Shown here: piece by piece, positions 1 to 64,000 of the stretch | Layout of the letters: the number at the start of each line of letters is the position of its first letter | Position numbering within the stretch: the first letter of the stretch is position 1 | Assembly: GCF_004369205.1 (NCBI RefSeq) | Contig: NZ_QFGA01000002.1 | Location: 744,001 to 808,000, forward strand | Length of the DNA stretch: 64,000 nt | From: Pelotomaculum schinkii | Lineage (GTDB): Bacteria; Bacillota; Desulfotomaculia; Desulfotomaculales; Pelotomaculaceae | Direction: 5' to 3' | Translations under genes and position numbers: made by a program | Notes under the pieces: generated by a model | What the model saw: the letters and a program-made list of their open reading frames with translations, nothing else | Told to the model about the DNA's origin: nothing | Database searches by the model: none

Positions 1-330
1 AAACTCCAGGCCGCCCAGTACTTTGGACAGTACCAGAGCGGCGGCATATTCGTCGCTGCCGGCCATATTGTCGTCAGTAACCAGTATTGCTTTATCGGCC
101 CCCATGGCCAGGGCCTGGAGCATGGCGTCCTGGGTTTCCGGCGCTCCTGCCGAAATGACTGTAACTTCCCCGCCGTGCTTCTCCTTAAGCCGCAGAGCCT
201 CTTCAACGGCAAATTCGTCGTAGGGATTGATAATCAGGTTGACACCCTGGCGCTCAATTTGCCCACTGGCATCCAAACTGATTATTGCCGCAGTGTCAAA
301 AGTTTGTTTCATCAGAACCGCAATCCTCAT
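1..330 (-). CDS. etfB: Electron transfer flavoprotein beta subunit, N-terminal part (runs off window)
   Basis: The first 110 codons of an EtfB are visible. They begin MRIAVLMKQ and contain the family's INPYDEFAVEEALRLKE segment, followed by a glycine/alanine-rich nucleotide-binding region (MGADKAILV). The ATG at 328-330 sits behind a good ribosome binding site (GAGGAGG). The C-terminal half lies outside the window. EtfB pairs with EtfA to bind FAD and AMP and carry electrons from acyl-CoA dehydrogenases to a quinone reductase or bifurcating partner. The membrane FeS oxidoreductase at 13356-15344 is of the type that takes electrons from EtfAB in syntrophs, but whether this Etf serves it cannot be told from the sequence. 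etfA is expected further downstream, outside the window. Confidence 0.9.
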   Translation of the reverse strand, partial: MRIAVLMKQTFDTAAIISLDASGQIERQGVNLIINPYDEFAVEEALRLKEKHGGEVTVISAGAPETQDAMLQALAMGADKAILVTDDNMAGSDEYAAALVLSKVLGGLEF

Positions 331-505
331 ATTATTCCTCCTCGACATAGCTCGAAAAAAGTGATTCCTATCACAATCATTTTCAAACGCCTATTCCAAT
401 TCCAGGAGCCCAGCATAACAAGACAGGGCGTAAACAAGGAATTTTCTTCCACGCTTACACCTTTTTAGACTGAACGATATTGATTTATTTAAATGGTTCA
501 AATGC

Positions 506-1045
506 TTACTCATCGATACCTATTTTTCGTATAACATCCTGTAAAATTTTTTCTTCTGCTCCGCGTAAATAAATTAGATTTTTAATAATGATTCTTTTCT
601 TATTTTTGAGATCTTCCTCAGATGTATAGATTTCTTTCATTCCTTGTATGTTTGCTCTAACTTTCGCAAGCCTTTTTTTTAAACAGCTGTTTATTTCGCC
701 TGGAGACAGCAAATTGCAGGCTTCAAGCCCAACATTAAGATCCAGGTAATACCATTCGAGATTAGAAAGCAGTCTTTTCGAAACTTCAACCAAAGCCGCC
801 CGGCCGGAATCTGTAATATAATACCTTTTCCTTTCAGGCATTTTACCCTCTTTTTCATTTTTTGAGCAAACCAAGCCTTTTTCTTCTAACTTTATTAACA
901 CCCTATAGATAGAGGCCACACCGATCCTGACCCATCTCTTCATTTCCCGCAATTCAATAGCCTTATCAATTTCATAGGCGTAGGATGGTTTTTCATTTAC
1001 AATATGGAGAAGAATAACCTCTATATTCGATAATAATTGCTCCAT
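506..1045 (-). CDS. PadR-family transcriptional regulator
   Basis: This 179-residue protein has a PadR-type winged helix in its first 90 residues: an opening helix (LLHIVNEKPSYAYEIDKAI), a recognition region with VRIGVASIYRVLIKLEEKGL, and the wing PERKRYYITDSGRAAL. The C-terminal half is a predicted helical dimerisation region with a coiled-coil-like stretch (residues 110-165). The ATG at 1045 follows an AGGG-type site. PadR proteins usually repress a neighbouring efflux or stress gene, but the only neighbours here are etfB and a PucR-type regulator, so no target can be named. The ORF is more AT-rich than the genes around it. Family call firm, function unknown. Confidence 0.85.
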   Translation of the reverse strand: MEQLLSNIEVILLHIVNEKPSYAYEIDKAIELREMKRWVRIGVASIYRVLIKLEEKGLVCSKNEKEGKMPERKRYYITDSGRAALVEVSKRLLSNLEWYYLDLNVGLEACNLLSPGEINSCLKKRLAKVRANIQGMKEIYTSEEDLKNKKRIIIKNLIYLRGAEEKILQDVIRKIGIDE

Positions 1046-1236
1046 TGTTCATACGCCCTATAATATTATTAACTACCTATTTAAGACATTTTATTGTGAT
1101 TTTTTTACCTTATTATGAAATGCGTTAAACCATGACATTTCATTATATATATAAATTGTAATGCAAACAATTCATATAATCTATTAGCTCTTCTGACAAA
1201 CCTTACACATAAAGATACTTTGTTTTTGTTAACTTC

Positions 1237-1283
1237 ATACAAAAAGGCCCGGCTGCCAGATTTTCGGACAACCGGACCTTTTA
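1237..1283 (-). terminator. Intrinsic terminator of the PucR-type regulator gene
   Basis: A hairpin with arms AAAAGGTCCGG and CCGGGCCTTTT (one mismatch) is followed on the minus strand by a T-rich tract. It starts about 13 bases after the stop codon at 1296. Confidence 0.75.
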
Positions 1284-1295
1284 ATTATTTGTAAG

Positions 1296-2591
1296 TTAGA
1301 CCTTCCAGAGAAGATCTCCCTGATACCTGTAGAGCTTAATAGCCAGCTGAAGCTCCAGCTTTGTATCATTGTCCGCCAAGTCAAGACCGGATACTTTTTC
1401 AGCCTTTTCCAGGCGGTACCTCAAAGTGTTGGGATGAATGAATAACTCCCTCGCCGCACTTTGGATACAGCAATTGTGCTTTAGATAACACTCCAGGCTC
1501 TCAATCAGGTTGATATTATGGGCGATACTATAATCGTGCAGTTTTCCCAAAATAAGACGCACAAATACCGGCAAGGTTTGCTCATTTACCGGATGCAGCA
1601 GGACTCCCATCAACCTCAAAGAATGATAGTAAATTACGCCTTCTTCGCTCCCTTGTTTGGGCCCCGTAAAAGAGAGAGCCTGGCAGGCTTCGTTATAAGC
1701 GACCTTATAATCCCGTGGCTTAAAGCACTGGCGTCCAACACCTATCTTAACCTTACAGCCGGAAAAAATCATCTTCAGGCCCTCAAATATCACCTGAAGG
1801 GATTCATTCACTACCGTTGATTCCAACGTGTAGCCTTCCGATGGTTGGACCAGCAGCACCGCCTGCTCATCATTAATGGCGATGGCGCTGGCATTTATAT
1901 AAAGGTCGCTGATTATGCTGCGTAAAACCTCTTCTATTTGCCATTTCCCCGGCGCCTCCTTAATTTGCACAACCGCAAAAACAGCTTCCCGGGACAGATC
2001 AAAACCAAGGACCTGTTTTTCTCCATGAATTTTACTTGCTTCATCTTTATCCGATATAAGGCCAAGGACCAAACTTTTCATAATTCTATCTTCCAGTTCC
2101 ACTTGCGCATAGCGGCAGGTTTCCATAACCGCCAGGCTGTGCAGCGCTGCTCTGGCAATTCTCATCTGTTCCCAGTTTAAATCTTTTTTAAAAATGTTTA
2201 AGTATTTCTTGATTTTATTTTTAATTACCACAGGAAACACCAGTCTGGCTGAAGTTATCCCGTACTCCGGCAACTCTGGAATCACCACAGGCCGGAGAGT
2301 ATTTTGCAGCATGCGTACATATTCAATTATCCTTGGGTCCAAATACTGGGGCTTCCAATATTTAATTCCGTTTTTCTTCTGTTTTTTGGAAAAGGTGGAG
2401 GTATTAAAAAAAGAACGCGCTTGCACAAAGAAGAATTCATCCTCAATAAGGACACTTACCTCAAGCTTCTGTGCCAGTAAATCGGCAATCCCCTTGTAAC
2501 CACCGCCGTGAATTATTATTTGCAAAAACTCGTCGTAAAGTGAATCCACATCAACGTCGTCAGCCTGAAGTAAATCTCTAGCCATCAACAT
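1296..2591 (-). CDS. PucR/CdaR-type helix-turn-helix transcriptional regulator
   Basis: The last 60 residues are a PucR C-terminal HTH (AARELFIHPNTLRYRLEKAEKVSGLDL), the signature of this family. In front lies a CdaR-type GGDEF-like domain (about residues 170-310) and an N-terminal region of about 130 residues of no family I recognise, probably ligand-sensing. I place the start at the ATG at 2591, preceded by GGGGGGTAAG. An in-frame ATG five codons upstream would overlap that site. Relatives regulate purine, sugar-acid or amino-acid catabolism. The gene is monocistronic, with its own terminator, a 250-bp gap to padR and a long AT-rich gap upstream, so its target is not evident. Confidence 0.85.
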   Translation of the reverse strand: MLMARDLLQADDVDVDSLYDEFLQIIIHGGGYKGIADLLAQKLEVSVLIEDEFFFVQARSFFNTSTFSKKQKKNGIKYWKPQYLDPRIIEYVRMLQNTLRPVVIPELPEYGITSARLVFPVVIKNKIKKYLNIFKKDLNWEQMRIARAALHSLAVMETCRYAQVELEDRIMKSLVLGLISDKDEASKIHGEKQVLGFDLSREAVFAVVQIKEAPGKWQIEEVLRSIISDLYINASAIAINDEQAVLLVQPSEGYTLESTVVNESLQVIFEGLKMIFSGCKVKIGVGRQCFKPRDYKVAYNEACQALSFTGPKQGSEEGVIYYHSLRLMGVLLHPVNEQTLPVFVRLILGKLHDYSIAHNINLIESLECYLKHNCCIQSAARELFIHPNTLRYRLEKAEKVSGLDLADNDTKLELQLAIKLYRYQGDLLWKV

Positions 2592-3172
2592 ATGCTTACC
2601 CCCCAACGTTAATCATGTGAGAAAAACAAAGGTTACAGCCTTAAGTCACATGGTCTAAACCCAATTGATACCATACTATGGGGTTTCACTTCTGAAGTCT
2701 TCAACTTGGACGAGTATTAGTGAAGAACACCTCCGCATCCATTCTATAAAATATTTTTATTTATAGGACTGGCTCGGGAAGTTTTCAATTCACAATATTT
2801 GGACGGGATAACATCTATCCACAATGAACTATTATTGTGTTTAATAATTACTGAATTTATTACATTATATAGTAGTCCGAACAAAAAATAAATAGTATCC
2901 ATAAATAATTTCAATATAGTATATAGTACTATAAAGTATAGTACTATTACCAATTAATTTGCTATATAAAGTTAAACAAACAATATCCATTAGAGTTTAT
3001 TTTAAAAAAACAATAATACAAATTAATACTTAAATATCTTTAATCCATTTAAAATAATTTTCAACTAATAAGGTTCGACATAATTCCCGAAGGTAATTGG
3101 GGTGTGATTGTCAAACAATGAAGCTTGCTTGACTTTGGGTATTTACTCCAATGGCGGAATGGAGGTTAAAGA
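2592..3172. other. Long AT-rich intergenic region between divergent regulator and sensor kinase
   Basis: This 581-bp gap separates the divergently transcribed PucR-type gene (minus) and the PAS kinase (plus). About 2740-3070 is extremely AT-rich and carries only a 69-codon low-complexity ORF that I do not accept as a gene. The last 110 bases before the kinase (from about 3065) are less AT-rich and contain a possible short stem (CCCGAAGGTAATTGGGG). Promoters for both genes must lie here, but I could not pick a convincing -35/-10 pair. Confidence 0.5.
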
Positions 3173-5929
3173 ATGAGAGATGAAAACAAGCCAAAAGCAC
3201 AACTTATCAACGAACTGGTCGAAATGCGCCGGCATATTATAGAAACGGGAACCAAGCTCAAGCAAACAGAGTCATTGTTATATGATTGCAAGGAAAAAAT
3301 AAAGTATTTTAATTCCTTTATGACTGCTGTTTCAGATCGCAAGCCTGCGGAGGACAAGCTGCGCGCCGCCCACCAGCGGCTTCTTGATATAATCGAATTT
3401 CTCCCCGACGCGACATTTGTCATCGATCAGGATAAAAAAGTTATCGCCTGGAACCGTGCCATTGCGGAAATGACAGGCGTGCCAAAAGAAGCTGTTATGG
3501 GAAAAGGTGAATACGCTTACGCTGTACCTTTTTACGGAAGCCCACAACCAATCCTGATTGATCTCATTTTTTCGAATGACCGGGAAATTGAAAAAAAATA
3601 TATGTATATCGATAGACAGGACAATAAAATATTTGCCGAAAAATACTCCCGTTTTCCCTTTAGCGGCATTGAATCCATTATGTGGGGCGTTGCGGCGCCG
3701 CTATTTGATAAACATGGCAGTCTCGTAGGAGCTGTCGAATCAATACGGGATATTACCAAGCATAAACAGGCGGAGTCAGCGCTGAAGGCCGAGAGGCAAA
3801 GGCTTTATTACGTACTGGACAGGCTGCCCGCCTTTGTTTGTCTGATCACAAAAGACTATTCGATATCTTTTGCCAACCTTTACTTCCGCGAGCGTTTTGG
3901 CGACTCCATAGGAAAACCTTGTTATGAAGTCTATCGAAAACAAAATAAACCTTGTTCACACTGCCCGACACTAAGTGTGCTTAAAACTAAAACCACCGTG
4001 GAATGGGAGTGGACCAGTTTAGACGGCAGGGTGTACCAGGTTTATGACTATCCCTACAATGATATGGACGGCTCCAGGCTGGCGCTGGAATTAATGGTTG
4101 ACATTACCGAAAGCAAACAAATAAAAGAAGACCTGGAAATGAGTGAAGCCCGCTATCGCGCCATAGTTGAAGACCAAACCGAGTTTATCTGCCGTCACCT
4201 GCCGGGGGGAACTATAACCTTTGTTAACGAAGCTTACTGTCGCTACTTCGGCATAAAACGAGAGGAACTGCTAGGAAGCAATCTTAGGACATTTATTGGT
4301 GTAAATGCCATGAAACAACTTGAAGAACATTTTTCAACCATTAATACCAAAAACCCTGTTGCAACTATTGAACTGAATGTTTTAATGTCCTGGGGTGAAA
4401 ATCGCTGGCAGCACTGGACCAACCGGGGGATATTTAACGAACAGGGCCATCTGGTTGAGTTCCAATCCGTAGGGCATGATATAACCAAGCGTAAGCTGGC
4501 GGAACAAGCATTACAGGAGTCAGAAACAAAATACCGGACCCTGGTAGAGCGAATTCCCGCGATAACATATATCACCCGGCTTGATAAAACCAGCACCACT
4601 ATATACGTAAGCCCTCAAATAGAAAGAATACTTGGTTTTACTCAGGCAGATTTTGAGGCCGAACCGGATACCTGGCATAAACAACTGCACCCGGATGACC
4701 GGGAGCGGGTCTTGGCTGAGCTGTCCCTTTTCCATGTAAACAATAAGCCTTTTCAATCAGAATATCGAATGGTTGCCCATGACGGCAGTGTTTTATGGAT
4801 GAAAGATGAAGCCAATATAACCCGGGACTTTGATGGCCGCCCCCTCTATGTGCAGGGCATTATGTTTGACATTACTCAACAAAAGCAAGTGGAGGAAGCC
4901 CTGCGCACATCGGAAGAACGTTTTAACAAAGCCTTTAATGCCAGCCCTGTTCTTCAGGCAATCATATCCTTGTCCAGAAAATGTTTCATTGACGCAAATG
5001 AAAGCTGGTTGAGGACAATGGGTTTTAAGCGTGAAGAGCTGTTGAACCATACCATTTACGAAAGGTACATAAATGAAAACATAGCGCTATATGAAAATAT
5101 TATTAAATCCAGTGACCAGTGGCCAATACATAATATGGAATTCGTATTTCACACGAAAACCGGTGAGAAGAGAGCCGGCCTCTTTTCAGGAGACGAAATA
5201 TATCTCGGTGGTGAAAGGTGTTTTCTTGCTGTGATCAGGGACATCACAGAAAAAATGCAGTTTGAAAAGGAAATGGCACGTCTCGACAGGCTGGACCTGG
5301 TAGGAGAAATGGCGGCGGGTATCGGCCATGAAATAAGAAACCCGATGACAAGTGTACGTGGTTTTTTACAAATATTTTGCACAAGAAAAGAGTTTGCCCC
5401 ATATAAGGAACATCTGAACCTTATGATAGAAGAACTGGACCGGGCCAATACAATTATTACAGAGTTTCTTTCCCTCGCCAAAAACAAAGCAGTTGTGCAA
5501 AAGGCCCAAAACCTTAACCATATCGTACAGGCTTTATCTCCATTAATTATGGCTGACGGCATGGTTGCTGATAAACACATTGAATTTGAACTAAATGCTA
5601 TACCGGAAATAGCCCTGGACGACAAAGAGATCCGCCAGCTAATCCTCAACCTGGTACGCAATGGTTTCGAGGCCATGTCCCCCGGTCAGAAAATGAAAAT
5701 AAAAACATTCCAAGACGAAAACGTCATAGTCCTGGCAGTGCGGGACCCGGGAAAAGGTATTGAACCCGCCGTCCTCGAAAAATTGGGAACCCCCTTCTTC
5801 ACTACTAAAGACAATGGAACCGGCCTGGGGTTGGCAATGTGTTACAGTATTGCCGCCAGACACAATGCTACCATCCAAGTAGAGACCGGGCCTACCGGGA
5901 CCACTTTCTCGGTAAGGTTTAAGATGTGA
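3173..5929 (+). CDS. Soluble multi-PAS sensor histidine kinase (orphan)
   Basis: This 918-residue protein starts with a short coiled coil, followed by five PAS units at about residues 65-195, 200-320, 325-445, 450-575 and 580-695. Most end in the linker motif DITxxKQ(A/V/I)E. Then come a HisKA domain with the phospho-acceptor H box (GHEIRNPMTSVRGFLQ) and a HATPase_c domain with N (NLVRNGFEAM), G1 (DPGKGI), F and G2 (GTGLGLAM) boxes. No transmembrane segment or signal peptide is seen, so it is cytoplasmic. PAS2 carries a cysteine cluster (KPCYEVY, then PCSHCPT). No response regulator is adjacent, an arrangement typical of orphan kinases such as those feeding the sporulation phosphorelay, which is one plausible role. 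The ATG at 3173 follows GGAGG. Confidence 0.92.
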   Translation: MRDENKPKAQLINELVEMRRHIIETGTKLKQTESLLYDCKEKIKYFNSFMTAVSDRKPAEDKLRAAHQRLLDIIEFLPDATFVIDQDKKVIAWNRAIAEMTGVPKEAVMGKGEYAYAVPFYGSPQPILIDLIFSNDREIEKKYMYIDRQDNKIFAEKYSRFPFSGIESIMWGVAAPLFDKHGSLVGAVESIRDITKHKQAESALKAERQRLYYVLDRLPAFVCLITKDYSISFANLYFRERFGDSIGKPCYEVYRKQNKPCSHCPTLSVLKTKTTVEWEWTSLDGRVYQVYDYPYNDMDGSRLALELMVDITESKQIKEDLEMSEARYRAIVEDQTEFICRHLPGGTITFVNEAYCRYFGIKREELLGSNLRTFIGVNAMKQLEEHFSTINTKNPVATIELNVLMSWGENRWQHWTNRGIFNEQGHLVEFQSVGHDITKRKLAEQALQESETKYRTLVERIPAITYITRLDKTSTTIYVSPQIERILGFTQADFEAEPDTWHKQLHPDDRERVLAELSLFHVNNKPFQSEYRMVAHDGSVLWMKDEANITRDFDGRPLYVQGIMFDITQQKQVEEALRTSEERFNKAFNASPVLQAIISLSRKCFIDANESWLRTMGFKREELLNHTIYERYINENIALYENIIKSSDQWPIHNMEFVFHTKTGEKRAGLFSGDEIYLGGERCFLAVIRDITEKMQFEKEMARLDRLDLVGEMAAGIGHEIRNPMTSVRGFLQIFCTRKEFAPYKEHLNLMIEELDRANTIITEFLSLAKNKAVVQKAQNLNHIVQALSPLIMADGMVADKHIEFELNAIPEIALDDKEIRQLILNLVRNGFEAMSPGQKMKIKTFQDENVIVLAVRDPGKGIEPAVLEKLGTPFFTTKDNGTGLGLAMCYSIAARHNATIQVETGPTGTTFSVRFKM

Positions 5930-6020
5930 ATATTTATATAGGAAAAAGGAACTTAACATATCCAATAGAAATATATAAAAGCCGAACTTGCAACCCAAGT
6001 TAGAGAGGTGGCGATAGTCA

Positions 6021-7130
6021 TTGGTACTTGCAAAAGAAACCTTGGAACACATTGCAACCGCGCAACAATTAAAAAGCGATCTAGTAAATTATTATAAAAA
6101 AAGAGAGCAAAAGTATAAACCGATTATCCTGACCAGATACGCAAAAAACCATGCGCTCCGTGAAGACGTCATGGCAAACGGCATCGACTGGCTGATCCAT
6201 TGCTTCCGCTTCCAAAAAGGCGATACACTGATCGACCGCTTTATAAAAAAACACCGGGCATTATCCGGGCTGGAAATTCAAATCCTTGAGCGCTGGAAAG
6301 ACTCATTTGAAGGCATCTTTGAAGTGAAAGCTCTGGAAGCTGATTCGGTAAGGCTATTTAACCTGGTTGATCAGCAGGAATATACCGCGGCCTCCATAAC
6401 GGGTCCGGAGACACTGGAGCGTTTAAAACCCGGCGGTCTGGTTATGTCGAGGCTTATTCCATTAGATGATATATATTTATTCAGCGGAAATATGTACCTT
6501 TTGCCTCCCGGCGATAAAAAGGCCCTGCAGGACCTGGCTGCGAAAATAGCGCAGTCCAATTCATCCGCGAAATATGATCAGGCCTGGGAAATACAAAGGA
6601 AATACAGAGATAGTTTCATCTCTTATTTCGGTGACGATTTAATCACACTTCCCGGCCACAAATTGGACGAAGCATTTGACAATTTCAACCACTATCATAT
6701 TGAGAAAACCCTGCACAACATGCCGGAGGAGAAAAAGAGCGAGTATCCGGCTGCGGCGCCGAAGATGGAATTTCCTGAAGCCCTTACTCGTAATGACAAC
6801 GTTGGCTTAATTTTTGACGAGAGGGAAGGCCTGAACTTTTATCCCGGCTTTGAGTCGTTTATGGCGCCTTTTAAAAATCCGCGTCTATTGGAGGATGAAG
6901 AGCACAGGGAAGTGATTACGGGCTACCTTGAGAGTGACAGCATCTCCACATTGCCGTTCCGTAAAATGGTTGAAAGATACCCGGAGAGTTCCCGGCAGGC
7001 TTTTGCAGCTTTGTTTGCTAAACCAAACTGGGATAATGACAAGGATTTTCATGAATTAATGGAAAAGCACAAGGGAGCTTTCTTGAAGAAAAAATGGGAG
7101 CCCGCCACACTGCCTTTCAATATGATATAA
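6021..7130 (+). CDS. Hypothetical protein, 369 residues
   Basis: I cannot assign this to a named family. It is soluble, with no signal peptide or membrane segment. Residues 95-165 (LERWKDSFEGIFEVK, then FNLVDQQEY, LVMSRLIPLDDIYLFSG) resemble a beta-rich module seen in some SEC-C-associated bacterial proteins. That is a weak memory-based resemblance, and the C-terminus lacks the SEC-C cysteine motif. A TTG start at 6021 is the best available, with AGAGAGGTGG upstream. It lies 91 bp after the kinase stop in the same direction and could be co-transcribed, but nothing ties it to signalling. Confidence 0.7.
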   Translation: MVLAKETLEHIATAQQLKSDLVNYYKKREQKYKPIILTRYAKNHALREDVMANGIDWLIHCFRFQKGDTLIDRFIKKHRALSGLEIQILERWKDSFEGIFEVKALEADSVRLFNLVDQQEYTAASITGPETLERLKPGGLVMSRLIPLDDIYLFSGNMYLLPPGDKKALQDLAAKIAQSNSSAKYDQAWEIQRKYRDSFISYFGDDLITLPGHKLDEAFDNFNHYHIEKTLHNMPEEKKSEYPAAAPKMEFPEALTRNDNVGLIFDEREGLNFYPGFESFMAPFKNPRLLEDEEHREVITGYLESDSISTLPFRKMVERYPESSRQAFAALFAKPNWDNDKDFHELMEKHKGAFLKKKWEPATLPFNMI

Positions 7131-7232
7131 CAGGGGTCTTAGAGACAAGATATATGCTTATAACGAAAACAAGGCGATGTGATCGCCTCGTAAGATTAAC
7201 CGGTATTTTCCATTATCCAGGTTGTCAGCGGT

Positions 7233-7352
7233 TTAGACTTCACCCCTGATCATACCTTCAATGCGGTCGGCAAAAGGTTTTTGCTTTTCTATGGGGAGAT
7301 CATTAACCAGTGTGATTAACTCCATCCACCTGTCTATCTCTTCTTTGTCCAT
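7233..7352 (-). CDS. Very small hypothetical ORF (39 residues)
   Basis: An ATG-initiated minus-strand ORF encodes an acidic, helical peptide beginning MDKEEIDRWMELITLVNDL and ending IEGMIRGEV. The composition is protein-like (amphipathic, no low complexity) and a GGGG-containing segment precedes the ATG by about 10 bases. It lies alone in a 447-bp gap. No family is recognised. It could be a small regulatory protein or a chance ORF. Confidence 0.4.
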   Translation of the reverse strand: MDKEEIDRWMELITLVNDLPIEKQKPFADRIEGMIRGEV

Positions 7353-7386
7353 TGCGCAGCTACCCCGTTTCCTTTATTAGTCGGCC

Positions 7387-7438
7387 GGCCGGCAAGACTA
7401 TTTCAATGAAGCGCTTAGCAGCGCGCGACTTACCGGCC
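7387..7438. promoter_or_regulatory. GC-rich inverted repeat in the 7131-7577 gap
   Basis: Arms GGCCGGCAAG and CTTACCGGCC (9 of 10 paired) flank an inner GC-rich palindromic stretch (GCGCTTAGCAGCGCGCG). No T-tract follows, so it is not an obvious terminator. It may be an RNA structure upstream of the small hydrophobic ORF at 7578. Confidence 0.3.
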
Positions 7439-7577
7439 CACCAGACCTATTGTTCCTTCCTTTCAAAAATATATGTCTAACCATACCTGAGGCTCGCAAA
7501 AATCGAGTGGAACTATTGATATTGCACAAAATGACTAATTAAAGCATATATTAGCAAATAAAAAGGTGGTTAAAGCT

Positions 7578-7682
7578 ATGGGCCAAAGGTTAAAAACCGA
7601 GGGAGCCTTGACTGGATTACCAGGCAATGACGCTTTTGTCCTTTTTTTAATATTTATTCTGCTGCTTCTGGCGGTAAGATAA
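7578..7682 (+). CDS. Small hydrophobic protein, YjcZ/SscA-like
   Basis: A 34-codon ORF has a GGTGG ribosome binding site 6 bases before ATG. Its layout is a short polar N-terminus with a glycine-containing turn (TGLPGNDAF) followed by a single hydrophobic segment (VLFLIFILLLLAVR). This resembles tiny YjcZ/SscA-type proteins of spore-formers, several of which are spore-associated, and it is usually missed by gene callers. The match is by architecture only. There is no adjacent partner gene in the same operon. Confidence 0.55.
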   Translation: MGQRLKTEGALTGLPGNDAFVLFLIFILLLLAVR

Positions 7683-7732
7683 GTGGACTGCGTTTGTCCT
7701 CATCAACAAGAGCTTTTTCAATTAACCCTGCA

Positions 7733-7794
7733 TAGACAAACTTGGCGTTTATTTTTATAATGATAATGTGGCGCCGGCCGGCGCGAAATTATCA
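7733..7794 (+). promoter_or_regulatory. Sigma-A-type promoter overlapped by a 34-bp palindromic operator
   Basis: A -35 box TAGACA (7733-7738) and a -10 box TATAAT (7756-7761) are separated by 17 bp. An inverted repeat at 7761-7794 begins on the last base of the -10 box: TGATAAT, 3 bases, the perfect 14-bp palindrome GCGCCGGCCGGCGC, 3 bases, ATTATCA. It covers the expected transcription start and ends 17 bp before the ATG at 7812. It would suit a dimeric repressor, or an RNA stem at the extreme 5' end of the message. Confidence 0.6.
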
Positions 7795-7811
7795 TATAAA
7801 GGATGATCGTC

Positions 7812-8237
7812 ATGTCTGACCTCGATGAAACGATTAGGGTAAACAACCAAAGAATTATTGAGGAATGGATTGCAGCGCTTCATAGCCTGATTAGCCAGGT
7901 TAAGCAGTGGGTTTCGTCATATCCCCAAAAGGATAGCTTCAGTGCTGTTGATTTGATGGTCAATAAATCTGAAGAACCTGTTGGAGAGTACCAGGCCCCG
8001 ATGCTCATACTTACCACAGACCAAACCCCTATAGAAATCATTCCCGTGGGCAGGTTTGCCATAGGGTCAATAGGCCGTGTAGACATTACCAACCACAAGC
8101 GTTCTTTCACCCTGCTGTATTCCAGAAGCAAAGGCTGGTTGTTTTTCGATCAGAGGAAGCCTCTCACAGAAGAATTATTCAAGCAAATGCTTGACGCGCT
8201 GTATGTGACAGGCGACCCTATGCCTAAACTGCATTAA
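7812..8237 (+). CDS. Hypothetical soluble protein, 141 residues
   Basis: The protein has no signal or membrane segment. An N-terminal helical half contains IIEEWIAALHSLISQVKQWV. A beta-rich second half has paired strands (PMLILTTDQTPIEIIPVGRFAIGS), suggesting a small alpha/beta or TBP-like fold. I know no family for it. I prefer ATG 7812 over ATG 7803 because the AAGGATG site is correctly spaced only for the second. It has its own strong promoter, palindromic operator and terminator, so it is a tightly controlled single-gene unit. Confidence 0.7.
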   Translation: MSDLDETIRVNNQRIIEEWIAALHSLISQVKQWVSSYPQKDSFSAVDLMVNKSEEPVGEYQAPMLILTTDQTPIEIIPVGRFAIGSIGRVDITNHKRSFTLLYSRSKGWLFFDQRKPLTEELFKQMLDALYVTGDPMPKLH

Positions 8238-8267
8238 CCTTGAGTTACACACTATATAAGTAAACAT

Positions 8268-8297
8268 ACAAAAGGAGCTTAAAGCTCCTTTTTGTTT
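8268..8297 (+). terminator. Intrinsic terminator
   Basis: A perfect stem AAAGGAGCTT/AAGCTCCTTT followed by TTTGTTT lies about 30 bases after the stop at 8237. It terminates the 141-residue hypothetical gene. Confidence 0.85.
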
Positions 8298-8308
8298 AAA
8301 TTTTAATT

Positions 8309-8394
8309 GTAGGTGCAAATTCATTGGACAAATGCAACATTGGCTGCCACAAGTTCGGCGCTGGCGCGCCGTGTGCGATTGAAATGGCGCCTAC
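8309..8394. repeat. Dispersed three-hairpin repeat, copy A (degenerate)
   Basis: This is an 86-bp member of a family also at 21004-21091 and 58606-58691, with a half copy at 44587. It runs from GTAGGTGC to GCGCCTAC. The central hairpin is CGGCGC-TGGC-GCGCCG. The left hairpin has decayed (GTGCAAATTCATTGGAC) and the right one (GTGCGATTGAAATGGCGC) is imperfect. It shares the segment ACATTGGCTGCCACAAGTTC with copy B. It lies between a terminator and the DUF2269 gene. Confidence 0.8.
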
Positions 8395-8441
8395 ATTCGC
8401 AATATAATAATGGAAAGGATCCATAAGGAGGCGTTGGCATA

Positions 8442-8939
8442 GTGAAAAAACTTGGTGTCAAGGGTAAAGCCTGGCTGAAAGGATTCCATCTTTTCTTCTG
8501 TTGCGCCTGGATAGGTACGGGGATCTCCATGCTGGTCCTGACCATGGTCAAAGGCTATATTCCAAATGGAGATGAGCTTTATGCCGTTAACGCTTGTGTC
8601 AAACTCCTCGATGACTTCATCATCATCCCGGCCGCTTTAGGCTCCCTGATTACCGGGCTTTTATTTTCCCTTTTTACCAACTGGGGATTCTTCAAGTTTA
8701 ATTGGGTTATCTTCAAGTGGGTTGCCACCGTGGCCCAAATCCTTTTCGGCACATTTTGGCTGGGACCGTGGACCAACGGCGCCACCGCCATTGCGAATGC
8801 CGAACGCGCCCAGTCACTCTACAATGCTCAGTATTTGTATTTCCGGGAAATGAACAACTACTTCGGCAGCATTCAGGTACTGCTGCTGATTATAGTGGTT
8901 TTTATTTCGGTCCTCAAGCCCTGGGGAAAAAGGGCTTAA
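8442..8939 (+). CDS. DUF2269-type integral membrane protein
   Basis: This 165-residue protein has four predicted membrane segments (about residues 14-36, 52-80, 88-108 and 140-160). The opening WLKGFHLFFCCAWIGTGISMLV and the second helix with a charged DD pair before IIIPAALGSLITGL match the DUF2269 family of predicted membrane proteins, whose function is unknown. The GTG at 8442 follows AAGGAGGCG. It is a single gene, convergent with the GntR-type gene on its 3' side. A copy of the dispersed repeat lies just upstream. Confidence 0.7.
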   Translation: MKKLGVKGKAWLKGFHLFFCCAWIGTGISMLVLTMVKGYIPNGDELYAVNACVKLLDDFIIIPAALGSLITGLLFSLFTNWGFFKFNWVIFKWVATVAQILFGTFWLGPWTNGATAIANAERAQSLYNAQYLYFREMNNYFGSIQVLLLIIVVFISVLKPWGKRA

Positions 8940-8976
8940 AGGCCTGCGAATACCGCAGCGATAAGTCACAAGGCTT

Positions 8977-9681
8977 TCAATTTAAAGTAGCCTTCTCCAC
9001 CCTGACCAGGTGTTTGTACATGGCCCGCCTGGCATCCCTGTCACGTCCTGCCCTGATTGCCTCAAAAATAGCGTGGTGATCTTTGAGCAGCTGTTGTGGC
9101 ATGCCAGGCGTACGGTAAAGCTCTTCCCGGGCTGCCTGCAGGACCCTGCACCTGGTATCGGCAATTGAGTCCATGAACCTTAACAGCAAGGAATTGTGGG
9201 CGGCCTCCGCCACCACATAGTGAAAATTCCAGTCCGCCTGCTGTCCCAAATCACCTGTTAGAAGGGCCTCAGACATCTCCTTGAGGGTCGCCTCCATTTT
9301 TACCAGGTCCTCTTTACTATGCCGCAGCGAGGCCAGGCCGGCAGCCTCAACTTCCAGTATCTTCCTCAGCTCCAGCAGTTCGCGTGAGGTGTACTTCTGG
9401 GTCATCAAGGTAAGCGCCAGCGCTTCCGCCAGCGAATGGGTGCTGATCTCCCTGATAAAAGTCCCGCCGCCCTGCCTTATTTCGATAATTCCCAACGCCT
9501 CCAGAGCCCGAAAGGCCTCCCTTACGGCCGAACGTCCAACCTGAAGTTGTTCAGCCATTTCCCTTTCGGACATGAGCTTATCCCCTGGCCTTAAGGTTCC
9601 ATCGGTGACCAGCTTTTTTACCTGGTAGATTATTTCCTCGTATATTTTCTTGGTCTTAATTGGCTTTAACTCCACAGGCAT
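8977..9681 (-). CDS. GntR-family regulator, FadR/FCD subfamily
   Basis: At 234 residues, this protein has a GntR winged helix (residues 10-75: IYEEIIYQVKKLVTDGTLRPGDKL, SEREMAEQLQVGRSAVREAFRALEALG, the wing IRQGGGTFI). An all-helical FCD ligand-binding domain follows (about 95-225), with metal/ligand histidines in DWNFHYVVAEAAHN and LKDHHAIFEAI. I place the start at ATG 9681 behind GGAGGGA. A longer upstream reading frame has no initiation signal. FCD regulators usually sense a carboxylic acid or acyl-CoA-linked metabolite. It lies downstream of, and in the same direction as, the acyl-CoA synthetase pair, which makes that operon a likely target. Confidence 0.88.
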   Translation of the reverse strand: MPVELKPIKTKKIYEEIIYQVKKLVTDGTLRPGDKLMSEREMAEQLQVGRSAVREAFRALEALGIIEIRQGGGTFIREISTHSLAEALALTLMTQKYTSRELLELRKILEVEAAGLASLRHSKEDLVKMEATLKEMSEALLTGDLGQQADWNFHYVVAEAAHNSLLLRFMDSIADTRCRVLQAAREELYRTPGMPQQLLKDHHAIFEAIRAGRDRDARRAMYKHLVRVEKATLN

Positions 9682-9828
9682 AACCTTGGTCCCTCCTATA
9701 GTTATCCAGCCGCTATGCAAAACTAGCATCAAGCCTACGGGCCAGAGCTGACCATTCCTTTTGGACCGGACAGGCCAGCCTGGCATCTTAGCTGGTGAGC
9801 TATTGGGCAGTACCGCGGAACAGCATTT

Positions 9829-10878
9829 CTATAAATTATTTACAATATGCTCCCAGTTACAGTGGGTAACAATATTCTCCAGCGCGACTCCGATGCTGGT
9901 CTTGTCGGTTGGCTGGATATGCCGGCTTACCTGGCCCATTTTCTCGACGGTGGTATATGTGTCATAGTGAACCAGAATAATGGGGACCCCCATTTCCTCA
10001 GCCCTGGCAATAACCTTAACGTCGGGGTACAATCCACCTGTAAGGATTAAAACGGATGTACTGGTCTCAAGAGCTGCCAGAGCCAAATCAGCCCGGTCGC
10101 CGCCCAGGATAACGGCCTTGTTGGCGGCTCTCCTGAGATAGGTCAGGGCGCTGGCCATGGTCATGCCGCCGATAACCATATCCTCCACATGCAGGTCAAG
10201 CCGTTCGTGTCCGGTTAAAATTTCACCGCCCAGCATATCGAAGTATTCGCCAACCGTGGGTGAGGCAATTTCCGGTCTGGTGGGGATTACCCCCAGGGTC
10301 TTGTAGCCGGCCTGTTCCAGGATGGGGCTGTATACGCCTCCTGTTTTGGCGTAAAGCGGCCTTGGTACATTGCTGAAGATGGTGCCCATAATGGGGACTT
10401 CCGCCAGGGCCAGGTGCTTATTCATAAAGATGGCGTTGTCAAGGCTGTAATCGTTTTCAATTTTAAGCACCATGAGGGCTTTAGAACCAAATTTTTTGGC
10501 CAGGCTGACGCTGTCCAGCCCGTAACTTGCCAAAATGTCAATAGACAGCGCCCCATCGATAATAACAATATCTGAAAAGCTTGCTATCTCATCATAAGCA
10601 TCCATAATGACCGCCGGGCCATCTTTTAAAGAGGCCTGCGCGCTCAGGTAAAAGGGGCTAGCGGTAATGGGGGCGATTTTTTCCAGGGAGATATTCAAGT
10701 GTAGTACTTCCTTCATAAGAACAGAATCCAGGTCGACTTTCCCGGTCATGTTGCGCCCGTTGGCTACCGGTTTAAAATATCCCACCCTGTAGCCTTCCTG
10801 CTGCAACTTCTGCGCCAGGCCCAGCGCAACCACCGTTTTACCGCTGCCCGGTGTGCCCATAATATATAGACTTTTCAT
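9829..10878 (-). CDS. BioD-like P-loop plus DRTGG-domain protein (phosphotransacetylase N-terminal-like)
   Basis: The first 220 residues form a dethiobiotin-synthetase-like NTPase with a Walker A (GTPGSGKTV), conserved GYFKPVAN and a VIIDGA segment. Residues 225-335 form a DRTGG domain (VIGGMT, VILGGDRADLALAALE, ILTGGLYPD, then YDTYTTVEKM). This pair is found at the N-terminus of long phosphotransacetylases, but here it stands alone without the acetyl/butyryl transferase domain. Free-standing versions commonly accompany ADP-forming acetyl-CoA synthetases, as here (9-bp gap to that gene). I infer a regulatory or assembly role, with no enzymatic reaction proven. Confidence 0.85.
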   Translation of the reverse strand: MKSLYIMGTPGSGKTVVALGLAQKLQQEGYRVGYFKPVANGRNMTGKVDLDSVLMKEVLHLNISLEKIAPITASPFYLSAQASLKDGPAVIMDAYDEIASFSDIVIIDGALSIDILASYGLDSVSLAKKFGSKALMVLKIENDYSLDNAIFMNKHLALAEVPIMGTIFSNVPRPLYAKTGGVYSPILEQAGYKTLGVIPTRPEIASPTVGEYFDMLGGEILTGHERLDLHVEDMVIGGMTMASALTYLRRAANKAVILGGDRADLALAALETSTSVLILTGGLYPDVKVIARAEEMGVPIILVHYDTYTTVEKMGQVSRHIQPTDKTSIGVALENIVTHCNWEHIVNNL

Positions 10879-10887
10879 TCTATCACC

Positions 10888-12993
10888 TCAAGAAATCGTT
10901 ATTTTAATATCCAGGGCTGAAACACCATTCTCATAAGCAAACACAGGGTTGATGTCCATCTCGGTGATTTCGGGAAAATCTGTGACCAGCCTGGCTGCCC
11001 GCTTAACTACATCCACCACTGCCGCCATGTCCCGCGGGGCCTCTCCACGGTAGCCCTTCAGGAGGGTATAGGCTTTGGTTTCTGAGAGCATTGCGCCAAC
11101 TACTTTCTCATCGTTCAGGCTGGACGCAAGGCGGAAGGATACATCCTTTAAGAGGTTGACGTGGATCCCGCCCAATCCGAAAGCAACCAGGGGGCCGAAC
11201 TGCACATCCTTGGTCATGCCGATAATCAGCTCTGTTCCCTTGGGCATCATTTTTTGCACCTCAATACCATGCACAACGACCTTGGGCAGGTAGCGGTGCA
11301 CACTCTCCATAATCATCAGATAGGCCTTTTGGACTTCCTCAGGGGAGTTTATTCCCACTTTCACCCCGCCCACGTCGGATTTGTGCAGAATTTTGGGCGA
11401 AGCCACCTTGAGCACCACGGGATATCCCATCTCATTGGCAGCGGCCACCGCCTCATCGGCAGTGGTAGTCAGGACGATAGGGGCGACCGGAATACCGTAA
11501 GCCTCGGCTACCGCGGACGCCTCGCTGCTCAGCAGGTTCAGGCGACGTTCCCTGGTTACGTCATAAAAAATGGCCTTGACCGTCTTTTGGTCGACTTCCA
11601 ATTGGTCGCGCGCTTGCTTGCTGTCCACCGTGTCTAGGTACCGTTTATATTTATTCAGGCCGTTTATACATAAAATGGCTGGTTCAGGGAAGGTGAAGCA
11701 AGGGATCCCGTTTTCAGCCAGAATGCCCGCGCCTTCGGCAAGAAGAGGTCCTCCCATGTAGGCCGCGAAGACTGGCTTATCCGGATGTGCGTCCCTGGCC
11801 TCCACGATGCTCCTTGAAGTTTCGACCGGTTCGGTAACGGCGGTCGGGCACATCAGGACCAGGACACTGTCGACATTGGGGTCATCCAGCACCTTGTTCA
11901 GGGCATACTGGTAACGGTCGGTCCTGGCGTCTCCCAGAACATCAACAGGGTTATAGATGTTGGCTTCTTTGGGCAGGTTGGTACGGAATTCATCAAGGGT
12001 ACTCTTGTCGAAGCGGGCCATTTTGAGCCCCATGTCCTCTACATTGTCTGTAGCGATAATCCCCGGTCCCCCGGAATTGGTGACGATAGCCACCCTGTCT
12101 CCAGCGGGAATGGGGGATTTTGTAAATGCGATGGCCAGATCGAAAAGCTCGGTCATGGTAGTAGCCCGGATGATCCCGCACTGCTCAAACGCGGTGTCAT
12201 AGGCCAGATCGCTGCCGGCCAAAGCGCCGGTGTGAGAGGAAGCTGCCTGGGCTCCGGCCTGGCTGACCCCGGACTTCAGGACGATAATAGGCTTTTTCTT
12301 GGCGGCCTCTCCTGCTACTTTGAGGAAGCGGGCGCCATCCACAATATCCTCTAAATAACACAGAATAACCTTGGTATAAGGATCATTCGCTGCTTCCTCG
12401 ATAAAATCGATCTCGGAAAGGTTGGCCTTGTTCCCGAGACTGACCACTTTACTGTAGCCGAGCCCGGCAGTAGCGCTCCAGTCCAAAATGGCCAGCAGGA
12501 TAGCGCCGCTCTGGGAAAGAAAGGCGATTTCTCCCTTGACCGGAGCTGCAGCGGTAAAAGAGGCGTTAATAGGTGTATGTGTATCCATCACGCCAACACA
12601 GTTGGGTCCCAGCATACGCATGTTAAACTCTTCACAGATCTCAGTCAGTTTCTTTTCCAGCTCCAGCCCTTCTTTACCGATTTCCTTGAAGCCGGCTGTG
12701 ATTACGGTCAGGGTTTTGACTCCTTTTTCACCGCATTCACGGGCTGCCGCCACTACCTTCGACGCCGGTACGACCATAACTGCCATATCAACCGAGTCTG
12801 GTATAGCGCCCACCGACGGGTAGCAGGCAAGTCCCTCTATTTCGCTCTCTCTTGGATTGACGGGATAAATAGCACCCTGATAACCGGAGGAAATAATATT
12901 ACGCATAATCGCGTTGCTGATTTTTCCGGGAGTTTTAGAGGCCCCCACAACTGCTACGGAATTGGGTCGAAAAAAACTTGTTAAGTCAGCCAC
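10888..12993 (-). CDS. Acetate--CoA ligase (ADP-forming), fused alpha-beta subunits
   Basis: At 701 residues this is the fused form. A CoA-binding Rossmann domain (SVAVVGASKTPGKISN, residues 10-130) is followed by CoA-ligase domains with the phospho-histidine region ASSHTGALAGSD (His near 255). A C-terminal ATP-grasp domain (about 480-700) has VVLKVASPKILHKSDVGGV and ITEMDINPV. The reaction is acyl-CoA + ADP + Pi to acid + CoA + ATP, conserving energy from acyl-CoA in fermenters and syntrophs. The start is GTG at 12993, and a good promoter lies about 220 bp upstream. Substrate range (acetate, propionate or branched/aryl acids) cannot be read from sequence. Confidence 0.9.
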   Translation of the reverse strand: MADLTSFFRPNSVAVVGASKTPGKISNAIMRNIISSGYQGAIYPVNPRESEIEGLACYPSVGAIPDSVDMAVMVVPASKVVAAARECGEKGVKTLTVITAGFKEIGKEGLELEKKLTEICEEFNMRMLGPNCVGVMDTHTPINASFTAAAPVKGEIAFLSQSGAILLAILDWSATAGLGYSKVVSLGNKANLSEIDFIEEAANDPYTKVILCYLEDIVDGARFLKVAGEAAKKKPIIVLKSGVSQAGAQAASSHTGALAGSDLAYDTAFEQCGIIRATTMTELFDLAIAFTKSPIPAGDRVAIVTNSGGPGIIATDNVEDMGLKMARFDKSTLDEFRTNLPKEANIYNPVDVLGDARTDRYQYALNKVLDDPNVDSVLVLMCPTAVTEPVETSRSIVEARDAHPDKPVFAAYMGGPLLAEGAGILAENGIPCFTFPEPAILCINGLNKYKRYLDTVDSKQARDQLEVDQKTVKAIFYDVTRERRLNLLSSEASAVAEAYGIPVAPIVLTTTADEAVAAANEMGYPVVLKVASPKILHKSDVGGVKVGINSPEEVQKAYLMIMESVHRYLPKVVVHGIEVQKMMPKGTELIIGMTKDVQFGPLVAFGLGGIHVNLLKDVSFRLASSLNDEKVVGAMLSETKAYTLLKGYRGEAPRDMAAVVDVVKRAARLVTDFPEITEMDINPVFAYENGVSALDIKITIS

Positions 12994-13355
12994 TGCTTTA
13001 TGTCACATTCCTTTCCAGCAAAAAAAAATATTTTGTCAAAATAAAAAATTCTGTCTTGTGCTCACCGGAATACGATGTCGTATTAGAAAAACCCGTTATT
13101 TTTCAGCCTTAGCTCACCATGTGGTTGTGACTGAAAGAACAACGGGGCATATGGCACCCCCTTTAAAAAACTTTTGGCCAAAGTGGTATAGTGGTATGAC
13201 CATCATTATCCAAAGTATAATCATAGTTAAACTAACTAGTCAATACAAATTTTTTCTGAAGTTTTCTACATTATAACTTATGTCAGCTCCTGCGACCTCT
13301 CTTCCCCAGCCGTAAGGAGAATATTAAAAGTATGGAATTAATCATACCGGCCGGA
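12994..13355. other. Intergenic leader of the acyl-CoA synthetase operon
   Basis: This 362-bp gap holds the minus-strand promoter at 13214-13243, about 210 bases of untranslated leader, and a 16-bp perfect palindrome AATACGATGTCGTATT at 13069-13084 in the leader. An operator for the nearby GntR-type regulator is possible, although the palindrome does not show the usual GT-N-AC core. The part next to 13356 shows no clear terminator for the FeS oxidoreductase gene. Confidence 0.5.
13214..13243 (-). promoter_or_regulatory. Sigma-A-type promoter for the acyl-CoA synthetase operon
   Basis: On the minus strand TTGACT (13238-13243) and TATACT (13214-13219) are separated by 18 bp in an AT-rich context. 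The predicted start is near 13207, giving a leader of about 210 nt before the GTG at 12993. Confidence 0.6.
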
Positions 13356-15344
13356 TTACATGGCCATTTCCAGGAGTTCGGCGATATCCAGGACCTGAAT
13401 TTGCTCCTGCATCCCCCGGCAGGCAGCCGTCTCCTCCATCAGCATCTGGCAATATGGGCAGGCAGTGCACAGCACGGATGCCCCGGTAGCAACCACCTGC
13501 TGTACCCGGCCGGCAGCAATCAGGTTTTCTGACACGGCCTTGGTCCAGAACCGGCCGCCGCCTGCCCCGCAGCAAAACGACCAGTTCTCCGAGCGCTGCA
13601 TCTCTAGCAGCCGGACGCCGGGCAATGCCCTCAATATTTCGCGCGGCTCACGGTAGACATCGTTGTAACGTCCGAGATAACATGGATCATGGTAGGTTAT
13701 CGTCGTATTGTTGTTTTTGGTGGGCTTTAACCTGCCTTCTTTTAACAAACCGGCCAGTAAGACGGAATGGTGGATCACTTCCCAATTACCGCCGAACTGG
13801 GGATACTCATTTTTTAAAGTATTATAGCAGTGGGCGCAAGAGGTGATAATCTTCCGGACGCCCAATTGATTCCATTTTCTGATGTTGTTTTTTGCAATTT
13901 GCTGAAAGAGCGCTTCGTGGCCCATCCTGCGTGCTGTTTCACCACAGCACCACTCGTCTGCGCCAAGAGTTGTAAAAGATAATCCGGCCTTCCTCATCAT
14001 ATTGTTCAGGGCTGCGGCTGCACGTCCGGCTTTTGGGTCAAATGAAGCGGCGCAGCCTGCGAAAAAAACATACTCCGCGAGGTTACTGCCTGCTATCGCT
14101 TTGTTGCCGGAGCTTGCCGACCAGCAGTTATTATCGTGACGGGCCACTCCCCAGGGGTTGCCGTGCGACTTGATGTTGCTAAAAAACTGCCGCATCTCGT
14201 CAGAGTAATCTTTTTTGGCCAGGACCAGATGACGCCGCATTGCAATAATCTTGGGAGTATGCTCGACAGAAACCGGACAGGCCTCCTCGCAGCTGCCGCA
14301 CATGGCGCAGCCCCAGATAAAATCTTTTTTATAGACATCGCCGATGATATTCTTCTTTAAGATTGCCTGTTCGGCAGCAGCCAGCTTGATGTCCTGCCTG
14401 GACTTCTGCTTAAGCAGAAGCGGCGCCCTCTCTTCGATGTGCTTGCGGAAACGGCCCTGCAGCGGCTTGGGCTTTACCGGCTCGCCGCTCTGGTGGGCCG
14501 GGCACTGGTCGTTGCAGCGCCCGCACTTCGTGCAGGTGTAAGCCTCGAAAAGCTGTTTCCAGGTAAAGTCCTCCATCTTATGGACCCCGGCCTTCTCGTC
14601 GGTTGCACCTTCCAGCTCGATTGGCTTAATCGCCCCCCTGTGCTCCAGCGAGTGCCAGTAAGTGTTGAAAGGAGCAAAGAGCAGGTGCAGGTGCTTGGAG
14701 TTGGGGACAATCCAGAGTAAAGAAAAAATGGCCAGGAAGTGCGCCCACCAGAAAATGGACGCTGCCGTCCCGATGACCTCTGGCGGCTTATTAACGAAAA
14801 AGTCGGAGAGCGCTCCGGCCAGGGGAGCGGGCCAAAGCTTACCGCCGCCTAACTGCAACGCCAGGTTGGTCCCGTGATACAGCGCTTCAGTTAAGACGAT
14901 AGTAAAAATGAGCAATAAAAGCCCAATAGCTTCGGTGTTATTTTTCAGCCATTCCGGTTTTTTGATCATCCGCCGCAAGAGACAGCCGGTTATGCCGGCA
15001 ATAACCAATATGATAAACAGATCTTTTACAAAGAGATACAGCGCGTTTTTCCCCACGAAAGGAATGCCGGTGTTAAAGAGCCTTTCGGCGGCCATGTTGG
15101 GAATACCCGGCAACAGGATCACAAAACCGTACATGATGCAGGCGTGGCATAAGCCAAAGAGCGGATAACGGCGGATCTTCTTTTGACCCAATACGTTAAC
15201 GGCAAAATATTTCAAGCGCTCAAGCGGCCGGTCGGTATGCTGCGCCGGTCTGCCCAGGCGGATATAACGAATACGCCGGTATATTTTATAAAAGAAATAC
15301 ATGCACGATCCGGACATCAAGAAAAAGAACAAATATCTTTCCAT
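13356..15344 (-). CDS. Membrane-bound FeS oxidoreductase, GlpC/HdrD-like (candidate Etf:quinone oxidoreductase)
   Basis: The 662-residue protein has an N-terminal half with about six membrane helices, resembling the cytochrome-b-type NarI domain. Two [4Fe-4S] motifs follow (CTKCGRCNDQCP and CAMCGSCEEACP). Two CCG cysteine-rich domains complete it (GCAASFDP, WCCGE, SCAHCYNT; then DPCYLGR, FCCGAGGGRF, TACPYCQ), as in heterodisulfide reductase subunit D. Proteins of this build beside etfAB move electrons from acyl-CoA oxidation to menaquinone in syntrophic bacteria. I choose ATG 15344 (MERYLFFFLM) with AAGGAATG upstream. An in-frame extension upstream lacks a binding site. It is the last gene of the long minus-strand run that includes the ECF operon. 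Confidence 0.85.
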   Translation of the reverse strand: MERYLFFFLMSGSCMYFFYKIYRRIRYIRLGRPAQHTDRPLERLKYFAVNVLGQKKIRRYPLFGLCHACIMYGFVILLPGIPNMAAERLFNTGIPFVGKNALYLFVKDLFIILVIAGITGCLLRRMIKKPEWLKNNTEAIGLLLLIFTIVLTEALYHGTNLALQLGGGKLWPAPLAGALSDFFVNKPPEVIGTAASIFWWAHFLAIFSLLWIVPNSKHLHLLFAPFNTYWHSLEHRGAIKPIELEGATDEKAGVHKMEDFTWKQLFEAYTCTKCGRCNDQCPAHQSGEPVKPKPLQGRFRKHIEERAPLLLKQKSRQDIKLAAAEQAILKKNIIGDVYKKDFIWGCAMCGSCEEACPVSVEHTPKIIAMRRHLVLAKKDYSDEMRQFFSNIKSHGNPWGVARHDNNCWSASSGNKAIAGSNLAEYVFFAGCAASFDPKAGRAAAALNNMMRKAGLSFTTLGADEWCCGETARRMGHEALFQQIAKNNIRKWNQLGVRKIITSCAHCYNTLKNEYPQFGGNWEVIHHSVLLAGLLKEGRLKPTKNNNTTITYHDPCYLGRYNDVYREPREILRALPGVRLLEMQRSENWSFCCGAGGGRFWTKAVSENLIAAGRVQQVVATGASVLCTACPYCQMLMEETAACRGMQEQIQVLDIAELLEMAM

Positions 15345-15418
15345 AACATCATTCCTTATTTGACGTTCCAGCTGAATTCGTATGCAGGACAACGACCCGG
15401 TCAGGCCTCACAATGCAG

Positions 15419-15673
15419 TCATTTCGTCAGGGTAGACGACTCATCGCTCTGTACATTCACCACTGTTTGGCGTTTCATGCAGATAAAGGAACGATCGGTC
15501 CAGCGCCTGAACCGGCAGTTGTAGCAGGATCTTTCCTCCTCCGCCACCAGTTCGTCCTCGTCATCCAGTAAAAAATGAGGGCAGTTGCCCGCTATTCCGG
15601 CGGCCAGCAGCCAGTCATGCCTGCCACCATTGAACTGCGCCTGGCCTCTTTCATTTTTACTCCAAAAATCCAT
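15419..15673 (-). CDS. Small cysteine-containing hypothetical protein (84 residues)
   Basis: Five cysteines fall in the pattern NCPHF, CYNCRFR and FICMKR, suggesting a small zinc- or FeS-binding knuckle. Otherwise the protein is acidic in the middle (LDDEDELVAEEE). ATG 15673 is best placed behind GAGGTGATGG. In-frame GTG and ATG codons at 15682 and 15679 overlap that site. Its start lies 10 bp beyond the stop of the TiaS-like gene, so the two are probably translationally linked. No family recognised. Confidence 0.6.
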   Translation of the reverse strand: MDFWSKNERGQAQFNGGRHDWLLAAGIAGNCPHFLLDDEDELVAEEERSCYNCRFRRWTDRSFICMKRQTVVNVQSDESSTLTK

Positions 15674-15683
15674 GTCCATCACC

Positions 15684-16418
15684 TCAATAATCCTCCAGGT
15701 GAACAGTTGTACAGGTTTCCCACTCCAGTCCGTCTTCCCGGCGATAAACCAGAAGGATACGTTTCCCTTCCAGCAGTACGGTCTTTAATTTGTTTCCCAG
15801 TCGCACCTCTTCATTATCGTGCAGGATATAACCGTCCAGGCTCTGTACCCTTTCCACAGAACTGCTGTTTAAAATCTCAGCCACATTTATGATCGCTCCG
15901 GGGGCTTTGAGTTTCAGCCGGCCCTGGAAGCGCCCGTCATTATTGGTCATTCTTAAGCCAACTCCCGCCAGCGCCCCGATCACGCCGATACCCGTACCAC
16001 CGTGTTCAGACAGGTGTACACCCAGCTTTCTTGCCAGTCTGTAGGCTTCTTCTTTGGTCATGATCCTTTTCTTGGTTTCATAACCATAAGCGATCAGACC
16101 CGCTGCATCCTGCAACTGTTCCTCTACCACTACGCAAAGGCCGGGGTCGGAACCAGGCGCGCTATCCCGTTCCAAAAATCTGCCGGCTTCTTCGATCAGC
16201 GGCTGCAGATAAGCGGCTTCAATATCAGCAGTGAAGCACATGGAGCTGTTGTGGGAAGTATAGGCTATCTCCGGATGCAAGAGCAGTTGATGGCGGGTAA
16301 GGCCCTGACAACTTCCCCAGCGCTGATTTTCAATAATCTTGATGATATGTTTAGCTGATATCCCGGTCGCGCCCTGGTCGATATTGTCTGTGTCATCGAT
16401 CCCTACATAGATTTTCAT
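15684..16418 (-). CDS. TiaS-like protein (tRNA-Ile2 2-agmatinylcytidine synthetase homologue)
   Basis: The 244-residue protein opens with YVGIDDTDNIDQGATGISA, the hallmark of the archaeal TiaS ferredoxin-like/catalytic region (there GIDDTD followed by TxYLA). It continues with HPEIAYTSHNSSMC and SEHGGTGIGVIGALAGVGLR, also TiaS-like. Archaeal TiaS is about 420 residues with a C-terminal OB-fold and zinc ribbon. This protein stops before them. Bacteria use TilS and lysidine for the same tRNA, so agmatidine synthesis is unlikely and a related ATP-dependent reaction on another substrate is more plausible. It sits 55 bp after the ECF S component gene, in the same direction. Confidence 0.65.
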   Translation of the reverse strand: MKIYVGIDDTDNIDQGATGISAKHIIKIIENQRWGSCQGLTRHQLLLHPEIAYTSHNSSMCFTADIEAAYLQPLIEEAGRFLERDSAPGSDPGLCVVVEEQLQDAAGLIAYGYETKKRIMTKEEAYRLARKLGVHLSEHGGTGIGVIGALAGVGLRMTNNDGRFQGRLKLKAPGAIINVAEILNSSSVERVQSLDGYILHDNEEVRLGNKLKTVLLEGKRILLVYRREDGLEWETCTTVHLEDY

Positions 16419-16473
16419 TCCACACGCCGTTCCCTTCTTGATAGTATAATAATTCCTGGCGCCGCGGTTAAGG

Positions 16474-17064
16474 TCAGGTTTGCCAGGAAGCGGCCAGACG
16501 CGGTTTTAACCGCTTAATCAGCACTGCTGCCAGAACTCCTCCGGCAGCGCCAAAAACGACATGCAGCAAGGTCGCATAACCAAAGCCCATAGCCAGAAAC
16601 ACCATTGGGATATCAAGCATGACGCCCAGAACAATGCTGGCCAGCAGCTTGGACCAGCTGATTAAGGCCCCGATGATAACGCCCACCCATATGGATTCCA
16701 GCTTGTTCAAAAATAGAATCGCCAGGATATCCAGCAACACCCCCGGTACAATGCACTTGAAAGCCAGTAAGGGGCCTTCTTTACCCAAACCGAAAACAAT
16801 GGCCAGGATCCCGGAAATAATGCCCATGATGGCTCCGGCGCCGAATTTGGGGATTAAGCCCTTGCCCAACATCAGTAAGCCCATCCAGTATACGCTGGTA
16901 TGGCCCGGTATCCCGATGGGGAGTTGGAACACAAACCTGCTGACGCTGATTAAAGTCCCGAACATGGTCAGTCTGATCACATCGGCCAGCCCTATGTGAA
17001 AGATAAAGTTGTCCACCGGGTTTTTCAAATCAGCAGCCGTCTTTTCTTTTTCCATGTCTTCCAC
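16474..17064 (-). CDS. ECF transporter S component (substrate unknown)
   Basis: This 196-residue integral membrane protein has about six helices. The first carries an arginine-containing motif (VIRLTMFGTLISVSRFVFQ), and glycine-rich loops follow (GAIMGIISGILAIVFG, VFGAAGGVLAAVLIKRL), typical of S components that capture a vitamin or metal. The GTG at 17064 follows AGAGGAAA. It is the downstream member of a full ECF set (two ATPases, T component, two exported proteins, S). I cannot match it to a known substrate class from sequence. It differs from other ECF operons in having exported proteins between T and S. Confidence 0.8.
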   Translation of the reverse strand: MEDMEKEKTAADLKNPVDNFIFHIGLADVIRLTMFGTLISVSRFVFQLPIGIPGHTSVYWMGLLMLGKGLIPKFGAGAIMGIISGILAIVFGLGKEGPLLAFKCIVPGVLLDILAILFLNKLESIWVGVIIGALISWSKLLASIVLGVMLDIPMVFLAMGFGYATLLHVVFGAAGGVLAAVLIKRLKPRLAASWQT

Positions 17065-17089
17065 GTTTGTTTCCTCTTTTCAAATTCAA

Positions 17090-17533
17090 TTAATTGGCGA
17101 CATAAAATTTGGCGACCTCTTTAAGCATGACCCGGTTTCCATCCGCCTTATTGATCATCGCAAAGGTACTGTTGCTATTTGGAGAGAGGACAATGCTCCC
17201 AATCTCCCTGGAGCTCAATGTAAATTCCCCGCTGTCGCCTACCCCGCTCACCTCGATGGATTTATAATCACTAATCCCCGCTGAGCCAAGCACAAAGCCA
17301 AGTGATACTTCATTAGAATTTCCCGTGCTCTGCTTGAGTTCCCGTTCCTGTTCACCCAACTGCCTGATCACCCCGGCATCCAGATAAACAGCGATTTTAT
17401 CATACTGTACGACGGGTACAAGTTTGCCGTTTTGGCTGCCTTGCGCTTTGGTGAGCTGTTCAAAAAGAAAGGCGCCCCCGACTACCAGCACAAGAAGCAG
17501 GAGCCCGATCCCGACGCGTTTGTTAATAGTCAT
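17090..17533 (-). CDS. Membrane-anchored exported hypothetical protein (147 residues)
   Basis: One N-terminal membrane segment (VGIGLLLLVLVVGGAFLFEQ) works as an uncleaved signal anchor. The outside part is about 115 residues, beta-rich (VVQYDKIAVYLDAGVIRQLG, then SIEVSGVGDSGEFTLSSREI, ending VMLKEVAKFYVAN). No known domain. The RBS is AAGGGGAGC. The gene lies between an exported Ig-like protein and the ECF S component with gaps of 13 and 25 bp, so it is part of the transporter operon and probably helps the S component on the cell surface. Confidence 0.75.
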   Translation of the reverse strand: MTINKRVGIGLLLLVLVVGGAFLFEQLTKAQGSQNGKLVPVVQYDKIAVYLDAGVIRQLGEQERELKQSTGNSNEVSLGFVLGSAGISDYKSIEVSGVGDSGEFTLSSREIGSIVLSPNSNSTFAMINKADGNRVMLKEVAKFYVAN

Positions 17534-17546
17534 GCCGCTCCCCTTG

Positions 17547-18389
17547 CTATCCCTTTTTTCTTTTTCTTCTTAAAACTTCTACAGCCACCCAGCCAACCAG
17601 TAAAATCCCGGCGCCTACAGCCACCTCATTTTGCACCCGCAGTCCTTCCTCGAAAGCTGCAACCTTGGCCGTATCCGCCTCGCTGGGCGCCGCAGCCCCG
17701 CCTGGCGACACTTCATTGTTTTGATTTGCGGCCACTGTGACACCGGACTCGGCCGTATCTTCAACGGTTGCATTGCTTTGCTCCTTGACCTGATCAGCTG
17801 ACGGCCTTTCACTGCCGGCAGCCGCTGCCGCGGGAGCACTACCCGTAGACACGACAGACCCGGTATTATTAGCCTTTTTCTCCCCGGCCGTTTTAAACTC
17901 GATCGTTACCCCCCGGTTGTTAGTGCTCATGGACAGCGTGGAACCCCCATTCTTGGCCAGCAAATCCGGAGCAACATATAACTTGTAGTTGGTCCCCGGC
18001 GAAAGGGCTGTTGCCGGTTCCACCCAGATATATTGCCTTTTGGAAAAATCCACCGTATCATCAATTTTACTCAAATTAAGAGCTTTTTCATTGCCGTTTT
18101 CATCATAAAGATGAAAACAACGTTTATTTCTTTCCCAGTAGATTAAATAAACGACATTCTTGTCAAAATGCATGGTGATCTTTGGCTTCAACGACACATT
18201 CTCCGCGTCTATAACACTGGTTCCATCATCGAGGGTGGCTGACACCAGACTTAGTGGCTTAAACACACCTTGCGTATTGCCCGAGCCGTCGCCACCATCG
18301 CCATAGGCGGCTAAAGGCAGCACGACCAAAAGGGCGCTGAGCAACAGCATGAGCAACCCCGTTCTTTGCCCTGTATTTCTATGCCTCAT
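17547..18389 (-). CDS. Exported Ig-like (Big_5-type) protein with C-terminal membrane anchor, in ECF operon
   Basis: The protein has a signal peptide (residues 1-30), then one Ig-like domain (about 42-165). A low-complexity Ala/Ser/Glu linker follows (170-245), then a C-terminal membrane helix with a basic tail (GILLVGWVAVEVLRRKRKKG). The Ig-like domain carries the same signature as the surface proteins upstream: LKPKITMHFDKNVV, NKRCFHLYDENG, WVEPATALSPGTNYKLYVAPDLLAKNG. It is displayed outside but held at the membrane beside the transporter. The position (60 bp after EcfT, 13 bp before the next gene) suggests it presents the ligand to the S component. That role is inferred, with no known precedent I can name. 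Confidence 0.8.
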   Translation of the reverse strand: MRHRNTGQRTGLLMLLLSALLVVLPLAAYGDGGDGSGNTQGVFKPLSLVSATLDDGTSVIDAENVSLKPKITMHFDKNVVYLIYWERNKRCFHLYDENGNEKALNLSKIDDTVDFSKRQYIWVEPATALSPGTNYKLYVAPDLLAKNGGSTLSMSTNNRGVTIEFKTAGEKKANNTGSVVSTGSAPAAAAAGSERPSADQVKEQSNATVEDTAESGVTVAANQNNEVSPGGAAAPSEADTAKVAAFEEGLRVQNEVAVGAGILLVGWVAVEVLRRKRKKG

Positions 18390-18449
18390 AATGTTCCTTC
18401 CCTTTTCTGTAGTCTTGCGCCAGGCGGCTGCATCCAGCGTCTGGCCGGC

Positions 18450-19289
18450 CTAACGTAAATTCTGAAGCGACTGAACCTGCAGGCCCATGCCATAGATACA
18501 GATTAGCGGTAAAATACTTACCGTTATGCTTATGAGCAGCGCCGCCAGATCACAGCGGCAAAAGCGCAGTTTCCTGGTCCGGCTGTGGTGCGGCCCGCCC
18601 GTGTAGCACCTGCTTTCCATAGCCGCGGCCAGGTCGGTGGCCCGCTGCAGCGAACTCACCACTAGAGGTATGAGCACCGCCAGAGAAGTTTTCAAACGCA
18701 CCAGTTTCTTTGGTGATGTAAATGGCGCGCCGCGGGACTTCTGGGACCTGGTGATGGTCTCCGCTTCCTCCAGCAGGGTGGGTATAAACCTCAGAGAAAT
18801 CGTAATCAGCATGGCAAACTGATTTACCGGCGCCCCCAGGCGGACCAGAGGCGCAAACAGAGCCTCCAGGCCTCCTGCCAGCTTCATTGGTGAAGTAGTC
18901 ATGGTTAGGATGGTGGAACTCAAGAATAGAATGAGCAGGCGCAAAAATGTTGACAGTCCCCGGTATACGCCTTCTACAGTCACGGTCAGCGGCCCCAGGC
19001 TGAATAGAGAAACTCCCTGGGTATAGATGCACTGGGCCAGAAAACTACAGATAAAAATAATCCATAGCCATTTAATTCCGTGCAAGACCGAAGACAGGCT
19101 TGTTTTCGACAGGTAAATCACCACAAAAATCAACCCTGTGTTGAGCAGGAGCACCGGCCAGCTATAACTAACCAATATGGCGGTAACCATGGCCAGCCAC
19201 CCCAGGAGCTTGGTCCGAGGGTCCAATTGATGAATGATAGAGGTACCGGGCGTGTATTTTCCCAACTTCATTCTTTTCATCATTTTCAT
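18450..19289 (-). CDS. ecfT: ECF transporter T component
   Basis: At 279 residues it shows the EcfT layout: an N-terminal YTPGTSIIHQLDPRTKLLGWL, four or five membrane helices, then the coupling region with two short motifs (RFIPTLLEEAETITRSQKSRGA and ATDLAAAMESRCY). The alanine-arginine-glycine-type motifs contact the two ATPases. Its ATG overlaps the stop of the upstream ATPase gene by 4 bp (ATGA), so translation is coupled. It forms the energising module with the two ATPases, which in group II systems can serve several S components elsewhere in the genome. Confidence 0.9.
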   Translation of the reverse strand: MKMMKRMKLGKYTPGTSIIHQLDPRTKLLGWLAMVTAILVSYSWPVLLLNTGLIFVVIYLSKTSLSSVLHGIKWLWIIFICSFLAQCIYTQGVSLFSLGPLTVTVEGVYRGLSTFLRLLILFLSSTILTMTTSPMKLAGGLEALFAPLVRLGAPVNQFAMLITISLRFIPTLLEEAETITRSQKSRGAPFTSPKKLVRLKTSLAVLIPLVVSSLQRATDLAAAMESRCYTGGPHHSRTRKLRFCRCDLAALLISITVSILPLICIYGMGLQVQSLQNLR

Positions 19290-20134
19290 GCTTTCAACAA
19301 CCTGTCGATTTCACCGGCCGCTTCTTCTACAGTCAGCACCCCTGTGTTTATCGGCAGCCCCCGCTTTTTTAAATTATGCAGTAATTTCATATAGTCAGGC
19401 AGCAACAGGTGCTCATAAGGCAGCTCATCCCGCTCCAGAACCTTTCTGGTCGGGCCCCAGGCCTTGAGGCGGCCTTGATCCAGCAGGGCGACACGATCTG
19501 CCAGGATAATTAGTTCGTTAATATAATGCGAAACCATAATGACGGTCACTTTCTGTTCCTGCTGATATCTTTTGACGGTAGTAAGAATATGGGCGCAGCC
19601 CTCTGGATCCAAGCCTGCCGTCGGTTCATCCAGGATCAGAATATCGGGCTTCATGGCCAGGATACTGGCCACTGCAATGCGACGCCGCATCCCCCCGCTC
19701 AAGCACAACGGCGACAGATCCCGCACCTGTTCAGGGACAAGCCCCACACTTGCCAGTGCTTCATTAACCCGAACCGGAATTTCCGCCTTGTCCAACTCCA
19801 TGTTGTTTAGCCCATAGGCCAGTTCTTCAAATACTGTCGCTTCAAAAATCTGCTGTTCGGGGAATTGAAACACCAGTCCCACGGATTTCCATAGCTGCGC
19901 TCCGTTGTGCTTGTCCCGCGGATCAATGCCCAATACGGATATGCTTCCGGATTGCGGGGATAAAAGCCCGTTAAAATGCTGAATTAAAGTTGACTTGCCG
20001 GAACCGTTGGCGCCGACAACCCCCAGAAATTCGCCTTTTTCCACCGACAGGGTGATGTTATCAAGAGCCTTCTTCTCATTTGACGTCCCGCTATTGTATA
20101 CATAGCTTAAGTTGTTGATTTCAATAACCGGCAT
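19286..20134 (-). CDS. ecfA2: ECF transporter ATP-binding protein (second ATPase)
   Basis: This ABC ATPase of 282 residues shows Walker A GANGSGKST, Q-loop region FQFPEQQIFEATVFEE, signature LSGGMRRR, Walker B ILILDEPTAGLDPEG, and H-loop MVSHYINEL. The glycine-methionine-arginine signature and FPEQQ Q-loop are typical of EcfA2. Its start overlaps the upstream ATPase gene by 28 bp. The two ATPases form a heterodimer driving the membrane T component. Confidence 0.9.
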   Translation of the reverse strand: MPVIEINNLSYVYNSGTSNEKKALDNITLSVEKGEFLGVVGANGSGKSTLIQHFNGLLSPQSGSISVLGIDPRDKHNGAQLWKSVGLVFQFPEQQIFEATVFEELAYGLNNMELDKAEIPVRVNEALASVGLVPEQVRDLSPLCLSGGMRRRIAVASILAMKPDILILDEPTAGLDPEGCAHILTTVKRYQQEQKVTVIMVSHYINELIILADRVALLDQGRLKAWGPTRKVLERDELPYEHLLLPDYMKLLHNLKKRGLPINTGVLTVEEAAGEIDRLLKA

Positions 20135-20949
20135 ATACTGTTCTCCATCTGCTCCAAAGTGGTGATTTGCTCATCCAGCAGGTAACCGCTCTTCCTAAGC
20201 ATTTGAGCCAGGCGAACGATATTCGGCGGCTTTAAGTCAAGGTTCTTTTCCTCCCGGTTGAAAGCTTCCCAGGGAGGGGCGTCACAAACAATACTGCCTT
20301 CCTGCAGCAGGATCATACGGGCCGCCCCGGCCAGGTCTTCCATGTTGTGGGAGATCAGGATGATGGTAATCCCCTGCCGCTTGTTCAGCTCCCGTAAGTA
20401 GTCAAGAATTCCCTGCCTGCCGGTCTGGTCCAGCATGGAAGTCGGTTCGTCCAAAACCAGGTAAGCAGGCCGCATGGCCAGGGCTGCCGCTATGGCAACC
20501 CGCTGCTTTTGTCCCCCGGACAGCATGTGCGGCGACGTATGCCGCAGTTCGCTCAGTCCTACAATCTGCAAGACCTGGTCAACACGGCGCTCGATCTCCT
20601 CCTCAGGCAGGTCGAGATTCTCCGGCCCGAAGGCAACTTCTTCCTCGATCACCGGACTTACCAGCTGGTTGTCCGGATTTTGAAAAACCATAGCCACCTG
20701 GCGGCGTATCTCCTTGATCTGCCGGCGCCGGCCGGTGTCCATGCCGTTCACTATAACCCTGCCGGTGGATGGAAGGTGCAAACCGTTTAATAGACGGGCA
20801 AGGGTGGTTTTACCCGAGCCGTTCTTTCCGGCTATGCCTATAAACTCGCCGGGTTTTATGGATAAATTAACTGCCTTTAAAGCACAAATTTTTTGACCCT
20901 GGCTGTTTGCATATTCTTTGGTGACATTTTGCAGTTGAATCCCCTGCAA
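20107..20949 (-). CDS. ecfA1: ECF transporter ATP-binding protein (first ATPase)
   Basis: An ABC ATPase of 280 residues: Walker A GKNGSGKTT, Q-loop MVFQNPDNQLVSPVIEEEVAFG, signature LSGGQKQR, Walker B YLVLDEPTSMLD, H-loop LISHNMEDL. The FQNPDNQ motif is the standard EcfA1 hallmark. The start codon is TTG at 20949, with GGGGGTGAT about 11 bases upstream. A three-hairpin repeat (21004-21091) lies between it and the SLH gene upstream. Confidence 0.9.
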   Translation of the reverse strand: MQGIQLQNVTKEYANSQGQKICALKAVNLSIKPGEFIGIAGKNGSGKTTLARLLNGLHLPSTGRVIVNGMDTGRRRQIKEIRRQVAMVFQNPDNQLVSPVIEEEVAFGPENLDLPEEEIERRVDQVLQIVGLSELRHTSPHMLSGGQKQRVAIAAALAMRPAYLVLDEPTSMLDQTGRQGILDYLRELNKRQGITIILISHNMEDLAGAARMILLQEGSIVCDAPPWEAFNREEKNLDLKPPNIVRLAQMLRKSGYLLDEQITTLEQMENSICRLLKSTT

Positions 20950-21003
20950 ACTGATAGCGCATCACCCCCTTTTAGTCCGGCATACGAAGCGATACCCCAA
21001 AAT

Positions 21004-21091
21004 GCAGGTGCGAATTCATTCGCACAAATGTTACATTGGCTGCCACAAGTTCGGCGTTAACGCGCCTTTGTGCGATTGAAATGGCGCCTAC
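21004..21091. repeat. Dispersed three-hairpin repeat, copy B
   Basis: Left hairpin GTGCGAATTCATTCGCAC (stem 8). Middle CGGCGTTAACGCGCC (imperfect version of CGGCGC-TAAC-GCGCCG). Right GTGCGATTGAAATGGCGC. The copy lies in the junction between the SLH-protein gene and the ECF ATPase gene. The following bases (TGGCGCCGCGTAAGCG) recall those after copy D. Confidence 0.85.
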
Positions 21092-21142
21092 ATTGGCTCA
21101 AGTTTTGGTTTTATGCTGGCGCCGCGTAAGCGACATGGACAA

Positions 21143-22297
21143 CTACAATAATTTCACAATAACGGCTGCTGCTTCCGCCCGGCTGGCAAAGTCTTGCGGC
21201 CGGAAGGTGTTATCCGGGTAGCCCGACATGAGCTTTTTCGCGCTAACCGTTTTCACCGCGTCCATAGCCCAGTAGGAAAGCTGATCAGCATCGCTGAAGT
21301 CTTGCCAGCTATCCAGCGCAGTCATTTTTTTCGCCAGACAGATCATGAGCGCCATTTGTTCACGGGTGACCGGAACATCGGGCGCAAAATTATTCCCGCT
21401 TGTACCATGCACGATACCGTTGGCGGCGGCGGTGGCGATATAGTCCTTAGCCCAGTGCTCGCCGGTATCGGCAAAGGCCGCACCGGCCTCTCCGGTCAGC
21501 TTGAGCGCCTTTACCAGTATGGCGCAAAATTCCGCCCGTGTGATTGTATCATCCGGTTTGAATGTATTATCCGGGTAGCCGTTCATGATCCCTGCCGCAA
21601 CAAGCTGCTTAATGCCGGCTTCAGCCCAGTGGCCGCCTATGTCGCTACAGCCTGGCGTTTGGCCGGGCGTCATTTGATTTGTGGCTTGCTCATCAGAGGG
21701 TACGGAAGTGGTTGTGCCGCCCGGGTCTATTCCTTTGGTAGTAAACGCAAAGGTATAGGTCTTCCCCAGCTTCAGCCCGTTGTTGAATTCAAAATCAGGA
21801 CCGATTTCAATAACATAGGTTGTGGCCGGCTGAAGCGAGGTGCTTTTGAGCGTCAACCCCAGCGGGGCGTGCGCAGTGATTCTTTTAAACCACCAGTCGG
21901 TAACTTCCATGTAGTAATTGTCAACTGTAATCGGCACAGTTACTATATTAGGCAATACAACAGGCTGGCTGGTTTGTTTATTGTAAAATTTCACGTTGTT
22001 TTCCAGGTTGGCTTCCAAGGTTTTGAAAAAACCGAAGGGAAAATACCAGACCAGTTCCACGTGATTGTAATCAATTAAATCGTCAAACTGATATTCCATT
22101 TTAGAACCCTGGTCGCTAATTAAAGTAGCCGCCGGCTCACATCCAAGCAGTTTTGCCATTCGAGCGGCGCTACCGGCGCCCTGTCCTTGATCCGTGCCGC
22201 TCTCTCCGTAGGCAACCAGGGGTATAGCTCCCAGCAGGAGCGTGATGAGCATTACAACAATCAGCCCGGAACGACACGAAATGCTCCTGATTAACAT
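21143..22297 (-). CDS. S-layer-anchored Ig-like protein with three SLH domains
   Basis: The 384-residue protein has a signal peptide (to about residue 32, LLGAIPLVAYGES) and an Ig-like domain (about 50-185). That domain is marked by VELVWYFPFGF, VTDWWFKRI, APLGLTL and ATTYVIEIGPDFEFNNG. A linker and three SLH repeats follow: HWAEAGIKQLVAAGIMNGYP, HWAKDYIATAAANGI and YWAMDAVKTVSAKKLMSGYP. SLH triplets bind pyruvylated secondary wall polymer. The same WYF-type domain occurs in the next protein upstream (residues 376-540). ATG 22297 follows AAAGGAAGG. The gene lies at the head of the ECF cluster in the same direction, so it may be a surface-bound binding protein for the same ligand. Confidence 0.85.
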   Translation of the reverse strand: MLIRSISCRSGLIVVMLITLLLGAIPLVAYGESGTDQGQGAGSAARMAKLLGCEPAATLISDQGSKMEYQFDDLIDYNHVELVWYFPFGFFKTLEANLENNVKFYNKQTSQPVVLPNIVTVPITVDNYYMEVTDWWFKRITAHAPLGLTLKSTSLQPATTYVIEIGPDFEFNNGLKLGKTYTFAFTTKGIDPGGTTTSVPSDEQATNQMTPGQTPGCSDIGGHWAEAGIKQLVAAGIMNGYPDNTFKPDDTITRAEFCAILVKALKLTGEAGAAFADTGEHWAKDYIATAAANGIVHGTSGNNFAPDVPVTREQMALMICLAKKMTALDSWQDFSDADQLSYWAMDAVKTVSAKKLMSGYPDNTFRPQDFASRAEAAAVIVKLL

Positions 22298-22321
22298 ATC
22301 GTTTACCTTCCTTTCCCAGGC

Positions 22322-22366
22322 GCACAAGGGAGTGAGGAAAACTGCAAATTTCCTCCTCCCTTGTGC
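22322..22366 (-). other. Intercistronic hairpin without T-tract
   Basis: Arms GCACAAGGGAG plus GAGGAAA pair with ATTTCCTC plus CTCCCTTGTGC around a short loop. No U-run follows on the minus strand. It sits between two surface-protein genes and more likely stabilises or punctuates mRNA than terminates it. Confidence 0.55.
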
Positions 22367-22390
22367 TTTACAACTAGTTATTAGCGGTGG

Positions 22391-25300
22391 TTACAGTGCG
22401 TTGACGATCACCGTCACCGCTTCCGCCCTGGTAGCGCTGCCCAGGGGCTGGAAGGTGTTGTCCGGGTATCCTTTCATAAGCCCGTTCTTTACCACCGTGG
22501 CAACAGCGCCTTTAGCCCACTCGGATATACCGGAGTTATCCGCAAAAGAGGTTCCTTCGGAGATCATGGTTAAGCGCGCGGCTTTTACAACCATTATGGC
22601 CATCTGCTCGCGGGTAATCAGGTCGTCCGGACCAAAAGTGTTGTCGTCATAACCGCTGAGTACTCCGTTGGCTGCTGCCGTAGCAATATTGTCTTCGGCC
22701 CAGTGACCGGCGGTGTCCGCAAAGACTTTACCGCTTTTGGGGGTAAGCTTGAACGCCTTTACAAGTATGGTGGCAAATTCTGCTCTGGTGATGGTACCGT
22801 CGGGCTTGAAGCTGCCGTCGGGATAGCCGCTGACAGCCCCTAAGGCCACCAGTTTTTCAATGTTGTTTTGAGCCCAGTGGCCCTCGATGTCATTCAAGGT
22901 TTCCTGCGTGGGTGTGACAACCGGGGTCGCTGCCTTTGGTACGGCAAACACGGCATATTTGGTGAAATGCTCCACCTCCACAGTGATGGTCGAACCGGAC
23001 ACCGTGCCCCCGATATTGACCCACTTTGCCTGGGACTCGTCGTAGTAAAATACGGCCGGTACCCCGTCCGATCCGATTTGGGAAGCGTCGAATTCAAACG
23101 TCAGGGCAACTTTTTCAGCAAAGCTATAGGCAGTCTTGTCTCCAACGCTGAACTCATACACGTCGCTTACCGCTTTAAAGCCTGCGGGAATTTCCGGCGG
23201 CGAGGTTACCTTCTTGATGTCAACCGTAACAGAGCCGGTTTCTTGTAGAGCATTGGCGGGTATAACTACCCTGGCCAGGTCGCCCAATCCGACTGTCGCC
23301 CCGACAGCCGGGTCAACAGAGGCGCTCCCGTTGGTATAGGTGGGGCCGTTGGTGGTAACAGAGATCCCACTGCCACCGGAAGTGGGAGAGCCGGAGCTTG
23401 CCGCTACAGTGAAGGTAACGACTTCGTTCGTGTTTCCGTTGTTTTCGCCGAGTGTATGTCCGTTATTGGCCGTCAAATTTTTGCTGATGATGATTTTGTA
23501 CGTTTTCCCGGAAGTCAGATTGCTCTTCGGGGTGATGAAGATATAGTGTAAGTTATCGTTAATTGTTGTAGAGTCTAATTTGAAAACATTTATGGGTACC
23601 TTTGTGCCTGTGCTGTCCTGCATGGTAAGACATTGCTGGTTGTTGCTCCAGACAGCATCGGTCGTCACACCCCGGTCAAAGTAAAGCCTGACCGTGGGGT
23701 TCACCGGCACAGTGGTACTCCCCTCTATGGGGCCGTCGTCGGTGGAATTGTCACCGTTGACTGTCGTCAGTGTGGAGCTTGCGGCAACGAAAGACAAAGG
23801 ATTTTGTCCGGACAAACCCTGTCCGGTAATGGCCGTACTCCAGTTGCCTGCCGCATCAACCGCTTCAACCGACCAGACATATGTGTTCGTGCCCTGTTGC
23901 AACCCTGTGTCGGTGTATGTGGTCGTACTGCCGTCTACGCTGCCCAATACTACCCCGTCACGTTTGATTCTGTAGTTGACGACACCTACGTTGTCCGTGG
24001 CTGCCGGCCAGGTCAGGGTGGCTTCGGTTTGATTTCTGCTGACTGTCACCGCGGCATTGTCCGGCCATTCAGGCGACCGTGTATCAGACCCGCCACTGTG
24101 GCTACCACCACTGTCGCCACCGCTAGACGCAGCAGTTTGGGTGTAAGTGACAAACCCGGTGAAATGTTTGGTCCAGATTACGAGATCATTATCAACATCG
24201 ATTTTGCCGTCCGTACCCGGCTCCAGCGCGTCACCAACGTCCTGGCTGTCGGAAGTCAGGACGTTGGTTATTTTAGTAAATGTCCCGTTCCTGTAGTAAC
24301 CTGCATCCTTGCCGGCCTGGCCGGGAATGAGGATCCTGACGGCATTGCTGAATGTCAGCTGCACGTCACCAAAGCCGACTTCTATTACCGCGTTAACTGT
24401 GGCGGTTTTCCCGGTATCCGGGGTTACGGTCACGGTGTTGTTGGGCTGTACTGCGGGCACGTTGATGGTGCCGTCCCAATTGGATGAAGCCGGAGCGCTG
24501 ATGGTGGTCCCGGCAGGTACGCGTACAACTACCGCGGAACTGCTAATACCCGTGTAAGCAGCTATGTCCATCGCCGGTAATGCACTGGTAGCTGTGGTAA
24601 CACCGGAGGTATTCAGCAATGAAGATAGATCGAGGGTGGCATTACTTACACTGGCCGGCACGGTCAATTGGAAAGAGGGAGTACTGGCGGTTACCGCCAG
24701 ATTCCTATTGCTGCCACTCTCATCAATAGTAACAATTGGACTGGTGATAGGTACTGCAGGGCTCTGCTCATTCGTTTTGGCCGTAGTCTGCAGATCAGTC
24801 AGGCTATGATTATTAGCAAAATCAGTGGCTTCCACCTTGAAATTATAGGATGAGTCAGGGCTAAGACGGCAAACATCATAGGAAGTGGCCTTACCGTCAA
24901 CTGTGGCCAGCAGAGTACCATTCTGGTAGATGTTATAACTAATGTTAGGAATGTACTGACCACTGTAAGTGTCATTATAAGCCACTCCGTGGTTATCCTG
25001 AGCGGCCGGCCAGCTTAAAGTCAGGCTGGTATCTCCGAGATTTGAGACCGTGAGGCTGCTGCCATCAGCCCAGGACGGAGCGTACTGCGAGGTCGCTGTC
25101 GTGGTGAACTCGAAGGTATAGGTGGTGGCGGTCGACTTTCCGCTGTTGAAGGTAAAGCCCTTGTCGATCTCCACGATGTAGGTGGTGGAAGGCTTGAGAG
25201 CGCGGCTCACCAGGTCGAGGCCGAGGGGAGAGTTGCCTCCTATCTGCCAGAAGTACCAGTCGGTAACCACCTGCTCGTTGATGGTCTGTCCGTAGTATGC

Positions 25301-26689
25301 CGCCAGCGGCCCGTTATACGTCTTCGGAGTGTTGGGCTGGGTCATGAGATTCGGGAGCGTTACCGGGGCGCCGCTGTCTTTCTCGTAGATCTTCACATAG
25401 CTGTTCAGGTTGCTCACCATGGGGTTAGCGAACCCGTTGGTAAAGTACCAGGCAAGCTGGACGTTGTCGTAGTCCACCGGGTCGACGTAGCGGTACTTCA
25501 GGACAGCGCCGGTCGCATCGTAGGATGTCTCCACCGCGTTTCCATCGAAGCCTACCATGCTTGAGCTGACAGGCAGCACGTTATTGGTTACCGCCTGAAC
25601 GGTGAGGGACTGCAGCTCGCTCCCGTCGGCTGCGGTAACCGTGCCCGGGGCATAGCTCAGGGTAACGGTAGCGGCGCTGGAGACAGAGTTGGCCAGGAAC
25701 AGCACGATCTGGTCGGTATTAGCTCCCAGGGCCACTCCTGTGACCGGGTCTGAGGTCGTACCGTTATTAACCGTGAATTGGTTTTGGGTCCCACTGGGAT
25801 CGGCCATCGCCCGGTCAAACTGCAGAATGACCTCCTTGCCCAGGTGATCGGTGGCGGCGCTGACCGGCGTCAGGCCGGCTGAAGCAACCAGGGTGGTAGC
25901 GCCCGTGCCCGGCCCGGCAGTGCTCCAGTTGCCGGCGGCATCCCCCGCCCGCACGGTGAAGGTGTAGGATGTATTTGCCGACAGGCCGGTAACGCTGTAG
26001 CTGTATAAGGCCCCGTCGACCGTACCAATTTTCGTCCCATCCCTGTAGATGGCATAAGAGGTCACGCCGGTATCGTCGGTGGCCTGGGTCCAGGTCAGGG
26101 TCAGGCCGGTCGAGGTTACACTGCCGGCTGTCAGAGTACTGCCATCCGGCCAGGTGGGATCCATGGTATCCGCAGGCTGGGGTACGCTGAATTGCCCGTT
26201 ATTCACTGTTGCCGCAACGGACTGGCCCTGGGCGTCAGAGAGAATTACCCCGCTTAATCCCAGTGCGCTTGTCTGTCCGGCTTGCACTCCTGCGGCAACC
26301 TGGAACTGCAGCTGCGCTACCGTGCCGCTGCCGCCGGGAACAGGTGTGTTGCTCCCGTTGTAGATGATCACCCTTAAGTTATCACCTACCGGGTTGGTGA
26401 TAACGGAAAAGCCGCTTGCCAGGCTCCCTGCGCTGGTTTGCTGGTAAATCAACTGGGTATGGTCATAGCTTAAGTCAAATTGCAGTCCGGTTACTTCACC
26501 TGAACTTGTTAAAGTAACCGGTACCTGGATCACATCCCCGGCAGCGCCGCTGACATTGCCGGCTGTCAGTACCGGAGCCGTACCAGCATTTGCCGCAATT
26601 TCAGCCGGTTGTAATACGCCTATGTATGAAGCAAGTAAAATTAATGCGAAGAGCAGTATGCCCATAGCTTTATTTCTGATGTTTTTCAA
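22391..26689 (-). CDS. SLH-anchored cohesin/FN3/Ig-like surface protein
   Basis: This 1432-residue protein has, in order: a signal peptide (1-32) and a cohesin module (about 35-173: VSGAAGDVIQVPVTL, GLQFDLSYDHTQLIY, GTVAQLQFQVAAGV). FN3 units and a Big_5-like unit follow, then the WYF-type Ig domain (376-540: VQLAWYFTNGF, VTDWYFWQI, SPLGLDL). More FN3, an unknown domain shared with the next protein (PASVSNATLDLSSLL to KHFTGFVTY), and another FN3 come next. The recurrent Ig-like domain spans about 966-1103 (NNQQCLTMQD). A ZU5-like domain and three SLH repeats (1266-1432) end it. TTG 26689 follows AAGGAGGG. Upstream in-frame codons are unlikely. The cohesin is a docking site for a dockerin, present in the protein encoded at 34725-39899. 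Confidence 0.88.
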   Translation of the reverse strand: MKNIRNKAMGILLFALILLASYIGVLQPAEIAANAGTAPVLTAGNVSGAAGDVIQVPVTLTSSGEVTGLQFDLSYDHTQLIYQQTSAGSLASGFSVITNPVGDNLRVIIYNGSNTPVPGGSGTVAQLQFQVAAGVQAGQTSALGLSGVILSDAQGQSVAATVNNGQFSVPQPADTMDPTWPDGSTLTAGSVTSTGLTLTWTQATDDTGVTSYAIYRDGTKIGTVDGALYSYSVTGLSANTSYTFTVRAGDAAGNWSTAGPGTGATTLVASAGLTPVSAATDHLGKEVILQFDRAMADPSGTQNQFTVNNGTTSDPVTGVALGANTDQIVLFLANSVSSAATVTLSYAPGTVTAADGSELQSLTVQAVTNNVLPVSSSMVGFDGNAVETSYDATGAVLKYRYVDPVDYDNVQLAWYFTNGFANPMVSNLNSYVKIYEKDSGAPVTLPNLMTQPNTPKTYNGPLAAYYGQTINEQVVTDWYFWQIGGNSPLGLDLVSRALKPSTTYIVEIDKGFTFNSGKSTATTYTFEFTTTATSQYAPSWADGSSLTVSNLGDTSLTLSWPAAQDNHGVAYNDTYSGQYIPNISYNIYQNGTLLATVDGKATSYDVCRLSPDSSYNFKVEATDFANNHSLTDLQTTAKTNEQSPAVPITSPIVTIDESGSNRNLAVTASTPSFQLTVPASVSNATLDLSSLLNTSGVTTATSALPAMDIAAYTGISSSAVVVRVPAGTTISAPASSNWDGTINVPAVQPNNTVTVTPDTGKTATVNAVIEVGFGDVQLTFSNAVRILIPGQAGKDAGYYRNGTFTKITNVLTSDSQDVGDALEPGTDGKIDVDNDLVIWTKHFTGFVTYTQTAASSGGDSGGSHSGGSDTRSPEWPDNAAVTVSRNQTEATLTWPAATDNVGVVNYRIKRDGVVLGSVDGSTTTYTDTGLQQGTNTYVWSVEAVDAAGNWSTAITGQGLSGQNPLSFVAASSTLTTVNGDNSTDDGPIEGSTTVPVNPTVRLYFDRGVTTDAVWSNNQQCLTMQDSTGTKVPINVFKLDSTTINDNLHYIFITPKSNLTSGKTYKIIISKNLTANNGHTLGENNGNTNEVVTFTVAASSGSPTSGGSGISVTTNGPTYTNGSASVDPAVGATVGLGDLARVVIPANALQETGSVTVDIKKVTSPPEIPAGFKAVSDVYEFSVGDKTAYSFAEKVALTFEFDASQIGSDGVPAVFYYDESQAKWVNIGGTVSGSTITVEVEHFTKYAVFAVPKAATPVVTPTQETLNDIEGHWAQNNIEKLVALGAVSGYPDGSFKPDGTITRAEFATILVKAFKLTPKSGKVFADTAGHWAEDNIATAAANGVLSGYDDNTFGPDDLITREQMAIMVVKAARLTMISEGTSFADNSGISEWAKGAVATVVKNGLMKGYPDNTFQPLGSATRAEAVTVIVNAL
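26229..26353 (-). repeat. 125-bp block identical to 29156-29280 (cohesin module)
   Basis: By eye, these 125 bases, from TGGGCGTCAGAGAGAATTAC to GGTGTGTTGCT, are identical to the second cohesin of the neighbouring gene, including third codon positions. The flanks differ at several sites. This points to recent gene conversion or module duplication. Confidence 0.8.
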
Positions 26690-26774
26690 TGCCTTACCCT
26701 CCTTAATACAGATCATTTCAGCTCCAATTCTGCAAGGTTTGTTATTGCTCCAAAGCATGTTTCATAGGTTGACC

Positions 26775-26807
26775 GTCGAGTTATTGTCGAGTTATTGTCG
26801 AGTTATT
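26775..26807. repeat. Three tandem 11-bp repeats (GTCGAGTTATT)
   Basis: Three uninterrupted copies of GTCGAGTTATT lie between two surface-protein genes, just beyond a strong hairpin. They are a possible protein-binding iteron or slipped-strand expansion. No function can be assigned. Confidence 0.75.
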
Positions 26808-26816
26808 AATATACCA

Positions 26817-26848
26817 GCAGAGGGAAATCCGTATAGGATTCCCTCTGC
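26817..26848 (-). other. Intercistronic hairpin without T-tract
   Basis: Arms GCAGAGGGAA(A)TCC and GGATTCCCTCTGC have a single bulged base and a 5-base loop. It lies 30 bp after the stop of the NHL/cohesin gene. No U-run follows on the minus strand. Confidence 0.6.
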
Positions 26849-26877
26849 GCCTTCATACATGATTTTGAGCTAATTTG

Positions 26878-29800
26878 TTACTTGAGGGCGTTGACGATCA
26901 CAGTGACAGCTTCGGCCCTGGTGGCGCTGCCCAGAGGGTTAAAGGTGTTATCAGGGTACCCCTTGATAACATCGTTCTCGACAGCCGTGGCTACGACGCT
27001 CCTGGCCCACCAGGAGATGTCCGCGCTGTCCGCGAAGGTGGTTTCATCAGTTCCCACGGGAAGCTTCGCGGCTTTGACCACCATCATCGCCATCTGCTCG
27101 CGGGTAATCAAATCGTCCGGCCCGAAAGTATCGGTATCGTACCCGTCGGCAATTCCGTAATAAACTGCCGTGGCAATGTAATCCTTGGCCCAATGGCCGG
27201 CGGTGTCTGCAAACACTTTGCCGCTCTGGGGGGTCAGCTTGAATGCTTTTACCAGCACAGTGGCAAATTCGGCCCGGGTGATGTTGCTGTCGGGCTTGAA
27301 GCTGCCGTCAGAATAGCCGTTAATGGCGCCGAGGGCAACCAGCTTATTGATGTTGTCCGCAGCCCAGTGACCGGCAATATCATTCAGGGTGAGCGTAGTC
27401 TCTTGGCCGGGGATATCATCCTTAGCGACTGTAGTCTCTTCTTCCTGTTTGACAGCAGCGAGTACGGCGAATTTGGTGAAGTGGTTAACTTTCACGGTGA
27501 TGGTAGAGCCCGACACGGCTCCGCCAAGGCTCACCCACTTAGCTGCAGTCTCGTCATAATAGTAGACAGCCGGGGTTTCGCCCGAAGCAAGGTCCGCCGG
27601 GTTGAAGCTAAACTTTAAGGTTACATCCTTGGCAAAGCTGTAGTTGTCCTGGCCGTCTACGCTGAACTCGTATACACTACCAACCAGTTTGAAGCCTTCA
27701 GACACTTCGGGAGGTTGGTCTACTTTCTGTATTTTTACTTCTACAGTACTGGTTCCCTGCAGTGAGTTTGCCGGAATTTCTACAGTAGCTTCATCACCAA
27801 GGCTTATTGTACCACCCTTACTGGGTGTTACAATTGCCGCTCCTGTCGTGGAGTTAACCGTATTCGATGTGCTTGAGCTACCGCCGCCGCTGTAACTAGT
27901 TGTCGTCACGGTGACACTGGGACCATCCGCGCTCTCATTGCCGGCCGCGTCTACCGCCTGCACCTTGAAGGTATACCGGGCGCCCGCGCTCAGACCGGTT
28001 ACATTGTAGCTGGTATCAGCAACCGGGCTCGCGGTCAGCAGGGTGGTTCCCCGGTAAACGTTGTACCCGGTCACGGCGACGTTGTCTGAGGCGCCGCTCC
28101 AGGTCAAGGTCAGCCTGGTCCGGCTCACGCTGGAAGTCGTCAGGCTGCCGCTGCTCCAACTCGGCGCGGTGGTGTCGGACACAACCGCAGTTTGGGTGTA
28201 AGTGACAAATTGGGTAAAGTGCTTGGTCCAAACCACCAGATCATCACCAGCGTCAATCTTACCATCACCGCCCGAGGTCAGAGCGTCACCCGCCTCCTGA
28301 CTGTCAGAGCTCAGGAAGTTGGTTATTTTGGTGAACACGCCTCCCCTGCTATAACCAACATCTTTGCCTGCCTGACCTGGGATCAGGATCCTTACAGCTT
28401 TATTGAAGGTCAATGGCACATCGCCATAGCCAATTTCTATGACAGCGTTGACTGTAGCAGTTTTTCCGGTGTCCGGTGTTACCGTTACGGAACCGTTAGA
28501 CCGAACTGCCGGCATATGAATGGCGCCGTTCCACCCTTCGGGAGCGCTTACGGTGGCTCCTGCCGGAATGGTTACCTGCACTGGGTCGGCGCTGACGGAA
28601 GTATTGGCTGCTATGTCCAGCGCCGGTAAAGCTGTTGTGGTTACCGTACCTGCGACAGGCGCGTTGAGCAATGCCGACACGCTAACCGTCGCGTCGGTTA
28701 CACTGGCAGGTACTGTGATCTTGACATCGGCCGGTGTATCCGCGGTTACGGCAAGATCTTTATTGGCGCCGTCATCCGTGATCGTCACACTCGAATCAGT
28801 AATCGTTACGGCATTGCTTGTCGCCACCGTGACGCTGGGGCCGTCCGTGCTCCAGTTGCCTGCCGCGTCGCCTGCCTGCACGGTGAAGGTGTACTGGGCG
28901 CCGGCGGTCAGACCGGCAACATTATACGTCAGGGTGTTACCATCAACTGCAGCCACTTCCGTACCGCCCTGGTAAACCTTGTAGCCGGTTACGCTGACGT
29001 TATCCGTGGCGGTGGTCCAGGTCAGAGTCAGTCCGGTCTGGGTTATATTGCCAGCCGTCAGAGTACTGCCATCCGGCCAGGTGGGTTCCATGGTGTCCGC
29101 AGGCTGGGGTACGCTGAATTGACCGTTGTTCACTGTTGCCGCAATGGACTGGCCTTGGGCGTCAGAGAGAATTACCCCGCTTAATCCCAGTGCGCTTGTC
29201 TGTCCGGCTTGCACTCCTGCGGCAACCTGGAACTGCAGCTGCGCTACCGTGCCGCTGCCGCCGGGAACAGGTGTGTTGCTGGTGCTGTAGATGATTACCC
29301 TTAATTTGTCTCCTACCAGGTTGGCGCTAACAGTAAAGCCGTTTGCCAGGCTCCCGGTATTGGCTTGCTGGTAAATCAACTGGTTATGGTCATAGCTTAA
29401 ATCAAACTGCAGTCCGGCTACTTCACCCGAACTCGTTAAGGTGACCGGTATCTGAATCACATCTCCGGCACCGCCGCTGGCGTTACCAGCCGTCAACACC
29501 GGAGCCGTACCAACAGGAGGCGACAATGTGGATACCGTGGCAGCCGGGCCGTCACTGCTCCAGTTGCCGGCGGCGTCGCCCGCCTGCACCGTGAAGGAGT
29601 ACTGAGTGCCAGCGCTTAATCTGGTAACATCATAAGTCAGGGTACTGCCGTACACTGTATCCAGTACCGTACCGTTCTGATAGACCTTGTACCCGGTTAC
29701 ATCCACGTTATCCGTGGCGGTGCTCCAGGTCAGGGTCAAGCCGCTCTGGGTAACATTGCTCGTGGTTAACGAACTGCCGCTTGCCCAGGTGGGCGCTGCG

Positions 29801-32800
29801 GTGTCAGCAGGCTGGGGTACGCTGAATTGCCCGTTGTTCACTGTTGCCGTAATAGGTTGGCCCTGGGCATCGGAAAGAATTACCCCGCTTAACCCCAGTG
29901 TGCTTGTTTGTCCAGTTTGCACTCCTGCGGCAACCTGGAACTGCAGCTGCGCTACCGTGCCGCTGCCGCTGGGAACAGGTGTGTTGCTTCCGTTGTAGAT
30001 GATCACCCTTAAGCTATCACCTACCGGATTGGTGATAAGGGAAAAGCCGTTTGCAAGGCTTCCTAAGCTGGTTTGCTGGTAAACCAGCTGGGTATGGTCA
30101 TAGCTTATGTCGAACTGCAGTCCGGTTACTTCACCCGAACTTGTTAAAGTAACCGGCACCTGAATCACATCCCCGGCAACGCCGCTGACATTGCCGGCTG
30201 TCAGTACCGGAGCCGTACCGGTATTAGACGACAGCGTGGATACCGTGGTTGCCGGGCCGGTAGTGCTCCAGTTGCCGGCGGCATCGCCTGCCTGTACGGT
30301 GAAAGTGTATGTCGTGTTTGCCGACAGGCCGGTAACGCTGTAGCTGTATACGGCGCCGGCGACCGTGCCAATCTGTGTTGTGTCCTGGCAGAGGGCATAA
30401 GAAGTCACTCCGGTATCATCGGCGGCCGGGGTCCAGGTCAGGGTCAGCTCACTGCTGGTGACGTTGGATGCCGTCAGGCTGCTGCCATCCGGCCAGGTGG
30501 GCGCGGTGATATCGGATGAAGCAGCGGCAGCCGTAGTCACCGAGGTGCTCGGGCCGGTAGTGCTCCAGTTGCCGGCGGCATTCCCCGCCTGCACGGTGAA
30601 GGTGTATGTCGTGTTTGCCGACAGGCCGGTAACGCTGTAGCTGTATACGGCGCCTGCAACCGTGCCAATCTGTGTTGTGCCCTGGTAGATGGCATAGGAA
30701 GTCACCCCGGTATCATCGGCGGCCGGGGTCCAGGTCAGGGTCAACTCACTGCTGGTAACGTTGGATGCCGTCAGGCCGCTGCCATCCGGCCAGGTGGGCG
30801 CAGCAGCCGCTGCTGTTGACTGGTACAGGATATTGTTTTGCGTATCATAGATGATGATTTCTGCGTCAGAACCTGTAAATGTGTTGGCGTCGAGCACTGC
30901 TTGCGCCGCGGCCTGGGCTGAAGCTGCATCCGTGATGGCAACCCCGTTGAGGGTGGCGCCGGCAACGGCTTCCAGCCGGGAATTAAAGGTATTGCCGGTT
31001 ATAGTCACGACACCGGCCTCAATGCAGTTATTGGCCCCCGAGGCAAAAGTGTTGTTGGTTATGGTCAGCTTCTTGCCTGTGCCAGGTGTTCCCAATGTAG
31101 AAGCGGTAGCAAAAACGGCATACTGTTTCGTTTTGGAAACCTGGCAATTATTGAGAACTACTTCATATTGCTGTGTGGTATTATTCTCGACAGCATTAAT
31201 AATATAACCGTAATTATCCATTCCCTGGAAATTAATGCTATCCAGGTTAATGAAAAGGTAGTCGGGCACAGAAGCAAATTTGTTTATCGTTGATACTCCA
31301 TTACCGTCAAAGGTAAAGTTGCCCAGGTTTAGACCCTTTTGCCAATCCGGCCAGAAGATATATTCACCACTAAAGTTTGCCGAGATTGATTTACCCTTGA
31401 AGTCATATGTGCCTCCTACCATCATTGCATTAGTCAGAACGATGTTTTTCACCTGGGGCTTGTCGAGTGCGATTTTAAATTCGTCCCAGGTTCTGGCTGG
31501 GGTGGTCTCCGTCCAGCGCACGGTTAAGTTATACACCTTGGTGTCCGTTACTGACCCACATGTGATGGTTTCAGTCAATGTGACATCAGCGGAATCAGCG
31601 TCGGCCGGTTTGGTTACATAGAAGCTGTTAGGATCCAGAATTGCGCTATTTGAAGATGTATAGCTTACCGTAGCGTTGGAATAAGGTTGTTGCTTCCGAC
31701 TTAAGTTCTGGGTTACGCTATCAGCGCTGTCCCCAGCGGCAAAAGTAACCAGGTCCATGGCCTTAATAGCTGCCACGATATCGGCATCATCCAGCGGAAC
31801 GTATACACTGATTTCCGGCAGCTTCGCCGATATATTGCCGAACCAGTCTATGACTTCTGCGCTATAGCGATAGGTATGTCCTGCCTCAACGCTGGTATCA
31901 TAGAAACCTGGGGCAGTTACAGGACTAAAATACCACCACCAATTACCGATATAATCTTTGTTGACATCGTAATGACCCAGCAGGACATCATCACGGTAAA
32001 TATTGTAGCTAACGATGCCGGCGGGGTCCGGGTACACATCTGTACCAGCTTTGGGCTCTTTAATGTCAAGCCGTACTTTATCGGACGAAATCGAAGGCGT
32101 ATCAAAGGCATACCCCACCGGTGCTTGCGTATCTTCCCAGACGCCAAAGTCTTTAACAAACCGGTAATCATAATACGCCGTTCCGGTTATATTGCTGCCT
32201 TGCACCTCTGGAACGATGCCGGTGACCCATTTTCCTTGAAGCGGGTAAACCGTACATTTTTCAGGGTTTACTCCCTCTACCAGGGGGGAAGTTATCTTCA
32301 TCGCGCCTTTGAACTCAAAACCGGTAAATTCCGCATGTATAAATTTGCCAGCCACTTTAAGACCTGGGACAGGATCCGGTGTGTATTCGGTAACTGTCAT
32401 AGTAGCACCTGAAGGAACTTTTAAGTTCAACAGGTCGATGACAAGTCCACCTTCATAGATCATCGGGCGGCCGGTATAAATCGGGTAAGTGCTTCCGGGA
32501 TTGAGTTTCGGGGTAGTAACAGTTACCTGGGGACCGTCACTGCTTTCGTTGCCATTGGCGTCAAGCGCTTCCACTTTTATAGTGTTATCCGTACCGGAAA
32601 AAAGCGGCAGTGTACAGCTGGCATCGGTAACGGTTGTTTCATCCGCCAGAGTACTGGCATCACTGCCCTGGTAGAGCTTAACCTTATAGCCTGTCACCCC
32701 GATGTTATCCCAGGCCCCGCTCCAGTTCAGCGTCACACTCTGCGGGCCCAGATCGGCAGTGGTAAGGCTGCCATTGGTCCAGGCGGGCGGGGTCACGTCA

Positions 32801-34476
32801 TAAGCATTGGTGGTCAAAGTGAGACTGGGGCCATCAGTGCTCTCGTTCCCGGTCGTATCCACTGCCTGGACGGTAAAAGTATACTGGGTAGCGGGAGTGA
32901 GACCGCTCACAGTATAAGCAGTTGCCGTGATCGGGTCAGGCGTCAATAAAGTGGCGCCCTGGTAGAGCTTGTAGCCCTTTAGTTGATTCTGGTTGTCGGT
33001 TGCTACGCTCCAGTTCAGGGTTACGCTGTCCGCAACCAGCCCGGTTTGCGTGAGGCTGCCGCTGGTCCAGGCGGGCGGAGTGGCGTCTAATGTGGTTGCC
33101 GAAACCCTGGGTCCGTAGAGACTTTCGTGCCCATCCCCGTCCACCGCCTGAACGGTAAAGGTGTAACTGGTATTCTGCGTAAGCCCGCTTACATTGTAAG
33201 TGGTCGTAGTTACCAGGTCAGGCGTCAGTAAAGTTGTGCCCTCATAAATCCTGTAGCCGGTGACAGCCACATCATCTGCCGCCGGGTTCCAATTCAAAGT
33301 CAGGCCGGTGGCGGTCAGGTCCGAAACAGTGAAAGTCCTGTCCGGCCAACTGGGTATCGTTGGATCAAATTCAACAGACTTAACCAGGCGAATTCGATAG
33401 TTGCTATTATCCGCAATATAAAGTTTACCGGTCCCGTCAATCGCCACACCATACGGTGAAAAAAATTCAGCGGCGGTAGCCAGTCCGTCATAAAAACCAT
33501 AAGTTCCACTACCTGCCAGAGTACTGATATTGCCGCTGGCGTCCACCTTACGGATTCGCTGGTTATTACTATCGGCAATGTAAATATTGCCTGCGCTGTC
33601 CACTGTCACTCCATGAGGATAATCTAGCTGCCCGGCGGTAGCCGGACCACCGTCGCCGCCAAAACCACCGGCGCCGTTGCCTGCCACGGTGCTAATAACA
33701 CCAGCGGTATCCACCTTGCGAATTCGGTTATTTTGGCTATCTGCAAAGTAAAGATTGCCTGCGCTATCTACGGCCAGCTGATAAACCTGCGATATTTGCG
33801 CACTCACAGCCGGCCCGCCATCGCCCGAATAACCGTTGCTTCCAGTCCCCGCTAGAGTGCTGATGTTGCCGTTGTTATCTACCTTGCGAATCCGGTAGTT
33901 GTTACTATCAGCAATATAGAGGTTGCCTGCGCCGTCTACCGCCAGCCCGTAAACATACGATGATATTTGCGCATTGACAGCCGGTCCATCATCGCCTGCA
34001 TAACCGGAACTCCCGGTACCCACCACGGTGCTAATGTTGCCGCTGGCGTCAACTTTGCGAATTCGATAACTTCTATAACCGGCAATGTAGAGGTTTCCAG
34101 AGCTGTCTACCGCCACCGCTGTTGGAGCTTTCAGATCTGCATTCAGGGCTGAACCGCCGTCACCTGAATAACCGGAATTGCCGGTACCCGCTACGGTGCT
34201 GATATTGCCGTCGGTGTCAATCTTGCGGACTCGATGATTGTATTGATCAGGTATATAGATATTGCCTGCACTGTCAACCGCCAGCCCGTAAACACTCGAT
34301 ATTTGCGCACTAACAGCCGGTCCGCCATCGCCTGCATAACCGTTAATTCCAGTACCGGCCACAGTGCTGACCACATCCACTGTGTTCCCTGCCGCAAAAG
34401 CAGGTATGCTGCCAGCCGCAACCAGGAAACACAACATGATGGCAATTAAAATAAGAGGTTTATGTTTGTTTTTCAC
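26878..34476 (-). CDS. Giant SLH-anchored scaffoldin-like protein: NHL propeller, FN3s, beta-helix, two cohesins
   Basis: The 2532-residue protein has a signal peptide (1-29) and six NHL repeats (about 35-365, each like ISTVAGTG..GYSGDGGPA..LAVDSAGNLYIADSNN.RIRKVD), forming one six-bladed propeller. Three FN3, an unclassified domain, an atrophied-Ig domain (about 890-990) and a right-handed beta-helix (about 990-1220) follow. Two FN3 precede cohesin 1 (about 1421-1552); then FN3, cohesin 2 (about 1657-1792), FN3, the unknown domain shared with the neighbouring gene (ending KHFTQFVTY), FN3 and a ZU5-like domain. Three SLH repeats (about 2359-2532) close it. Start GTG 34476 behind GAAGGTGAT. 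With two cohesins and SLH anchoring it resembles an anchoring scaffoldin, but the propeller and absence of CBM or hydrolase are unusual. Confidence 0.88.
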   Translation of the reverse strand: MKNKHKPLILIAIMLCFLVAAGSIPAFAAGNTVDVVSTVAGTGINGYAGDGGPAVSAQISSVYGLAVDSAGNIYIPDQYNHRVRKIDTDGNISTVAGTGNSGYSGDGGSALNADLKAPTAVAVDSSGNLYIAGYRSYRIRKVDASGNISTVVGTGSSGYAGDDGPAVNAQISSYVYGLAVDGAGNLYIADSNNYRIRKVDNNGNISTLAGTGSNGYSGDGGPAVSAQISQVYQLAVDSAGNLYFADSQNNRIRKVDTAGVISTVAGNGAGGFGGDGGPATAGQLDYPHGVTVDSAGNIYIADSNNQRIRKVDASGNISTLAGSGTYGFYDGLATAAEFFSPYGVAIDGTGKLYIADNSNYRIRLVKSVEFDPTIPSWPDRTFTVSDLTATGLTLNWNPAADDVAVTGYRIYEGTTLLTPDLVTTTTYNVSGLTQNTSYTFTVQAVDGDGHESLYGPRVSATTLDATPPAWTSGSLTQTGLVADSVTLNWSVATDNQNQLKGYKLYQGATLLTPDPITATAYTVSGLTPATQYTFTVQAVDTTGNESTDGPSLTLTTNAYDVTPPAWTNGSLTTADLGPQSVTLNWSGAWDNIGVTGYKVKLYQGSDASTLADETTVTDASCTLPLFSGTDNTIKVEALDANGNESSDGPQVTVTTPKLNPGSTYPIYTGRPMIYEGGLVIDLLNLKVPSGATMTVTEYTPDPVPGLKVAGKFIHAEFTGFEFKGAMKITSPLVEGVNPEKCTVYPLQGKWVTGIVPEVQGSNITGTAYYDYRFVKDFGVWEDTQAPVGYAFDTPSISSDKVRLDIKEPKAGTDVYPDPAGIVSYNIYRDDVLLGHYDVNKDYIGNWWWYFSPVTAPGFYDTSVEAGHTYRYSAEVIDWFGNISAKLPEISVYVPLDDADIVAAIKAMDLVTFAAGDSADSVTQNLSRKQQPYSNATVSYTSSNSAILDPNSFYVTKPADADSADVTLTETITCGSVTDTKVYNLTVRWTETTPARTWDEFKIALDKPQVKNIVLTNAMMVGGTYDFKGKSISANFSGEYIFWPDWQKGLNLGNFTFDGNGVSTINKFASVPDYLFINLDSINFQGMDNYGYIINAVENNTTQQYEVVLNNCQVSKTKQYAVFATASTLGTPGTGKKLTITNNTFASGANNCIEAGVVTITGNTFNSRLEAVAGATLNGVAITDAASAQAAAQAVLDANTFTGSDAEIIIYDTQNNILYQSTAAAAAPTWPDGSGLTASNVTSSELTLTWTPAADDTGVTSYAIYQGTTQIGTVAGAVYSYSVTGLSANTTYTFTVQAGNAAGNWSTTGPSTSVTTAAAASSDITAPTWPDGSSLTASNVTSSELTLTWTPAADDTGVTSYALCQDTTQIGTVAGAVYSYSVTGLSANTTYTFTVQAGDAAGNWSTTGPATTVSTLSSNTGTAPVLTAGNVSGVAGDVIQVPVTLTSSGEVTGLQFDISYDHTQLVYQQTSLGSLANGFSLITNPVGDSLRVIIYNGSNTPVPSGSGTVAQLQFQVAAGVQTGQTSTLGLSGVILSDAQGQPITATVNNGQFSVPQPADTAAPTWASGSSLTTSNVTQSGLTLTWSTATDNVDVTGYKVYQNGTVLDTVYGSTLTYDVTRLSAGTQYSFTVQAGDAAGNWSSDGPAATVSTLSPPVGTAPVLTAGNASGGAGDVIQIPVTLTSSGEVAGLQFDLSYDHNQLIYQQANTGSLANGFTVSANLVGDKLRVIIYSTSNTPVPGGSGTVAQLQFQVAAGVQAGQTSALGLSGVILSDAQGQSIAATVNNGQFSVPQPADTMEPTWPDGSTLTAGNITQTGLTLTWTTATDNVSVTGYKVYQGGTEVAAVDGNTLTYNVAGLTAGAQYTFTVQAGDAAGNWSTDGPSVTVATSNAVTITDSSVTITDDGANKDLAVTADTPADVKITVPASVTDATVSVSALLNAPVAGTVTTTALPALDIAANTSVSADPVQVTIPAGATVSAPEGWNGAIHMPAVRSNGSVTVTPDTGKTATVNAVIEIGYGDVPLTFNKAVRILIPGQAGKDVGYSRGGVFTKITNFLSSDSQEAGDALTSGGDGKIDAGDDLVVWTKHFTQFVTYTQTAVVSDTTAPSWSSGSLTTSSVSRTRLTLTWSGASDNVAVTGYNVYRGTTLLTASPVADTSYNVTGLSAGARYTFKVQAVDAAGNESADGPSVTVTTTSYSGGGSSSTSNTVNSTTGAAIVTPSKGGTISLGDEATVEIPANSLQGTSTVEVKIQKVDQPPEVSEGFKLVGSVYEFSVDGQDNYSFAKDVTLKFSFNPADLASGETPAVYYYDETAAKWVSLGGAVSGSTITVKVNHFTKFAVLAAVKQEEETTVAKDDIPGQETTLTLNDIAGHWAADNINKLVALGAINGYSDGSFKPDSNITRAEFATVLVKAFKLTPQSGKVFADTAGHWAKDYIATAVYYGIADGYDTDTFGPDDLITREQMAMMVVKAAKLPVGTDETTFADSADISWWARSVVATAVENDVIKGYPDNTFNPLGSATRAEAVTVIVNALK
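29156..29280 (-). repeat. 125-bp block identical to 26229-26353 (cohesin 2)
   Basis: This is the partner of the identical block in the neighbouring cohesin gene. The first cohesin of this same gene (29820-30216) is more divergent over the corresponding bases, so the closest relative of cohesin 2 is in another gene. Confidence 0.8.
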
Positions 34477-34587
34477 TTAATAATCACCTTCAGCAAATTG
34501 ATATAGCTTCTTCTTTTACATAGATTGCGTAATATCAATTATCGGTCATCCATAGTTATGAGCCGCCTGCTATCACAAGAAGGCAAG

Positions 34588-34671
34588 CCGCGCAGGGGGA
34601 GTTGTCTATTCCCTTGAAATAAATTGTTTAACCCATTAAGGGAATCACCTATCCCCCCCCCTGCCCTGCGG
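34588..34671 (-). other. Nested intercistronic hairpin with poly-G arm
   Basis: On the minus strand an outer stem (CCGC, bulge AGG, GCAGGGGG pairing with CCCCCTGC, GCGG) encloses an inner stem (ATTCCCTT/AAGGGAAT). The G-tract is 8 long and sits in the outer arm. It lies between the dockerin gene and the NHL/cohesin gene, about 110 nt before the latter's start. No T-run follows, so it is a leader or intercistronic structure rather than a standard terminator. Confidence 0.55.
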
Positions 34672-34724
34672 TATGCCTTTTCCTGCAATTTTTTAATGGT
34701 TTACCAAAGTTGCTTATCCTGCCA

Positions 34725-37700
34725 TCAATTTCCTACAGCCTTTTTCACCATCTGCACCACATCCAGGATATTGATATTACCATCACCATTGAGGTCGGCA
34801 GCATTTAACTGCGCCGCAGTCGGAGTTGTCTTACCTGAAGCGAAGTTAACTGCCTGCACAACATCCAGGATATTAACTGTACCATCATTGTTTACATCAC
34901 CCCAGGTATTGCTAGCTAATGCCTTCATGGTTTGGGTAACCGCAGCGTCGTTATAACCTGTGGCGTTTACTACGATTGCATAGTCTTTAGCTGCAGTAAA
35001 AACACTCGGATCAATGGTGATGACACCGGCAGCGACGCTGTACCTGGCCTTGTCCACAACCGCACCGTCTACGGTTATGCCGGTAATGGCCGCCCGCCAG
35101 GCTTCATTGTCGGCAAAGGTTAGCTTCACTGACAGGCCGACGGTGTTATTAACAGCAGCTGCCAGGGATGGCGCCAATAATTTTGAAGAGGAATCTGCAA
35201 CCATGATCTGGTTGACAAAAATATCCGGATACCCGTTGGCCCTGATCACTACCGTATCATTCTTGGGGTTTTCAAACACACCGGCAGCAATCAGGATATG
35301 GCCCGGGGTTATGGTGCACTGATTGAAAACAGAAGTACCGAGATCCGGCCAGGCGCCCTGAACTCCCAGGAGCACGTCACTGATTGAATTCATCCATTCC
35401 GTATCGCCCTGAAAATAGATATCCACCGGCTGCCCGATGTATCCGCTCTGGCTGCCCTGAGCCGGAGTGGTGACGGAGATGCTGGGCCCATCTGTGGTTT
35501 CGGAATTCTCTGTATCCATTAACTCCAACTTGAAGTTGTAAGTCGTCCCTGGTTGCAGTCCCGTTACATTGTAGCGGCAGGTAAAGGGAAGAAGGGTGTA
35601 GCCGTAGGTGAAAGTAGTCAATACTTCGCCATTCTGGTACAGTTTGTATTGCAATCCTGAACTGGCGCTTTGCCAGGGCTGCGCCCAATTCAAGGTAAGA
35701 CTGGTGCTTTTGAGGTTGCTGACAATAATTTTGTTATTTATGGACCAGTTCATAGCGGAGCTGGCTGCTGTTCTGGCGGTTACACTGGGACCGGGGCTAT
35801 ACAACCTGCTCAACGCGTCTTCAGCATAGATCTGGAAAGTATACTCGGTATCCGGTTGTAATTCATTAACTTCACAGCCCAGGCAGCCCGGTGCAGTCCA
35901 GCGGGCTGTCCTTTGACCATTAACACCGATCCAATAGGCGTGGAGCCCCTCTTTATCAGTAGCCGGGGTCCAACTCAGTATTACACTGTTGGGGTTTACT
36001 GCAGTTACAGTGACCTTACTGCCTTCCGGCCAGACCGGGAGAGTATTGGGCAGAGTCGCAGCAGTGGTAACAGGACCGTCCAGACTCCATTTCCCCTCGG
36101 CATTGCCGGCTTCAACTCTGAACTGATAGGTTTGACCGGGCCGCAGGCCGGTGACATGGCAGGAAGTATTACTGACTATAGCGATCAGGTCAGCTCCCTG
36201 GTACACCCGGTATCCGGTCACGCCCACGGTATCACTGGCTCCGCTCCAGGTGAGAGTCAGTTCCGTTTCATCAATGGCACTGGCGGTGAGGGTACTGTTC
36301 GCCGCCCAGGCAGGCGCTCCCAGGGAGGAGGCAGTCTGGTCATCCGTTGCCGCCTGATACAAGACCACCGGATGGAAAACACTGTCCACGTTGTTGACAA
36401 CAACTACCGGTCCGCTGCCGGCGGTCAGTTCATTATTTGTCAGCAAGGCTGTTCCCGCAGTCGCTGCAGACGCCGCATCGGTGATCTTTACACCATTGAT
36501 GACGGTATTGGCTGTCGACTTGGTTTGAACTAAAATGCCGTCATCACAATTGCTGATCTTGTTCCCGATCAGGGTCGCAGTACGGCCCGGGGTGATCAGT
36601 AATCCCGCCGAAGGTCCGCCGCTGGTCATGGTTCCCTGGTATCCTGTAATGGTGTTGTTAACAGCGGTAAGGGTTCCGATTTTATCGTAGAGTACACCAT
36701 AGCCAGGTTTGCCGGCGCCGTCGAAGGTACAGTTCTCAATCCTGATGCCCGTTGGCTCATTGACCGCATTACCCTGTGTAACGATGACAGGCGCCACTTT
36801 GGTGCTGCCGAAGCGGCAATTGGTAAGCACGAGGCTGCCGCCGTGGGAGAGGATGAAACTGTCCAGGTTTTCCCCGCCCTTGAATTCCACGTTTTCGAAG
36901 TTATAACCGCACCGGCTTTGCGCCAGAGCCACAAAGGAATAGTTTAAAACCGGGTTTGAGGATAAACTTGGGTCTGAGGTCTGGTTGGCGTCAATCACGG
37001 CATTTTTGATAATTATGTTAACACCGGCGCTGTTAATAGCATTAACTGCAAATGGCTCCACTACAAGGGTCTTGCCCTTGGCATCAAAGACATTATTGGG
37101 AAAATCAGGAAAACCATCTTTAAGAATAATCGTCTGAATATTGTCCCGATTTATAGCATACTGGAGTTCAGACAAGGTATGAACAGGCATAACCCCGTTG
37201 GCCCAGGGTTCCCAGGTCACCCGCAGCTGTTTCGATACAGTGACAGGATCAATTACTTCACCGCGTTTTATCGTTGCCGTTAAGGTTACCACTTTATCAC
37301 TACCGTCAGCTGTTTTAATCACCCTAGCAGATTCTGCAGATGACATCTTAATAATTTCCGGATCACTGGAAGTCCACCAAATACGGACTTGCTCATCCAC
37401 GGACGTCGTAAAAGGCAGTTGGATATCGGTAACCACGTGGTCGGCACTGTCCCCGTCCGCATAAACAATGGGAATAGTCCCATCTTCAAGCTGTTGCCTA
37501 ATCGTGGCAAACACATCGGCGTCTGAACTGAACAATACTTTGACGCCCCCTGTGAGATTGGGCTCTTCATCCTCCGGGGTTGCATTATTAGCACACCAGC
37601 TCCAATTGCCCATGGGGTCATAGGCTTTCATATTGTAGGCGTAAGTCTGACCTACCTGCAGAGTGGAGTCGGCGTCTGTGAAGGTAGCGCTTCCGAACCC

Positions 37701-39899
37701 TCCGGAGCCGTCAACGTAACCCACCATTTTGCCGTCCCGGTACACTTCAACATAACTGATACAATCATTGTCATAGCACTGGATCTGCGGGAAGACAATT
37801 TTATAATTCTCGATATCAACAGTGGGAGGGGCTGTAAAAGCCACCGGTCCGGGTGCCGTATTGTCGTAGAAGACTTGATAGACAAAAGTCCCGCCCGCTT
37901 CCGGCACATCGGTGGCGGTTACACTAATCAGGTGATTATCAGCCTGACTGCGGTCCGGGGTCAGGTACAGCAGATCCCCGGTATATACAGACATCTTGTT
38001 GATATCCAGGCTCGGGTCCACCGGGAAAGTAAGGGTTACTTTCTTACCGTCTCCGGTACCCTGGAGATAAAACTCATAAGCAAACCCTACTGGAGTGATA
38101 AAATACTTTCTATTGATCACAGTACGCTTAAGACTGACCCGGTTGGTCGCAGCAGGATCAAGGTTTTCCGCCGTGACGGTGACATTGTCTTCAAAACAAA
38201 GAGGAACGCCGTTTTGCATCTCCACTTGGTTCCCGTCCTCGGTCAGGAAGACAGTCTTGCTGGCTGTTGCGCCATCCCCGCCTTTGACCCGCACTTCCAC
38301 CTGACTGGTTCCGGTAAGGATGCTTAATGCAGCAGCGTCAATTGCCGCCGTCGTTCCCGTATAGGGCAGGGCAGTCCAGTCACCGGAGGTGCTGCCGGTA
38401 ACAATCCGGTATTCCAGTTCGGCTCCATCAGGTAGTCCGGTCAAAGTTAATGTCTGGCCGGACAGCAAGGCGCTTGTCAAAGCAACGTCAGGGATGTCCG
38501 CCACTGTGGTAAAGGGAATCTCCACCGCAGGCTCACCCAGTGTACTTCCATTTTTAAAGGTAACGTCCGGTGATACGACAATCTTATAAGTTGAGTTGGG
38601 AGTTAACTGGGTCTGGGGTTGAACAAATAAGTTGGTTTTCTCGGGATTTTGTGTATTACTTGTATCTCCCAAACTAAATACATTCACGTTTGGCACCTGC
38701 TGGCCGCTGCTGTCCAGCAAAGTAATACAGTTGATATTCTGGGCAGTGTTAGCTATCACATTATAGGCAAACTTCAGTTTAATAATGGGGTTTAGCGGCG
38801 CCAATACACTGCTGTCAATTGCTTCTATATTCGTTGAAGTAATGTTATCGCTGTTGATGCTAGCCAGATAAGCGGTGACTCTGGTGTCCGCGGTTACAGC
38901 AGCTGCTGTAGTCGCATCAGCAGACGGGCCGCCGCTGCTCCAGTTGCCCGCCGCATCACCGGCTTCGACTTTAAAGCTATATGGAGTGCCGGCGGTTAGC
39001 CCGGTGACATTGTAATTCAACGTGTTTCCATCGACTGTCGCCAGAACCGTATTGTCCTGGTATATTTCGTAGCCCGTCACACCCACATTGTCGGTGGCCT
39101 CAGTCCAAGTCAGGGTCAGACTGTTTTGAGCCACATTACTCGCTGTCAAGGTGCTGTCGGACGGCCATGCGGGCGCTGTGGCATCGCTTTCAGGTGTTGC
39201 TGCTGTTGTTGCAGTCGTTGCAGTTGTTGCAGCGGCCGTAGGTCCGTTACTGCTTTCATTGCCGGCGGCATCCAGGGCTTGTACTGTAAAGGTATATGCG
39301 CTGGCAGCGCTCAGGCCACTGACGTCATAAGTTGCAACATCCCCCAGCGCAACTAAAAGTTCTGTCCCCTGATAGACTTTATAACCGGTTACAGCCGTGT
39401 CATCGCTTGCTCCTGACCAATTCAGAGTCAAGCCGGTCGCTGTTATATTGGCCGTGTCGAGCACTCCGTCAGTCCAGGCGGGTGCAGTTTGATCTGTTGA
39501 ACCCGAAGCAACTGTTGCTGTTGTTACTGTGACGCCGGGTCCGGTTGCGCTTTCATTGCCGGCCGCATCCAGCGCCTGCACTGCGAAATTGTAGGATGTT
39601 GCGGGCTGCAGGCCGCTGACGTCACAGGTATCGGCCCCATACACCATGGTCAGCACAGAGCTGTTCTCATATACTATGTAGCCCGTCACCCCGGTGTCAT
39701 CCTGGGCGCCGGACCAGTCCAGGGTCAGGCTTTGATCAGTCACAGCGGTGGCATTGAGCGTACCGTTTTCCCAGGCGGGCGGAGTTGTATCCGTTTCTGC
39801 GCCTGCTACAGTCAACGGCATGATATTAAGGAACGACGATAGCAACATCAATGCCGTGAGCAGCCAGGACAGGGCGCGACACTTTGCTTTAAAACGCAT
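34725..39899 (-). CDS. Dockerin-bearing FN3/Ig/beta-helix surface protein
   Basis: At 1724 residues, it has a signal peptide (1-34), three FN3 (37-330) and the recurrent Ig-like domain (about 342-466: LNPIIKLKFAYNVI, NINCITLLDSSG, LTPNSTYKIVVSPDVTFKNG). Unclassified beta domains, an atrophied-Ig domain, a right-handed beta-helix and three FN3 follow. Two beta-sandwich repeats resemble DUF1533/HID domains (about 1490-1660). A type I dockerin ends it (1664-1724), with two calcium loops, DVNNDGTVNILDVV and DLNGDGNINILDVV. It has no SLH, so surface retention probably goes through the dockerin to cohesins of the two downstream genes. The ATG follows AAGGAGG. It is the first gene of the minus-strand run and faces the XRE regulator. 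Confidence 0.9.
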   Translation of the reverse strand: MRFKAKCRALSWLLTALMLLSSFLNIMPLTVAGAETDTTPPAWENGTLNATAVTDQSLTLDWSGAQDDTGVTGYIVYENSSVLTMVYGADTCDVSGLQPATSYNFAVQALDAAGNESATGPGVTVTTATVASGSTDQTAPAWTDGVLDTANITATGLTLNWSGASDDTAVTGYKVYQGTELLVALGDVATYDVSGLSAASAYTFTVQALDAAGNESSNGPTAAATTATTATTAATPESDATAPAWPSDSTLTASNVAQNSLTLTWTEATDNVGVTGYEIYQDNTVLATVDGNTLNYNVTGLTAGTPYSFKVEAGDAAGNWSSGGPSADATTAAAVTADTRVTAYLASINSDNITSTNIEAIDSSVLAPLNPIIKLKFAYNVIANTAQNINCITLLDSSGQQVPNVNVFSLGDTSNTQNPEKTNLFVQPQTQLTPNSTYKIVVSPDVTFKNGSTLGEPAVEIPFTTVADIPDVALTSALLSGQTLTLTGLPDGAELEYRIVTGSTSGDWTALPYTGTTAAIDAAALSILTGTSQVEVRVKGGDGATASKTVFLTEDGNQVEMQNGVPLCFEDNVTVTAENLDPAATNRVSLKRTVINRKYFITPVGFAYEFYLQGTGDGKKVTLTFPVDPSLDINKMSVYTGDLLYLTPDRSQADNHLISVTATDVPEAGGTFVYQVFYDNTAPGPVAFTAPPTVDIENYKIVFPQIQCYDNDCISYVEVYRDGKMVGYVDGSGGFGSATFTDADSTLQVGQTYAYNMKAYDPMGNWSWCANNATPEDEEPNLTGGVKVLFSSDADVFATIRQQLEDGTIPIVYADGDSADHVVTDIQLPFTTSVDEQVRIWWTSSDPEIIKMSSAESARVIKTADGSDKVVTLTATIKRGEVIDPVTVSKQLRVTWEPWANGVMPVHTLSELQYAINRDNIQTIILKDGFPDFPNNVFDAKGKTLVVEPFAVNAINSAGVNIIIKNAVIDANQTSDPSLSSNPVLNYSFVALAQSRCGYNFENVEFKGGENLDSFILSHGGSLVLTNCRFGSTKVAPVIVTQGNAVNEPTGIRIENCTFDGAGKPGYGVLYDKIGTLTAVNNTITGYQGTMTSGGPSAGLLITPGRTATLIGNKISNCDDGILVQTKSTANTVINGVKITDAASAATAGTALLTNNELTAGSGPVVVVNNVDSVFHPVVLYQAATDDQTASSLGAPAWAANSTLTASAIDETELTLTWSGASDTVGVTGYRVYQGADLIAIVSNTSCHVTGLRPGQTYQFRVEAGNAEGKWSLDGPVTTAATLPNTLPVWPEGSKVTVTAVNPNSVILSWTPATDKEGLHAYWIGVNGQRTARWTAPGCLGCEVNELQPDTEYTFQIYAEDALSRLYSPGPSVTARTAASSAMNWSINNKIIVSNLKSTSLTLNWAQPWQSASSGLQYKLYQNGEVLTTFTYGYTLLPFTCRYNVTGLQPGTTYNFKLELMDTENSETTDGPSISVTTPAQGSQSGYIGQPVDIYFQGDTEWMNSISDVLLGVQGAWPDLGTSVFNQCTITPGHILIAAGVFENPKNDTVVIRANGYPDIFVNQIMVADSSSKLLAPSLAAAVNNTVGLSVKLTFADNEAWRAAITGITVDGAVVDKARYSVAAGVITIDPSVFTAAKDYAIVVNATGYNDAAVTQTMKALASNTWGDVNNDGTVNILDVVQAVNFASGKTTPTAAQLNAADLNGDGNINILDVVQMVKKAVGN

Positions 39900-40362
39900 T
39901 AGCCTTAGTTCCTCCTTTTTAATTGATGATTAATTGCTTAACTATCCAATACAATAGCCTTATCTGAAGGCGTTTTTATCCCCCCTCTTTCTTTTAATAT
40001 CCCGTTGGTACAGCAATTGTGTTCCCGGCTTCCCCCCCCCAAAAAAACAAACTATCCAGCAAGAAGATGCTTAGATGTATTTTTGTCTCGTTATATATGT
40101 TTTCGTCATTTTAAATTGAGCTGCACGGCCCATCCTTGTGGGCATCAAAACCATATGCCTTTAGGCAATATATATTATAGCATAATTTAACATGATGAAA
40201 AACTACATATTAAATTATTTTATTTTGTTATGTATGTTTTTGTTTAGTAATGAAATGAGCAATAAGATATTCTGATAAATGCAGCAACCGAATCAGACAA
40301 CCAAATATTGTTTATTGTCTGAAATTATGGCATAATCCTTACTAGGGAGATGACCTGCATCC
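39900..40362. promoter_or_regulatory. Divergent control region between dockerin gene and XRE-Ig regulator
   Basis: This 463-bp region holds an extended -10 box on the minus strand (TGCTATAAT, TATAAT at 40174-40179), giving a leader of about 265 nt for the dockerin gene. Near the 5' end of that leader are two small hairpins, TGCC-TTTA-GGCA (40156-40167 in plus sense) and GCCCA-TCCTTG-TGGGC (40128-40143). On the plus side lies the regulator's own promoter and operator (40293-40336). C9 and A7 runs occur near 40030. I could not match the leader to a known riboswitch class. Confidence 0.55.
40293..40336 (+). promoter_or_regulatory. Promoter of the XRE-Ig regulator with overlapping inverted-repeat operator
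   Basis: TTGTTT (40308-40313) and CATAAT (40331-40336) are 17 bp apart. An 8-bp perfect inverted repeat, TCAGACAA (40293-40300) and TTGTCTGA (40315-40322), brackets the -35 box with 14 bp between arms. This is the placement expected for an autorepressing XRE protein. Confidence 0.6.
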
Positions 40363-41481
40363 ATGAACTTTGGTAATCGCTTGAAACAGATTAGAGAACG
40401 CCAGATGCTTTCAACATCCAAGTTATCCAAACAATCCGGTCTAAGCCAGTCGTTTATCTGGAGAATTGAATCCGGAGAAAAGCAGCCGACGCTTGAGACT
40501 CTAAGGAAACTATCACTTGGGCTGGGGATGAGTTTAGGCGAGTTGCTCGGTGAAGAGTTGTTGAGTGAACCTGAATCGCCGAAGATCAACAGGATCGTCG
40601 GCAATATACGAAAACTCCCGGTCGAACAGGTTGATGCGCTTGATTTATTTATCGCCTCGCTTTCCCAGGGACACGCGGCTGGTGAGAACCCATTAACCTT
40701 ACAGGCAATTAATCTTAACCACCCTGATCAGGATCGTTTTGAAATTGAGTTGGTCTTCTCTGCCAATGTTTCCGCCATCATGGATCACCGGATCCCGGAC
40801 GGCACACAGAGGAATATGACGGGCTTCCATCTGTTTGACGACGGGATGAAAGAAGTGCCTATCGATGTCATACCCGGAAACAAAAAAATGCTTGGGCAGA
40901 GAGCTGAAAGAACCTTTATTGTTAGGCCCCAGATCCGGCTTACTGACGGAAGGGCGTATAAGCTGAACATATCCAAACTCTTGCAAGCCAATAACTACAA
41001 ATATCTGAAAGAAAACCACACGATCACATTTTCAACGTACGAAATCATAGACATCACGCCCTTTAACAAGAAACTGTGCAGTCCTTATCTTTCACTGACA
41101 CTGGACGGCAGCAATATCTCATCCGGCGACGAGAATGTTCCGGTTAATACCGATATCAGGCTGACATTTTCCAGCAACGTCGTTGCCAATGCGGTGCGGA
41201 ACCACAATCTGCAGTGCTTTTCTATGGAAAGCAGCAAGAAGCAGCCCGTTGAGATAGATGTTACCATGGCTGAACCGAATGATAATTCCGAGAAGAAAAA
41301 GGAAATCATTATCCATCCCCGGCACGGCTTACATAGAAATACTGTCTATATCCTGACCATCTCCGAAAACCTTCAGGGCGCCAATCAAAAGCTGTTGGGA
41401 ACCGACAAAGTTATCACCTTCACCACCGGCAATGCCAACATCACCGGTACCGATGAACAAGACGGCTCATCGATTGCGTAG
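40363..41481 (+). CDS. XRE-family HTH regulator with two Ig-like (Big_5-type) domains
   Basis: This 372-residue protein has no signal peptide or membrane helix. Residues 4-62 form an XRE/Cro-type HTH (LKQIRERQMLSTSKLSKQSG, LSQSFIWRIESGEKQPTLETLRKLS, LGMSLGELL). A short linker leads to two Ig-like domains at about 118-228 and 232-355. The second carries the full surface-domain signature: VNTDIRLTFSSNVVAN, NHNLQCFSMESS, GLHRNTVYILTISENLQGANQKLLG. Such domains are normally extracellular. Fusion to a DNA-binding domain suggests an intracellular sensor for the ligand handled by the surface proteins and ECF operon. It has its own operator-overlapped promoter and terminator and is divergent from the dockerin gene, its likely target. 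Confidence 0.85.
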   Translation: MNFGNRLKQIRERQMLSTSKLSKQSGLSQSFIWRIESGEKQPTLETLRKLSLGLGMSLGELLGEELLSEPESPKINRIVGNIRKLPVEQVDALDLFIASLSQGHAAGENPLTLQAINLNHPDQDRFEIELVFSANVSAIMDHRIPDGTQRNMTGFHLFDDGMKEVPIDVIPGNKKMLGQRAERTFIVRPQIRLTDGRAYKLNISKLLQANNYKYLKENHTITFSTYEIIDITPFNKKLCSPYLSLTLDGSNISSGDENVPVNTDIRLTFSSNVVANAVRNHNLQCFSMESSKKQPVEIDVTMAEPNDNSEKKKEIIIHPRHGLHRNTVYILTISENLQGANQKLLGTDKVITFTTGNANITGTDEQDGSSIA

Positions 41482-41506
41482 ATGGAGAGCGGCGCCGGAG
41501 GGTGAA

Positions 41507-41553
41507 GCTCAAGCAAGGCCAGATAATCGAGGTTATCTTGAGCCGTTTTTTTT
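41507..41553 (+). terminator. Intrinsic terminator of the XRE-Ig regulator gene
   Basis: An outer stem GCTCAAG/CTTGAGC and inner stem GATAA/TTATC are followed by CGTTTTTTTT, starting 26 bases after the stop codon. Confidence 0.85.
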
Positions 41554-41702
41554 ATGCCCATCTTCAGGCGGATCTTCTCCTCGCCGGGACCATATCTTTG
41601 TAACCGTGAACGATGTCAGGGAGGGCTTTTTTGAAAGCAGGGTCCCTTCTGGTTACACTTTCTACCACTGAAGAATATTATAGGGAAAAAGGAGGTGTCC
41701 TT

Positions 41703-42104
41703 ATGGACTACGTCATCCAGCCCGGTGATACGTTAACATCCATCGCGGCCCGCTTTGGTGTCACTGTTGAAGACATTGTCAGAGTCAACCCAATACTTGT
41801 AAATCCGAATGCCATCTACCCCGGGCAGATTATCCATATTCCAATCGCAGGTGTAAGCCCCATACCAAAGGGGTCGCTTTACATTATCCAGCCTGGAGAT
41901 ACGTTGACTTCAATCGCATTAAGGTATAATATCCCGCCGGGGGCGCTATTGCAGTTCAATCCCCAAATTACCAATCCCAACTTGATTTACCCCGGTCAGA
42001 TTATTACCATTCCCCTGCCTTATGCAGCCTTACCACAGATGCCGGTGACCCCAATACAAAAACCGAACTTGCCTCCCAACTTTCCACCCTTCGACCCCTT
42101 TTGA
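41703..42104 (+). CDS. Double LysM-domain protein
   Basis: The 133-residue protein is two LysM modules (residues 2-48 and 58-104), each with YxIQPGDTLTSIA, an N-P-(I/Q) loop, and IYPGQII.IP. A proline-rich tail follows (PVTPIQKPNLPPNFPPFDPF). There is no signal peptide. LysM proteins of spore-formers lacking a signal are often placed in the spore coat or cortex from the mother cell (SafA-like). LysM binds N-acetylglucosamine in peptidoglycan. ATG 41703 follows AAAGGAGGTG; the upstream in-frame GTG/ATG codons lack such a site. It is a single gene with its own terminator. Confidence 0.88.
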   Translation: MDYVIQPGDTLTSIAARFGVTVEDIVRVNPILVNPNAIYPGQIIHIPIAGVSPIPKGSLYIIQPGDTLTSIALRYNIPPGALLQFNPQITNPNLIYPGQIITIPLPYAALPQMPVTPIQKPNLPPNFPPFDPF

Positions 42105-42119
42105 TGATAAAATTTCCGA

Positions 42120-42149
42120 TAAGGTCCTCCACAGGAGGCCTTATTTTTT
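42120..42149 (+). terminator. Intrinsic terminator of the LysM gene
   Basis: Arms AAGGTCCTCC and GGAGGCCTT with loop ACA (one mismatch) are followed by ATTTTTTG, 15 bases after the stop codon. Confidence 0.85.
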
Positions 42150-42237
42150 GCTTTACCCAACAGGTAATATTTGTTTATTACATGCCCTTAAGGATATGTT
42201 ATAATTCAGTAAATTGTTTAAATGGAGGATCAAAGAC

Positions 42238-44520
42238 TTGGCAAGAAGGTTAAAAAGGAAGTTAAAACTTTCACGGTTCTTTTTTCTTCTGCTGGGCATC
42301 GCCATCATAGGCGCCGGCTGCGTGCTGGCGGCCGTGCTCTTTACCAGTATCAGGGATTTGCCGGTGATCAGCCCGGGCGCCCTGGAATCCGGCGCCTCCA
42401 CCATGATTTACGACAAGGACGGCAACCTGGTTACCAATGTTGGTCTTAAAAACAGCGTTCCGGTTGATTTAGAGGAAATCCCCGACAATGTTAAGAACGC
42501 CTTTTTGGCCATAGAAGACCCGGCTTTCTACCAACACCACGGCATCAGCATCCGCGGTATTGCCAGGGCCGCCTGGTCCGATCTGACCTCCAGGCAAATC
42601 GTTGAGGGAGGCAGCACCATTACCCAGCAGCTGGTCAAAGTCTCTTTTCTGACCCTTGACCAAACCGTCAAGAGAAAAATCCAGGAAGTTATCCTGGCCT
42701 TCCAGGTGGAAAGGCGCTACACCAAGGATGAAATCTTGGAGATGTATCTCAATAATACATTCTTCGGTGAAGGCGCCTACGGCATTCAGGCCGCTGCCCA
42801 GACCTTTTTTGGTAAAGATGTAAGCGAGCTTACCCTTGAGGAGGGAGCCCTGCTGGCCGGACTTCCTCAGGCGCCAAGCGCCTACAACCCATTTAAAATT
42901 TATACTTTGGAAGGCCAGGAAAAAGAAAAACAAATTAATACCGTTATTTCAAGGCGTAACGCTGTACTAAACAGCATGGTCAAGAACAATTTTATCTCTC
43001 AAGAGCAAGCTAACCAGGCCAAGGATACGGAACTGAAGCTGGACACCAATGAGGTTTCCCAACGACAGTACCCGTATCCATATTTTCTTGATTACGTAAC
43101 TGAACAACTGATTGAAAAGTACGGCGAGGCTGAGGTATTCAAAGGAGGTCTTAAGGTATACACCTCCCTTGATCCTAAAATACAGCTGATTGCCGAGGCA
43201 GCTATGAGCAGGTCCTCCAACTTCCCCTCCTCAAGCGCAGACGCCAACGGTGTCGTGCAACCCCAGGGGGCAGTGGTAGTCCTCGACCCTCAAACCGGTC
43301 ATATCGTTGCTCTGGTGGGTGGGCGGGAACATACCCAGAAGAGGTCCTGGAACCGGGCCAGCCAGACAACACGCCAGCCGGGTTCTGCTTTCAAACCCAT
43401 CGCCGCTTACGGGCCGGCCATTGAATACCTTGGACGCGGGGCTGCCTCGGTGGTTGACGATGTCCCGGTAAGCTATGGCTCCTACTCGCCACGCAACTCT
43501 GACGGTGTCTTCCGGGGCTTGCTAACCCTGCGGGAGGCTCTTACCCGTTCAGTGAACATAGTTGCCGTAAAACTTTTAAATGACACCGGGATTAATAATG
43601 CTGTCCGGTTTGCATCCGGGCTTGGCATAAATCTTGATCCGGACGTGCACGGCCTCAGCATGGCGCTTGGCGGCCTGCATGAAGGGGTGACACCGCTGCA
43701 GATGGCGGCTGCATATGGCGCTTTTGCCAACCATGGTGTGTACATTGAGCCTACCGCCATCATTAGAGTTGAAAAAGCAGACGGGATCATCCTCGATCAG
43801 CATGTCTCCAAGCAGCGATCGGCCATGAAGGCTACCACCGCTTATCTGATTACAGACATGCTGCGCTCGGTGATCCAGAGCGGTACCGGAACCGGCGCCC
43901 AAATCGGGAGACCGGCGGCGGGTAAAACCGGGACCACCGACGAAGGTAAGGACATCTGGTTTGTTGGTTATACCCCCGAGCTTACGGCGGCAGTGTGGAT
44001 CGGCTACGATACTCCCACATCCATGCAGCAGGCTTATGGCGGCATGTATCCGGCCAAAATCTGGCAGGAAATTATGAGCAAAGCCTTAAGCGGCCTTCCG
44101 GTCCAGGGCTTCACCCCACCGACCGGGGTGGTCTCGGCAACGGTCGACAGCAAGTCCGGTCTTTTGCCGGGGCCAAACACACCTGCCGACTCTTTGGTAA
44201 CGGACTTGTTTGCTGAAGGAACAGTGCCAACGGAGCAGGATAATGTGCATGTCTTTGTGGAAGTTTGCGCGGCCAGCGGGCAGCTCCCCAACCAGTACTG
44301 TCCTGACCGGATTATCAAACCACTGATTAAACTGCCCTACCAGGTCCCTGCCACCGTACTGGATTACGCCCAGCGTGTACCTACTGAGACCTGCACTATA
44401 CACGGCCAGGGTATTACGCCGGAACAGACCGGAGCTCCGGTCAACCCGGCCATCCCGGTTACAAAACCCAACAAAACCAACCAGACTGAGAACCAAAGCG
44501 ATAAAGATAAAAGCCAGTAA
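42238..44520 (+). CDS. Class A penicillin-binding protein (PBP1A family)
   Basis: The 760-residue protein starts with a cytoplasmic basic stretch, one membrane anchor (residues 14-38) and a GT51 transglycosylase domain (about 60-230: EDPAFYQHHGIS, GGSTITQQLVK, RKIQEVILA, KDEILEMYLN). A transpeptidase domain follows (about 310-620) with the active-site SxxK (GSAFKP), SxN (SVN) and KTGTT motifs. The C-terminal 100 residues contain two cysteines and a proline/threonine/glutamine-rich tail. It polymerises and cross-links peptidoglycan outside the membrane. TTG 42238 (MARRLKRKLK) is the best start, 9 bases after GGAGG; an in-frame TTG at 42214 has none. Confidence 0.93.
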   Translation: MARRLKRKLKLSRFFFLLLGIAIIGAGCVLAAVLFTSIRDLPVISPGALESGASTMIYDKDGNLVTNVGLKNSVPVDLEEIPDNVKNAFLAIEDPAFYQHHGISIRGIARAAWSDLTSRQIVEGGSTITQQLVKVSFLTLDQTVKRKIQEVILAFQVERRYTKDEILEMYLNNTFFGEGAYGIQAAAQTFFGKDVSELTLEEGALLAGLPQAPSAYNPFKIYTLEGQEKEKQINTVISRRNAVLNSMVKNNFISQEQANQAKDTELKLDTNEVSQRQYPYPYFLDYVTEQLIEKYGEAEVFKGGLKVYTSLDPKIQLIAEAAMSRSSNFPSSSADANGVVQPQGAVVVLDPQTGHIVALVGGREHTQKRSWNRASQTTRQPGSAFKPIAAYGPAIEYLGRGAASVVDDVPVSYGSYSPRNSDGVFRGLLTLREALTRSVNIVAVKLLNDTGINNAVRFASGLGINLDPDVHGLSMALGGLHEGVTPLQMAAAYGAFANHGVYIEPTAIIRVEKADGIILDQHVSKQRSAMKATTAYLITDMLRSVIQSGTGTGAQIGRPAAGKTGTTDEGKDIWFVGYTPELTAAVWIGYDTPTSMQQAYGGMYPAKIWQEIMSKALSGLPVQGFTPPTGVVSATVDSKSGLLPGPNTPADSLVTDLFAEGTVPTEQDNVHVFVEVCAASGQLPNQYCPDRIIKPLIKLPYQVPATVLDYAQRVPTETCTIHGQGITPEQTGAPVNPAIPVTKPNKTNQTENQSDKDKSQ

Positions 44521-44534
44521 AATAATTTAAAAGA

Positions 44535-44573
44535 AAAAAGCAAAACCCCTTTCGAAGGGGGTTTTGCTTTTTT
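44535..44573 (+). terminator. Intrinsic terminator of the PBP1A gene
   Basis: A long stem AAAAGCAAAACCCCTT/AAGGGGGTTTTGCTTTT is followed by TT, 15 bases after the stop codon. It is nearly symmetrical, so it may work in both directions. Confidence 0.9.
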
Positions 44574-44586
44574 CTACCTTAAAAAT

Positions 44587-44612
44587 GCAGGTGCGAATTC
44601 ATTCGCACCTGA
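44587..44612. repeat. Dispersed hairpin repeat, half copy C
   Basis: Only the left hairpin of the family is present (CAGGTGCGAATTCATTCGCACCTG, a 24-base near-perfect palindrome). The middle and right hairpins are missing. It directly follows the PBP1A terminator. Confidence 0.8.
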
Positions 44613-44766
44613 CCCCGTAGAAATGCAGTATACAAAGGCCTCTCAATTTTCAATTTCACTTGAAATGCTTGAACCGGATGCCATTTTAAGGTACTCATAG
44701 TAAGTCGCATTCTGTTTAGAATAATAAACGAACCCTAACTATCATAAAATTCAGGAGGTGACACAA

Positions 44767-45078
44767 GTGTACAATCAGGGATGGTCCGACCAGCAACGCG
44801 GTGTGCAGGTAAAGGCCCTTAACCCTCAAGCCAGTGACATTACGGTTTATTATACCGGCCTGCTAAATAAGGCAGGAGCAACCCAGGTATTTCTTCATGC
44901 GGGTTTTGGCGACCCCAAGCACTGGAGCGTCACGGAAGATTACCGCATGCAGCGTACACCGGAAGGTTGGAAAAAGAGCTTCAACATGGAAGACAATACC
45001 GTTTCCTTTTGTTTCCGGGATTCGGGCAACAACTGGGACAATAACAACGGAAACAACTGGACTTACAGAATAACCTAA
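44767..45078 (+). CDS. Single-module CBM25-like carbohydrate-binding protein
   Basis: The 103-residue protein is one beta-sandwich module. Residues 20-103 follow the CBM25 pattern: ITVYYTGLLNKAGATQVFLHAGFG, W..V.DYRM, W.KSF, then CFRDSGNNWDNNNGNNWTY, the characteristic NWDNNNGxN(Y/W)TY end. CBM25 binds starch-like alpha-glucans. There is no signal peptide and no catalytic domain, so it may bind an internal glucan such as glycogen. GTG 44767 lies 8 bases after AGGAGG; the in-frame GTG at 44758 overlaps that site. A group II intron lies immediately downstream. Confidence 0.8.
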   Translation: MYNQGWSDQQRGVQVKALNPQASDITVYYTGLLNKAGATQVFLHAGFGDPKHWSVTEDYRMQRTPEGWKKSFNMEDNTVSFCFRDSGNNWDNNNGNNWTYRIT

Positions 45079-45128
45079 TCGAGTAGGGTAATGCTGCAGT
45101 AATTCTCTGCAGCATTATCCCTCTCACA

Positions 45129-45159
45129 GAACCGTACGTACGGGCCTCGTATACGGCTC
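45129..45159 (-). ncRNA. Group II intron domain V
   Basis: On the minus strand a hairpin GAGCCGTATACG, a short GC-rich bulge/loop, then CGTACGTACGGTTC is followed by TGTGAGAGGG. This has the size and arms of a bacterial group II domain V, the catalytic core of the ribozyme. Confidence 0.75.
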
Positions 45160-45179
45160 CTGACAAACCTCGGTCGTTA

Positions 45180-46448
45180 TCATTCATAATAACAAGGCAA
45201 AATCCCGACTTTTACCTTTGTCATATCAAACAGCTTAAGCGTGTCGAACCACCGGTTTGGAAGCGCCATGCTGATTAACGGGCTCGCTGAATTTCTCCAG
45301 AGTGTTACAGAGATTTTCTCGAAATTTCCGTGATATCCCATCCGGCGCAACTGCTTGTGTAGCGCTTTCCATGACTTCCATTCCTTCATCTTTTTCATCC
45401 GGAGCCGCCTTCTTATCCAGCCCATCAGATCCTCCAGCAATGCCTTGCAGTTGGCTATCCTGAAATAGTTAACCCAACCGCGCAATACAGGATTAAGTTC
45501 TTTTGTGACGTTCTCCAGATTCTTTCCCTGATTCCTTTTGGTCAGTTTCTTGATCTTGTCCTTGAAGCGTTTGATTCTTTTTGGATGTATGGCCACCCAC
45601 TTTTCGTATATGTTAACTCCCAAGTAGGCCACACCTTGATGTACGCTGGTTATGCAGGTCTTTTCCCGGTTCACCTTTAGCTTCAGGTCTTTTTCCAGTA
45701 TCTCTATGGCGCAGGCCATGTACTGACCTACCTGTTTCCGGCTTTTTCCGAAAATCAGGATATCATCTGCATAACGCACTATTCGTATCCCGGCTGCCTT
45801 CATCTTTTGGTCAAATTCATCAAGGTAGATGTTCATAAGCAATGGGGAGATTGGTCCGCCCTGGGCTGCGCCCAGTTCCGTCTCTTTTACCACTCCTTCT
45901 TCCATCACTCCTGATTTCAGGAACTGCCTCACCAGTTTCAGAATCTGCCCGTCGCTGACTTTCCTGTTTACTGCCCTGATTATTAACTCATGGTCCAGCG
46001 TGTCAAAGCATTTGGACAGGTCCATGTCGGCAACATATGTGAGTCCGTATTTATTCATGAACCTTTCCGCCTTGGCTATCGCATGCTGGCAGGATTTCCC
46101 CGGCCTGTACCCGTAGCTTGACGGATGGAAATCCGGGTCGAAGATGGGCTCCAGTACGTTTTTCAGGGCCTGTTGCGCCACTCTATCCCGGATCGCGGGT
46201 ATTCCTAATGGTCTTAGGCTTTTGTCCTCTTTTTCGATGTAGGTTCTTCTCACCGGCTGTGGTTGGTATGTGCCGGTTTTGAGTTCTTCATGCAGCTTCT
46301 GGAGGTTCTCCGAAAGCCCGGCTTCAAAGGCTTCAATAGTCTCCCCATCCATTCCTGGGGCTCCCTTATTGGCCTTCACCGCCTGAAATGACTTTCTCAG
46401 GTTCTCCATCTGATACACTTTGTCTCTCAAACTGTACCATTTCCGCAT
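45180..46448 (-). CDS. ltrA: Group II intron reverse transcriptase/maturase
   Basis: At 422 residues, this is a typical compact maturase. Reverse transcriptase blocks run from RRTYIEKEDKSLRPLGIPAIRDR and SYGYRPGKSCQHAI through DMDLSKCFDTLDHE and GAAQGGPISPLLMNIYLDEFD to the active site RYADDILIF. The thumb/X maturase domain follows (LNPVLRGWVNYFRIANC). No C-terminal HNH endonuclease is present. This matches introns that home by reverse splicing into DNA without an endonuclease, such as class C types targeting terminator hairpins. The ATG follows AAGGGAGAG. The frame is intact with the YADD residues, so the intron is potentially active. Confidence 0.95.
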   Translation of the reverse strand: MRKWYSLRDKVYQMENLRKSFQAVKANKGAPGMDGETIEAFEAGLSENLQKLHEELKTGTYQPQPVRRTYIEKEDKSLRPLGIPAIRDRVAQQALKNVLEPIFDPDFHPSSYGYRPGKSCQHAIAKAERFMNKYGLTYVADMDLSKCFDTLDHELIIRAVNRKVSDGQILKLVRQFLKSGVMEEGVVKETELGAAQGGPISPLLMNIYLDEFDQKMKAAGIRIVRYADDILIFGKSRKQVGQYMACAIEILEKDLKLKVNREKTCITSVHQGVAYLGVNIYEKWVAIHPKRIKRFKDKIKKLTKRNQGKNLENVTKELNPVLRGWVNYFRIANCKALLEDLMGWIRRRLRMKKMKEWKSWKALHKQLRRMGYHGNFEKISVTLWRNSASPLISMALPNRWFDTLKLFDMTKVKVGILPCYYE

Positions 46449-47183
46449 GATTCTCTCCCTTTCGCCATGCTCGCCTTCGCATTCTCGTTCCGGTTGCCGG
46501 TTTCTTCGTCCAATTTGCGGGCTTCTCTAGCTTTCGCAATATACCTCGCCTCCTTGGACTACTCCGTCCTGTGCGGTCGGTTGCGCCAGCAAATTCGTCA
46601 TCCCCGGTGCTACCGTACCCCTTGGCATTTCAGCCGCGGTTGTCTTCACTTGAACCGTCACTACCTTTACGTTGCTTGCATTCCTTGGTTTGTCTTCGTC
46701 CCTTCGCAGGTGCTAAAGGCTTTTGGCTCTTTAGTCCTCATTGCAACCAGGTGCAATGTCCCCTCAGTTTTCTCCTCCAGTCTGTTACCAGCCTTCATTG
46801 GCTGGGGGTTTCTCGCTACTACGGACTCATCTGCCACCCTGCACCACGTCTTCTCTTCCTTGTGTTTCCACTTGTTTGAGCTTACCTGTTTTATCAGGAT
46901 GATACAGGGCTTCCCCGGTAAAGTCTGCTTGCCTGAACTTGAACTCATCCGTCCTAACTCACCAGGTCTTCTAGCTTTCGGGCTTTCCCACTTGTTGCAA
47001 GGTTACCCACCTGATGAGCCAACTCCGGTATCACTTGCGCTATGTTCCAAGTTCCCCCGTCGGCTTCCTCCGGACCCCACCGTTACCAGTGGTGCCCTTG
47101 CTTACAGGTTGTCTTCCCGCTAGTTAGGTAACAGGGTTTCTCTCAACCCATCGGCTCGGCAGACATGCCGGGTGAACAGCAAC

Positions 47184-47212
47184 AAAACCGGGCATGTCCC
47201 GGTTTTATTTTT
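47184..47212 (+). terminator. Intrinsic terminator next to the intron 5' end
   Basis: A stem AAAACCGGG/CCCGGTTTT with loop CATGT (sequence 47184-47206) is followed by ATTTTT on the plus strand. It is probably the original terminator of the CBM25-like gene, from which it is now separated by the intron. Confidence 0.75.
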
Positions 47213-47231
47213 CCTAATAACAAACAAATTT

Positions 47232-47256
47232 AAATCCCCTGCAGGGATTTTTTTTT
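47232..47256 (+). terminator. Second intrinsic terminator upstream of the cupin gene
   Basis: A stem AAATCCC/GGGATTT around CTGCA is followed by a run of T on the plus strand. It lies 43 bp before the cupin start, insulating that gene from upstream transcription. Confidence 0.75.
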
Positions 47257-47298
47257 GTACCCTGAATTAATAGAAAAAAGTCTTGGGAGGAATCTAAC

Positions 47299-47646
47299 GT
47301 GTTCGTTGGCAGCGTCAAAAACCTGGAAGAAATAAAAGTTAACGCCCCCGGTGCGGTAAATGCTTTCAAAAAGACCTTGATCGGCCCACAGGAGGGGTGG
47401 GAAGGCTGGGTTATGCGCCTTTTTTCTTTGAAAGACGGCGGCAAGTCGCCCCGCCACAGCCATCCCTGGCCGCATATAAATTATATCCTGCGCGGGCAGG
47501 GGGTTTTATTCGTCGACGGTAAGGAGACTCTCCTGGGAGAAGGTTCGGTTGCATACGTGCCCGCCGGTTCACTCCATCAGTTCAGCAGTACCTCAAACGA
47601 GGAGCTTGACTTCATCTGCATCGTACCTGAAGAAGGCGATAAATAA
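47299..47646 (+). CDS. Small cupin-fold protein
   Basis: The 115-residue protein is one cupin domain. Motif 1 is KSPRHSHPWPHINYILRGQG (metal-type histidines HSHPWPH) and motif 2 is AYVPAGSLHQFSS, with the third histidine. A glutamate expected in motif 1 of classic cupins is replaced around NYILRG. GTG 47299 follows GGGAGGAA. Such single-domain cupins are isomerases, dioxygenases or ligand sensors, and no substrate can be inferred. It is convergent with the beta-helix surface protein gene. Confidence 0.85.
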   Translation: MFVGSVKNLEEIKVNAPGAVNAFKKTLIGPQEGWEGWVMRLFSLKDGGKSPRHSHPWPHINYILRGQGVLFVDGKETLLGEGSVAYVPAGSLHQFSSTSNEELDFICIVPEEGDK

Positions 47647-47671
47647 AGCTTCAGGTAATAAGGTGTCTCTT

Positions 47672-51592
<3,921 letters not shown>

Positions 51593-52137
51593 ACCTAACT
51601 CTCCTTAAAGAAATTATTTACCTTTACATTCACATCTCCCTTTTTTGGCTATTTAAGGTTACCAGCTTATGAAAAAATGTCTATAATTCTTATCTAAAAT
51701 TAGTAAAATCGTGTCTATTTCTCACAAAATCTTGTCTGGATTCGCAACTGACTAAAAAGGAAGAAGAAATGGATTCAGGCTGAAGCTGAAAAACATCTTG
51801 TTCTAAATGCTGAGAAGAACCAAAATATTTTACCTTACGCTCTTTTGGAACCTGTTATATATACCAAACAATTGTTAAAAAAAGAGCCTTATTCACGAGG
51901 AAAAAGGCTCTTTTCAAACTTTTACTAATAAATTTCTTTCTCTCTTTAACTATCTTGTCAACCTAAACGAACTCTAAACTGCGCGCCCATCCGGGCATGC
52001 CACTGCTCAAAGCCGTTAATAGTATTTTTGAGTGTGACAAAAGAGACATCTCAAGCTATGCTTTTATCGGTTCTCAAATCTGATAGGGGTAAATCATTTT
52101 CAAACTTTATGAGAACCCACAGAAACAATAGTTAATA
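51593..52137. other. Intergenic region with bidirectional hairpin and possible gene remnant
   Basis: This 545-bp gap lies between the beta-helix gene's start and the mutS2 stop. A hairpin at 51880-51914 (AAAAGAGCCTT/AAGGCTCTTTT) could terminate on either strand. Plus-strand bases of about 51753-51929 read as about 58 codons without an ATG start (containing WIQAEAEKHLVLNAEKNQNI), possibly the tail of a decayed gene, but no family is recognised. The rest is AT-rich and featureless, and the promoter for the minus-strand surface gene is presumably near 51600-51740. Confidence 0.45.
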
Positions 52138-54495
52138 TCAGGCCAGTTCCACCACCGTGACTCCGTAGCCCCCTTCGCCCTGTTCACCAAGGCGTAGAGA
52201 CTTCACCCTGCGGTGTCCGTTCAGTTCCCTGTGGATGGCCGTCCTGAGCGACCCGGTACCTTTGCCGTGAATCAGGCAAACCTTTGATAAGCCGGCCAGG
52301 TAAGCGTCATCAAGGTACTTTTCTACCAATAAAAGGGCTTCGTCCGCATACAGGCCCCTCAAGTCAAGTTCGGATGATATCTCTCTGGCCTTGTCCAGCA
52401 GCACCCCACCCACTTTGTTTTGACCTTTTTGTGGTTCGGGCTTTTCTGCCCGGCGCAGATCTTTAAGCGGTACATTAACCTTCATAATACCCACCTGTAC
52501 CTGCACCTCGCCATTTGGGCCAGGAGGGCTAAGCACATAGCCCTTCTGGTTGAATTTGGGCAGGTATACCTCCTCACCCGGCCTTAAGTGCCGCGGAGCC
52601 TCTCCTGCCGCTGTTTTCTCAGGCGATGCCCGGTTGACCCGGTCCTGGGTTTTTTTAAGCCGGGCCCTGGCCTCCTGAATGGCGCTTTCTCTTGCGTGGC
52701 CCGCCTCTGCGGCCATCTTATCTTTAAGTTCCCTGATGGCGGCCTCGGCCTCCTGTCTGGCCTCACGGACCAGTAACCTGGCTTCTTCCCCGGCTTTGGA
52801 CAGGATCTGCTCCTTCTTTTGTTTGAGCTCGTTTTCCGCCCTCTCGCACTTCTCTTTCAGCAGCCTGGCTTCCTCCGACAGGCGCACCGCCTTTTCCCGC
52901 TCTGCCTCCGCCTCCTGTTGCGTCCTTTCCAGGTTGCGCATCAATTCATCGATCCGGACCTGTTCTACCGTCAGGAACTCTCTGGCCCTTTTCACCAGTT
53001 CGTCCGGCAGCCCCAGCCTTGACGCTATTTCAAAAGCGTTGCTGCGGCCAGGCTTACCGATTAAAAGGCGGTAGGTGGGCTTTAAGGTTACGGCGTCAAA
53101 TTCCACGCTGGCATTTTCAACCCGTTCGCGGGTATAGGCAAAGTTCTTTAGCTCACTGGCATGCGTGGTGGCGATGGTCCTGGCCCCCGAGGCGTGGAGC
53201 TTCTCCAGGATGGACTGGGCCAACGCCGCGCCTTCGGTCGGATCTGTCCCCGCCCCCAATTCGTCCAGAATAACCAGGCTGTCACGCCCGGCCCGCCGGA
53301 CGATGTCTACGATGTTGGTCATGTGTGAAGAAAAAGTGCTTAAGCTTTGCTCAATGCTCTGCTCATCACCGATATCAACAAAGACCTGCCTGAAAATCCC
53401 CAGCCTTGAGCCGTCTCCGGCGGGAATGTGCAAACCCGACTGGGCCATCAGGACCAAAAGGCCCGCGGTCTTCAACGTAACTGTTTTGCCGCCGGTATTG
53501 GGACCGGTTATGACCAGGGTGTCGAAATCCTCGCCCAGGCGGAGGTTAACCGGCACTGCCTCGTCCTTCAGCAGGGGATGCCTGCCCTGTCTGATATCCA
53601 TGTAGGCCTCGCCCTGCAGCACAGGCGCCCAGGCGTCAAGTTTCCGGCTGTATCTGGCCTTGGCCAAAATAAAATCGAACTCGCCCAGGGCTTCAAGGGA
53701 TATGGATATACTGTCTACCTGCCGGGAAACACCGTCGGATAACTCCGAAAGTATTCGCGCGACTTCCTGCTTTTCCACCAGCAGCAGACGGCGCAGTTCG
53801 TTATTTTTATCCACCACCGCCATCGGTTCGATAAACAGGGTGGCGCCGCTGGCGGACTGATCATGCACGATACCGGGCACCTGGGTGCGGTATTCAATTT
53901 TGACCGGTACCACATACCGCCCTTCCCGGACCGTCACAATCGGGTCCTGGAGGTATTTCTGGTAATTGGGAGAGCGAATGACGTGTTCCAGATGTTCCTT
54001 GATCTGGAGCTGATGGTTCATAATTTTCCGTCTCACCTGAGCGAGTTCGGCGGAAGCTCCGTCAGCCACCTCGCCACCGGGCAGGATAGCCTTTTTTATT
54101 TGTCTTTCCAGATCCGGCAGGGAGGCCAGGGAATCAGCCAGCCGGCTTAAGATGGGGTACCGCTCCTGTTTTTCCTGCAGGAAAGCTTTTATAGCCCTGC
54201 CGGCCGAAAGCGTATCCGCCACCGCCAGCAATTCACCCGGCTCGAGGACGGCGCCGCTCCCGGCGCGTTTTAGTTGCACCCTGATGTCCTTCCAGCCGCC
54301 GATTTCCGCGGTCGGATCCAGCCGCAGCAGTTCCCGCCCCTCGCTGGTCTCAGCCTGCCACCCCAGGATTGCAGCCAGATCGTCAACCGGCTCCAGTTCC
54401 ATCACCAGCTCACGGCTTAAAGGAGAACCGGTAAAGGAGCCCAGCTGTTCCAGTATCTTTTGGTATTCCAGCCTTTGCAAAGTCTTTCTTTCCAT
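52138..54495 (-). CDS. mutS2: Endonuclease MutS2
   Basis: At 785 residues this is the standard length. The N-terminal core is KTLQRLEYQKILEQL. The MutS-type ATPase has Walker A GPNTGGKTVTLKT (about residue 330), ST...SSHM, Walker B SLVILDELGAGTDPTEGAAL and ATTHASELK. A long coiled coil (about 510-620) leads to a C-terminal Smr nuclease domain (LDLRGLYADEALLLVEKYLDD, IHGKGTGSLRTAI). MutS2 limits homologous recombination and in Firmicutes also splits collided ribosomes. ATG 54495 (MERKTLQRLE) aligns with the family better than the ATG two codons upstream. It ends the minus-strand housekeeping run. Confidence 0.96.
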   Translation of the reverse strand: MERKTLQRLEYQKILEQLGSFTGSPLSRELVMELEPVDDLAAILGWQAETSEGRELLRLDPTAEIGGWKDIRVQLKRAGSGAVLEPGELLAVADTLSAGRAIKAFLQEKQERYPILSRLADSLASLPDLERQIKKAILPGGEVADGASAELAQVRRKIMNHQLQIKEHLEHVIRSPNYQKYLQDPIVTVREGRYVVPVKIEYRTQVPGIVHDQSASGATLFIEPMAVVDKNNELRRLLLVEKQEVARILSELSDGVSRQVDSISISLEALGEFDFILAKARYSRKLDAWAPVLQGEAYMDIRQGRHPLLKDEAVPVNLRLGEDFDTLVITGPNTGGKTVTLKTAGLLVLMAQSGLHIPAGDGSRLGIFRQVFVDIGDEQSIEQSLSTFSSHMTNIVDIVRRAGRDSLVILDELGAGTDPTEGAALAQSILEKLHASGARTIATTHASELKNFAYTRERVENASVEFDAVTLKPTYRLLIGKPGRSNAFEIASRLGLPDELVKRAREFLTVEQVRIDELMRNLERTQQEAEAEREKAVRLSEEARLLKEKCERAENELKQKKEQILSKAGEEARLLVREARQEAEAAIRELKDKMAAEAGHARESAIQEARARLKKTQDRVNRASPEKTAAGEAPRHLRPGEEVYLPKFNQKGYVLSPPGPNGEVQVQVGIMKVNVPLKDLRRAEKPEPQKGQNKVGGVLLDKAREISSELDLRGLYADEALLLVEKYLDDAYLAGLSKVCLIHGKGTGSLRTAIHRELNGHRRVKSLRLGEQGEGGYGVTVVELA

Positions 54496-54504
54496 ATGCA
54501 TACC

Positions 54505-54882
54505 CTAAATGATTTTTTTAGTAAGTTTTTCCACCACATTCTTTGGCAAAAAGAACAGAGCCGATTCAATAATGCTTTGCAGGGAAGCAATGGCCCCCGC
54601 ACTGCCTTCCCAGTGTTCCTTGATAACGTCCTCCCCTGCGGAATTCAACAGCCTCTGCAGGGCAATGGCCACGATGTAAGCGTCGTCGACCTGACCTAAA
54701 AACGGGATAAAATCAGGGAGCAGATCCACCGGAGAAAAGACGTAGGCGATGGCAGCCCCCAGGATCGCCTTGTCGGCGGTTGAAACACGGGGATCTTTAA
54801 CCAGGCGGTACATCAGTTTGAGAAAATTGGGGATTTCTGTGATAAACTCCATGAGCAATGATTTTGCTTTGTCTCTATCCAT
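54505..54882 (-). CDS. DUF1232 (YkvA-type) membrane-associated protein
   Basis: The 125-residue protein carries the DUF1232 core: LVKDPRVSTADKAILGAAIAYVFSPVDLLPDFIPFLGQVDDAYIVAIAL, seen as two hydrophobic stretches around the SPVDLLPDFIP motif. Helical ends flank it. ATG 54882 follows GGAGGGATA; the in-frame upstream extension has no site. It is 9 bp before mutS2 in the same direction. The function of the family is unknown, although linkage to mutS2 is common in this bacterial group to my knowledge. Confidence 0.85.
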   Translation of the reverse strand: MDRDKAKSLLMEFITEIPNFLKLMYRLVKDPRVSTADKAILGAAIAYVFSPVDLLPDFIPFLGQVDDAYIVAIALQRLLNSAGEDVIKEHWEGSAGAIASLQSIIESALFFLPKNVVEKLTKKII

Positions 54883-54977
54883 GAATATCCCTCCGGATAA
54901 GAACCTCTTTGCTAATCCCAATGCATGCTGCATGATTTGATTCCTGGGCAAAACGGATTTCACCTACGGTAAATAGT

Positions 54978-55004
54978 CGTAGGTCGTAAGGCGTAGGGCG
55001 TAGG
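54978..55004. repeat. Short tandem repeat (CGTAGG/CGTAAG units)
   Basis: Four imperfect units, CGTAGGT, CGTAAGG, CGTAGGG and CGTAGG, lie between the DUF1232 start and the U32 terminator. It resembles a simple-sequence expansion with no evident role. Confidence 0.6.
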
Positions 55005-55025
55005 TTTACTGCATTCCTCATAGGT

Positions 55026-55060
55026 CAAAAAACTAATTTGTGACAAATGTTGTTTGTCAC
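55026..55060 (-). terminator. Intrinsic terminator of the U32 peptidase operon
   Basis: On the minus strand GTGACAAA-CAACA-TTTGTCAC (stem 8) is followed by AAATTAGTTTTTT. It lies 9 bp beyond the U32 stop. Confidence 0.75.
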
Positions 55061-55068
55061 CTGTTTTT

Positions 55069-57627
55069 TTAATCAACTCCACGGTAGTAATGGCCCTTGG
55101 TAAAACCTGCCGGGCTGTACTTGAGCATCATATCCTTTAAGCCGGCCGTTCTTTCCTGGATTTGCGAAGCAGGCAGCTCGAGAGCGGTATGGTATGACTT
55201 CACCACGTCCCGCACGTAATCGGGTCCCTGCCGTCCGGCCTCAATTCTCAATACGGAGACACCTGCGCTCCTGAGGGCGGCGAGGTCCTCAATCATGCAG
55301 AGGTCACGCGAGTTAAAAATGTGCATCCGGCAGTGCCGGTCCGTCTCCACCGGAAATACTACCCCCTTGCGATCCTTTAAAGCGAAAGTATTGCGGCGGC
55401 ATACGCCGCAAGTCTTTTCATTTGGAAGCAAAAGAACCGTCCCCCTGCTTCCGTTTTCGAGGAGGCTGCCCGGAGCGCAGTACTCGGACACCATCAGGGG
55501 CAGCGCCCCGTGCACAACGGCCTCCGCCGGAACCGACAACAGCGGAACCAGGCGCCTCACCTGCTCCAGCGTGAGCTCAGGGGAAAGGGTCAGCCCGGCC
55601 ACACCGGCTTCCTGCAAAAATAAGGCTGCGGCATGGTTGTAAACATGCAGGGGAAAATCAGCGAAAACCGGCACTCCGGTAATCTCCCCGGCTCTATGTA
55701 TTAACCCCAGGTTTCCGGTAAGCAAACCGTCCAGACACTCCCCGGAAGCTCCTTCCAACAACCGGCAAAAGTCTTCGAGTTCTTGTTCACGCATGATCCG
55801 GGGAGAGGCGAGGATAAACCGGATACCCGACTTCCGGCAAATCTCACTACCTGCATAAATATCCTCCATACTAAGCATTGGTTTGGAACGGAACTGCTCC
55901 CCACCAAAGTTCACTTCCCCTGCCCCGGCCTTAACCGCCGCGCGCAGCGAAGGCAGGTCTCCGACCGATACGGAAAGCACGGTCCTGGTTGTGTTAGCGC
56001 CGCCGGATGATAAATCCCGTGCCAGCGCCTGCGACAGGCGGCTGTTGAAGACATCTTCCGGCACTACCGTAGCCTTTAAACCCGCGGCCCGCCGTCTCTC
56101 CAACTGCGCCAGGGCCTCCCTCCGGGCTTCATTGAGCTCGCTAACAGGAACCATCACCTGCCCGTCCAACCGGCAGTCCAGAGACCCCAACCCAAAAGGT
56201 GTGTTTCCCAGACGGTCCAGCTGCTTTTCCAGGTAGGCCAAGGTCAGCGGGCGGTTCACCGCCTCAGCTGCCTTGGAAACCGTAGCAGCCTCCCCGGTAA
56301 ACCCCGCGGGGTCTTGAACCCGTATCCGCAGCGGTTCCCCGGCCCTGGCTGCAACTGTAAACGCCAGCGGGATTTTCTTAACTTCTCTAGGGGAAGTAAA
56401 ACTGGCGCGGGCCCGCTCGATCAAATCGGCGTCATGGGTCTTGAAGACCCGGTCACCCGGGAAAACCCGGCCATTAATGTCCAGCTGCACTACCGCTTTG
56501 CCGGGCGCACGCTCAACTGACCTGCCGCCCAGCATGATGCGGCCGACTTTTCCTACCGCCCTTCCACCATCACTGACCCAGACTTCGATACCGTCACCAA
56601 CCCGCAGCGGGCTTTCTAAGATCACTTCCGCCAGGCGGTTGTGCCGGTTAAAGCCCTTAACCCTGCCCAAGCGGACGCCCCGGTTGTTGGGGCGCTTCCA
56701 GCTCATCAACTCTCGCCCCGGACGCCCGTAAAAATAGCCGGTGGTAAATTCCCGGTTGAAAACCTGGGCCAACTGCCTGGCCGCCTCTGGACTGACAGAA
56801 AAATCGCCGCCCGATACCGCCCGGTCGAGCAGTCCCCGGTAAATTCGCACTACTGTCGCGACGTATTCCGGTCTTTTCATCCGTCCCTCAATCTTTAAAG
56901 CGGTAACGCCGGCTTTGACCAGATCCGGCAAATATCCGCTCATGTTGAGGTCACGGGGACTTAAAAGGTATTCTCCGGTCTGAGCCGGATCGGCCAGAGG
57001 CCGGCCCGCCTTATCAACCAGGGCATATTTCAGCCGGCAGGGCTGGGCGCAGCGGCCCCTGTTCCCGCTGCGGCCGCCAATCAGGCTGGACATGAGGCAC
57101 TGTCCGGAATAGCAGACACAGAGGGCGCCATGTACAAAAACTTCGATTTCCAAACCACTAAGCCGGACAATTTCACTTATTTCATCAAGGGATAGCTCCC
57201 TGGCCAGCACCACCCGGTTAATCCCATTCTCCTTTAAAAGACGGGCCGCGGACAGGTTGTGAATGGTCATTTGGGTGCTGGCATGGACAGGGAGTTCCGG
57301 AATTACCTTTCGGGCCAGACCTGCCAGGCCCAGGTCCTGCACAATGGCGGCGTCCGCCCCGCAGTTTTGGAGGAAATGCAGGAACCGGACAGCCTGAGGA
57401 AGTTCCTGCTCATCCAGGAGTATGTTCACGGTAACGTAGACCTTGACTCCCCGGACGTGGGCAAAATAAACAGCCCGCTCGATTTCCTCATGGTCAAAAT
57501 TTCCCGCGGACTGCCTGGCGTTAAACAACGTGCCGCCCAGATAAACGGCATCGGCGCCGTTTTCCACGGCAGCCACCAGGGACTCCCAGGTACCGGCCGG
57601 GGCCAGCAGCTCCGGCTTCCGCTGCAT
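55069..57627 (-). CDS. Peptidase U32-family protein (long form)
   Basis: The 852-residue protein has a U32 domain in its first 330 residues: LLAPAGTWESLVAAVENGADAVYLGG, EIEVFVHGALCVCYSGQCLMSS and GNRGRCAQPCRLKY (the cysteine cluster). A mid region with beta-barrel-like repeats (about 370-560) precedes a second U32-like TIM region with another cysteine set (EYCAPGSL, KTCGVCR, HCRMHIFNSRDLCM). Long U32 proteins of this kind include RlhA, which hydroxylates C2501 of 23S rRNA; collagenase activity is less likely. The stop codon of the NIF3-like gene abuts the ATG (TAGATG), so translation is coupled. Confidence 0.9.
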   Translation of the reverse strand: MQRKPELLAPAGTWESLVAAVENGADAVYLGGTLFNARQSAGNFDHEEIERAVYFAHVRGVKVYVTVNILLDEQELPQAVRFLHFLQNCGADAAIVQDLGLAGLARKVIPELPVHASTQMTIHNLSAARLLKENGINRVVLARELSLDEISEIVRLSGLEIEVFVHGALCVCYSGQCLMSSLIGGRSGNRGRCAQPCRLKYALVDKAGRPLADPAQTGEYLLSPRDLNMSGYLPDLVKAGVTALKIEGRMKRPEYVATVVRIYRGLLDRAVSGGDFSVSPEAARQLAQVFNREFTTGYFYGRPGRELMSWKRPNNRGVRLGRVKGFNRHNRLAEVILESPLRVGDGIEVWVSDGGRAVGKVGRIMLGGRSVERAPGKAVVQLDINGRVFPGDRVFKTHDADLIERARASFTSPREVKKIPLAFTVAARAGEPLRIRVQDPAGFTGEAATVSKAAEAVNRPLTLAYLEKQLDRLGNTPFGLGSLDCRLDGQVMVPVSELNEARREALAQLERRRAAGLKATVVPEDVFNSRLSQALARDLSSGGANTTRTVLSVSVGDLPSLRAAVKAGAGEVNFGGEQFRSKPMLSMEDIYAGSEICRKSGIRFILASPRIMREQELEDFCRLLEGASGECLDGLLTGNLGLIHRAGEITGVPVFADFPLHVYNHAAALFLQEAGVAGLTLSPELTLEQVRRLVPLLSVPAEAVVHGALPLMVSEYCAPGSLLENGSRGTVLLLPNEKTCGVCRRNTFALKDRKGVVFPVETDRHCRMHIFNSRDLCMIEDLAALRSAGVSVLRIEAGRQGPDYVRDVVKSYHTALELPASQIQERTAGLKDMMLKYSPAGFTKGHYYRGVD

Positions 57628-58590
57628 CTACAGCTGCTCCTTCCGCTCGTATCTCAATAACCCGGCACAGGGCACCACCTCGACACCACGCCGTACCAGT
57701 TGGTCCAGCACCAGGTTCAGACCAAGTGAGTCACTGGCCATGTGGCCGGCAATGATGACTTTTATGTGGTTTTTCTCTGCTTCCTTACGGTGTTTTTCAC
57801 CGATGTGCATCACGATCAGGGTGCCGACACCAGCCGTGGCCAGCTTGGCGTAGGCGTCCTCAGAGCCGCTGGTGCCCCCGGTCATGTCCACCATAATTTT
57901 ACCTGCCCTGTTTTTCTTGTTGCCCAGGACGATGGCCGGTCCGGCATTGTACTGGACGGCCTCGGCATACTCCGGTATTTCCTTGAGTATTTTGATCACG
58001 TCGTCGAGTGTTTCCGGCTGCTTTTCATCCATCATATTCTGGAGAAGAGTGTTGACATGGTTGTCCGCAGGCGTGTGGATGCACATGAGGGGGATATCCA
58101 AAAGCCTTGCCGCGTCCACCGCGCGGTTGTGGTTCAACGGCATCAGGCCGAGCTTCACCTCGTTAATCCGTGAGGCCATAATACCCTCGGCGACATTAAT
58201 CGGCACCCCGAACTTGGCCAGCACATCCTCCTGCAGGGACATAACCTGGTACAACGCCGACATGGCCTTGCCCTCCGGGTGATGGGCGATAATCAGGTCT
58301 ATTTTGGTCCCGCGGGTACTCAGCCTGTCAGCCAGGAGCACTTCCGCCGTTTCCATATCGATCCCGGAGAGAACCCTGGTCACCTCACGCTCCGGGTCTC
58401 CGTAGAGGAGCCTGGTATCACCGTAAGGGTTAAACAATTTATCCTGGTCAAATTCCTTTTTTTCGTCTTCCTTCAGCTCATCATAGAGCTTCCTTTCTTT
58501 TTCAAGCAGCTTCATTACCGTTTCCCTGGCACGTGGATCCTGCTCTATGCCCTTTTCAACCGCCAGCTGGTAAATCTCCTTGATCTTCAA
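57628..58590 (-). CDS. NIF3-like metal-binding family protein
   Basis: At 320 residues (by the start I prefer), it shows NIF3-type metal-site motifs: DLIIAHHPEG and MPLNHNRAVDAARLLDIPLMCIHTPADN. VGTLIVMHIGEK and NHIKVIIAGHMASDSLG near the C-terminus are consistent with a dinuclear metal site. A charged N-terminal helical region precedes it (KERKLYDELKEDEKKEFDQ). The start is TTG 58590 with AAGGAGG seven bases upstream. A longer ORF from ATG 58635 runs into the dispersed hairpin repeat, so that extension is spurious. The biochemical role of this family is unsettled. It is coupled to the U32 gene. Confidence 0.85.
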   Translation of the reverse strand: MKIKEIYQLAVEKGIEQDPRARETVMKLLEKERKLYDELKEDEKKEFDQDKLFNPYGDTRLLYGDPEREVTRVLSGIDMETAEVLLADRLSTRGTKIDLIIAHHPEGKAMSALYQVMSLQEDVLAKFGVPINVAEGIMASRINEVKLGLMPLNHNRAVDAARLLDIPLMCIHTPADNHVNTLLQNMMDEKQPETLDDVIKILKEIPEYAEAVQYNAGPAIVLGNKKNRAGKIMVDMTGGTSGSEDAYAKLATAGVGTLIVMHIGEKHRKEAEKNHIKVIIAGHMASDSLGLNLVLDQLVRRGVEVVPCAGLLRYERKEQL

Positions 58591-58605
58591 ACTGATTTTC
58601 CTCCT

Positions 58606-58691
58606 TAGGTGCGAATTCATTCGCACACAAGTCATATTAGATACCCAAGTGCGGCGCTAACGCGCCGCTGTGCGATTAAAATCGCACCTAC
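58606..58691. repeat. Dispersed three-hairpin repeat, copy D (most complete)
   Basis: Three hairpins lie in a row: GTGCGAATTCATTCGCAC, CGGCGC-TAAC-GCGCCG, and GTGCGATTAAAATCGCAC. The element is bounded by AGGTGCG and CGCACCTAC, so it is also an inverted repeat overall. It sits 16 bp upstream of the TTG of the NIF3-like gene, in its leader, and the downstream flank (CGCCGCGGTAGCGGCG) forms another small hairpin. Confidence 0.9.
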
Positions 58692-58759
58692 ATCACTTAT
58701 ATACGGGCGCCGCGGTAGCGGCGTGTGGAACTGGGCGCTCAATCGTTTTTATCTAATTT

Positions 58760-59368
58760 CTACCTCCTGGATATAAAGGGGCTTCCCTCGAGGTAAAATC
58801 TCAGGGGCATTTCCGCCCCCTCTTTAATTCCAATGCGGGTTGTGGTTACAAATTTACCCGGCGTGGCTGCCCCTCCGCACACACATAGATGACCCCAGGT
58901 GAGATCGGCCCCGTTGTGCTCACGGGTAATTCCCATTGCCTGCACCAATCTGGCCGGCCCGCTGCATAAATCCCTCAACCGTTCACGCTTCCGCCTGGCT
59001 TGCATCAATTGTATCCCCTGCAGAGGCTCCAGGGCGCGTATTAAAACCGCCTCTCCGACCCCGGCCGGGGCGGTTACAGCGTTAAAGCAGTAGTACAGCC
59101 CGTAAATAAAATAAACGTAAGCGTGGCCGGGCGCGCCGAACATCACCCGGTTGCGGGGAGTCATGCCGCGGGAGGCGTGACAGGCGGGATCACCCTGGAT
59201 GTAAGCTTCTGTTTCAACGATTTTTCCCGCGGTTACTCCATCCTGAGTCTCATGGACCAGGATGTTCCCGAGGAGTTTCCTGGCCACGTCAACCGTATCC
59301 CCGGCATAAAAAGAACGGGGCAGGATGCCGCCTCTCAAGTAGTCCCGGTCAGGTTCACGGCCCGCCAT
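58760..59368 (-). CDS. 3-methyladenine DNA glycosylase (AAG/Mpg family)
   Basis: The 202-residue protein matches the AAG family throughout: [19 protein letters not shown] at the start, the catalytic glutamate region [44 protein letters not shown] (DNA intercalating loop) and [17 protein letters not shown]. It excises alkylated purines, including 3-methyladenine and hypoxanthine, from DNA. The gene lies 17 bp after the polX stop and shares its direction, so the two base-excision repair genes form a unit. The RBS is weak. Confidence 0.93.
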
Positions 59369-59385
59369 TGTTTAACCCATACATC

Positions 59386-61089
59386 TCATCTTCTCCGTAA
59401 GTATTTGAGCAGTTTCCCGGCCGGCATGGTATTTACCACGTCTTCTTCTTCCAGCCAGGCCCGGCGTCCCACGGCCACCCCATAGGGCATTTCGTCCAGC
59501 CTCTTCAGGTCGTGAGCGTCGGTATTGATGGCCAGCTTAATGCCCTTTTCCTTGGCGCGGCGCGCATTGACATCGCTTAAGTCAAGCCGGTTGGGGGATG
59601 CGTTAATCTCTAATATAGTACCATAACCGGCAGCGGCCTCCAATACTCTTTCCAAATCCAGGGCATATCCCTCACGCTGGTTCAGCAGGCGCCCGGTTGG
59701 GTGGCCGATGATGTCCACGTTACGGTTCTCCATAGCGGAGAGCAGGCGGGCTGTCATCGTCTCCCGGTCCTGTTTAAAGGCGCTGTGTACCGAGGCAACC
59801 ACCACGTCAATTTCTTTTAAAACCTCATCCGGGCAGTCCAACTCTCCCTTTGGCAGAATATCGACCTCGATCCCGGTGAGTATCCGGAAATCCTCCTGTT
59901 TCTTATTAAGTTCCCGGATCACCTCATGCTGTTCGTGTAACTTATCCAGGGAAAGACCCCTGGCAATATGCAGGGAACGGGAGTGGTCGGTCACCGCCAT
60001 ATACTGGTAACCCTTGGCTTTGGCCCTGCCGGCCAGTTGCTCGATATCCGCCACACCATCGCTCCAGGTGCTGTGAACGTGCAGGTCCCCCTTGATCGCT
60101 TCAAGTTTCACCAGGTCGGGCAAACGCTTCTCCAGGGCCGCTTCAACTTCCCCCCGGTCTTCCCGGAGTTCCGGCGGTATGTATTGAAGGTCAAGCATGG
60201 CATAGATATCCTGCTCTGCCATCTCGCCCCGGTTCCTGCCCAGCAGCGCGGCGGCCGCTGAGTTTTCCTTTTTTTCAAAGAGACCCTGCAGCTTTTCAAA
60301 ATGGGCATGGCTGCCTGTATTCCTGAACAATGCCAGGGTAAAGACCTCTTCCGGCACAATTTCCAGTTCGACGGCGATACCCCACTTGGTTTGAAACTTG
60401 GCCCCGTCGTAACCTTTTTCCAAAATATGACTAATCCTGTAGTGGCCGGCCAGGCTGTCGATAACGGTATTGGGGTCATCTGACGCCACTACCAGGTCGA
60501 TATCCCCTACTGTTTCCTTCCAGCGCCGCAAACTGCCGCCCGCCTCAACTCTGGCAACACCGGGCAGCAGTTCCAGATAGCCTTTGAGTTCTGCGGCAAT
60601 ATTTCTGGCCAGATCCAAGAGTGCGCGGCCGGCCTGACTTTGGCGCAGTTCAATATTTCTCAGAATCTCGTCTTCGGTCCTGACGCCCAGCCCGGGCAGG
60701 TTCCGCAACCGCTTCTCCCGCGCGGCTGCAGCTAGCTCCTCCAGGCTGGTTATGCCCAGCTTTTCTCTGATCATACCGGCCTTTTTGGGTCCAAGGCCCG
60801 GCAGGGTAATAATCGCAAGCAGGCCGGGAGGGAATTCCTCCAGCAGTTCCTGGTATTTTTTCAGGTTGCCCGTTGTCAATAGCTCATTGATTTTGGCGGC
60901 AATGTTCTTGCCGATGCCGGGAATTTTGTTCAACCTGCCGCCCTTCCAGGCATCTTTAACCGGCTCGTCCAGACCGGCCAGGATCCTGGAGGCGTTGCGA
61001 TAGGCCCTTATTTTAAAATATTCCTCCCCTTTGAGTTCCAAAAGGTCAGCCAGCTCGTGAAATATCCAGGCTATTTCTTCGTTTTGCAT
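59386..61089 (-). CDS. polX: DNA polymerase/3'-5' exonuclease PolX
   Basis: At 567 residues this is the usual length for bacterial PolX. Helix-hairpin-helix pairs (GRLNKIPGIGKNIAAKINELL and TLPGLGPKKAGMIREKLG) precede the X-family palm GGSLRRWKETVGDIDLVVAS with its catalytic aspartates. The C-terminal PHP domain has GDLHVHSTWSDGVADIEQLA, VTDHSRSLHIARGL and AINTDAHDL. It fills small gaps in base excision repair and has PHP-dependent 3'-5' exonuclease activity. I choose ATG 61089 (MQNEEIAWIF) behind GAGG; the in-frame extension upstream is unsupported and overlaps a terminator. Confidence 0.93.
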   Translation of the reverse strand: MQNEEIAWIFHELADLLELKGEEYFKIRAYRNASRILAGLDEPVKDAWKGGRLNKIPGIGKNIAAKINELLTTGNLKKYQELLEEFPPGLLAIITLPGLGPKKAGMIREKLGITSLEELAAAAREKRLRNLPGLGVRTEDEILRNIELRQSQAGRALLDLARNIAAELKGYLELLPGVARVEAGGSLRRWKETVGDIDLVVASDDPNTVIDSLAGHYRISHILEKGYDGAKFQTKWGIAVELEIVPEEVFTLALFRNTGSHAHFEKLQGLFEKKENSAAAALLGRNRGEMAEQDIYAMLDLQYIPPELREDRGEVEAALEKRLPDLVKLEAIKGDLHVHSTWSDGVADIEQLAGRAKAKGYQYMAVTDHSRSLHIARGLSLDKLHEQHEVIRELNKKQEDFRILTGIEVDILPKGELDCPDEVLKEIDVVVASVHSAFKQDRETMTARLLSAMENRNVDIIGHPTGRLLNQREGYALDLERVLEAAAGYGTILEINASPNRLDLSDVNARRAKEKGIKLAINTDAHDLKRLDEMPYGVAVGRRAWLEEEDVVNTMPAGKLLKYLRRR

Positions 61090-61149
61090 ATAGGACTGCC
61101 TCATTTCTCGCTTAAGATAATTATCTCCAGAAAAAGCAAGCAGTATTAA

Positions 61150-61178
61150 AAAACTCATGCAGGAGGCCCATGAGTTTT
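61150..61178 (-). terminator. Terminator-like hairpin in the polX leader
   Basis: On the minus strand AAAACTCATG-GGCCTCCTG-CATGAGTTTT is followed by TTAATAC. It lies 60 nt before polX and shares its stem sequence with the zapA terminator at 61212-61244, so the two could also pair with each other. Confidence 0.65.
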
Positions 61179-61211
61179 GCGGTCTCTTAATTTATATATA
61201 GCCGTCAAACC

Positions 61212-61244
61212 AAAAACTCATGAAAGCTTTCATGAGTTTTTTTT
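61212..61244 (-). terminator. Intrinsic terminator of zapA
   Basis: A perfect palindromic stem AAAACTCATGAAAG/CTTTCATGAGTTTT overlaps the last zapA codons, followed by T residues on both strands. Probably bidirectional. Confidence 0.8.
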
Positions 61245-61508
61245 CTTGTTATGTTCTTCCGGAGGCTCAATAATTTTAACCAGATTATCATGTTCTTCCT
61301 GGATTCTTTTCAATTCCTCAGCGATGTTGAGGGCAGCCAGAACGGCCGTCTGGATCCTGCTCAACCGCGGATTGCGTCCTGACAGGGCCTTCATTTTGCG
61401 GTTGACGTAATTAGCCAGCATGATCAATTCTTCAGGTGAACTGTCCCCTTTCAGGGTGTAATACTCACCGAATATCTCGACTTCCACCCGGGACTCCTGA
61501 CCAGCCAT
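61230..61508 (-). CDS. zapA: Cell division protein ZapA
   Basis: At 92 residues, it shows the ZapA pattern: VEVEIFGEYYTLKGDSSPEELIMLANYVNRKM in the N-terminal beta-beta-alpha head, then a C-terminal coiled coil (LNIAEELKRIQEEHDNLVKII) ending in a lysine-rich tail. ZapA tetramers cross-link FtsZ filaments at the division ring. It is preceded by pheT in the same direction, an order common in Clostridia. The ATG follows GGAGGATTA. Confidence 0.92.
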   Translation of the reverse strand: MAGQESRVEVEIFGEYYTLKGDSSPEELIMLANYVNRKMKALSGRNPRLSRIQTAVLAALNIAEELKRIQEEHDNLVKIIEPPEEHNKKKNS

Positions 61509-61693
61509 AGTAATCCTCCAGGTTAAAATTTATGTTTAGTTTCGCCATATTTCCTTTTTCTCCTGCACCAGACCATAATATTTCTACCCTGGAAACATTT
61601 CGACCGCTACAATGTCGCTTAAATGCTGGGTAATTATTCTTTAGGGCCTGCGTAACGGCAGGCCCCAAAGTTTGAATTCTTTATTCGAATTTC

Positions 61694-64000
61694 TCAGGCG
61701 CGCAGTTCGGCTCCGAACCCTTGGGCCAGAGCATTGGCTATCGCAGCGGTTCTTTCCGCAACCTCGGTATCGGTAAGGGTACGGTCCTCGGCATAGAACC
61801 TCAGGGAGAAGGCCATGCTCTGATAGCCTTGGGGCACCTGCCCGCCCCGGTATACGTCAAACAGAAAGACCGATCGCAACAGCTCGCCACCCGCTCTGCG
61901 AATCGCTTCCACAACCTGCGCGGCCGGCGTCCCCTGCTTGATTAAAACCGCTATATCCCGCTCAACCGCCGGGAACCTGGGCAGGGTAGTGTATACGAAC
62001 GGCCGGCCGGATACCTTAAGCAGTTGCTCCAGGTCCAGTTCAAAGGCTACCACCCGGTCCGGCAGCCCAAATTGCTCCAGGACATCGGGGTGAAGCTCAC
62101 CAACAACGCCCAACCTGATACCGCCGGCCTCCAACCAGGCGGACCTGCCCGGGTGGAAACTGGGGTTTTCAAGCTCCGGCTGGAAATTGACCGGCTCAGT
62201 GCGCAAATAGTCGAAGAGGTTCTCCAGCACGCCTTTTAGGTGGTAAAAATCGAGTTCTCGCGCAGGCGCGTTCCACCCGGGCACGGTCCGGCCCATGGCG
62301 GTGGCGGCCAAAACCTGCCGCTCCTCCGGCAGGGAGCCCTCTTCCCGCGGGTAAAAAACACGCCCGATTTCAAATACGGCCCCGTTTTGCACCCGGCGGC
62401 TAAAGTTCCTGGCCAGCGTCTCAAGCAAACCGGGCAGCATCATCGTCCTCATAACAGAATGCTCTTCGCTTAAGGGGTTTTGCAGTTTGACCATTTCTCT
62501 AAAAGGACTATCTGCAGGCAAATTCATTTGCTCCAGAACCCTCGGGTGGGTGAAACTATAGGTCATGACCTCATATAACCCGTCGCCGGCCAGGCTGTTG
62601 CGGATCCCGGCGGTAAGGGACTGTTCCCTGGTCTGCTTGCCCTGAATGGACTGGCCATAGGGGAGGGTTCCCGGCACCCGGTCGTACCCGTGCATACGGG
62701 CAATCTCCTCAATCAGATCGATTTCCAGGTTCACATCAACACGGTGGGTGGGTACCGTAACCAGCAGATCAGCGCCGGATTCCCTGACCTTAAACTGCAG
62801 ACCGGTCAGTATTCCGGCAGCTTCCTCCTTTGGCACCTCCACACCAAGGATATAGGTGGCTCTGCCCGGCCTAAGAGATATGATTTTCTCCTGCAGGGGT
62901 TCCGGGCAAACGTCGATAATGCCGGATACAACATCGCCCGCCTCCATCTCCGTAATCAGCTGCGCCGCCCGGTTGGCGGCCCTGGCTGAGCCTCCTATAT
63001 CAATGCCCTTCTCGAAACGCTGTGAAGCTTCCGACCGCAGCCCCAGGGCCTTTGAGGTTTTACGTATGCTGATGGGGTTGAAGAAGGCCGACTCCAGCAG
63101 TACGGAGACCGTTTTGGCGGTGACCTCGGTGGCCAGCCCCCCCATCACCCCGGCGATACCCACCGGACCGGACGGGTCCGTGATCGCCAGCATGTCGGGT
63201 GTAAGAACACGTTCGTTGCCGTCTAAGGATAACATTTTCTCCCCGGCTCGGCCCCGGCGCACAATAATGTGCCCGTCCTTCAACAGATTGTAGTCAAAGG
63301 CGTGCATGGGCTGGCCCAGTTCCAGCATGACGTAGTTGGTTACATCCACGATGTTGCTGATGGGCCGGATACCGGCGTTGCGCAAGCGCTGCTGCATCCA
63401 CAGGGGAGAGGGCCCCACCTTGACGTTTTTAACCAGCCGGGCACAGAAGCGGCGGCACAGATCTGTATCTTCAATATCCACCCGCGCCTGCCCTTCAATG
63501 CTTTCCGGCAGTTCCTTAAAAGAAGGCTGCGGTAGGCGCAAGGGACGTCCCAGCAGGGCGGCTACCTCCCTTGCCACACCGATCATCGATAAGCAGTCGC
63601 CCCGGTTGGGGGTGAGGTCCAGTTCCAGGATATGGTCATCCAGCCCCAGTATTTCTTTCGCGTCTTTTCCAAGGGGCGTGCCCGGAGGCAGGATCATGAT
63701 GCCGTTGGCCTGTTCGGCGACCATTGTCTTCGGGTCGATCCCCAGTTCCTGACCGGAGCACATCATCCCCCTGGACTCAACACCCCTGAGTTTAGCTTTT
63801 TTAATAACCAAACCGCTGGCCAGCCTGGCGCCTTCCACCGCTACCGGGATGACGTCCCCTTCCCGCACGTTGGTGGCGGCGGTAATTATCTGCCGTTTCT
63901 CCCCACCGGTGTCGACACTGGTAACAACCAGCTTGTCTGCATTGGGATGGGGGCTGATCGATTCGATACGTCCGGTAATCACATTGCTGATACCGACGCC
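61694..64000 (-). CDS. pheT: Phenylalanine--tRNA ligase beta subunit (N-terminus outside window)
   Basis: The visible 768 residues run from the EMAP-like tRNA-binding domain (SISPHPNADKLVVTSVDTGG, GVESRGMMCSGQELGI) through the B3/4 editing domain, B5 domains and catalytic-like core (FEKGIDIGG, EEIARMHGYDRVPGTLPYG). The C-terminal FDX-ACB anticodon-binding domain (YQSMAFSLRFYAEDRTLTDTEV) closes it. About 30-40 residues are missing at the window edge. PheT joins PheS to charge tRNA-Phe, and pheS should lie just outside. Confidence 0.96.
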   Translation of the reverse strand, partial: GVGISNVITGRIESISPHPNADKLVVTSVDTGGEKRQIITAATNVREGDVIPVAVEGARLASGLVIKKAKLRGVESRGMMCSGQELGIDPKTMVAEQANGIMILPPGTPLGKDAKEILGLDDHILELDLTPNRGDCLSMIGVAREVAALLGRPLRLPQPSFKELPESIEGQARVDIEDTDLCRRFCARLVKNVKVGPSPLWMQQRLRNAGIRPISNIVDVTNYVMLELGQPMHAFDYNLLKDGHIIVRRGRAGEKMLSLDGNERVLTPDMLAITDPSGPVGIAGVMGGLATEVTAKTVSVLLESAFFNPISIRKTSKALGLRSEASQRFEKGIDIGGSARAANRAAQLITEMEAGDVVSGIIDVCPEPLQEKIISLRPGRATYILGVEVPKEEAAGILTGLQFKVRESGADLLVTVPTHRVDVNLEIDLIEEIARMHGYDRVPGTLPYGQSIQGKQTREQSLTAGIRNSLAGDGLYEVMTYSFTHPRVLEQMNLPADSPFREMVKLQNPLSEEHSVMRTMMLPGLLETLARNFSRRVQNGAVFEIGRVFYPREEGSLPEERQVLAATAMGRTVPGWNAPARELDFYHLKGVLENLFDYLRTEPVNFQPELENPSFHPGRSAWLEAGGIRLGVVGELHPDVLEQFGLPDRVVAFELDLEQLLKVSGRPFVYTTLPRFPAVERDIAVLIKQGTPAAQVVEAIRRAGGELLRSVFLFDVYRGGQVPQGYQSMAFSLRFYAEDRTLTDTEVAERTAAIANALAQGFGAELRA

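Follow-up and report, generated by a model that had tools for sequence, protein, structure and literature searches.

Type-A domains and an ECF cassette at the locus

The window, a 64,000-nt stretch of the Pelotomaculum schinkii genome, carries two SLH proteins (21143-22297 and 22391-26758) that share a domain of ~145 residues, here called type A, and beside them an uncharacterised ECF transporter cassette with the order CbiO, CbiO, CbiQ, type-B anchor, Small and YkoE-like S component (Table 1). Type B is a shorter Big_5-like form found in the membrane-anchored protein of the cassette, in a dockerin protein, in the large SLH protein and in a cytoplasmic HTH regulator. The initial annotation had claimed a domain common to the two SLH reading frames, and this was confirmed: every correspondence quoted there was present, and BLASTP of one copy against the other gave 51 identical residues of 124 (41%; E 8e-32). 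The queries of this comparison and of the host-genome search, like the first row of four alignments, started with SARMAK instead of SAARMAK and were thus one residue short at the very edge. The protein search of the host genome returned the two copies of the window and one weak partial match (E 0.11), which was the type-B copy of the protein 34725-39899.

Table 1. Positions of the domains and genes described, in window coordinates.
Feature	Position	Strand	Remarks
HdrD-like Fe-S protein	13356..15392	-	At one end of many cassettes
TiaS/methanogenesis-marker-11-like cassette protein	15684..16418	-	TIGR03280 E 2.9e-15, below cut-off
S component of ECF transporter	16474..17064	-	YkoE/PF09819-like
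Small protein	17090..17533	-	N-terminal hydrophobic segment and ectodomain
Type-B protein of ECF cassette	17547..18389	-	Signal-like segment at the N terminus, a single type-B domain (about 17889-18194) and a hydrophobic segment at the C terminus (by eye)
CbiQ-like T component	18450..19289	-	Pfam CbiQ 1e-39
CbiO-like ATPase 2	19286..20134	-	
CbiO-like ATPase 1	20107..20949	-	Pfam ABC_tran 2.4e-34
Type-A domain, copy 1	21731..22165	-	In small SLH protein 21143-22297 (domain and three SLH)
Type-B domain	23399..23749	-	In large SLH protein 22391-26758
Type-A domain, copy 2	25094..25567	-	In large SLH protein 22391-26758 (cohesin, FN3, type A, type B, SLH)
Type-B domain	38505..38798	-	In dockerin/HID/FN3 protein 34725-39899
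HTH_3 (XRE-type) regulator	40363..41481	+	Two type-B/Big_5 domains (about 40729-41037, 41140-41427); Pfam HTH_3 6.7e-11, Big_5 1.7e-15

Fifteen genomes have a close S gene and carry the cassette; 14 came from our searches and one is C. magnum (L004). In all 15, Small and CbiO-type genes accompanied the S gene, the CbiO of L070 being seen only as a 146-residue frame with no Pfam match at E 0.01, and CbiQ and the type-B anchor were present in 14, the contig of L072 ending before them. In the window, two CbiO-type ATPases and a CbiQ-type T protein adjoin the S gene, the arrangement of ECF group I. Neighbouring type-A proteins accompany the cassette in the window and in C. magnum, Desulfotruncus arcticus, Pelotomaculum UBA3102 and G002; in G296 the adjoining matches are partial only. 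The UBA3102 cluster, in which no riboswitch was detected, also codes for a ModB-type permease (L006 13184-13993; TIGR02141 184.2 bits, cut-off 182.6) that comes next after the HdrD-like gene, 5 kb behind the start region of the type-A gene.

Relation of type A to Big_5 and the conserved tryptophans

FN3 or cohesin identity of the type-A domain was ruled out because the best FN3 and cohesin stretches (Pfam) fall in other parts of these proteins, in agreement with the earlier view that the domain was unlike FN3. At the type-A place of the 21143-22297 protein, no Pfam name exceeded its curated cut-off, Big_5 (PF13205) reaching 15.2 bits against the required 23.6 (E 0.037), and a protein of C. magnum that has type A twice likewise scored below the cut-off (19.7 bits). 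The 22391-26758 protein gave 35.4 bits for Big_5, but its best stretch was the type-B copy. A profile started from five shorter Big_5-like copies of the window recruited the type-A copies within four rounds, with last-round E values of about 5e-9 to 3e-18, the recruited copies being by then part of the profile. Since a profile of short copies recruits type A while the Pfam Big_5 model alone stays below its cut-off, the sequences support type A as a probable divergent and longer Big_5-like Ig domain, the relationship that the initial annotation had suspected. Type A has the sequence pattern of the Big_5/SbsA-type Ig-like domain with its C-terminal L.P.TTY...N.G...FTT core; it differs by a longer middle (WYF...TDWYF...PLGL) and by scores below the cut-off in the copies looked at. 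Type B is above the Pfam cut-off in some proteins (40363-41481, 22391-26758, L047 and L073).

The suggestion that conserved tryptophans form an aromatic-ring binding surface was not supported as stated. Among 22 copies covering at least 100 of the 149 model positions, neither tryptophan was kept throughout: the WYF position held W in 13, I in 5, L in 2, F in 1 and a gap in 1, and the TDW position W in 13, F in 5 and a gap in 4, so that the TDW tryptophan was invariant only inside the window-type subgroup (13 copies). No residue pattern indicated a binding site, a search of solved-structure sequences with the type-A, type-B and S profiles returned nothing meaningful, and the predicted structures were unusable (pLDDT 55 for the S component and 45 for the HTH-Big_5 protein, the latter from a single sequence).

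The absence of a tryptophan kept in all copies fits a reading of type-A and type-B domains as inert spacer, scaffold or adhesion modules: the surface proteins would be co-expressed with Mo/W metabolism (for example, for formate-dependent syntrophic contact), and their domains would bind no transporter ligand. We regard this as possible although doubtful. It also agrees with the way Big_5-like domains are combined with FN3, NHL, cohesin, dockerin, HID and SLH in long mosaic proteins, and with type-A-like genes in three genomes that have no close S gene (G043, G172 and G431), an occurrence that also speaks against the uptake system proposed below. Against inert modules speak the regular presence of type B in the ECF cassette and the composition of the 21143-22297 protein, which is little besides the domain and SLH; moreover, type B makes up the non-DNA-binding part of the HTH protein, and a spacer function seems implausible for it in the cytoplasm.

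The Mo/W-cofactor riboswitch and the S-component family

No riboswitch was detected at positions 12500-42500 of the window, even at E 5. Of the 20 genes with a type-A match in the scanned loci, 7 had the Mo/W-cofactor riboswitch RF01055 immediately on their 5′ side. It preceded 2 of the 12 strong type-A genes (E below 1e-50; L007 and L051) and was lacking ahead of the other ten, which belong to the window and to C. magnum, D. arcticus, Pelotomaculum UBA3102 and G002; this again agrees with inert modules. The remaining five riboswitch-linked matches were divergent or partial, and L046, L048 and L051:1257-5579 likewise lacked the riboswitch. In riboswitch-bearing loci, 10 of 20 type-A/B genes came first after a riboswitch, compared with 13 of 127 other genes (Fisher p 8.8e-5, to be read as a guide, as are all riboswitch p values here, because some of the genomes counted are near relatives), and 8 of those 13 were themselves cassette genes.

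Six of the 15 genomes (G006, G014, G015, G296, G375 and G460, with near relatives in G014/G015 and G375/G460) have the riboswitch ahead of the cassette or of some of its parts. In the wider S family, RF01055 was located on the same strand and at most 2.5 kb upstream in 13 of 30 genomes, which represent 10 genera with three genus pairs among the 13, against 0.04 expected; in G205, G356 and G121 this was the only listed copy of the genome. In 15 of 28 riboswitch-bearing genomes, none was found in the 2.5 kb ahead of the S gene. Because the domain travels with an ECF transporter whose relatives often sit under RF01055, these placements point to surface-assisted uptake of Mo/W or of the cofactor.

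The S component belongs in or near the YkoE family (PF09819, cut-off 25.2 bits), with scores of 11.4 bits in the window and 24.2 bits in G351, below the cut-off, and of 26.2 bits in L072 and 28.2 bits in L076, above it; the S paralogue of the host genome (L153) reached 60.3 bits. YkoE-type S components transport thiamin or its pyrimidine (HMP), and YkoEDC, which probably shares the S-component family with the cassette, imports a thiamin precursor. An ECF system for thiamin or HMP, with only an indirect link to Mo/W, is very improbable in our view: neither a TPP nor a cobalamin riboswitch reached the gathering threshold in any of the 47 sources scanned, RF01055 being recurrent there, and thiamin or B12 uptake was set aside on this count. 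Unlike YkoEDC, the S component is linked, in its wider family, to RF01055 and to SUOX-like and nucleotide-pyrophosphatase proteins, and the neighbours include MobA-like, Oxidored_molyb and nucleotide-pyrophosphatase genes.

Small had no match to PF00174 (Oxidored_molyb) in Pfam up to E 1; a profile comparison related it distantly to the SUOX-like small proteins that accompany the wider S family (hhalign probability 83, E 8.7e-6). Among nine accessory proteins scanned in that family, five matched PF00174, four of them above the cut-off, and all 11 long neighbours, hand-picked as alike, matched the nucleotide pyrophosphatase PF01663. The sole RF01055 of G351 is followed by genes for an S-like protein, a small ectodomain protein and a MobA-like protein (NTP_transf_3 2.3e-31; TIGR02665 1.1e-25, below the cut-off of that model), and this operon lies opposite a formate dehydrogenase gene (TIGR01591 above cut-off).

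Shr-like HID domains in the same proteins raised the question of heme or hemoglobin acquisition. PF07550 HID occurs in the protein 34725-39899, the type-A protein of L007 has eight HID stretches, and a FecCD permease adjoins the type-B anchor in L047. PF07550 is nevertheless widespread beyond hemoglobin receptors, the Pfam matches of the proteins scanned included no NEAT domain, and the NCBIfam inl_like_NEAT matches fell on SLH parts. With the riboswitch placement indicating Mo/W and no regulation in its favour, the heme hypothesis was set aside as extremely unlikely.

The HTH regulator and a proposed uptake system

Two type-B domains behind the HTH of a cytoplasmic regulator were unexpected. 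The full-length HTH-Big_5 protein was present in 6 of 22 genomes searched, all six of which also carry the cassette, and its gene adjoins the cassette in D. arcticus, G016 and G296. In a search for operators of the HTH protein, the motif CAAATATTGTTTATTG proved to be conserved near the start of the regulator itself, being perfect in the window and D. arcticus and having one mismatch in L069 (the G012 row of the upstream alignment was void, coming from a wrong place). Its other matches in the window were at 2786 and 13019 only, neither of which adjoins cluster genes. A CCTATAGG-like repeat was seen by eye, with one pattern tried on one strand only. A strict rule by which the HTH protein replaces the riboswitch was rejected because G296 carries both and four of the 15 cassettes (G002, G005, G023 and C. 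magnum) carry neither the riboswitch nor the full-length protein.

The reading that best accounts for these sequences is that type-A/B proteins may serve an ECF importer of Mo/W or a molybdopterin species as modules for capture or display at the cell surface. We hold as evenly balanced the proposition that type A represents a specialised and longer kind of Big_5-like Ig domain, borne by S-layer- or wall-anchored proteins of an ECF uptake system in the Mo/W-cofactor regulon. The sequences directly show the domain family, the conserved cassette and where the riboswitch lies in relatives, whereas ligand binding by type A, the identity of the ligand, its transfer and what the HTH protein does are inferred. 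In the proposed scheme, type-A and type-B domains on S-layer-tethered proteins would capture or present outside the membrane a candidate Mo/W species or molybdopterin-type compound, the membrane-anchored type-B protein and Small would pass it to the S component, and CbiO-CbiO-CbiQ would drive import. Expression in the lineage of the window may be set by the HTH regulator, whose two type-B domains would sense this ligand, a related one or a partner protein; in related lineages the genes are preceded by the Moco riboswitch. A more far-reaching version, which we consider unlikely, is an importer salvaging the Mo/W cofactor from outside, perhaps as molybdopterin after a secreted pyrophosphatase strips the nucleotide, with S-layer Ig domains of a new subfamily capturing it in one lineage and a cytoplasmic HTH copy reporting the ligand.

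Mo/W uptake is credited to the Mod, Wtp and Tup ABC systems, and we know of no description of bacterial import of Moco or molybdopterin. The cassette resembles the metal transporters NikKMLQO and CbiMNQO in its ECF ATPase and T genes, substrate component and additional components alongside; it differs in a YkoE-like rather than CbiM/NikM S family, in other accessory proteins and in the Mo/W-cofactor riboswitch of its relatives in place of B12 or Ni control. In those systems, according to sections of PMC2667541, the extra components (NikK/NikL) are coded beside the ECF genes and some Co systems follow B12 riboswitches. The RNA element of the cassette relatives is that of the Moco/Tuco regulon, which comprises molybdate/tungstate transporters and biosynthesis genes in the sections drawn on here of Regulski 2008 (PMC2408646) and Sun 2013 (PMC3766115); no ECF importer of molybdenum or its cofactor is mentioned in these sections, and the main texts of both papers do not contain the term "S-layer". 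Our literature search found no link between an ECF transporter and the Mo/W cofactor in titles or abstract starts, and no papers on the pairing of ECF transporters with surface proteins.

The association with RF01055 in the wider S family gives a testable substrate class for S components that Pfam calls "cobalt" permease, and the HTH regulator with surface-type domains offers a soluble system in which ligand sensing by such Ig domains can be tested.

A Big_5-like domain common to two SLH proteins

The initial annotation had proposed that two neighboring SLH proteins share a domain, and alignment of the two copies, hereafter type A, bore this out (41% identity over 124 residues, E 8e-32). A protein search of the host genome (4.4 Mb, 8 contigs) recovered both type-A copies and one weak partial match in the dockerin-ending protein. 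At this domain the sole Pfam match of the smaller SLH protein was to Big_5 and fell below threshold (15.2 versus a cut-off of 23.6 bits). The further suggestion of a longer Big_5 relative was also upheld, since a profile seeded with five copies of the shorter form, type B, drew in the type-A copies within four rounds and reached 76 stretches in total, the window-type type-A copies scoring E about 5e-9 to 3e-18 in the last round, by which time they were part of the profile. On this profile evidence, both forms are Big_5-like; N..C(F/I/L) is often present in the aligned type-B copies. The proposed tryptophan patch survived for a subgroup of type-A copies and not throughout the family, because, among the 22 copies that spanned 100 or more of the model's 149 positions, W occupied the WYF position in 13 and the TDW position likewise in 13.

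Features of the window
Feature	Position	Strand	Content
Conserved cassette protein	15684-16418		Resembles TIGR03280 (methanogenesis marker protein 11; E 2.9e-15, below cut-off) and TiaS; flanked by the S and HdrD-like genes
Type-B copy	17547-18389		Type B
SLH protein	21143-22297	minus	Type-A domain 21731-22165, ~145 residues
SLH protein	22391-26758	minus	Type-A domain 25094-25567, ~145 residues; type B in second half; one cohesin stretch
SLH protein	26878-34476		Two cohesin stretches
Dockerin-ending protein	34725-39899		Type B; two Shr-like Hb-interacting stretches (PF07550); type I dockerin at the end
Regulator	40363-41481	plus	HTH_3 (6.7e-11); two Big_5 stretches (1.7e-15), both type B
Group II intron matches	45078-47092	minus	Rfam RF00029 and RF02001
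ORF within the intron matches	45180-46448		Reverse transcriptase-like by eye

Clostridium magnum carries type-A relatives in three neighboring proteins, four copies in all, and others came from Desulfotruncus arcticus and from one MAG each of Pelotomaculum and Desulfoscipio. Type A was present in 8 of the 113 class-sample genomes and, with at most nine candidates scored per genome, in at least 7 of the 398 phylum-sample genomes; both counts include the host, and some of the matches are partial. Separately, the cohesin and dockerin proteins of the window form a small cellulosome-like set; cohesin matches also occurred in loci L051 and L139, and eight PF07550 stretches in L007 (6567-15119).

An ECF cassette and a Big_5-bearing regulator

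The small SLH gene is followed on its own strand by genes for two CbiO-type ATPases and CbiQ, then for a type-B protein whose C-terminus is hydrophobic, a small protein whose N-terminus is hydrophobic, and an S component. Farther along this strand come the protein resembling TiaS and methanogenesis marker protein 11 and an Fe-S protein of HdrD type. A profile of each cassette protein was searched against the fetched loci. The close S gene was present in 11/113 class genomes and 4/398 phylum genomes, counts that both include the host; G351 gave one more phylum match, a distant one. Among the 15 close cassettes of the two samples and C. magnum (L004), the S gene stood alongside the small protein and CbiO-type genes in all 15 (in G020, locus L070, as a single short CbiO frame unmatched by Pfam), and CbiQ and the type-B anchor were present in 14, L072 (G014) stopping at a contig end. 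Type-A proteins are neighbors of the cassette in the window and also in C. magnum, D. arcticus, Pelotomaculum UBA3102 and G002, and in G296 by partial matches within a 3914-residue frame. Against the YkoE-like family PF09819 (cut-off 25.2 bits), the S components of two cassettes scored above (26.2 and 28.2), and those of the window (11.4) and G351 (24.2) below.

Full-length relatives of the regulator (72-100% identity) were found in 6 of the 22 genomes searched (G000, the host, G012, G016, G020, G041 and G296), all of which also carry the cassette. The gene is divergent from the small type-A SLH gene heading the ECF genes in D. arcticus, follows the HdrD-like gene on the opposite strand in G016, lies beside riboswitches in G296 and is on a different contig in G012. 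A search for its operator did not yield an established site. We infer that the Ig-like domains are more than spacers. Two short remnant-like regulator matches were also seen at G243:C19:9641-9860, in a genome without the close S gene.

Mo/W-cofactor riboswitches near the cassettes and the wider S family

The Mo/W-cofactor riboswitch RF01055 (Rfam) was found 5′ of the cassette or its parts in 6/15 cases (G006, G296, G014 and G015 of one genus, and G375 and G460 of another). It was not found in the window cluster, searched up to E 5, or in the scanned loci L004, L005, L006, L049, L050, L069, L070, L071 and L074. Among the matches listed, 20 genomes held from at least 1 to 30 copies (at least two in C. 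magnum), and placement therefore matters. A type-A-match gene was the first after the riboswitch in 7 of 20 cases in the scanned loci (L007, L044, L045, L047, L051, L052 and L076) and not in the other 13. For strong type-A genes (E < 1e-50) the riboswitch preceded 2/12 (L007, L051), the 10 without it belonging to the window lineage, C. magnum, D. arcticus, Pelotomaculum and G002; the five other linked matches were divergent (L044, L045, L047) or partial (L052, L076). Outside the 20-gene count, L138 and L139 each carry a type-A-bearing gene just 3′ of a riboswitch. In riboswitch-bearing loci, 10/20 type-A/B genes versus 13/127 other genes came first after the riboswitch (Fisher p 8.8e-5, a guide because loci were picked for the domain or S gene and the positions of gene starts are rough); 8 of those 13 were cassette genes. 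As side observations, L047 (8074-12281) holds a riboswitch, a type-A SLH gene, a type-B anchored protein and then a FecCD (BtuC-like) permease, so that another transporter type adjoins the same domain, and in L072 (4328-5434) and L073 (148-1255), close to the cassette, the gene immediately after RF01055 encodes a protein with a TrmO domain.

With the distant G351 S component as query, relatives appeared in 50/398 phylum genomes. The RF01055 search covered 30 of these genomes, and another search covered 7 more among the matches listed, 37 of the 50 in all. At least one copy was present in 28/30 genomes, and one within 2.5 kb upstream of S on the same strand in 13/30, from 10 genera, where the expected number was 0.04 (Poisson-binomial tail about 1e-30, treating the genomes as independent). 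In G205, G356 and G121 the S-linked copy was the only one among the matches listed. The only riboswitch lay 8 to 12 kb downstream of S in G441, G148 and G400, and 12 other riboswitch-bearing genomes had none within 2.5 kb upstream. Direct scanning of 20 S loci (about 1.5 kb each side) found it in 4. The host itself has an S paralogue (C1:1738854-1739351) with RF01055 761 bases upstream.

The distant S gene of G351 comes directly after the sole RF01055 among the matches listed for that genome. It is followed by genes for a small protein with an ectodomain and for a protein resembling MobA (Pfam NTP_transf_3, E 2.3e-31; TIGR02665 mobA, 1.1e-25, below cut-off); opposite these lies a formate dehydrogenase that exceeds the TIGR01591 cut-off. 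Five of nine scanned accessory proteins matched Oxidored_molyb (PF00174; best E 2.5e-13, four above cut-off) and four did not. All 11 long S neighbors, a set chosen as alike, matched the phosphodiesterase/nucleotide pyrophosphatase family PF01663, 8 of them in riboswitch-linked genomes. A single hhalign comparison (probability 83, E 8.7e-6) suggests that the window small protein is distantly related to those of the wider family. In Pelotomaculum UBA3102, of the lineage that lacks a riboswitch at the cluster, the HdrD-like gene is followed by a ModB-type molybdate permease (TIGR02141, 184.2 versus 182.6 bits), and after it come a DUF364 protein and an ATPase resembling WtpC that scores below its cut-off.

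Proposed working and ligand

Portions of Regulski 2008 (PMC2408646) and Sun 2013 (PMC3766115) place Mo/W transporters and biosynthesis genes under RF01055; the term ‘S-layer’ is absent from their main texts. The coenzyme-uptake classes in the portions of Sun 2013 include none for molybdenum cofactor, and those of a C. difficile riboswitch review (PMC11477304) give an ECF transporter for queuosine only. Excerpts of three other papers concern cobalt CbiMNQO (PMC13119186), cobalamin salvage and molybdopterin synthesis (PMC3197636), and Ni/Co ECF systems (PMC2667541). Among the matches listed from open-licence literature, no title or abstract opening showed a direct link between ECF transport and Mo/W cofactor.

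The Mo/W ligand class is proposed because of the riboswitch, an approach by which vitamin S components were assigned ligands before (PMC3766115, in part); the window cluster is tied to Mo/W through its relatives only. The ligand would be either a metal oxyanion or the pterin cofactor itself. Co-type ECF systems preceded by a B12 riboswitch offer a precedent for the oxyanion (excerpt of PMC2667541). For the wider S family three features favor the pterin cofactor: the MobA-like gene, accessory proteins that carry a molybdopterin domain, and the nucleotide pyrophosphatase, which may act on molybdopterin dinucleotides. The strong/weak type-A split and the Mod/MobA family tests weigh in opposite directions, and many sampled genomes are drafts, so that absences may be gaps. 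Cofactor salvage appears unlikely; the general proposal, that type-A/B domains work with an ECF importer for the riboswitch-indicated Mo/W ligand class, stands at about even chances. In such a system, external type-A/B domains at the S-layer would capture or present the ligand, which would then travel by way of the membrane-anchored type-B and small proteins to the S component, for import powered by the ECF motor.

Follow-up and report, generated by a model that had tools for sequence, protein, structure and literature searches.

Repressors of the XRE/Cro-CI family, such as RstR, SinR, DdrO and ComR, are the closest described systems to the regulator considered here, and carry an N-terminal helix-turn-helix (HTH) domain of ~60 residues followed by a short dimerisation, protease or peptide-binding domain. 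ModE, in which a winged helix is combined with molbindin (Mop) domains, is linked to molybdenum/tungsten uptake. RodZ-type proteins hold an HTH and an Ig-like domain in a single chain that spans the membrane with the Ig-like part outside, and Big_5 (PF13205) and CopC-like domains are extracytoplasmic. A separate, RNA-based regulon is that of the Moco/Tuco riboswitch (RF01055).

The stretch of Pelotomaculum schinkii DNA analysed here (64,000 nucleotides, henceforth referred to as the window) contains a regulator gene that resembles each of these systems in part. Like the XRE/Cro-CI repressors, the encoded protein has an N-terminal HTH of that length, a divergent promoter region and a predicted operator over the transcription start, but its C-terminal part consists of two Big_5/Ig domains of an exported family. 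By a works-like analogy it also recalls ModE, with an HTH joined to tandem small all-β domains and a molybdenum/tungsten-uptake link. It unites HTH and Ig-like domains in one chain as RodZ does, but without a membrane segment. Both C-terminal domains have the Big_5/CopC-like fold; the matched known examples are exported and none among the matched structures is joined to an HTH, whereas the regulator is predicted to be cytoplasmic. Copies of RF01055 precede related surface/importer operons in other genomes, and the regulator would bring a protein-based switch to that promoter region, whereas the window's own cluster is without the riboswitch. The protein is most likely a one-component repressor type with an unusual sensor, a build not found described in the mainly open-access literature searched. 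The gene and its parts are as follows.

40363–41481, plus strand: regulator gene (372 aa; XRE HTH, helical linker, two N-x-x-C-type Big_5/Ig domains)
40372–40548, plus strand: HTH, residues 4–62 (Pfam HTH_3; modelled fold that of the DdrO HTH)
40687–41058, plus strand: Ig domain 1, residues 109–232 (N-x-x-G in the window)
41089–41436, plus strand: Ig domain 2, residues 243–358 (Pfam Big_5; N282-x-x-C285)

The regulator passes the curated Pfam cut-offs of both families, with HTH_3 (PF01381) at residues 7–61 (E = 6.7e-11; 42.5 bits, cut-off 23) and Big_5 in two stretches, the best at residues 246–355 (E = 1.7e-15; 58.1 bits, cut-off 23.6). Neither a hydrophobic or transmembrane segment nor a signal peptide was detected in it, and the protein is therefore predicted to be cytoplasmic; its peak 19-residue mean hydropathy is 0.94 (≤1.20 in the orthologues), compared with 1.87–2.70 near the N-termini of four surface proteins of the window. 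An AlphaFold2 model (mean pLDDT 75, from a shallow alignment of ten rows) contains the HTH, two low-confidence linker helices and two β-sandwich domains. The modelled HTH (residues 1–64) has a lambda-repressor-like fold and matched the DdrO structure 6rnz with Z 12.5 and 1.2 Å over 64 residues. Domain 2 (pLDDT ~90) adopts a CopC-like fold (Z 12.3, 1.8 Å over 95 residues; CopC and PcoC at Z ~12), and domain 1, when modelled separately, again gave an Ig-like sandwich with moderate top Z scores of 8–9. Pfam, hydropathy and AlphaFold2 thus confirm the build given in the original prediction, an HTH at residues 4–62 followed by two Big_5-type domains with no signal peptide. A sequence search of solved structures returned significant matches for the HTH part only and nothing for the Ig part, and Foldseek with the regulator model matched HTH proteins and Ig proteins separately, not as one chain. 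Three closer assignments were rejected: the RstR family (NF041951) scored 50.3 bits, under its curated cut-off of 80; ModE identity was discarded since there was no molbindin/Mop Pfam match at E up to 10; and CopC gave no Pfam match at E up to 10, leaving a resemblance in fold only.

Both Ig domains were traced to an exported-domain subfamily of Big_5, defined in the present analysis by the motif N-x-x-C. The asparagine and cysteine are invariant in 26/26 aligned domains (18 surface domains from several genomes and 8 second domains of regulators), and the surface-protein signature that had been noticed in domain 2 is accordingly real; domain 2 keeps N-x-x-C in all eight orthologues. With a profile built from surface domains only, domain 2 scored 101–115 bits and domain 1 scored 42–59 bits, compared with ≤18 bits for other Big_5 proteins of the window's own genome, although the latter score highly with the general Pfam model. 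The domain-2 scores bear out the expected alignment beyond generic Ig. Profile-profile comparison (hhalign) with the surface domains gave E values of 6e-33 (domain 2) and 1e-15 (domain 1). In a tree, generic Big_5 domains fell outside (94/91) and both regulator domains among the surface domains, their exact placement being unsure and that of domain 1, on a long branch, unsure as well. Membership of both domains in the exported N-x-x-C family was confirmed by these sequence comparisons, so the kinship, noted before for the second domain, has to be extended to the first. Domain 1 keeps the asparagine and has the cysteine in two orthologues only (N-M-E-C in HGW-Firmicutes-15, henceforth HGW-15, and in the related genome G296). 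Since the Pelotomaculum lineage has N-M-x-G instead, the cysteine was probably lost there. In the sampled genomes, every exported-type N-x-x-C protein whose N-terminal end is present is hydrophobic there.

A regulator of the same operon in which the Ig domains provide merely dimerisation, stability or protein contacts, the signal lying elsewhere, is unlikely but deserves some weight. Ig domains often serve as assembly modules, the fold matches to CopC, Ldt and S-layer proteins reveal no ligand site, and the cysteine is gone from domain 1 in most orthologues; yet the source of both domains is the exported family of this operon in particular, and domain 2 retains an invariant N-x-x-C not obviously needed for pure scaffolding. 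Location in the cytoplasm does not by itself make a copy a sensor, since cysteine-less single-domain relatives without a signal peptide exist. Such proteins, 123–144 aa long with one family domain and N-x-x-Q, were observed at five loci (L114–L118; G296:C35, G431:C26, G243:C2, G390:C134 and G127:C1), and at a sixth (L119) a LysM domain is joined to an N-x-x-Q-type domain; a cytoplasmic or spore-coat role of this group is raised as a question.

Eight intact orthologues of the regulator were identified, with 72–89% identity. Full-length copies occur in Pelotomaculum sp. UBA10960, P. terephthalicicum, Pelotomaculum sp. SL1-B34.2, Desulfotruncus arcticus, HGW-15 (G411), G296, which belongs to HGW-15's family, and a short contig that was binned as Paceibacterota and is probably misplaced. 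One Syntrophomonas MAG has a frame-broken copy and another a fragment only. The distribution is patchy, with the regulator in 5/113 genomes of the class and in 3/398 sampled across the phylum. The architecture of HTH plus N-x-x-C Ig domains was not seen outside the orthologue group in ~500 genomes, no viral, phage or plasmid relatives of the regulator were found, and narrow, mainly open-access literature searches returned nothing on such a regulator or on an ECF transporter with a Moco riboswitch. The statement that no regulator of this build had been described therefore stood within that range. Median dN/dS computed over the eight orthologues (NG86) was 0.09 in the HTH, while Ig domains 1 and 2 had values of 0.18 and 0.21. 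Judged from these ratios, the regulator is under purifying selection in all parts, and the Ig part is no decaying passenger.

Divergently from the regulator lies a cluster of surface-protein and importer genes, all on the minus strand.

34725–39899, minus strand: divergent exported protein, predicted target (Pfam: Fn3, N-x-x-C Big_5 at 38502–38876, beta-helix, Shr-like_HID, dockerin)
26878–34476, minus strand: surface protein with NHL, Fn3, two cohesin and SLH domains (Pfam)
22391–26758, minus strand: surface protein with cohesin, Fn3, N-x-x-C Big_5 (~23381–23794) and SLH domains (Pfam)
21143–22327, minus strand: Big_5-like/SLH surface protein (Pfam)
20107–20949, minus strand: EcfA1-type ATPase (open reading frame; paralogue of 19286–20134, order conserved in other genomes)
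19286–20134, minus strand: EcfA2 ATPase (NCBIfam)
18450–19289, minus strand: EcfT, CbiQ-like (NCBIfam)
17547–18389, minus strand: exported N-x-x-C Big_5 protein with a C-terminal hydrophobic segment (Pfam, alignment, hydropathy)
17090–17533, minus strand: 147-aa protein with a hydrophobic N-terminus, cluster marker by its distribution (no Pfam family above cut-off)
16474–17064, minus strand: hydrophobic protein, putative ECF S component by position and hydrophobicity (no family match)
15684–16418, minus strand: TiaS/methanogenesis-marker-11-like protein (NCBIfam, below cut-off)

Two corrections to the original prediction follow from this map. The reading frame ending at 22391 opens at 26758 rather than at 26689, and the ECF genes, described as downstream, lie ~19 kb off, beyond the divergent surface genes and not downstream of the regulator. 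The conserved proteins at 16474–17064 and 17090–17533 have no Pfam or NCBIfam family. The Shr-like_HID domains (PF07550) of the divergent protein occupy residues 1581–1659, adjoining the dockerin. The TiaS-like gene adjoins the importer in most genomes, with three copies in HGW-15, and its product is possibly an enzyme acting on the imported compound.

A surface-protein/importer cluster was present within ~25 kb of the regulator at 6/6 intact loci with long context. These loci lie in different orders of Firmicutes, being found in Pelotomaculum, in Desulfotruncus arcticus and in two members of the Syntrophomonas-type family; the Pelotomaculum copies are not independent of one another. The 147-residue marker occurs in 5/5 regulator genomes of the class, in four of them on the regulator's contig at ~4–23 kb, the fifth being a fragmented assembly. 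The common gene order is EcfA1-EcfA2-EcfT-exported Big_5-147 aa-putative S component, in most cases with the TiaS-like gene next. This order, together with surface proteins near the regulator, was found in the window, D. arcticus, P. terephthalicicum, SL1-B34.2, where the first genes are broken, and G296. In HGW-15 a BtuCDF-type importer takes the place of the ECF transporter alongside the surface and TiaS-like genes, and P. terephthalicicum has the ECF operon on the other side of the regulator. Because the arrangement differs between genomes, the co-location exceeds simple shared synteny. An earlier impression of a non-conserved neighbourhood, based on differing adjacent genes in G003 and SL1-B34.2 (G015), was dropped when wider maps placed the cluster a few kb further on. 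The proposed association of such regulators with ECF and surface genes in other genomes thus holds at the orthologue loci, with the BtuCDF type at HGW-15.

Comparison of upstream regions located the following elements between the regulator and the divergent gene.

40308–40336, plus strand: predicted regulator promoter TTGTTT-17-CATAAT, conserved in orthologues
40174–40184, minus strand: predicted extended -10 (TATGCTATAAT) serving the divergent surface gene and immediately preceding the boxes
40132–40168, no strand assigned: candidate operator ATCCTTGTGGGCAT-N9-ATGCCTTTAGGCAA, two boxes 23 bp apart

Besides the regulator promoter, the upstream regions of five loci have in common paired boxes ATnCCTATAGGnAT spaced 22–23 bp apart. 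Position weight matrices (PWMs) built by leave-one-out picked the box pair as the best site at each cluster, at the divergent surface gene of the window, D. arcticus (G071), G296, HGW-15 (22-bp spacing) and the Syntrophomonas MAG; in the window the site scored 25.3 bits and the runner-up 13.4. The pattern was learned from the loci where it was then found, except for P. terephthalicicum, which had been left out. There, one site with the same spacing and orientation as elsewhere precedes the leading surface gene of the ECF operon, at a distance of 14 kb from the regulator, and 0/200 simulated 54-kb sequences scored as high. The pair is therefore present in five genomes besides the window's, always at the surface/importer operon; it was not found in SL1-B34.2, where the operon start is broken up, or in the fragmented UBA10960. 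A genome-wide search of 20 genomes, with one position relaxed to admit the P. terephthalicicum site, gave matches only in the window's genome, P. terephthalicicum, D. arcticus and G296, one each and at the operon, and a reversed control pattern gave no match in the same search. No boxes were found in 13 regulator-less genomes, including species of the genera of G296 and HGW-15, and the regulator-less clusters of G006 and G007 have no box pair. The binding site originally proposed at 40293–40322 fared less well. It overlaps the regulator's own -35 region, its arms (TCAGACAA/TTGTCTGA) occur in the window only and are not conserved in orthologues, and 8-bp inverted repeats arise in 19% of shuffles.

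Binding of the boxes by the regulator is inferred from this shared distribution. A different factor with the same distribution could read them, the regulator gene travelling with the cluster for another reason, and the patchy distribution together with high identity across families does suggest whole-cluster transfer. We assign this explanation a small probability, as purifying selection acts on all parts of the regulator, the boxes are missing from regulator-less clusters and genomes even within the genera of G296 and HGW-15, and rearranged clusters retain both regulator and boxes. In 6/6 loci an extended -10-like element of the operon is followed, ~4–9 bp further on, by the start of the boxes. 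A protein bound there would cover the predicted transcription start, and on this ground the regulator most likely acts as a repressor.

Genomic context connects the import system with tungsten/molybdenum metabolism. RF01055 was found (Rfam) at 9/20 sampled N-x-x-C loci of ~3.3 kb each, where the density in these genomes, roughly 2–5 per Mb, would lead one to expect ~0.3 over the 20 loci. G296 has three copies between the regulator and its surface operon and HGW-15 has one, with further HGW-15 copies before the importer and an oxidoreductase. Both inspected G296 copies lack stem P3, and the P3-lacking riboswitch type has been tied to the tungsten cofactor (Regulski 2008; PMC2408646). Related clusters adjoin genes for TupA/TupB, MoaA, MoaC, a MOSC protein and MobB (L077), aldehyde ferredoxin oxidoreductase (AOR; L078) and WtpA/WtpB (L080). 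Neither the intergenic region nor the cluster of the window contains a riboswitch, so that the metal link of the window's cluster is by kinship only. The window's genome has 19 Moco/Tuco riboswitches, several of them close together, and none within the window. At the HGW-15 locus L060 (3150–19735), each of two BtuCDF-type importers stands behind an RF01055 copy; one of them is accompanied by a radical SAM protein, and both are candidate tungsten/molybdenum-related importers.

We regard as evenly balanced the proposal of a one-component repressor that acts on the surface/importer operon, binding the paired boxes and sensing a tungsten/molybdenum-related compound with its Ig domains. The XRE domain would occupy the boxes, probably with one dimer per palindrome-like box, and thereby cover the transcription start of the operon and block initiation. 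The cytoplasmic N-x-x-C copies would serve as sensor for the compound met outside by the exported copies, either after its import or as a product, and its binding to the Ig domains would alter DNA binding. The compound would most likely be a tungsten/molybdenum-related oxyanion, complex or cofactor. Sensing and ligand identity are the weakest steps of this mechanism. A bolder version is offered tentatively and with distinctly less credence: the N-x-x-C Ig domain may be a previously undescribed binder of tungsten/molybdenum compounds (possibly the pterin cofactor or a precursor), capturing them outside and, when fused to an XRE domain inside, forming a new repressor class beside the Tuco riboswitch.

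The domains might instead sense a partner protein: the cytoplasmic N-x-x-C domains would bind an unexported precursor or a partner of the surface proteins, and operon output would be adapted to delays in export or assembly. One domain type on both sides would suit such an arrangement, as would the cohesin, dockerin and Fn3 binding modules of many surface proteins in the cluster. The riboswitch link favours a small molecule or cofactor, and we know of no precedent for partner sensing of this kind, which also counts against it; its probability appears slight. Under the preferred reading of compound sensing, the evolutionary route indicated is one in which the outer binding domain of an uptake system was copied into the cytoplasm and joined to a DNA-binding domain, whereby the regulator could read the importer's own cue. 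The regulator gives a handle on an unstudied importer of syntrophic bacteria, of either ECF or BtuCDF type and accompanied by Big_5, SLH, cohesin and dockerin proteins, and the predicted single-site operator is directly testable.

On the other side of the regulator, the gene directly downstream (41613–42104) encodes two LysM-like repeats with no clear signal peptide and is conserved, among the loci compared, only in UBA10960. A group II intron (RF00029, RF02001) occupies 45078–47092, with a reverse transcriptase at 45180–46448.
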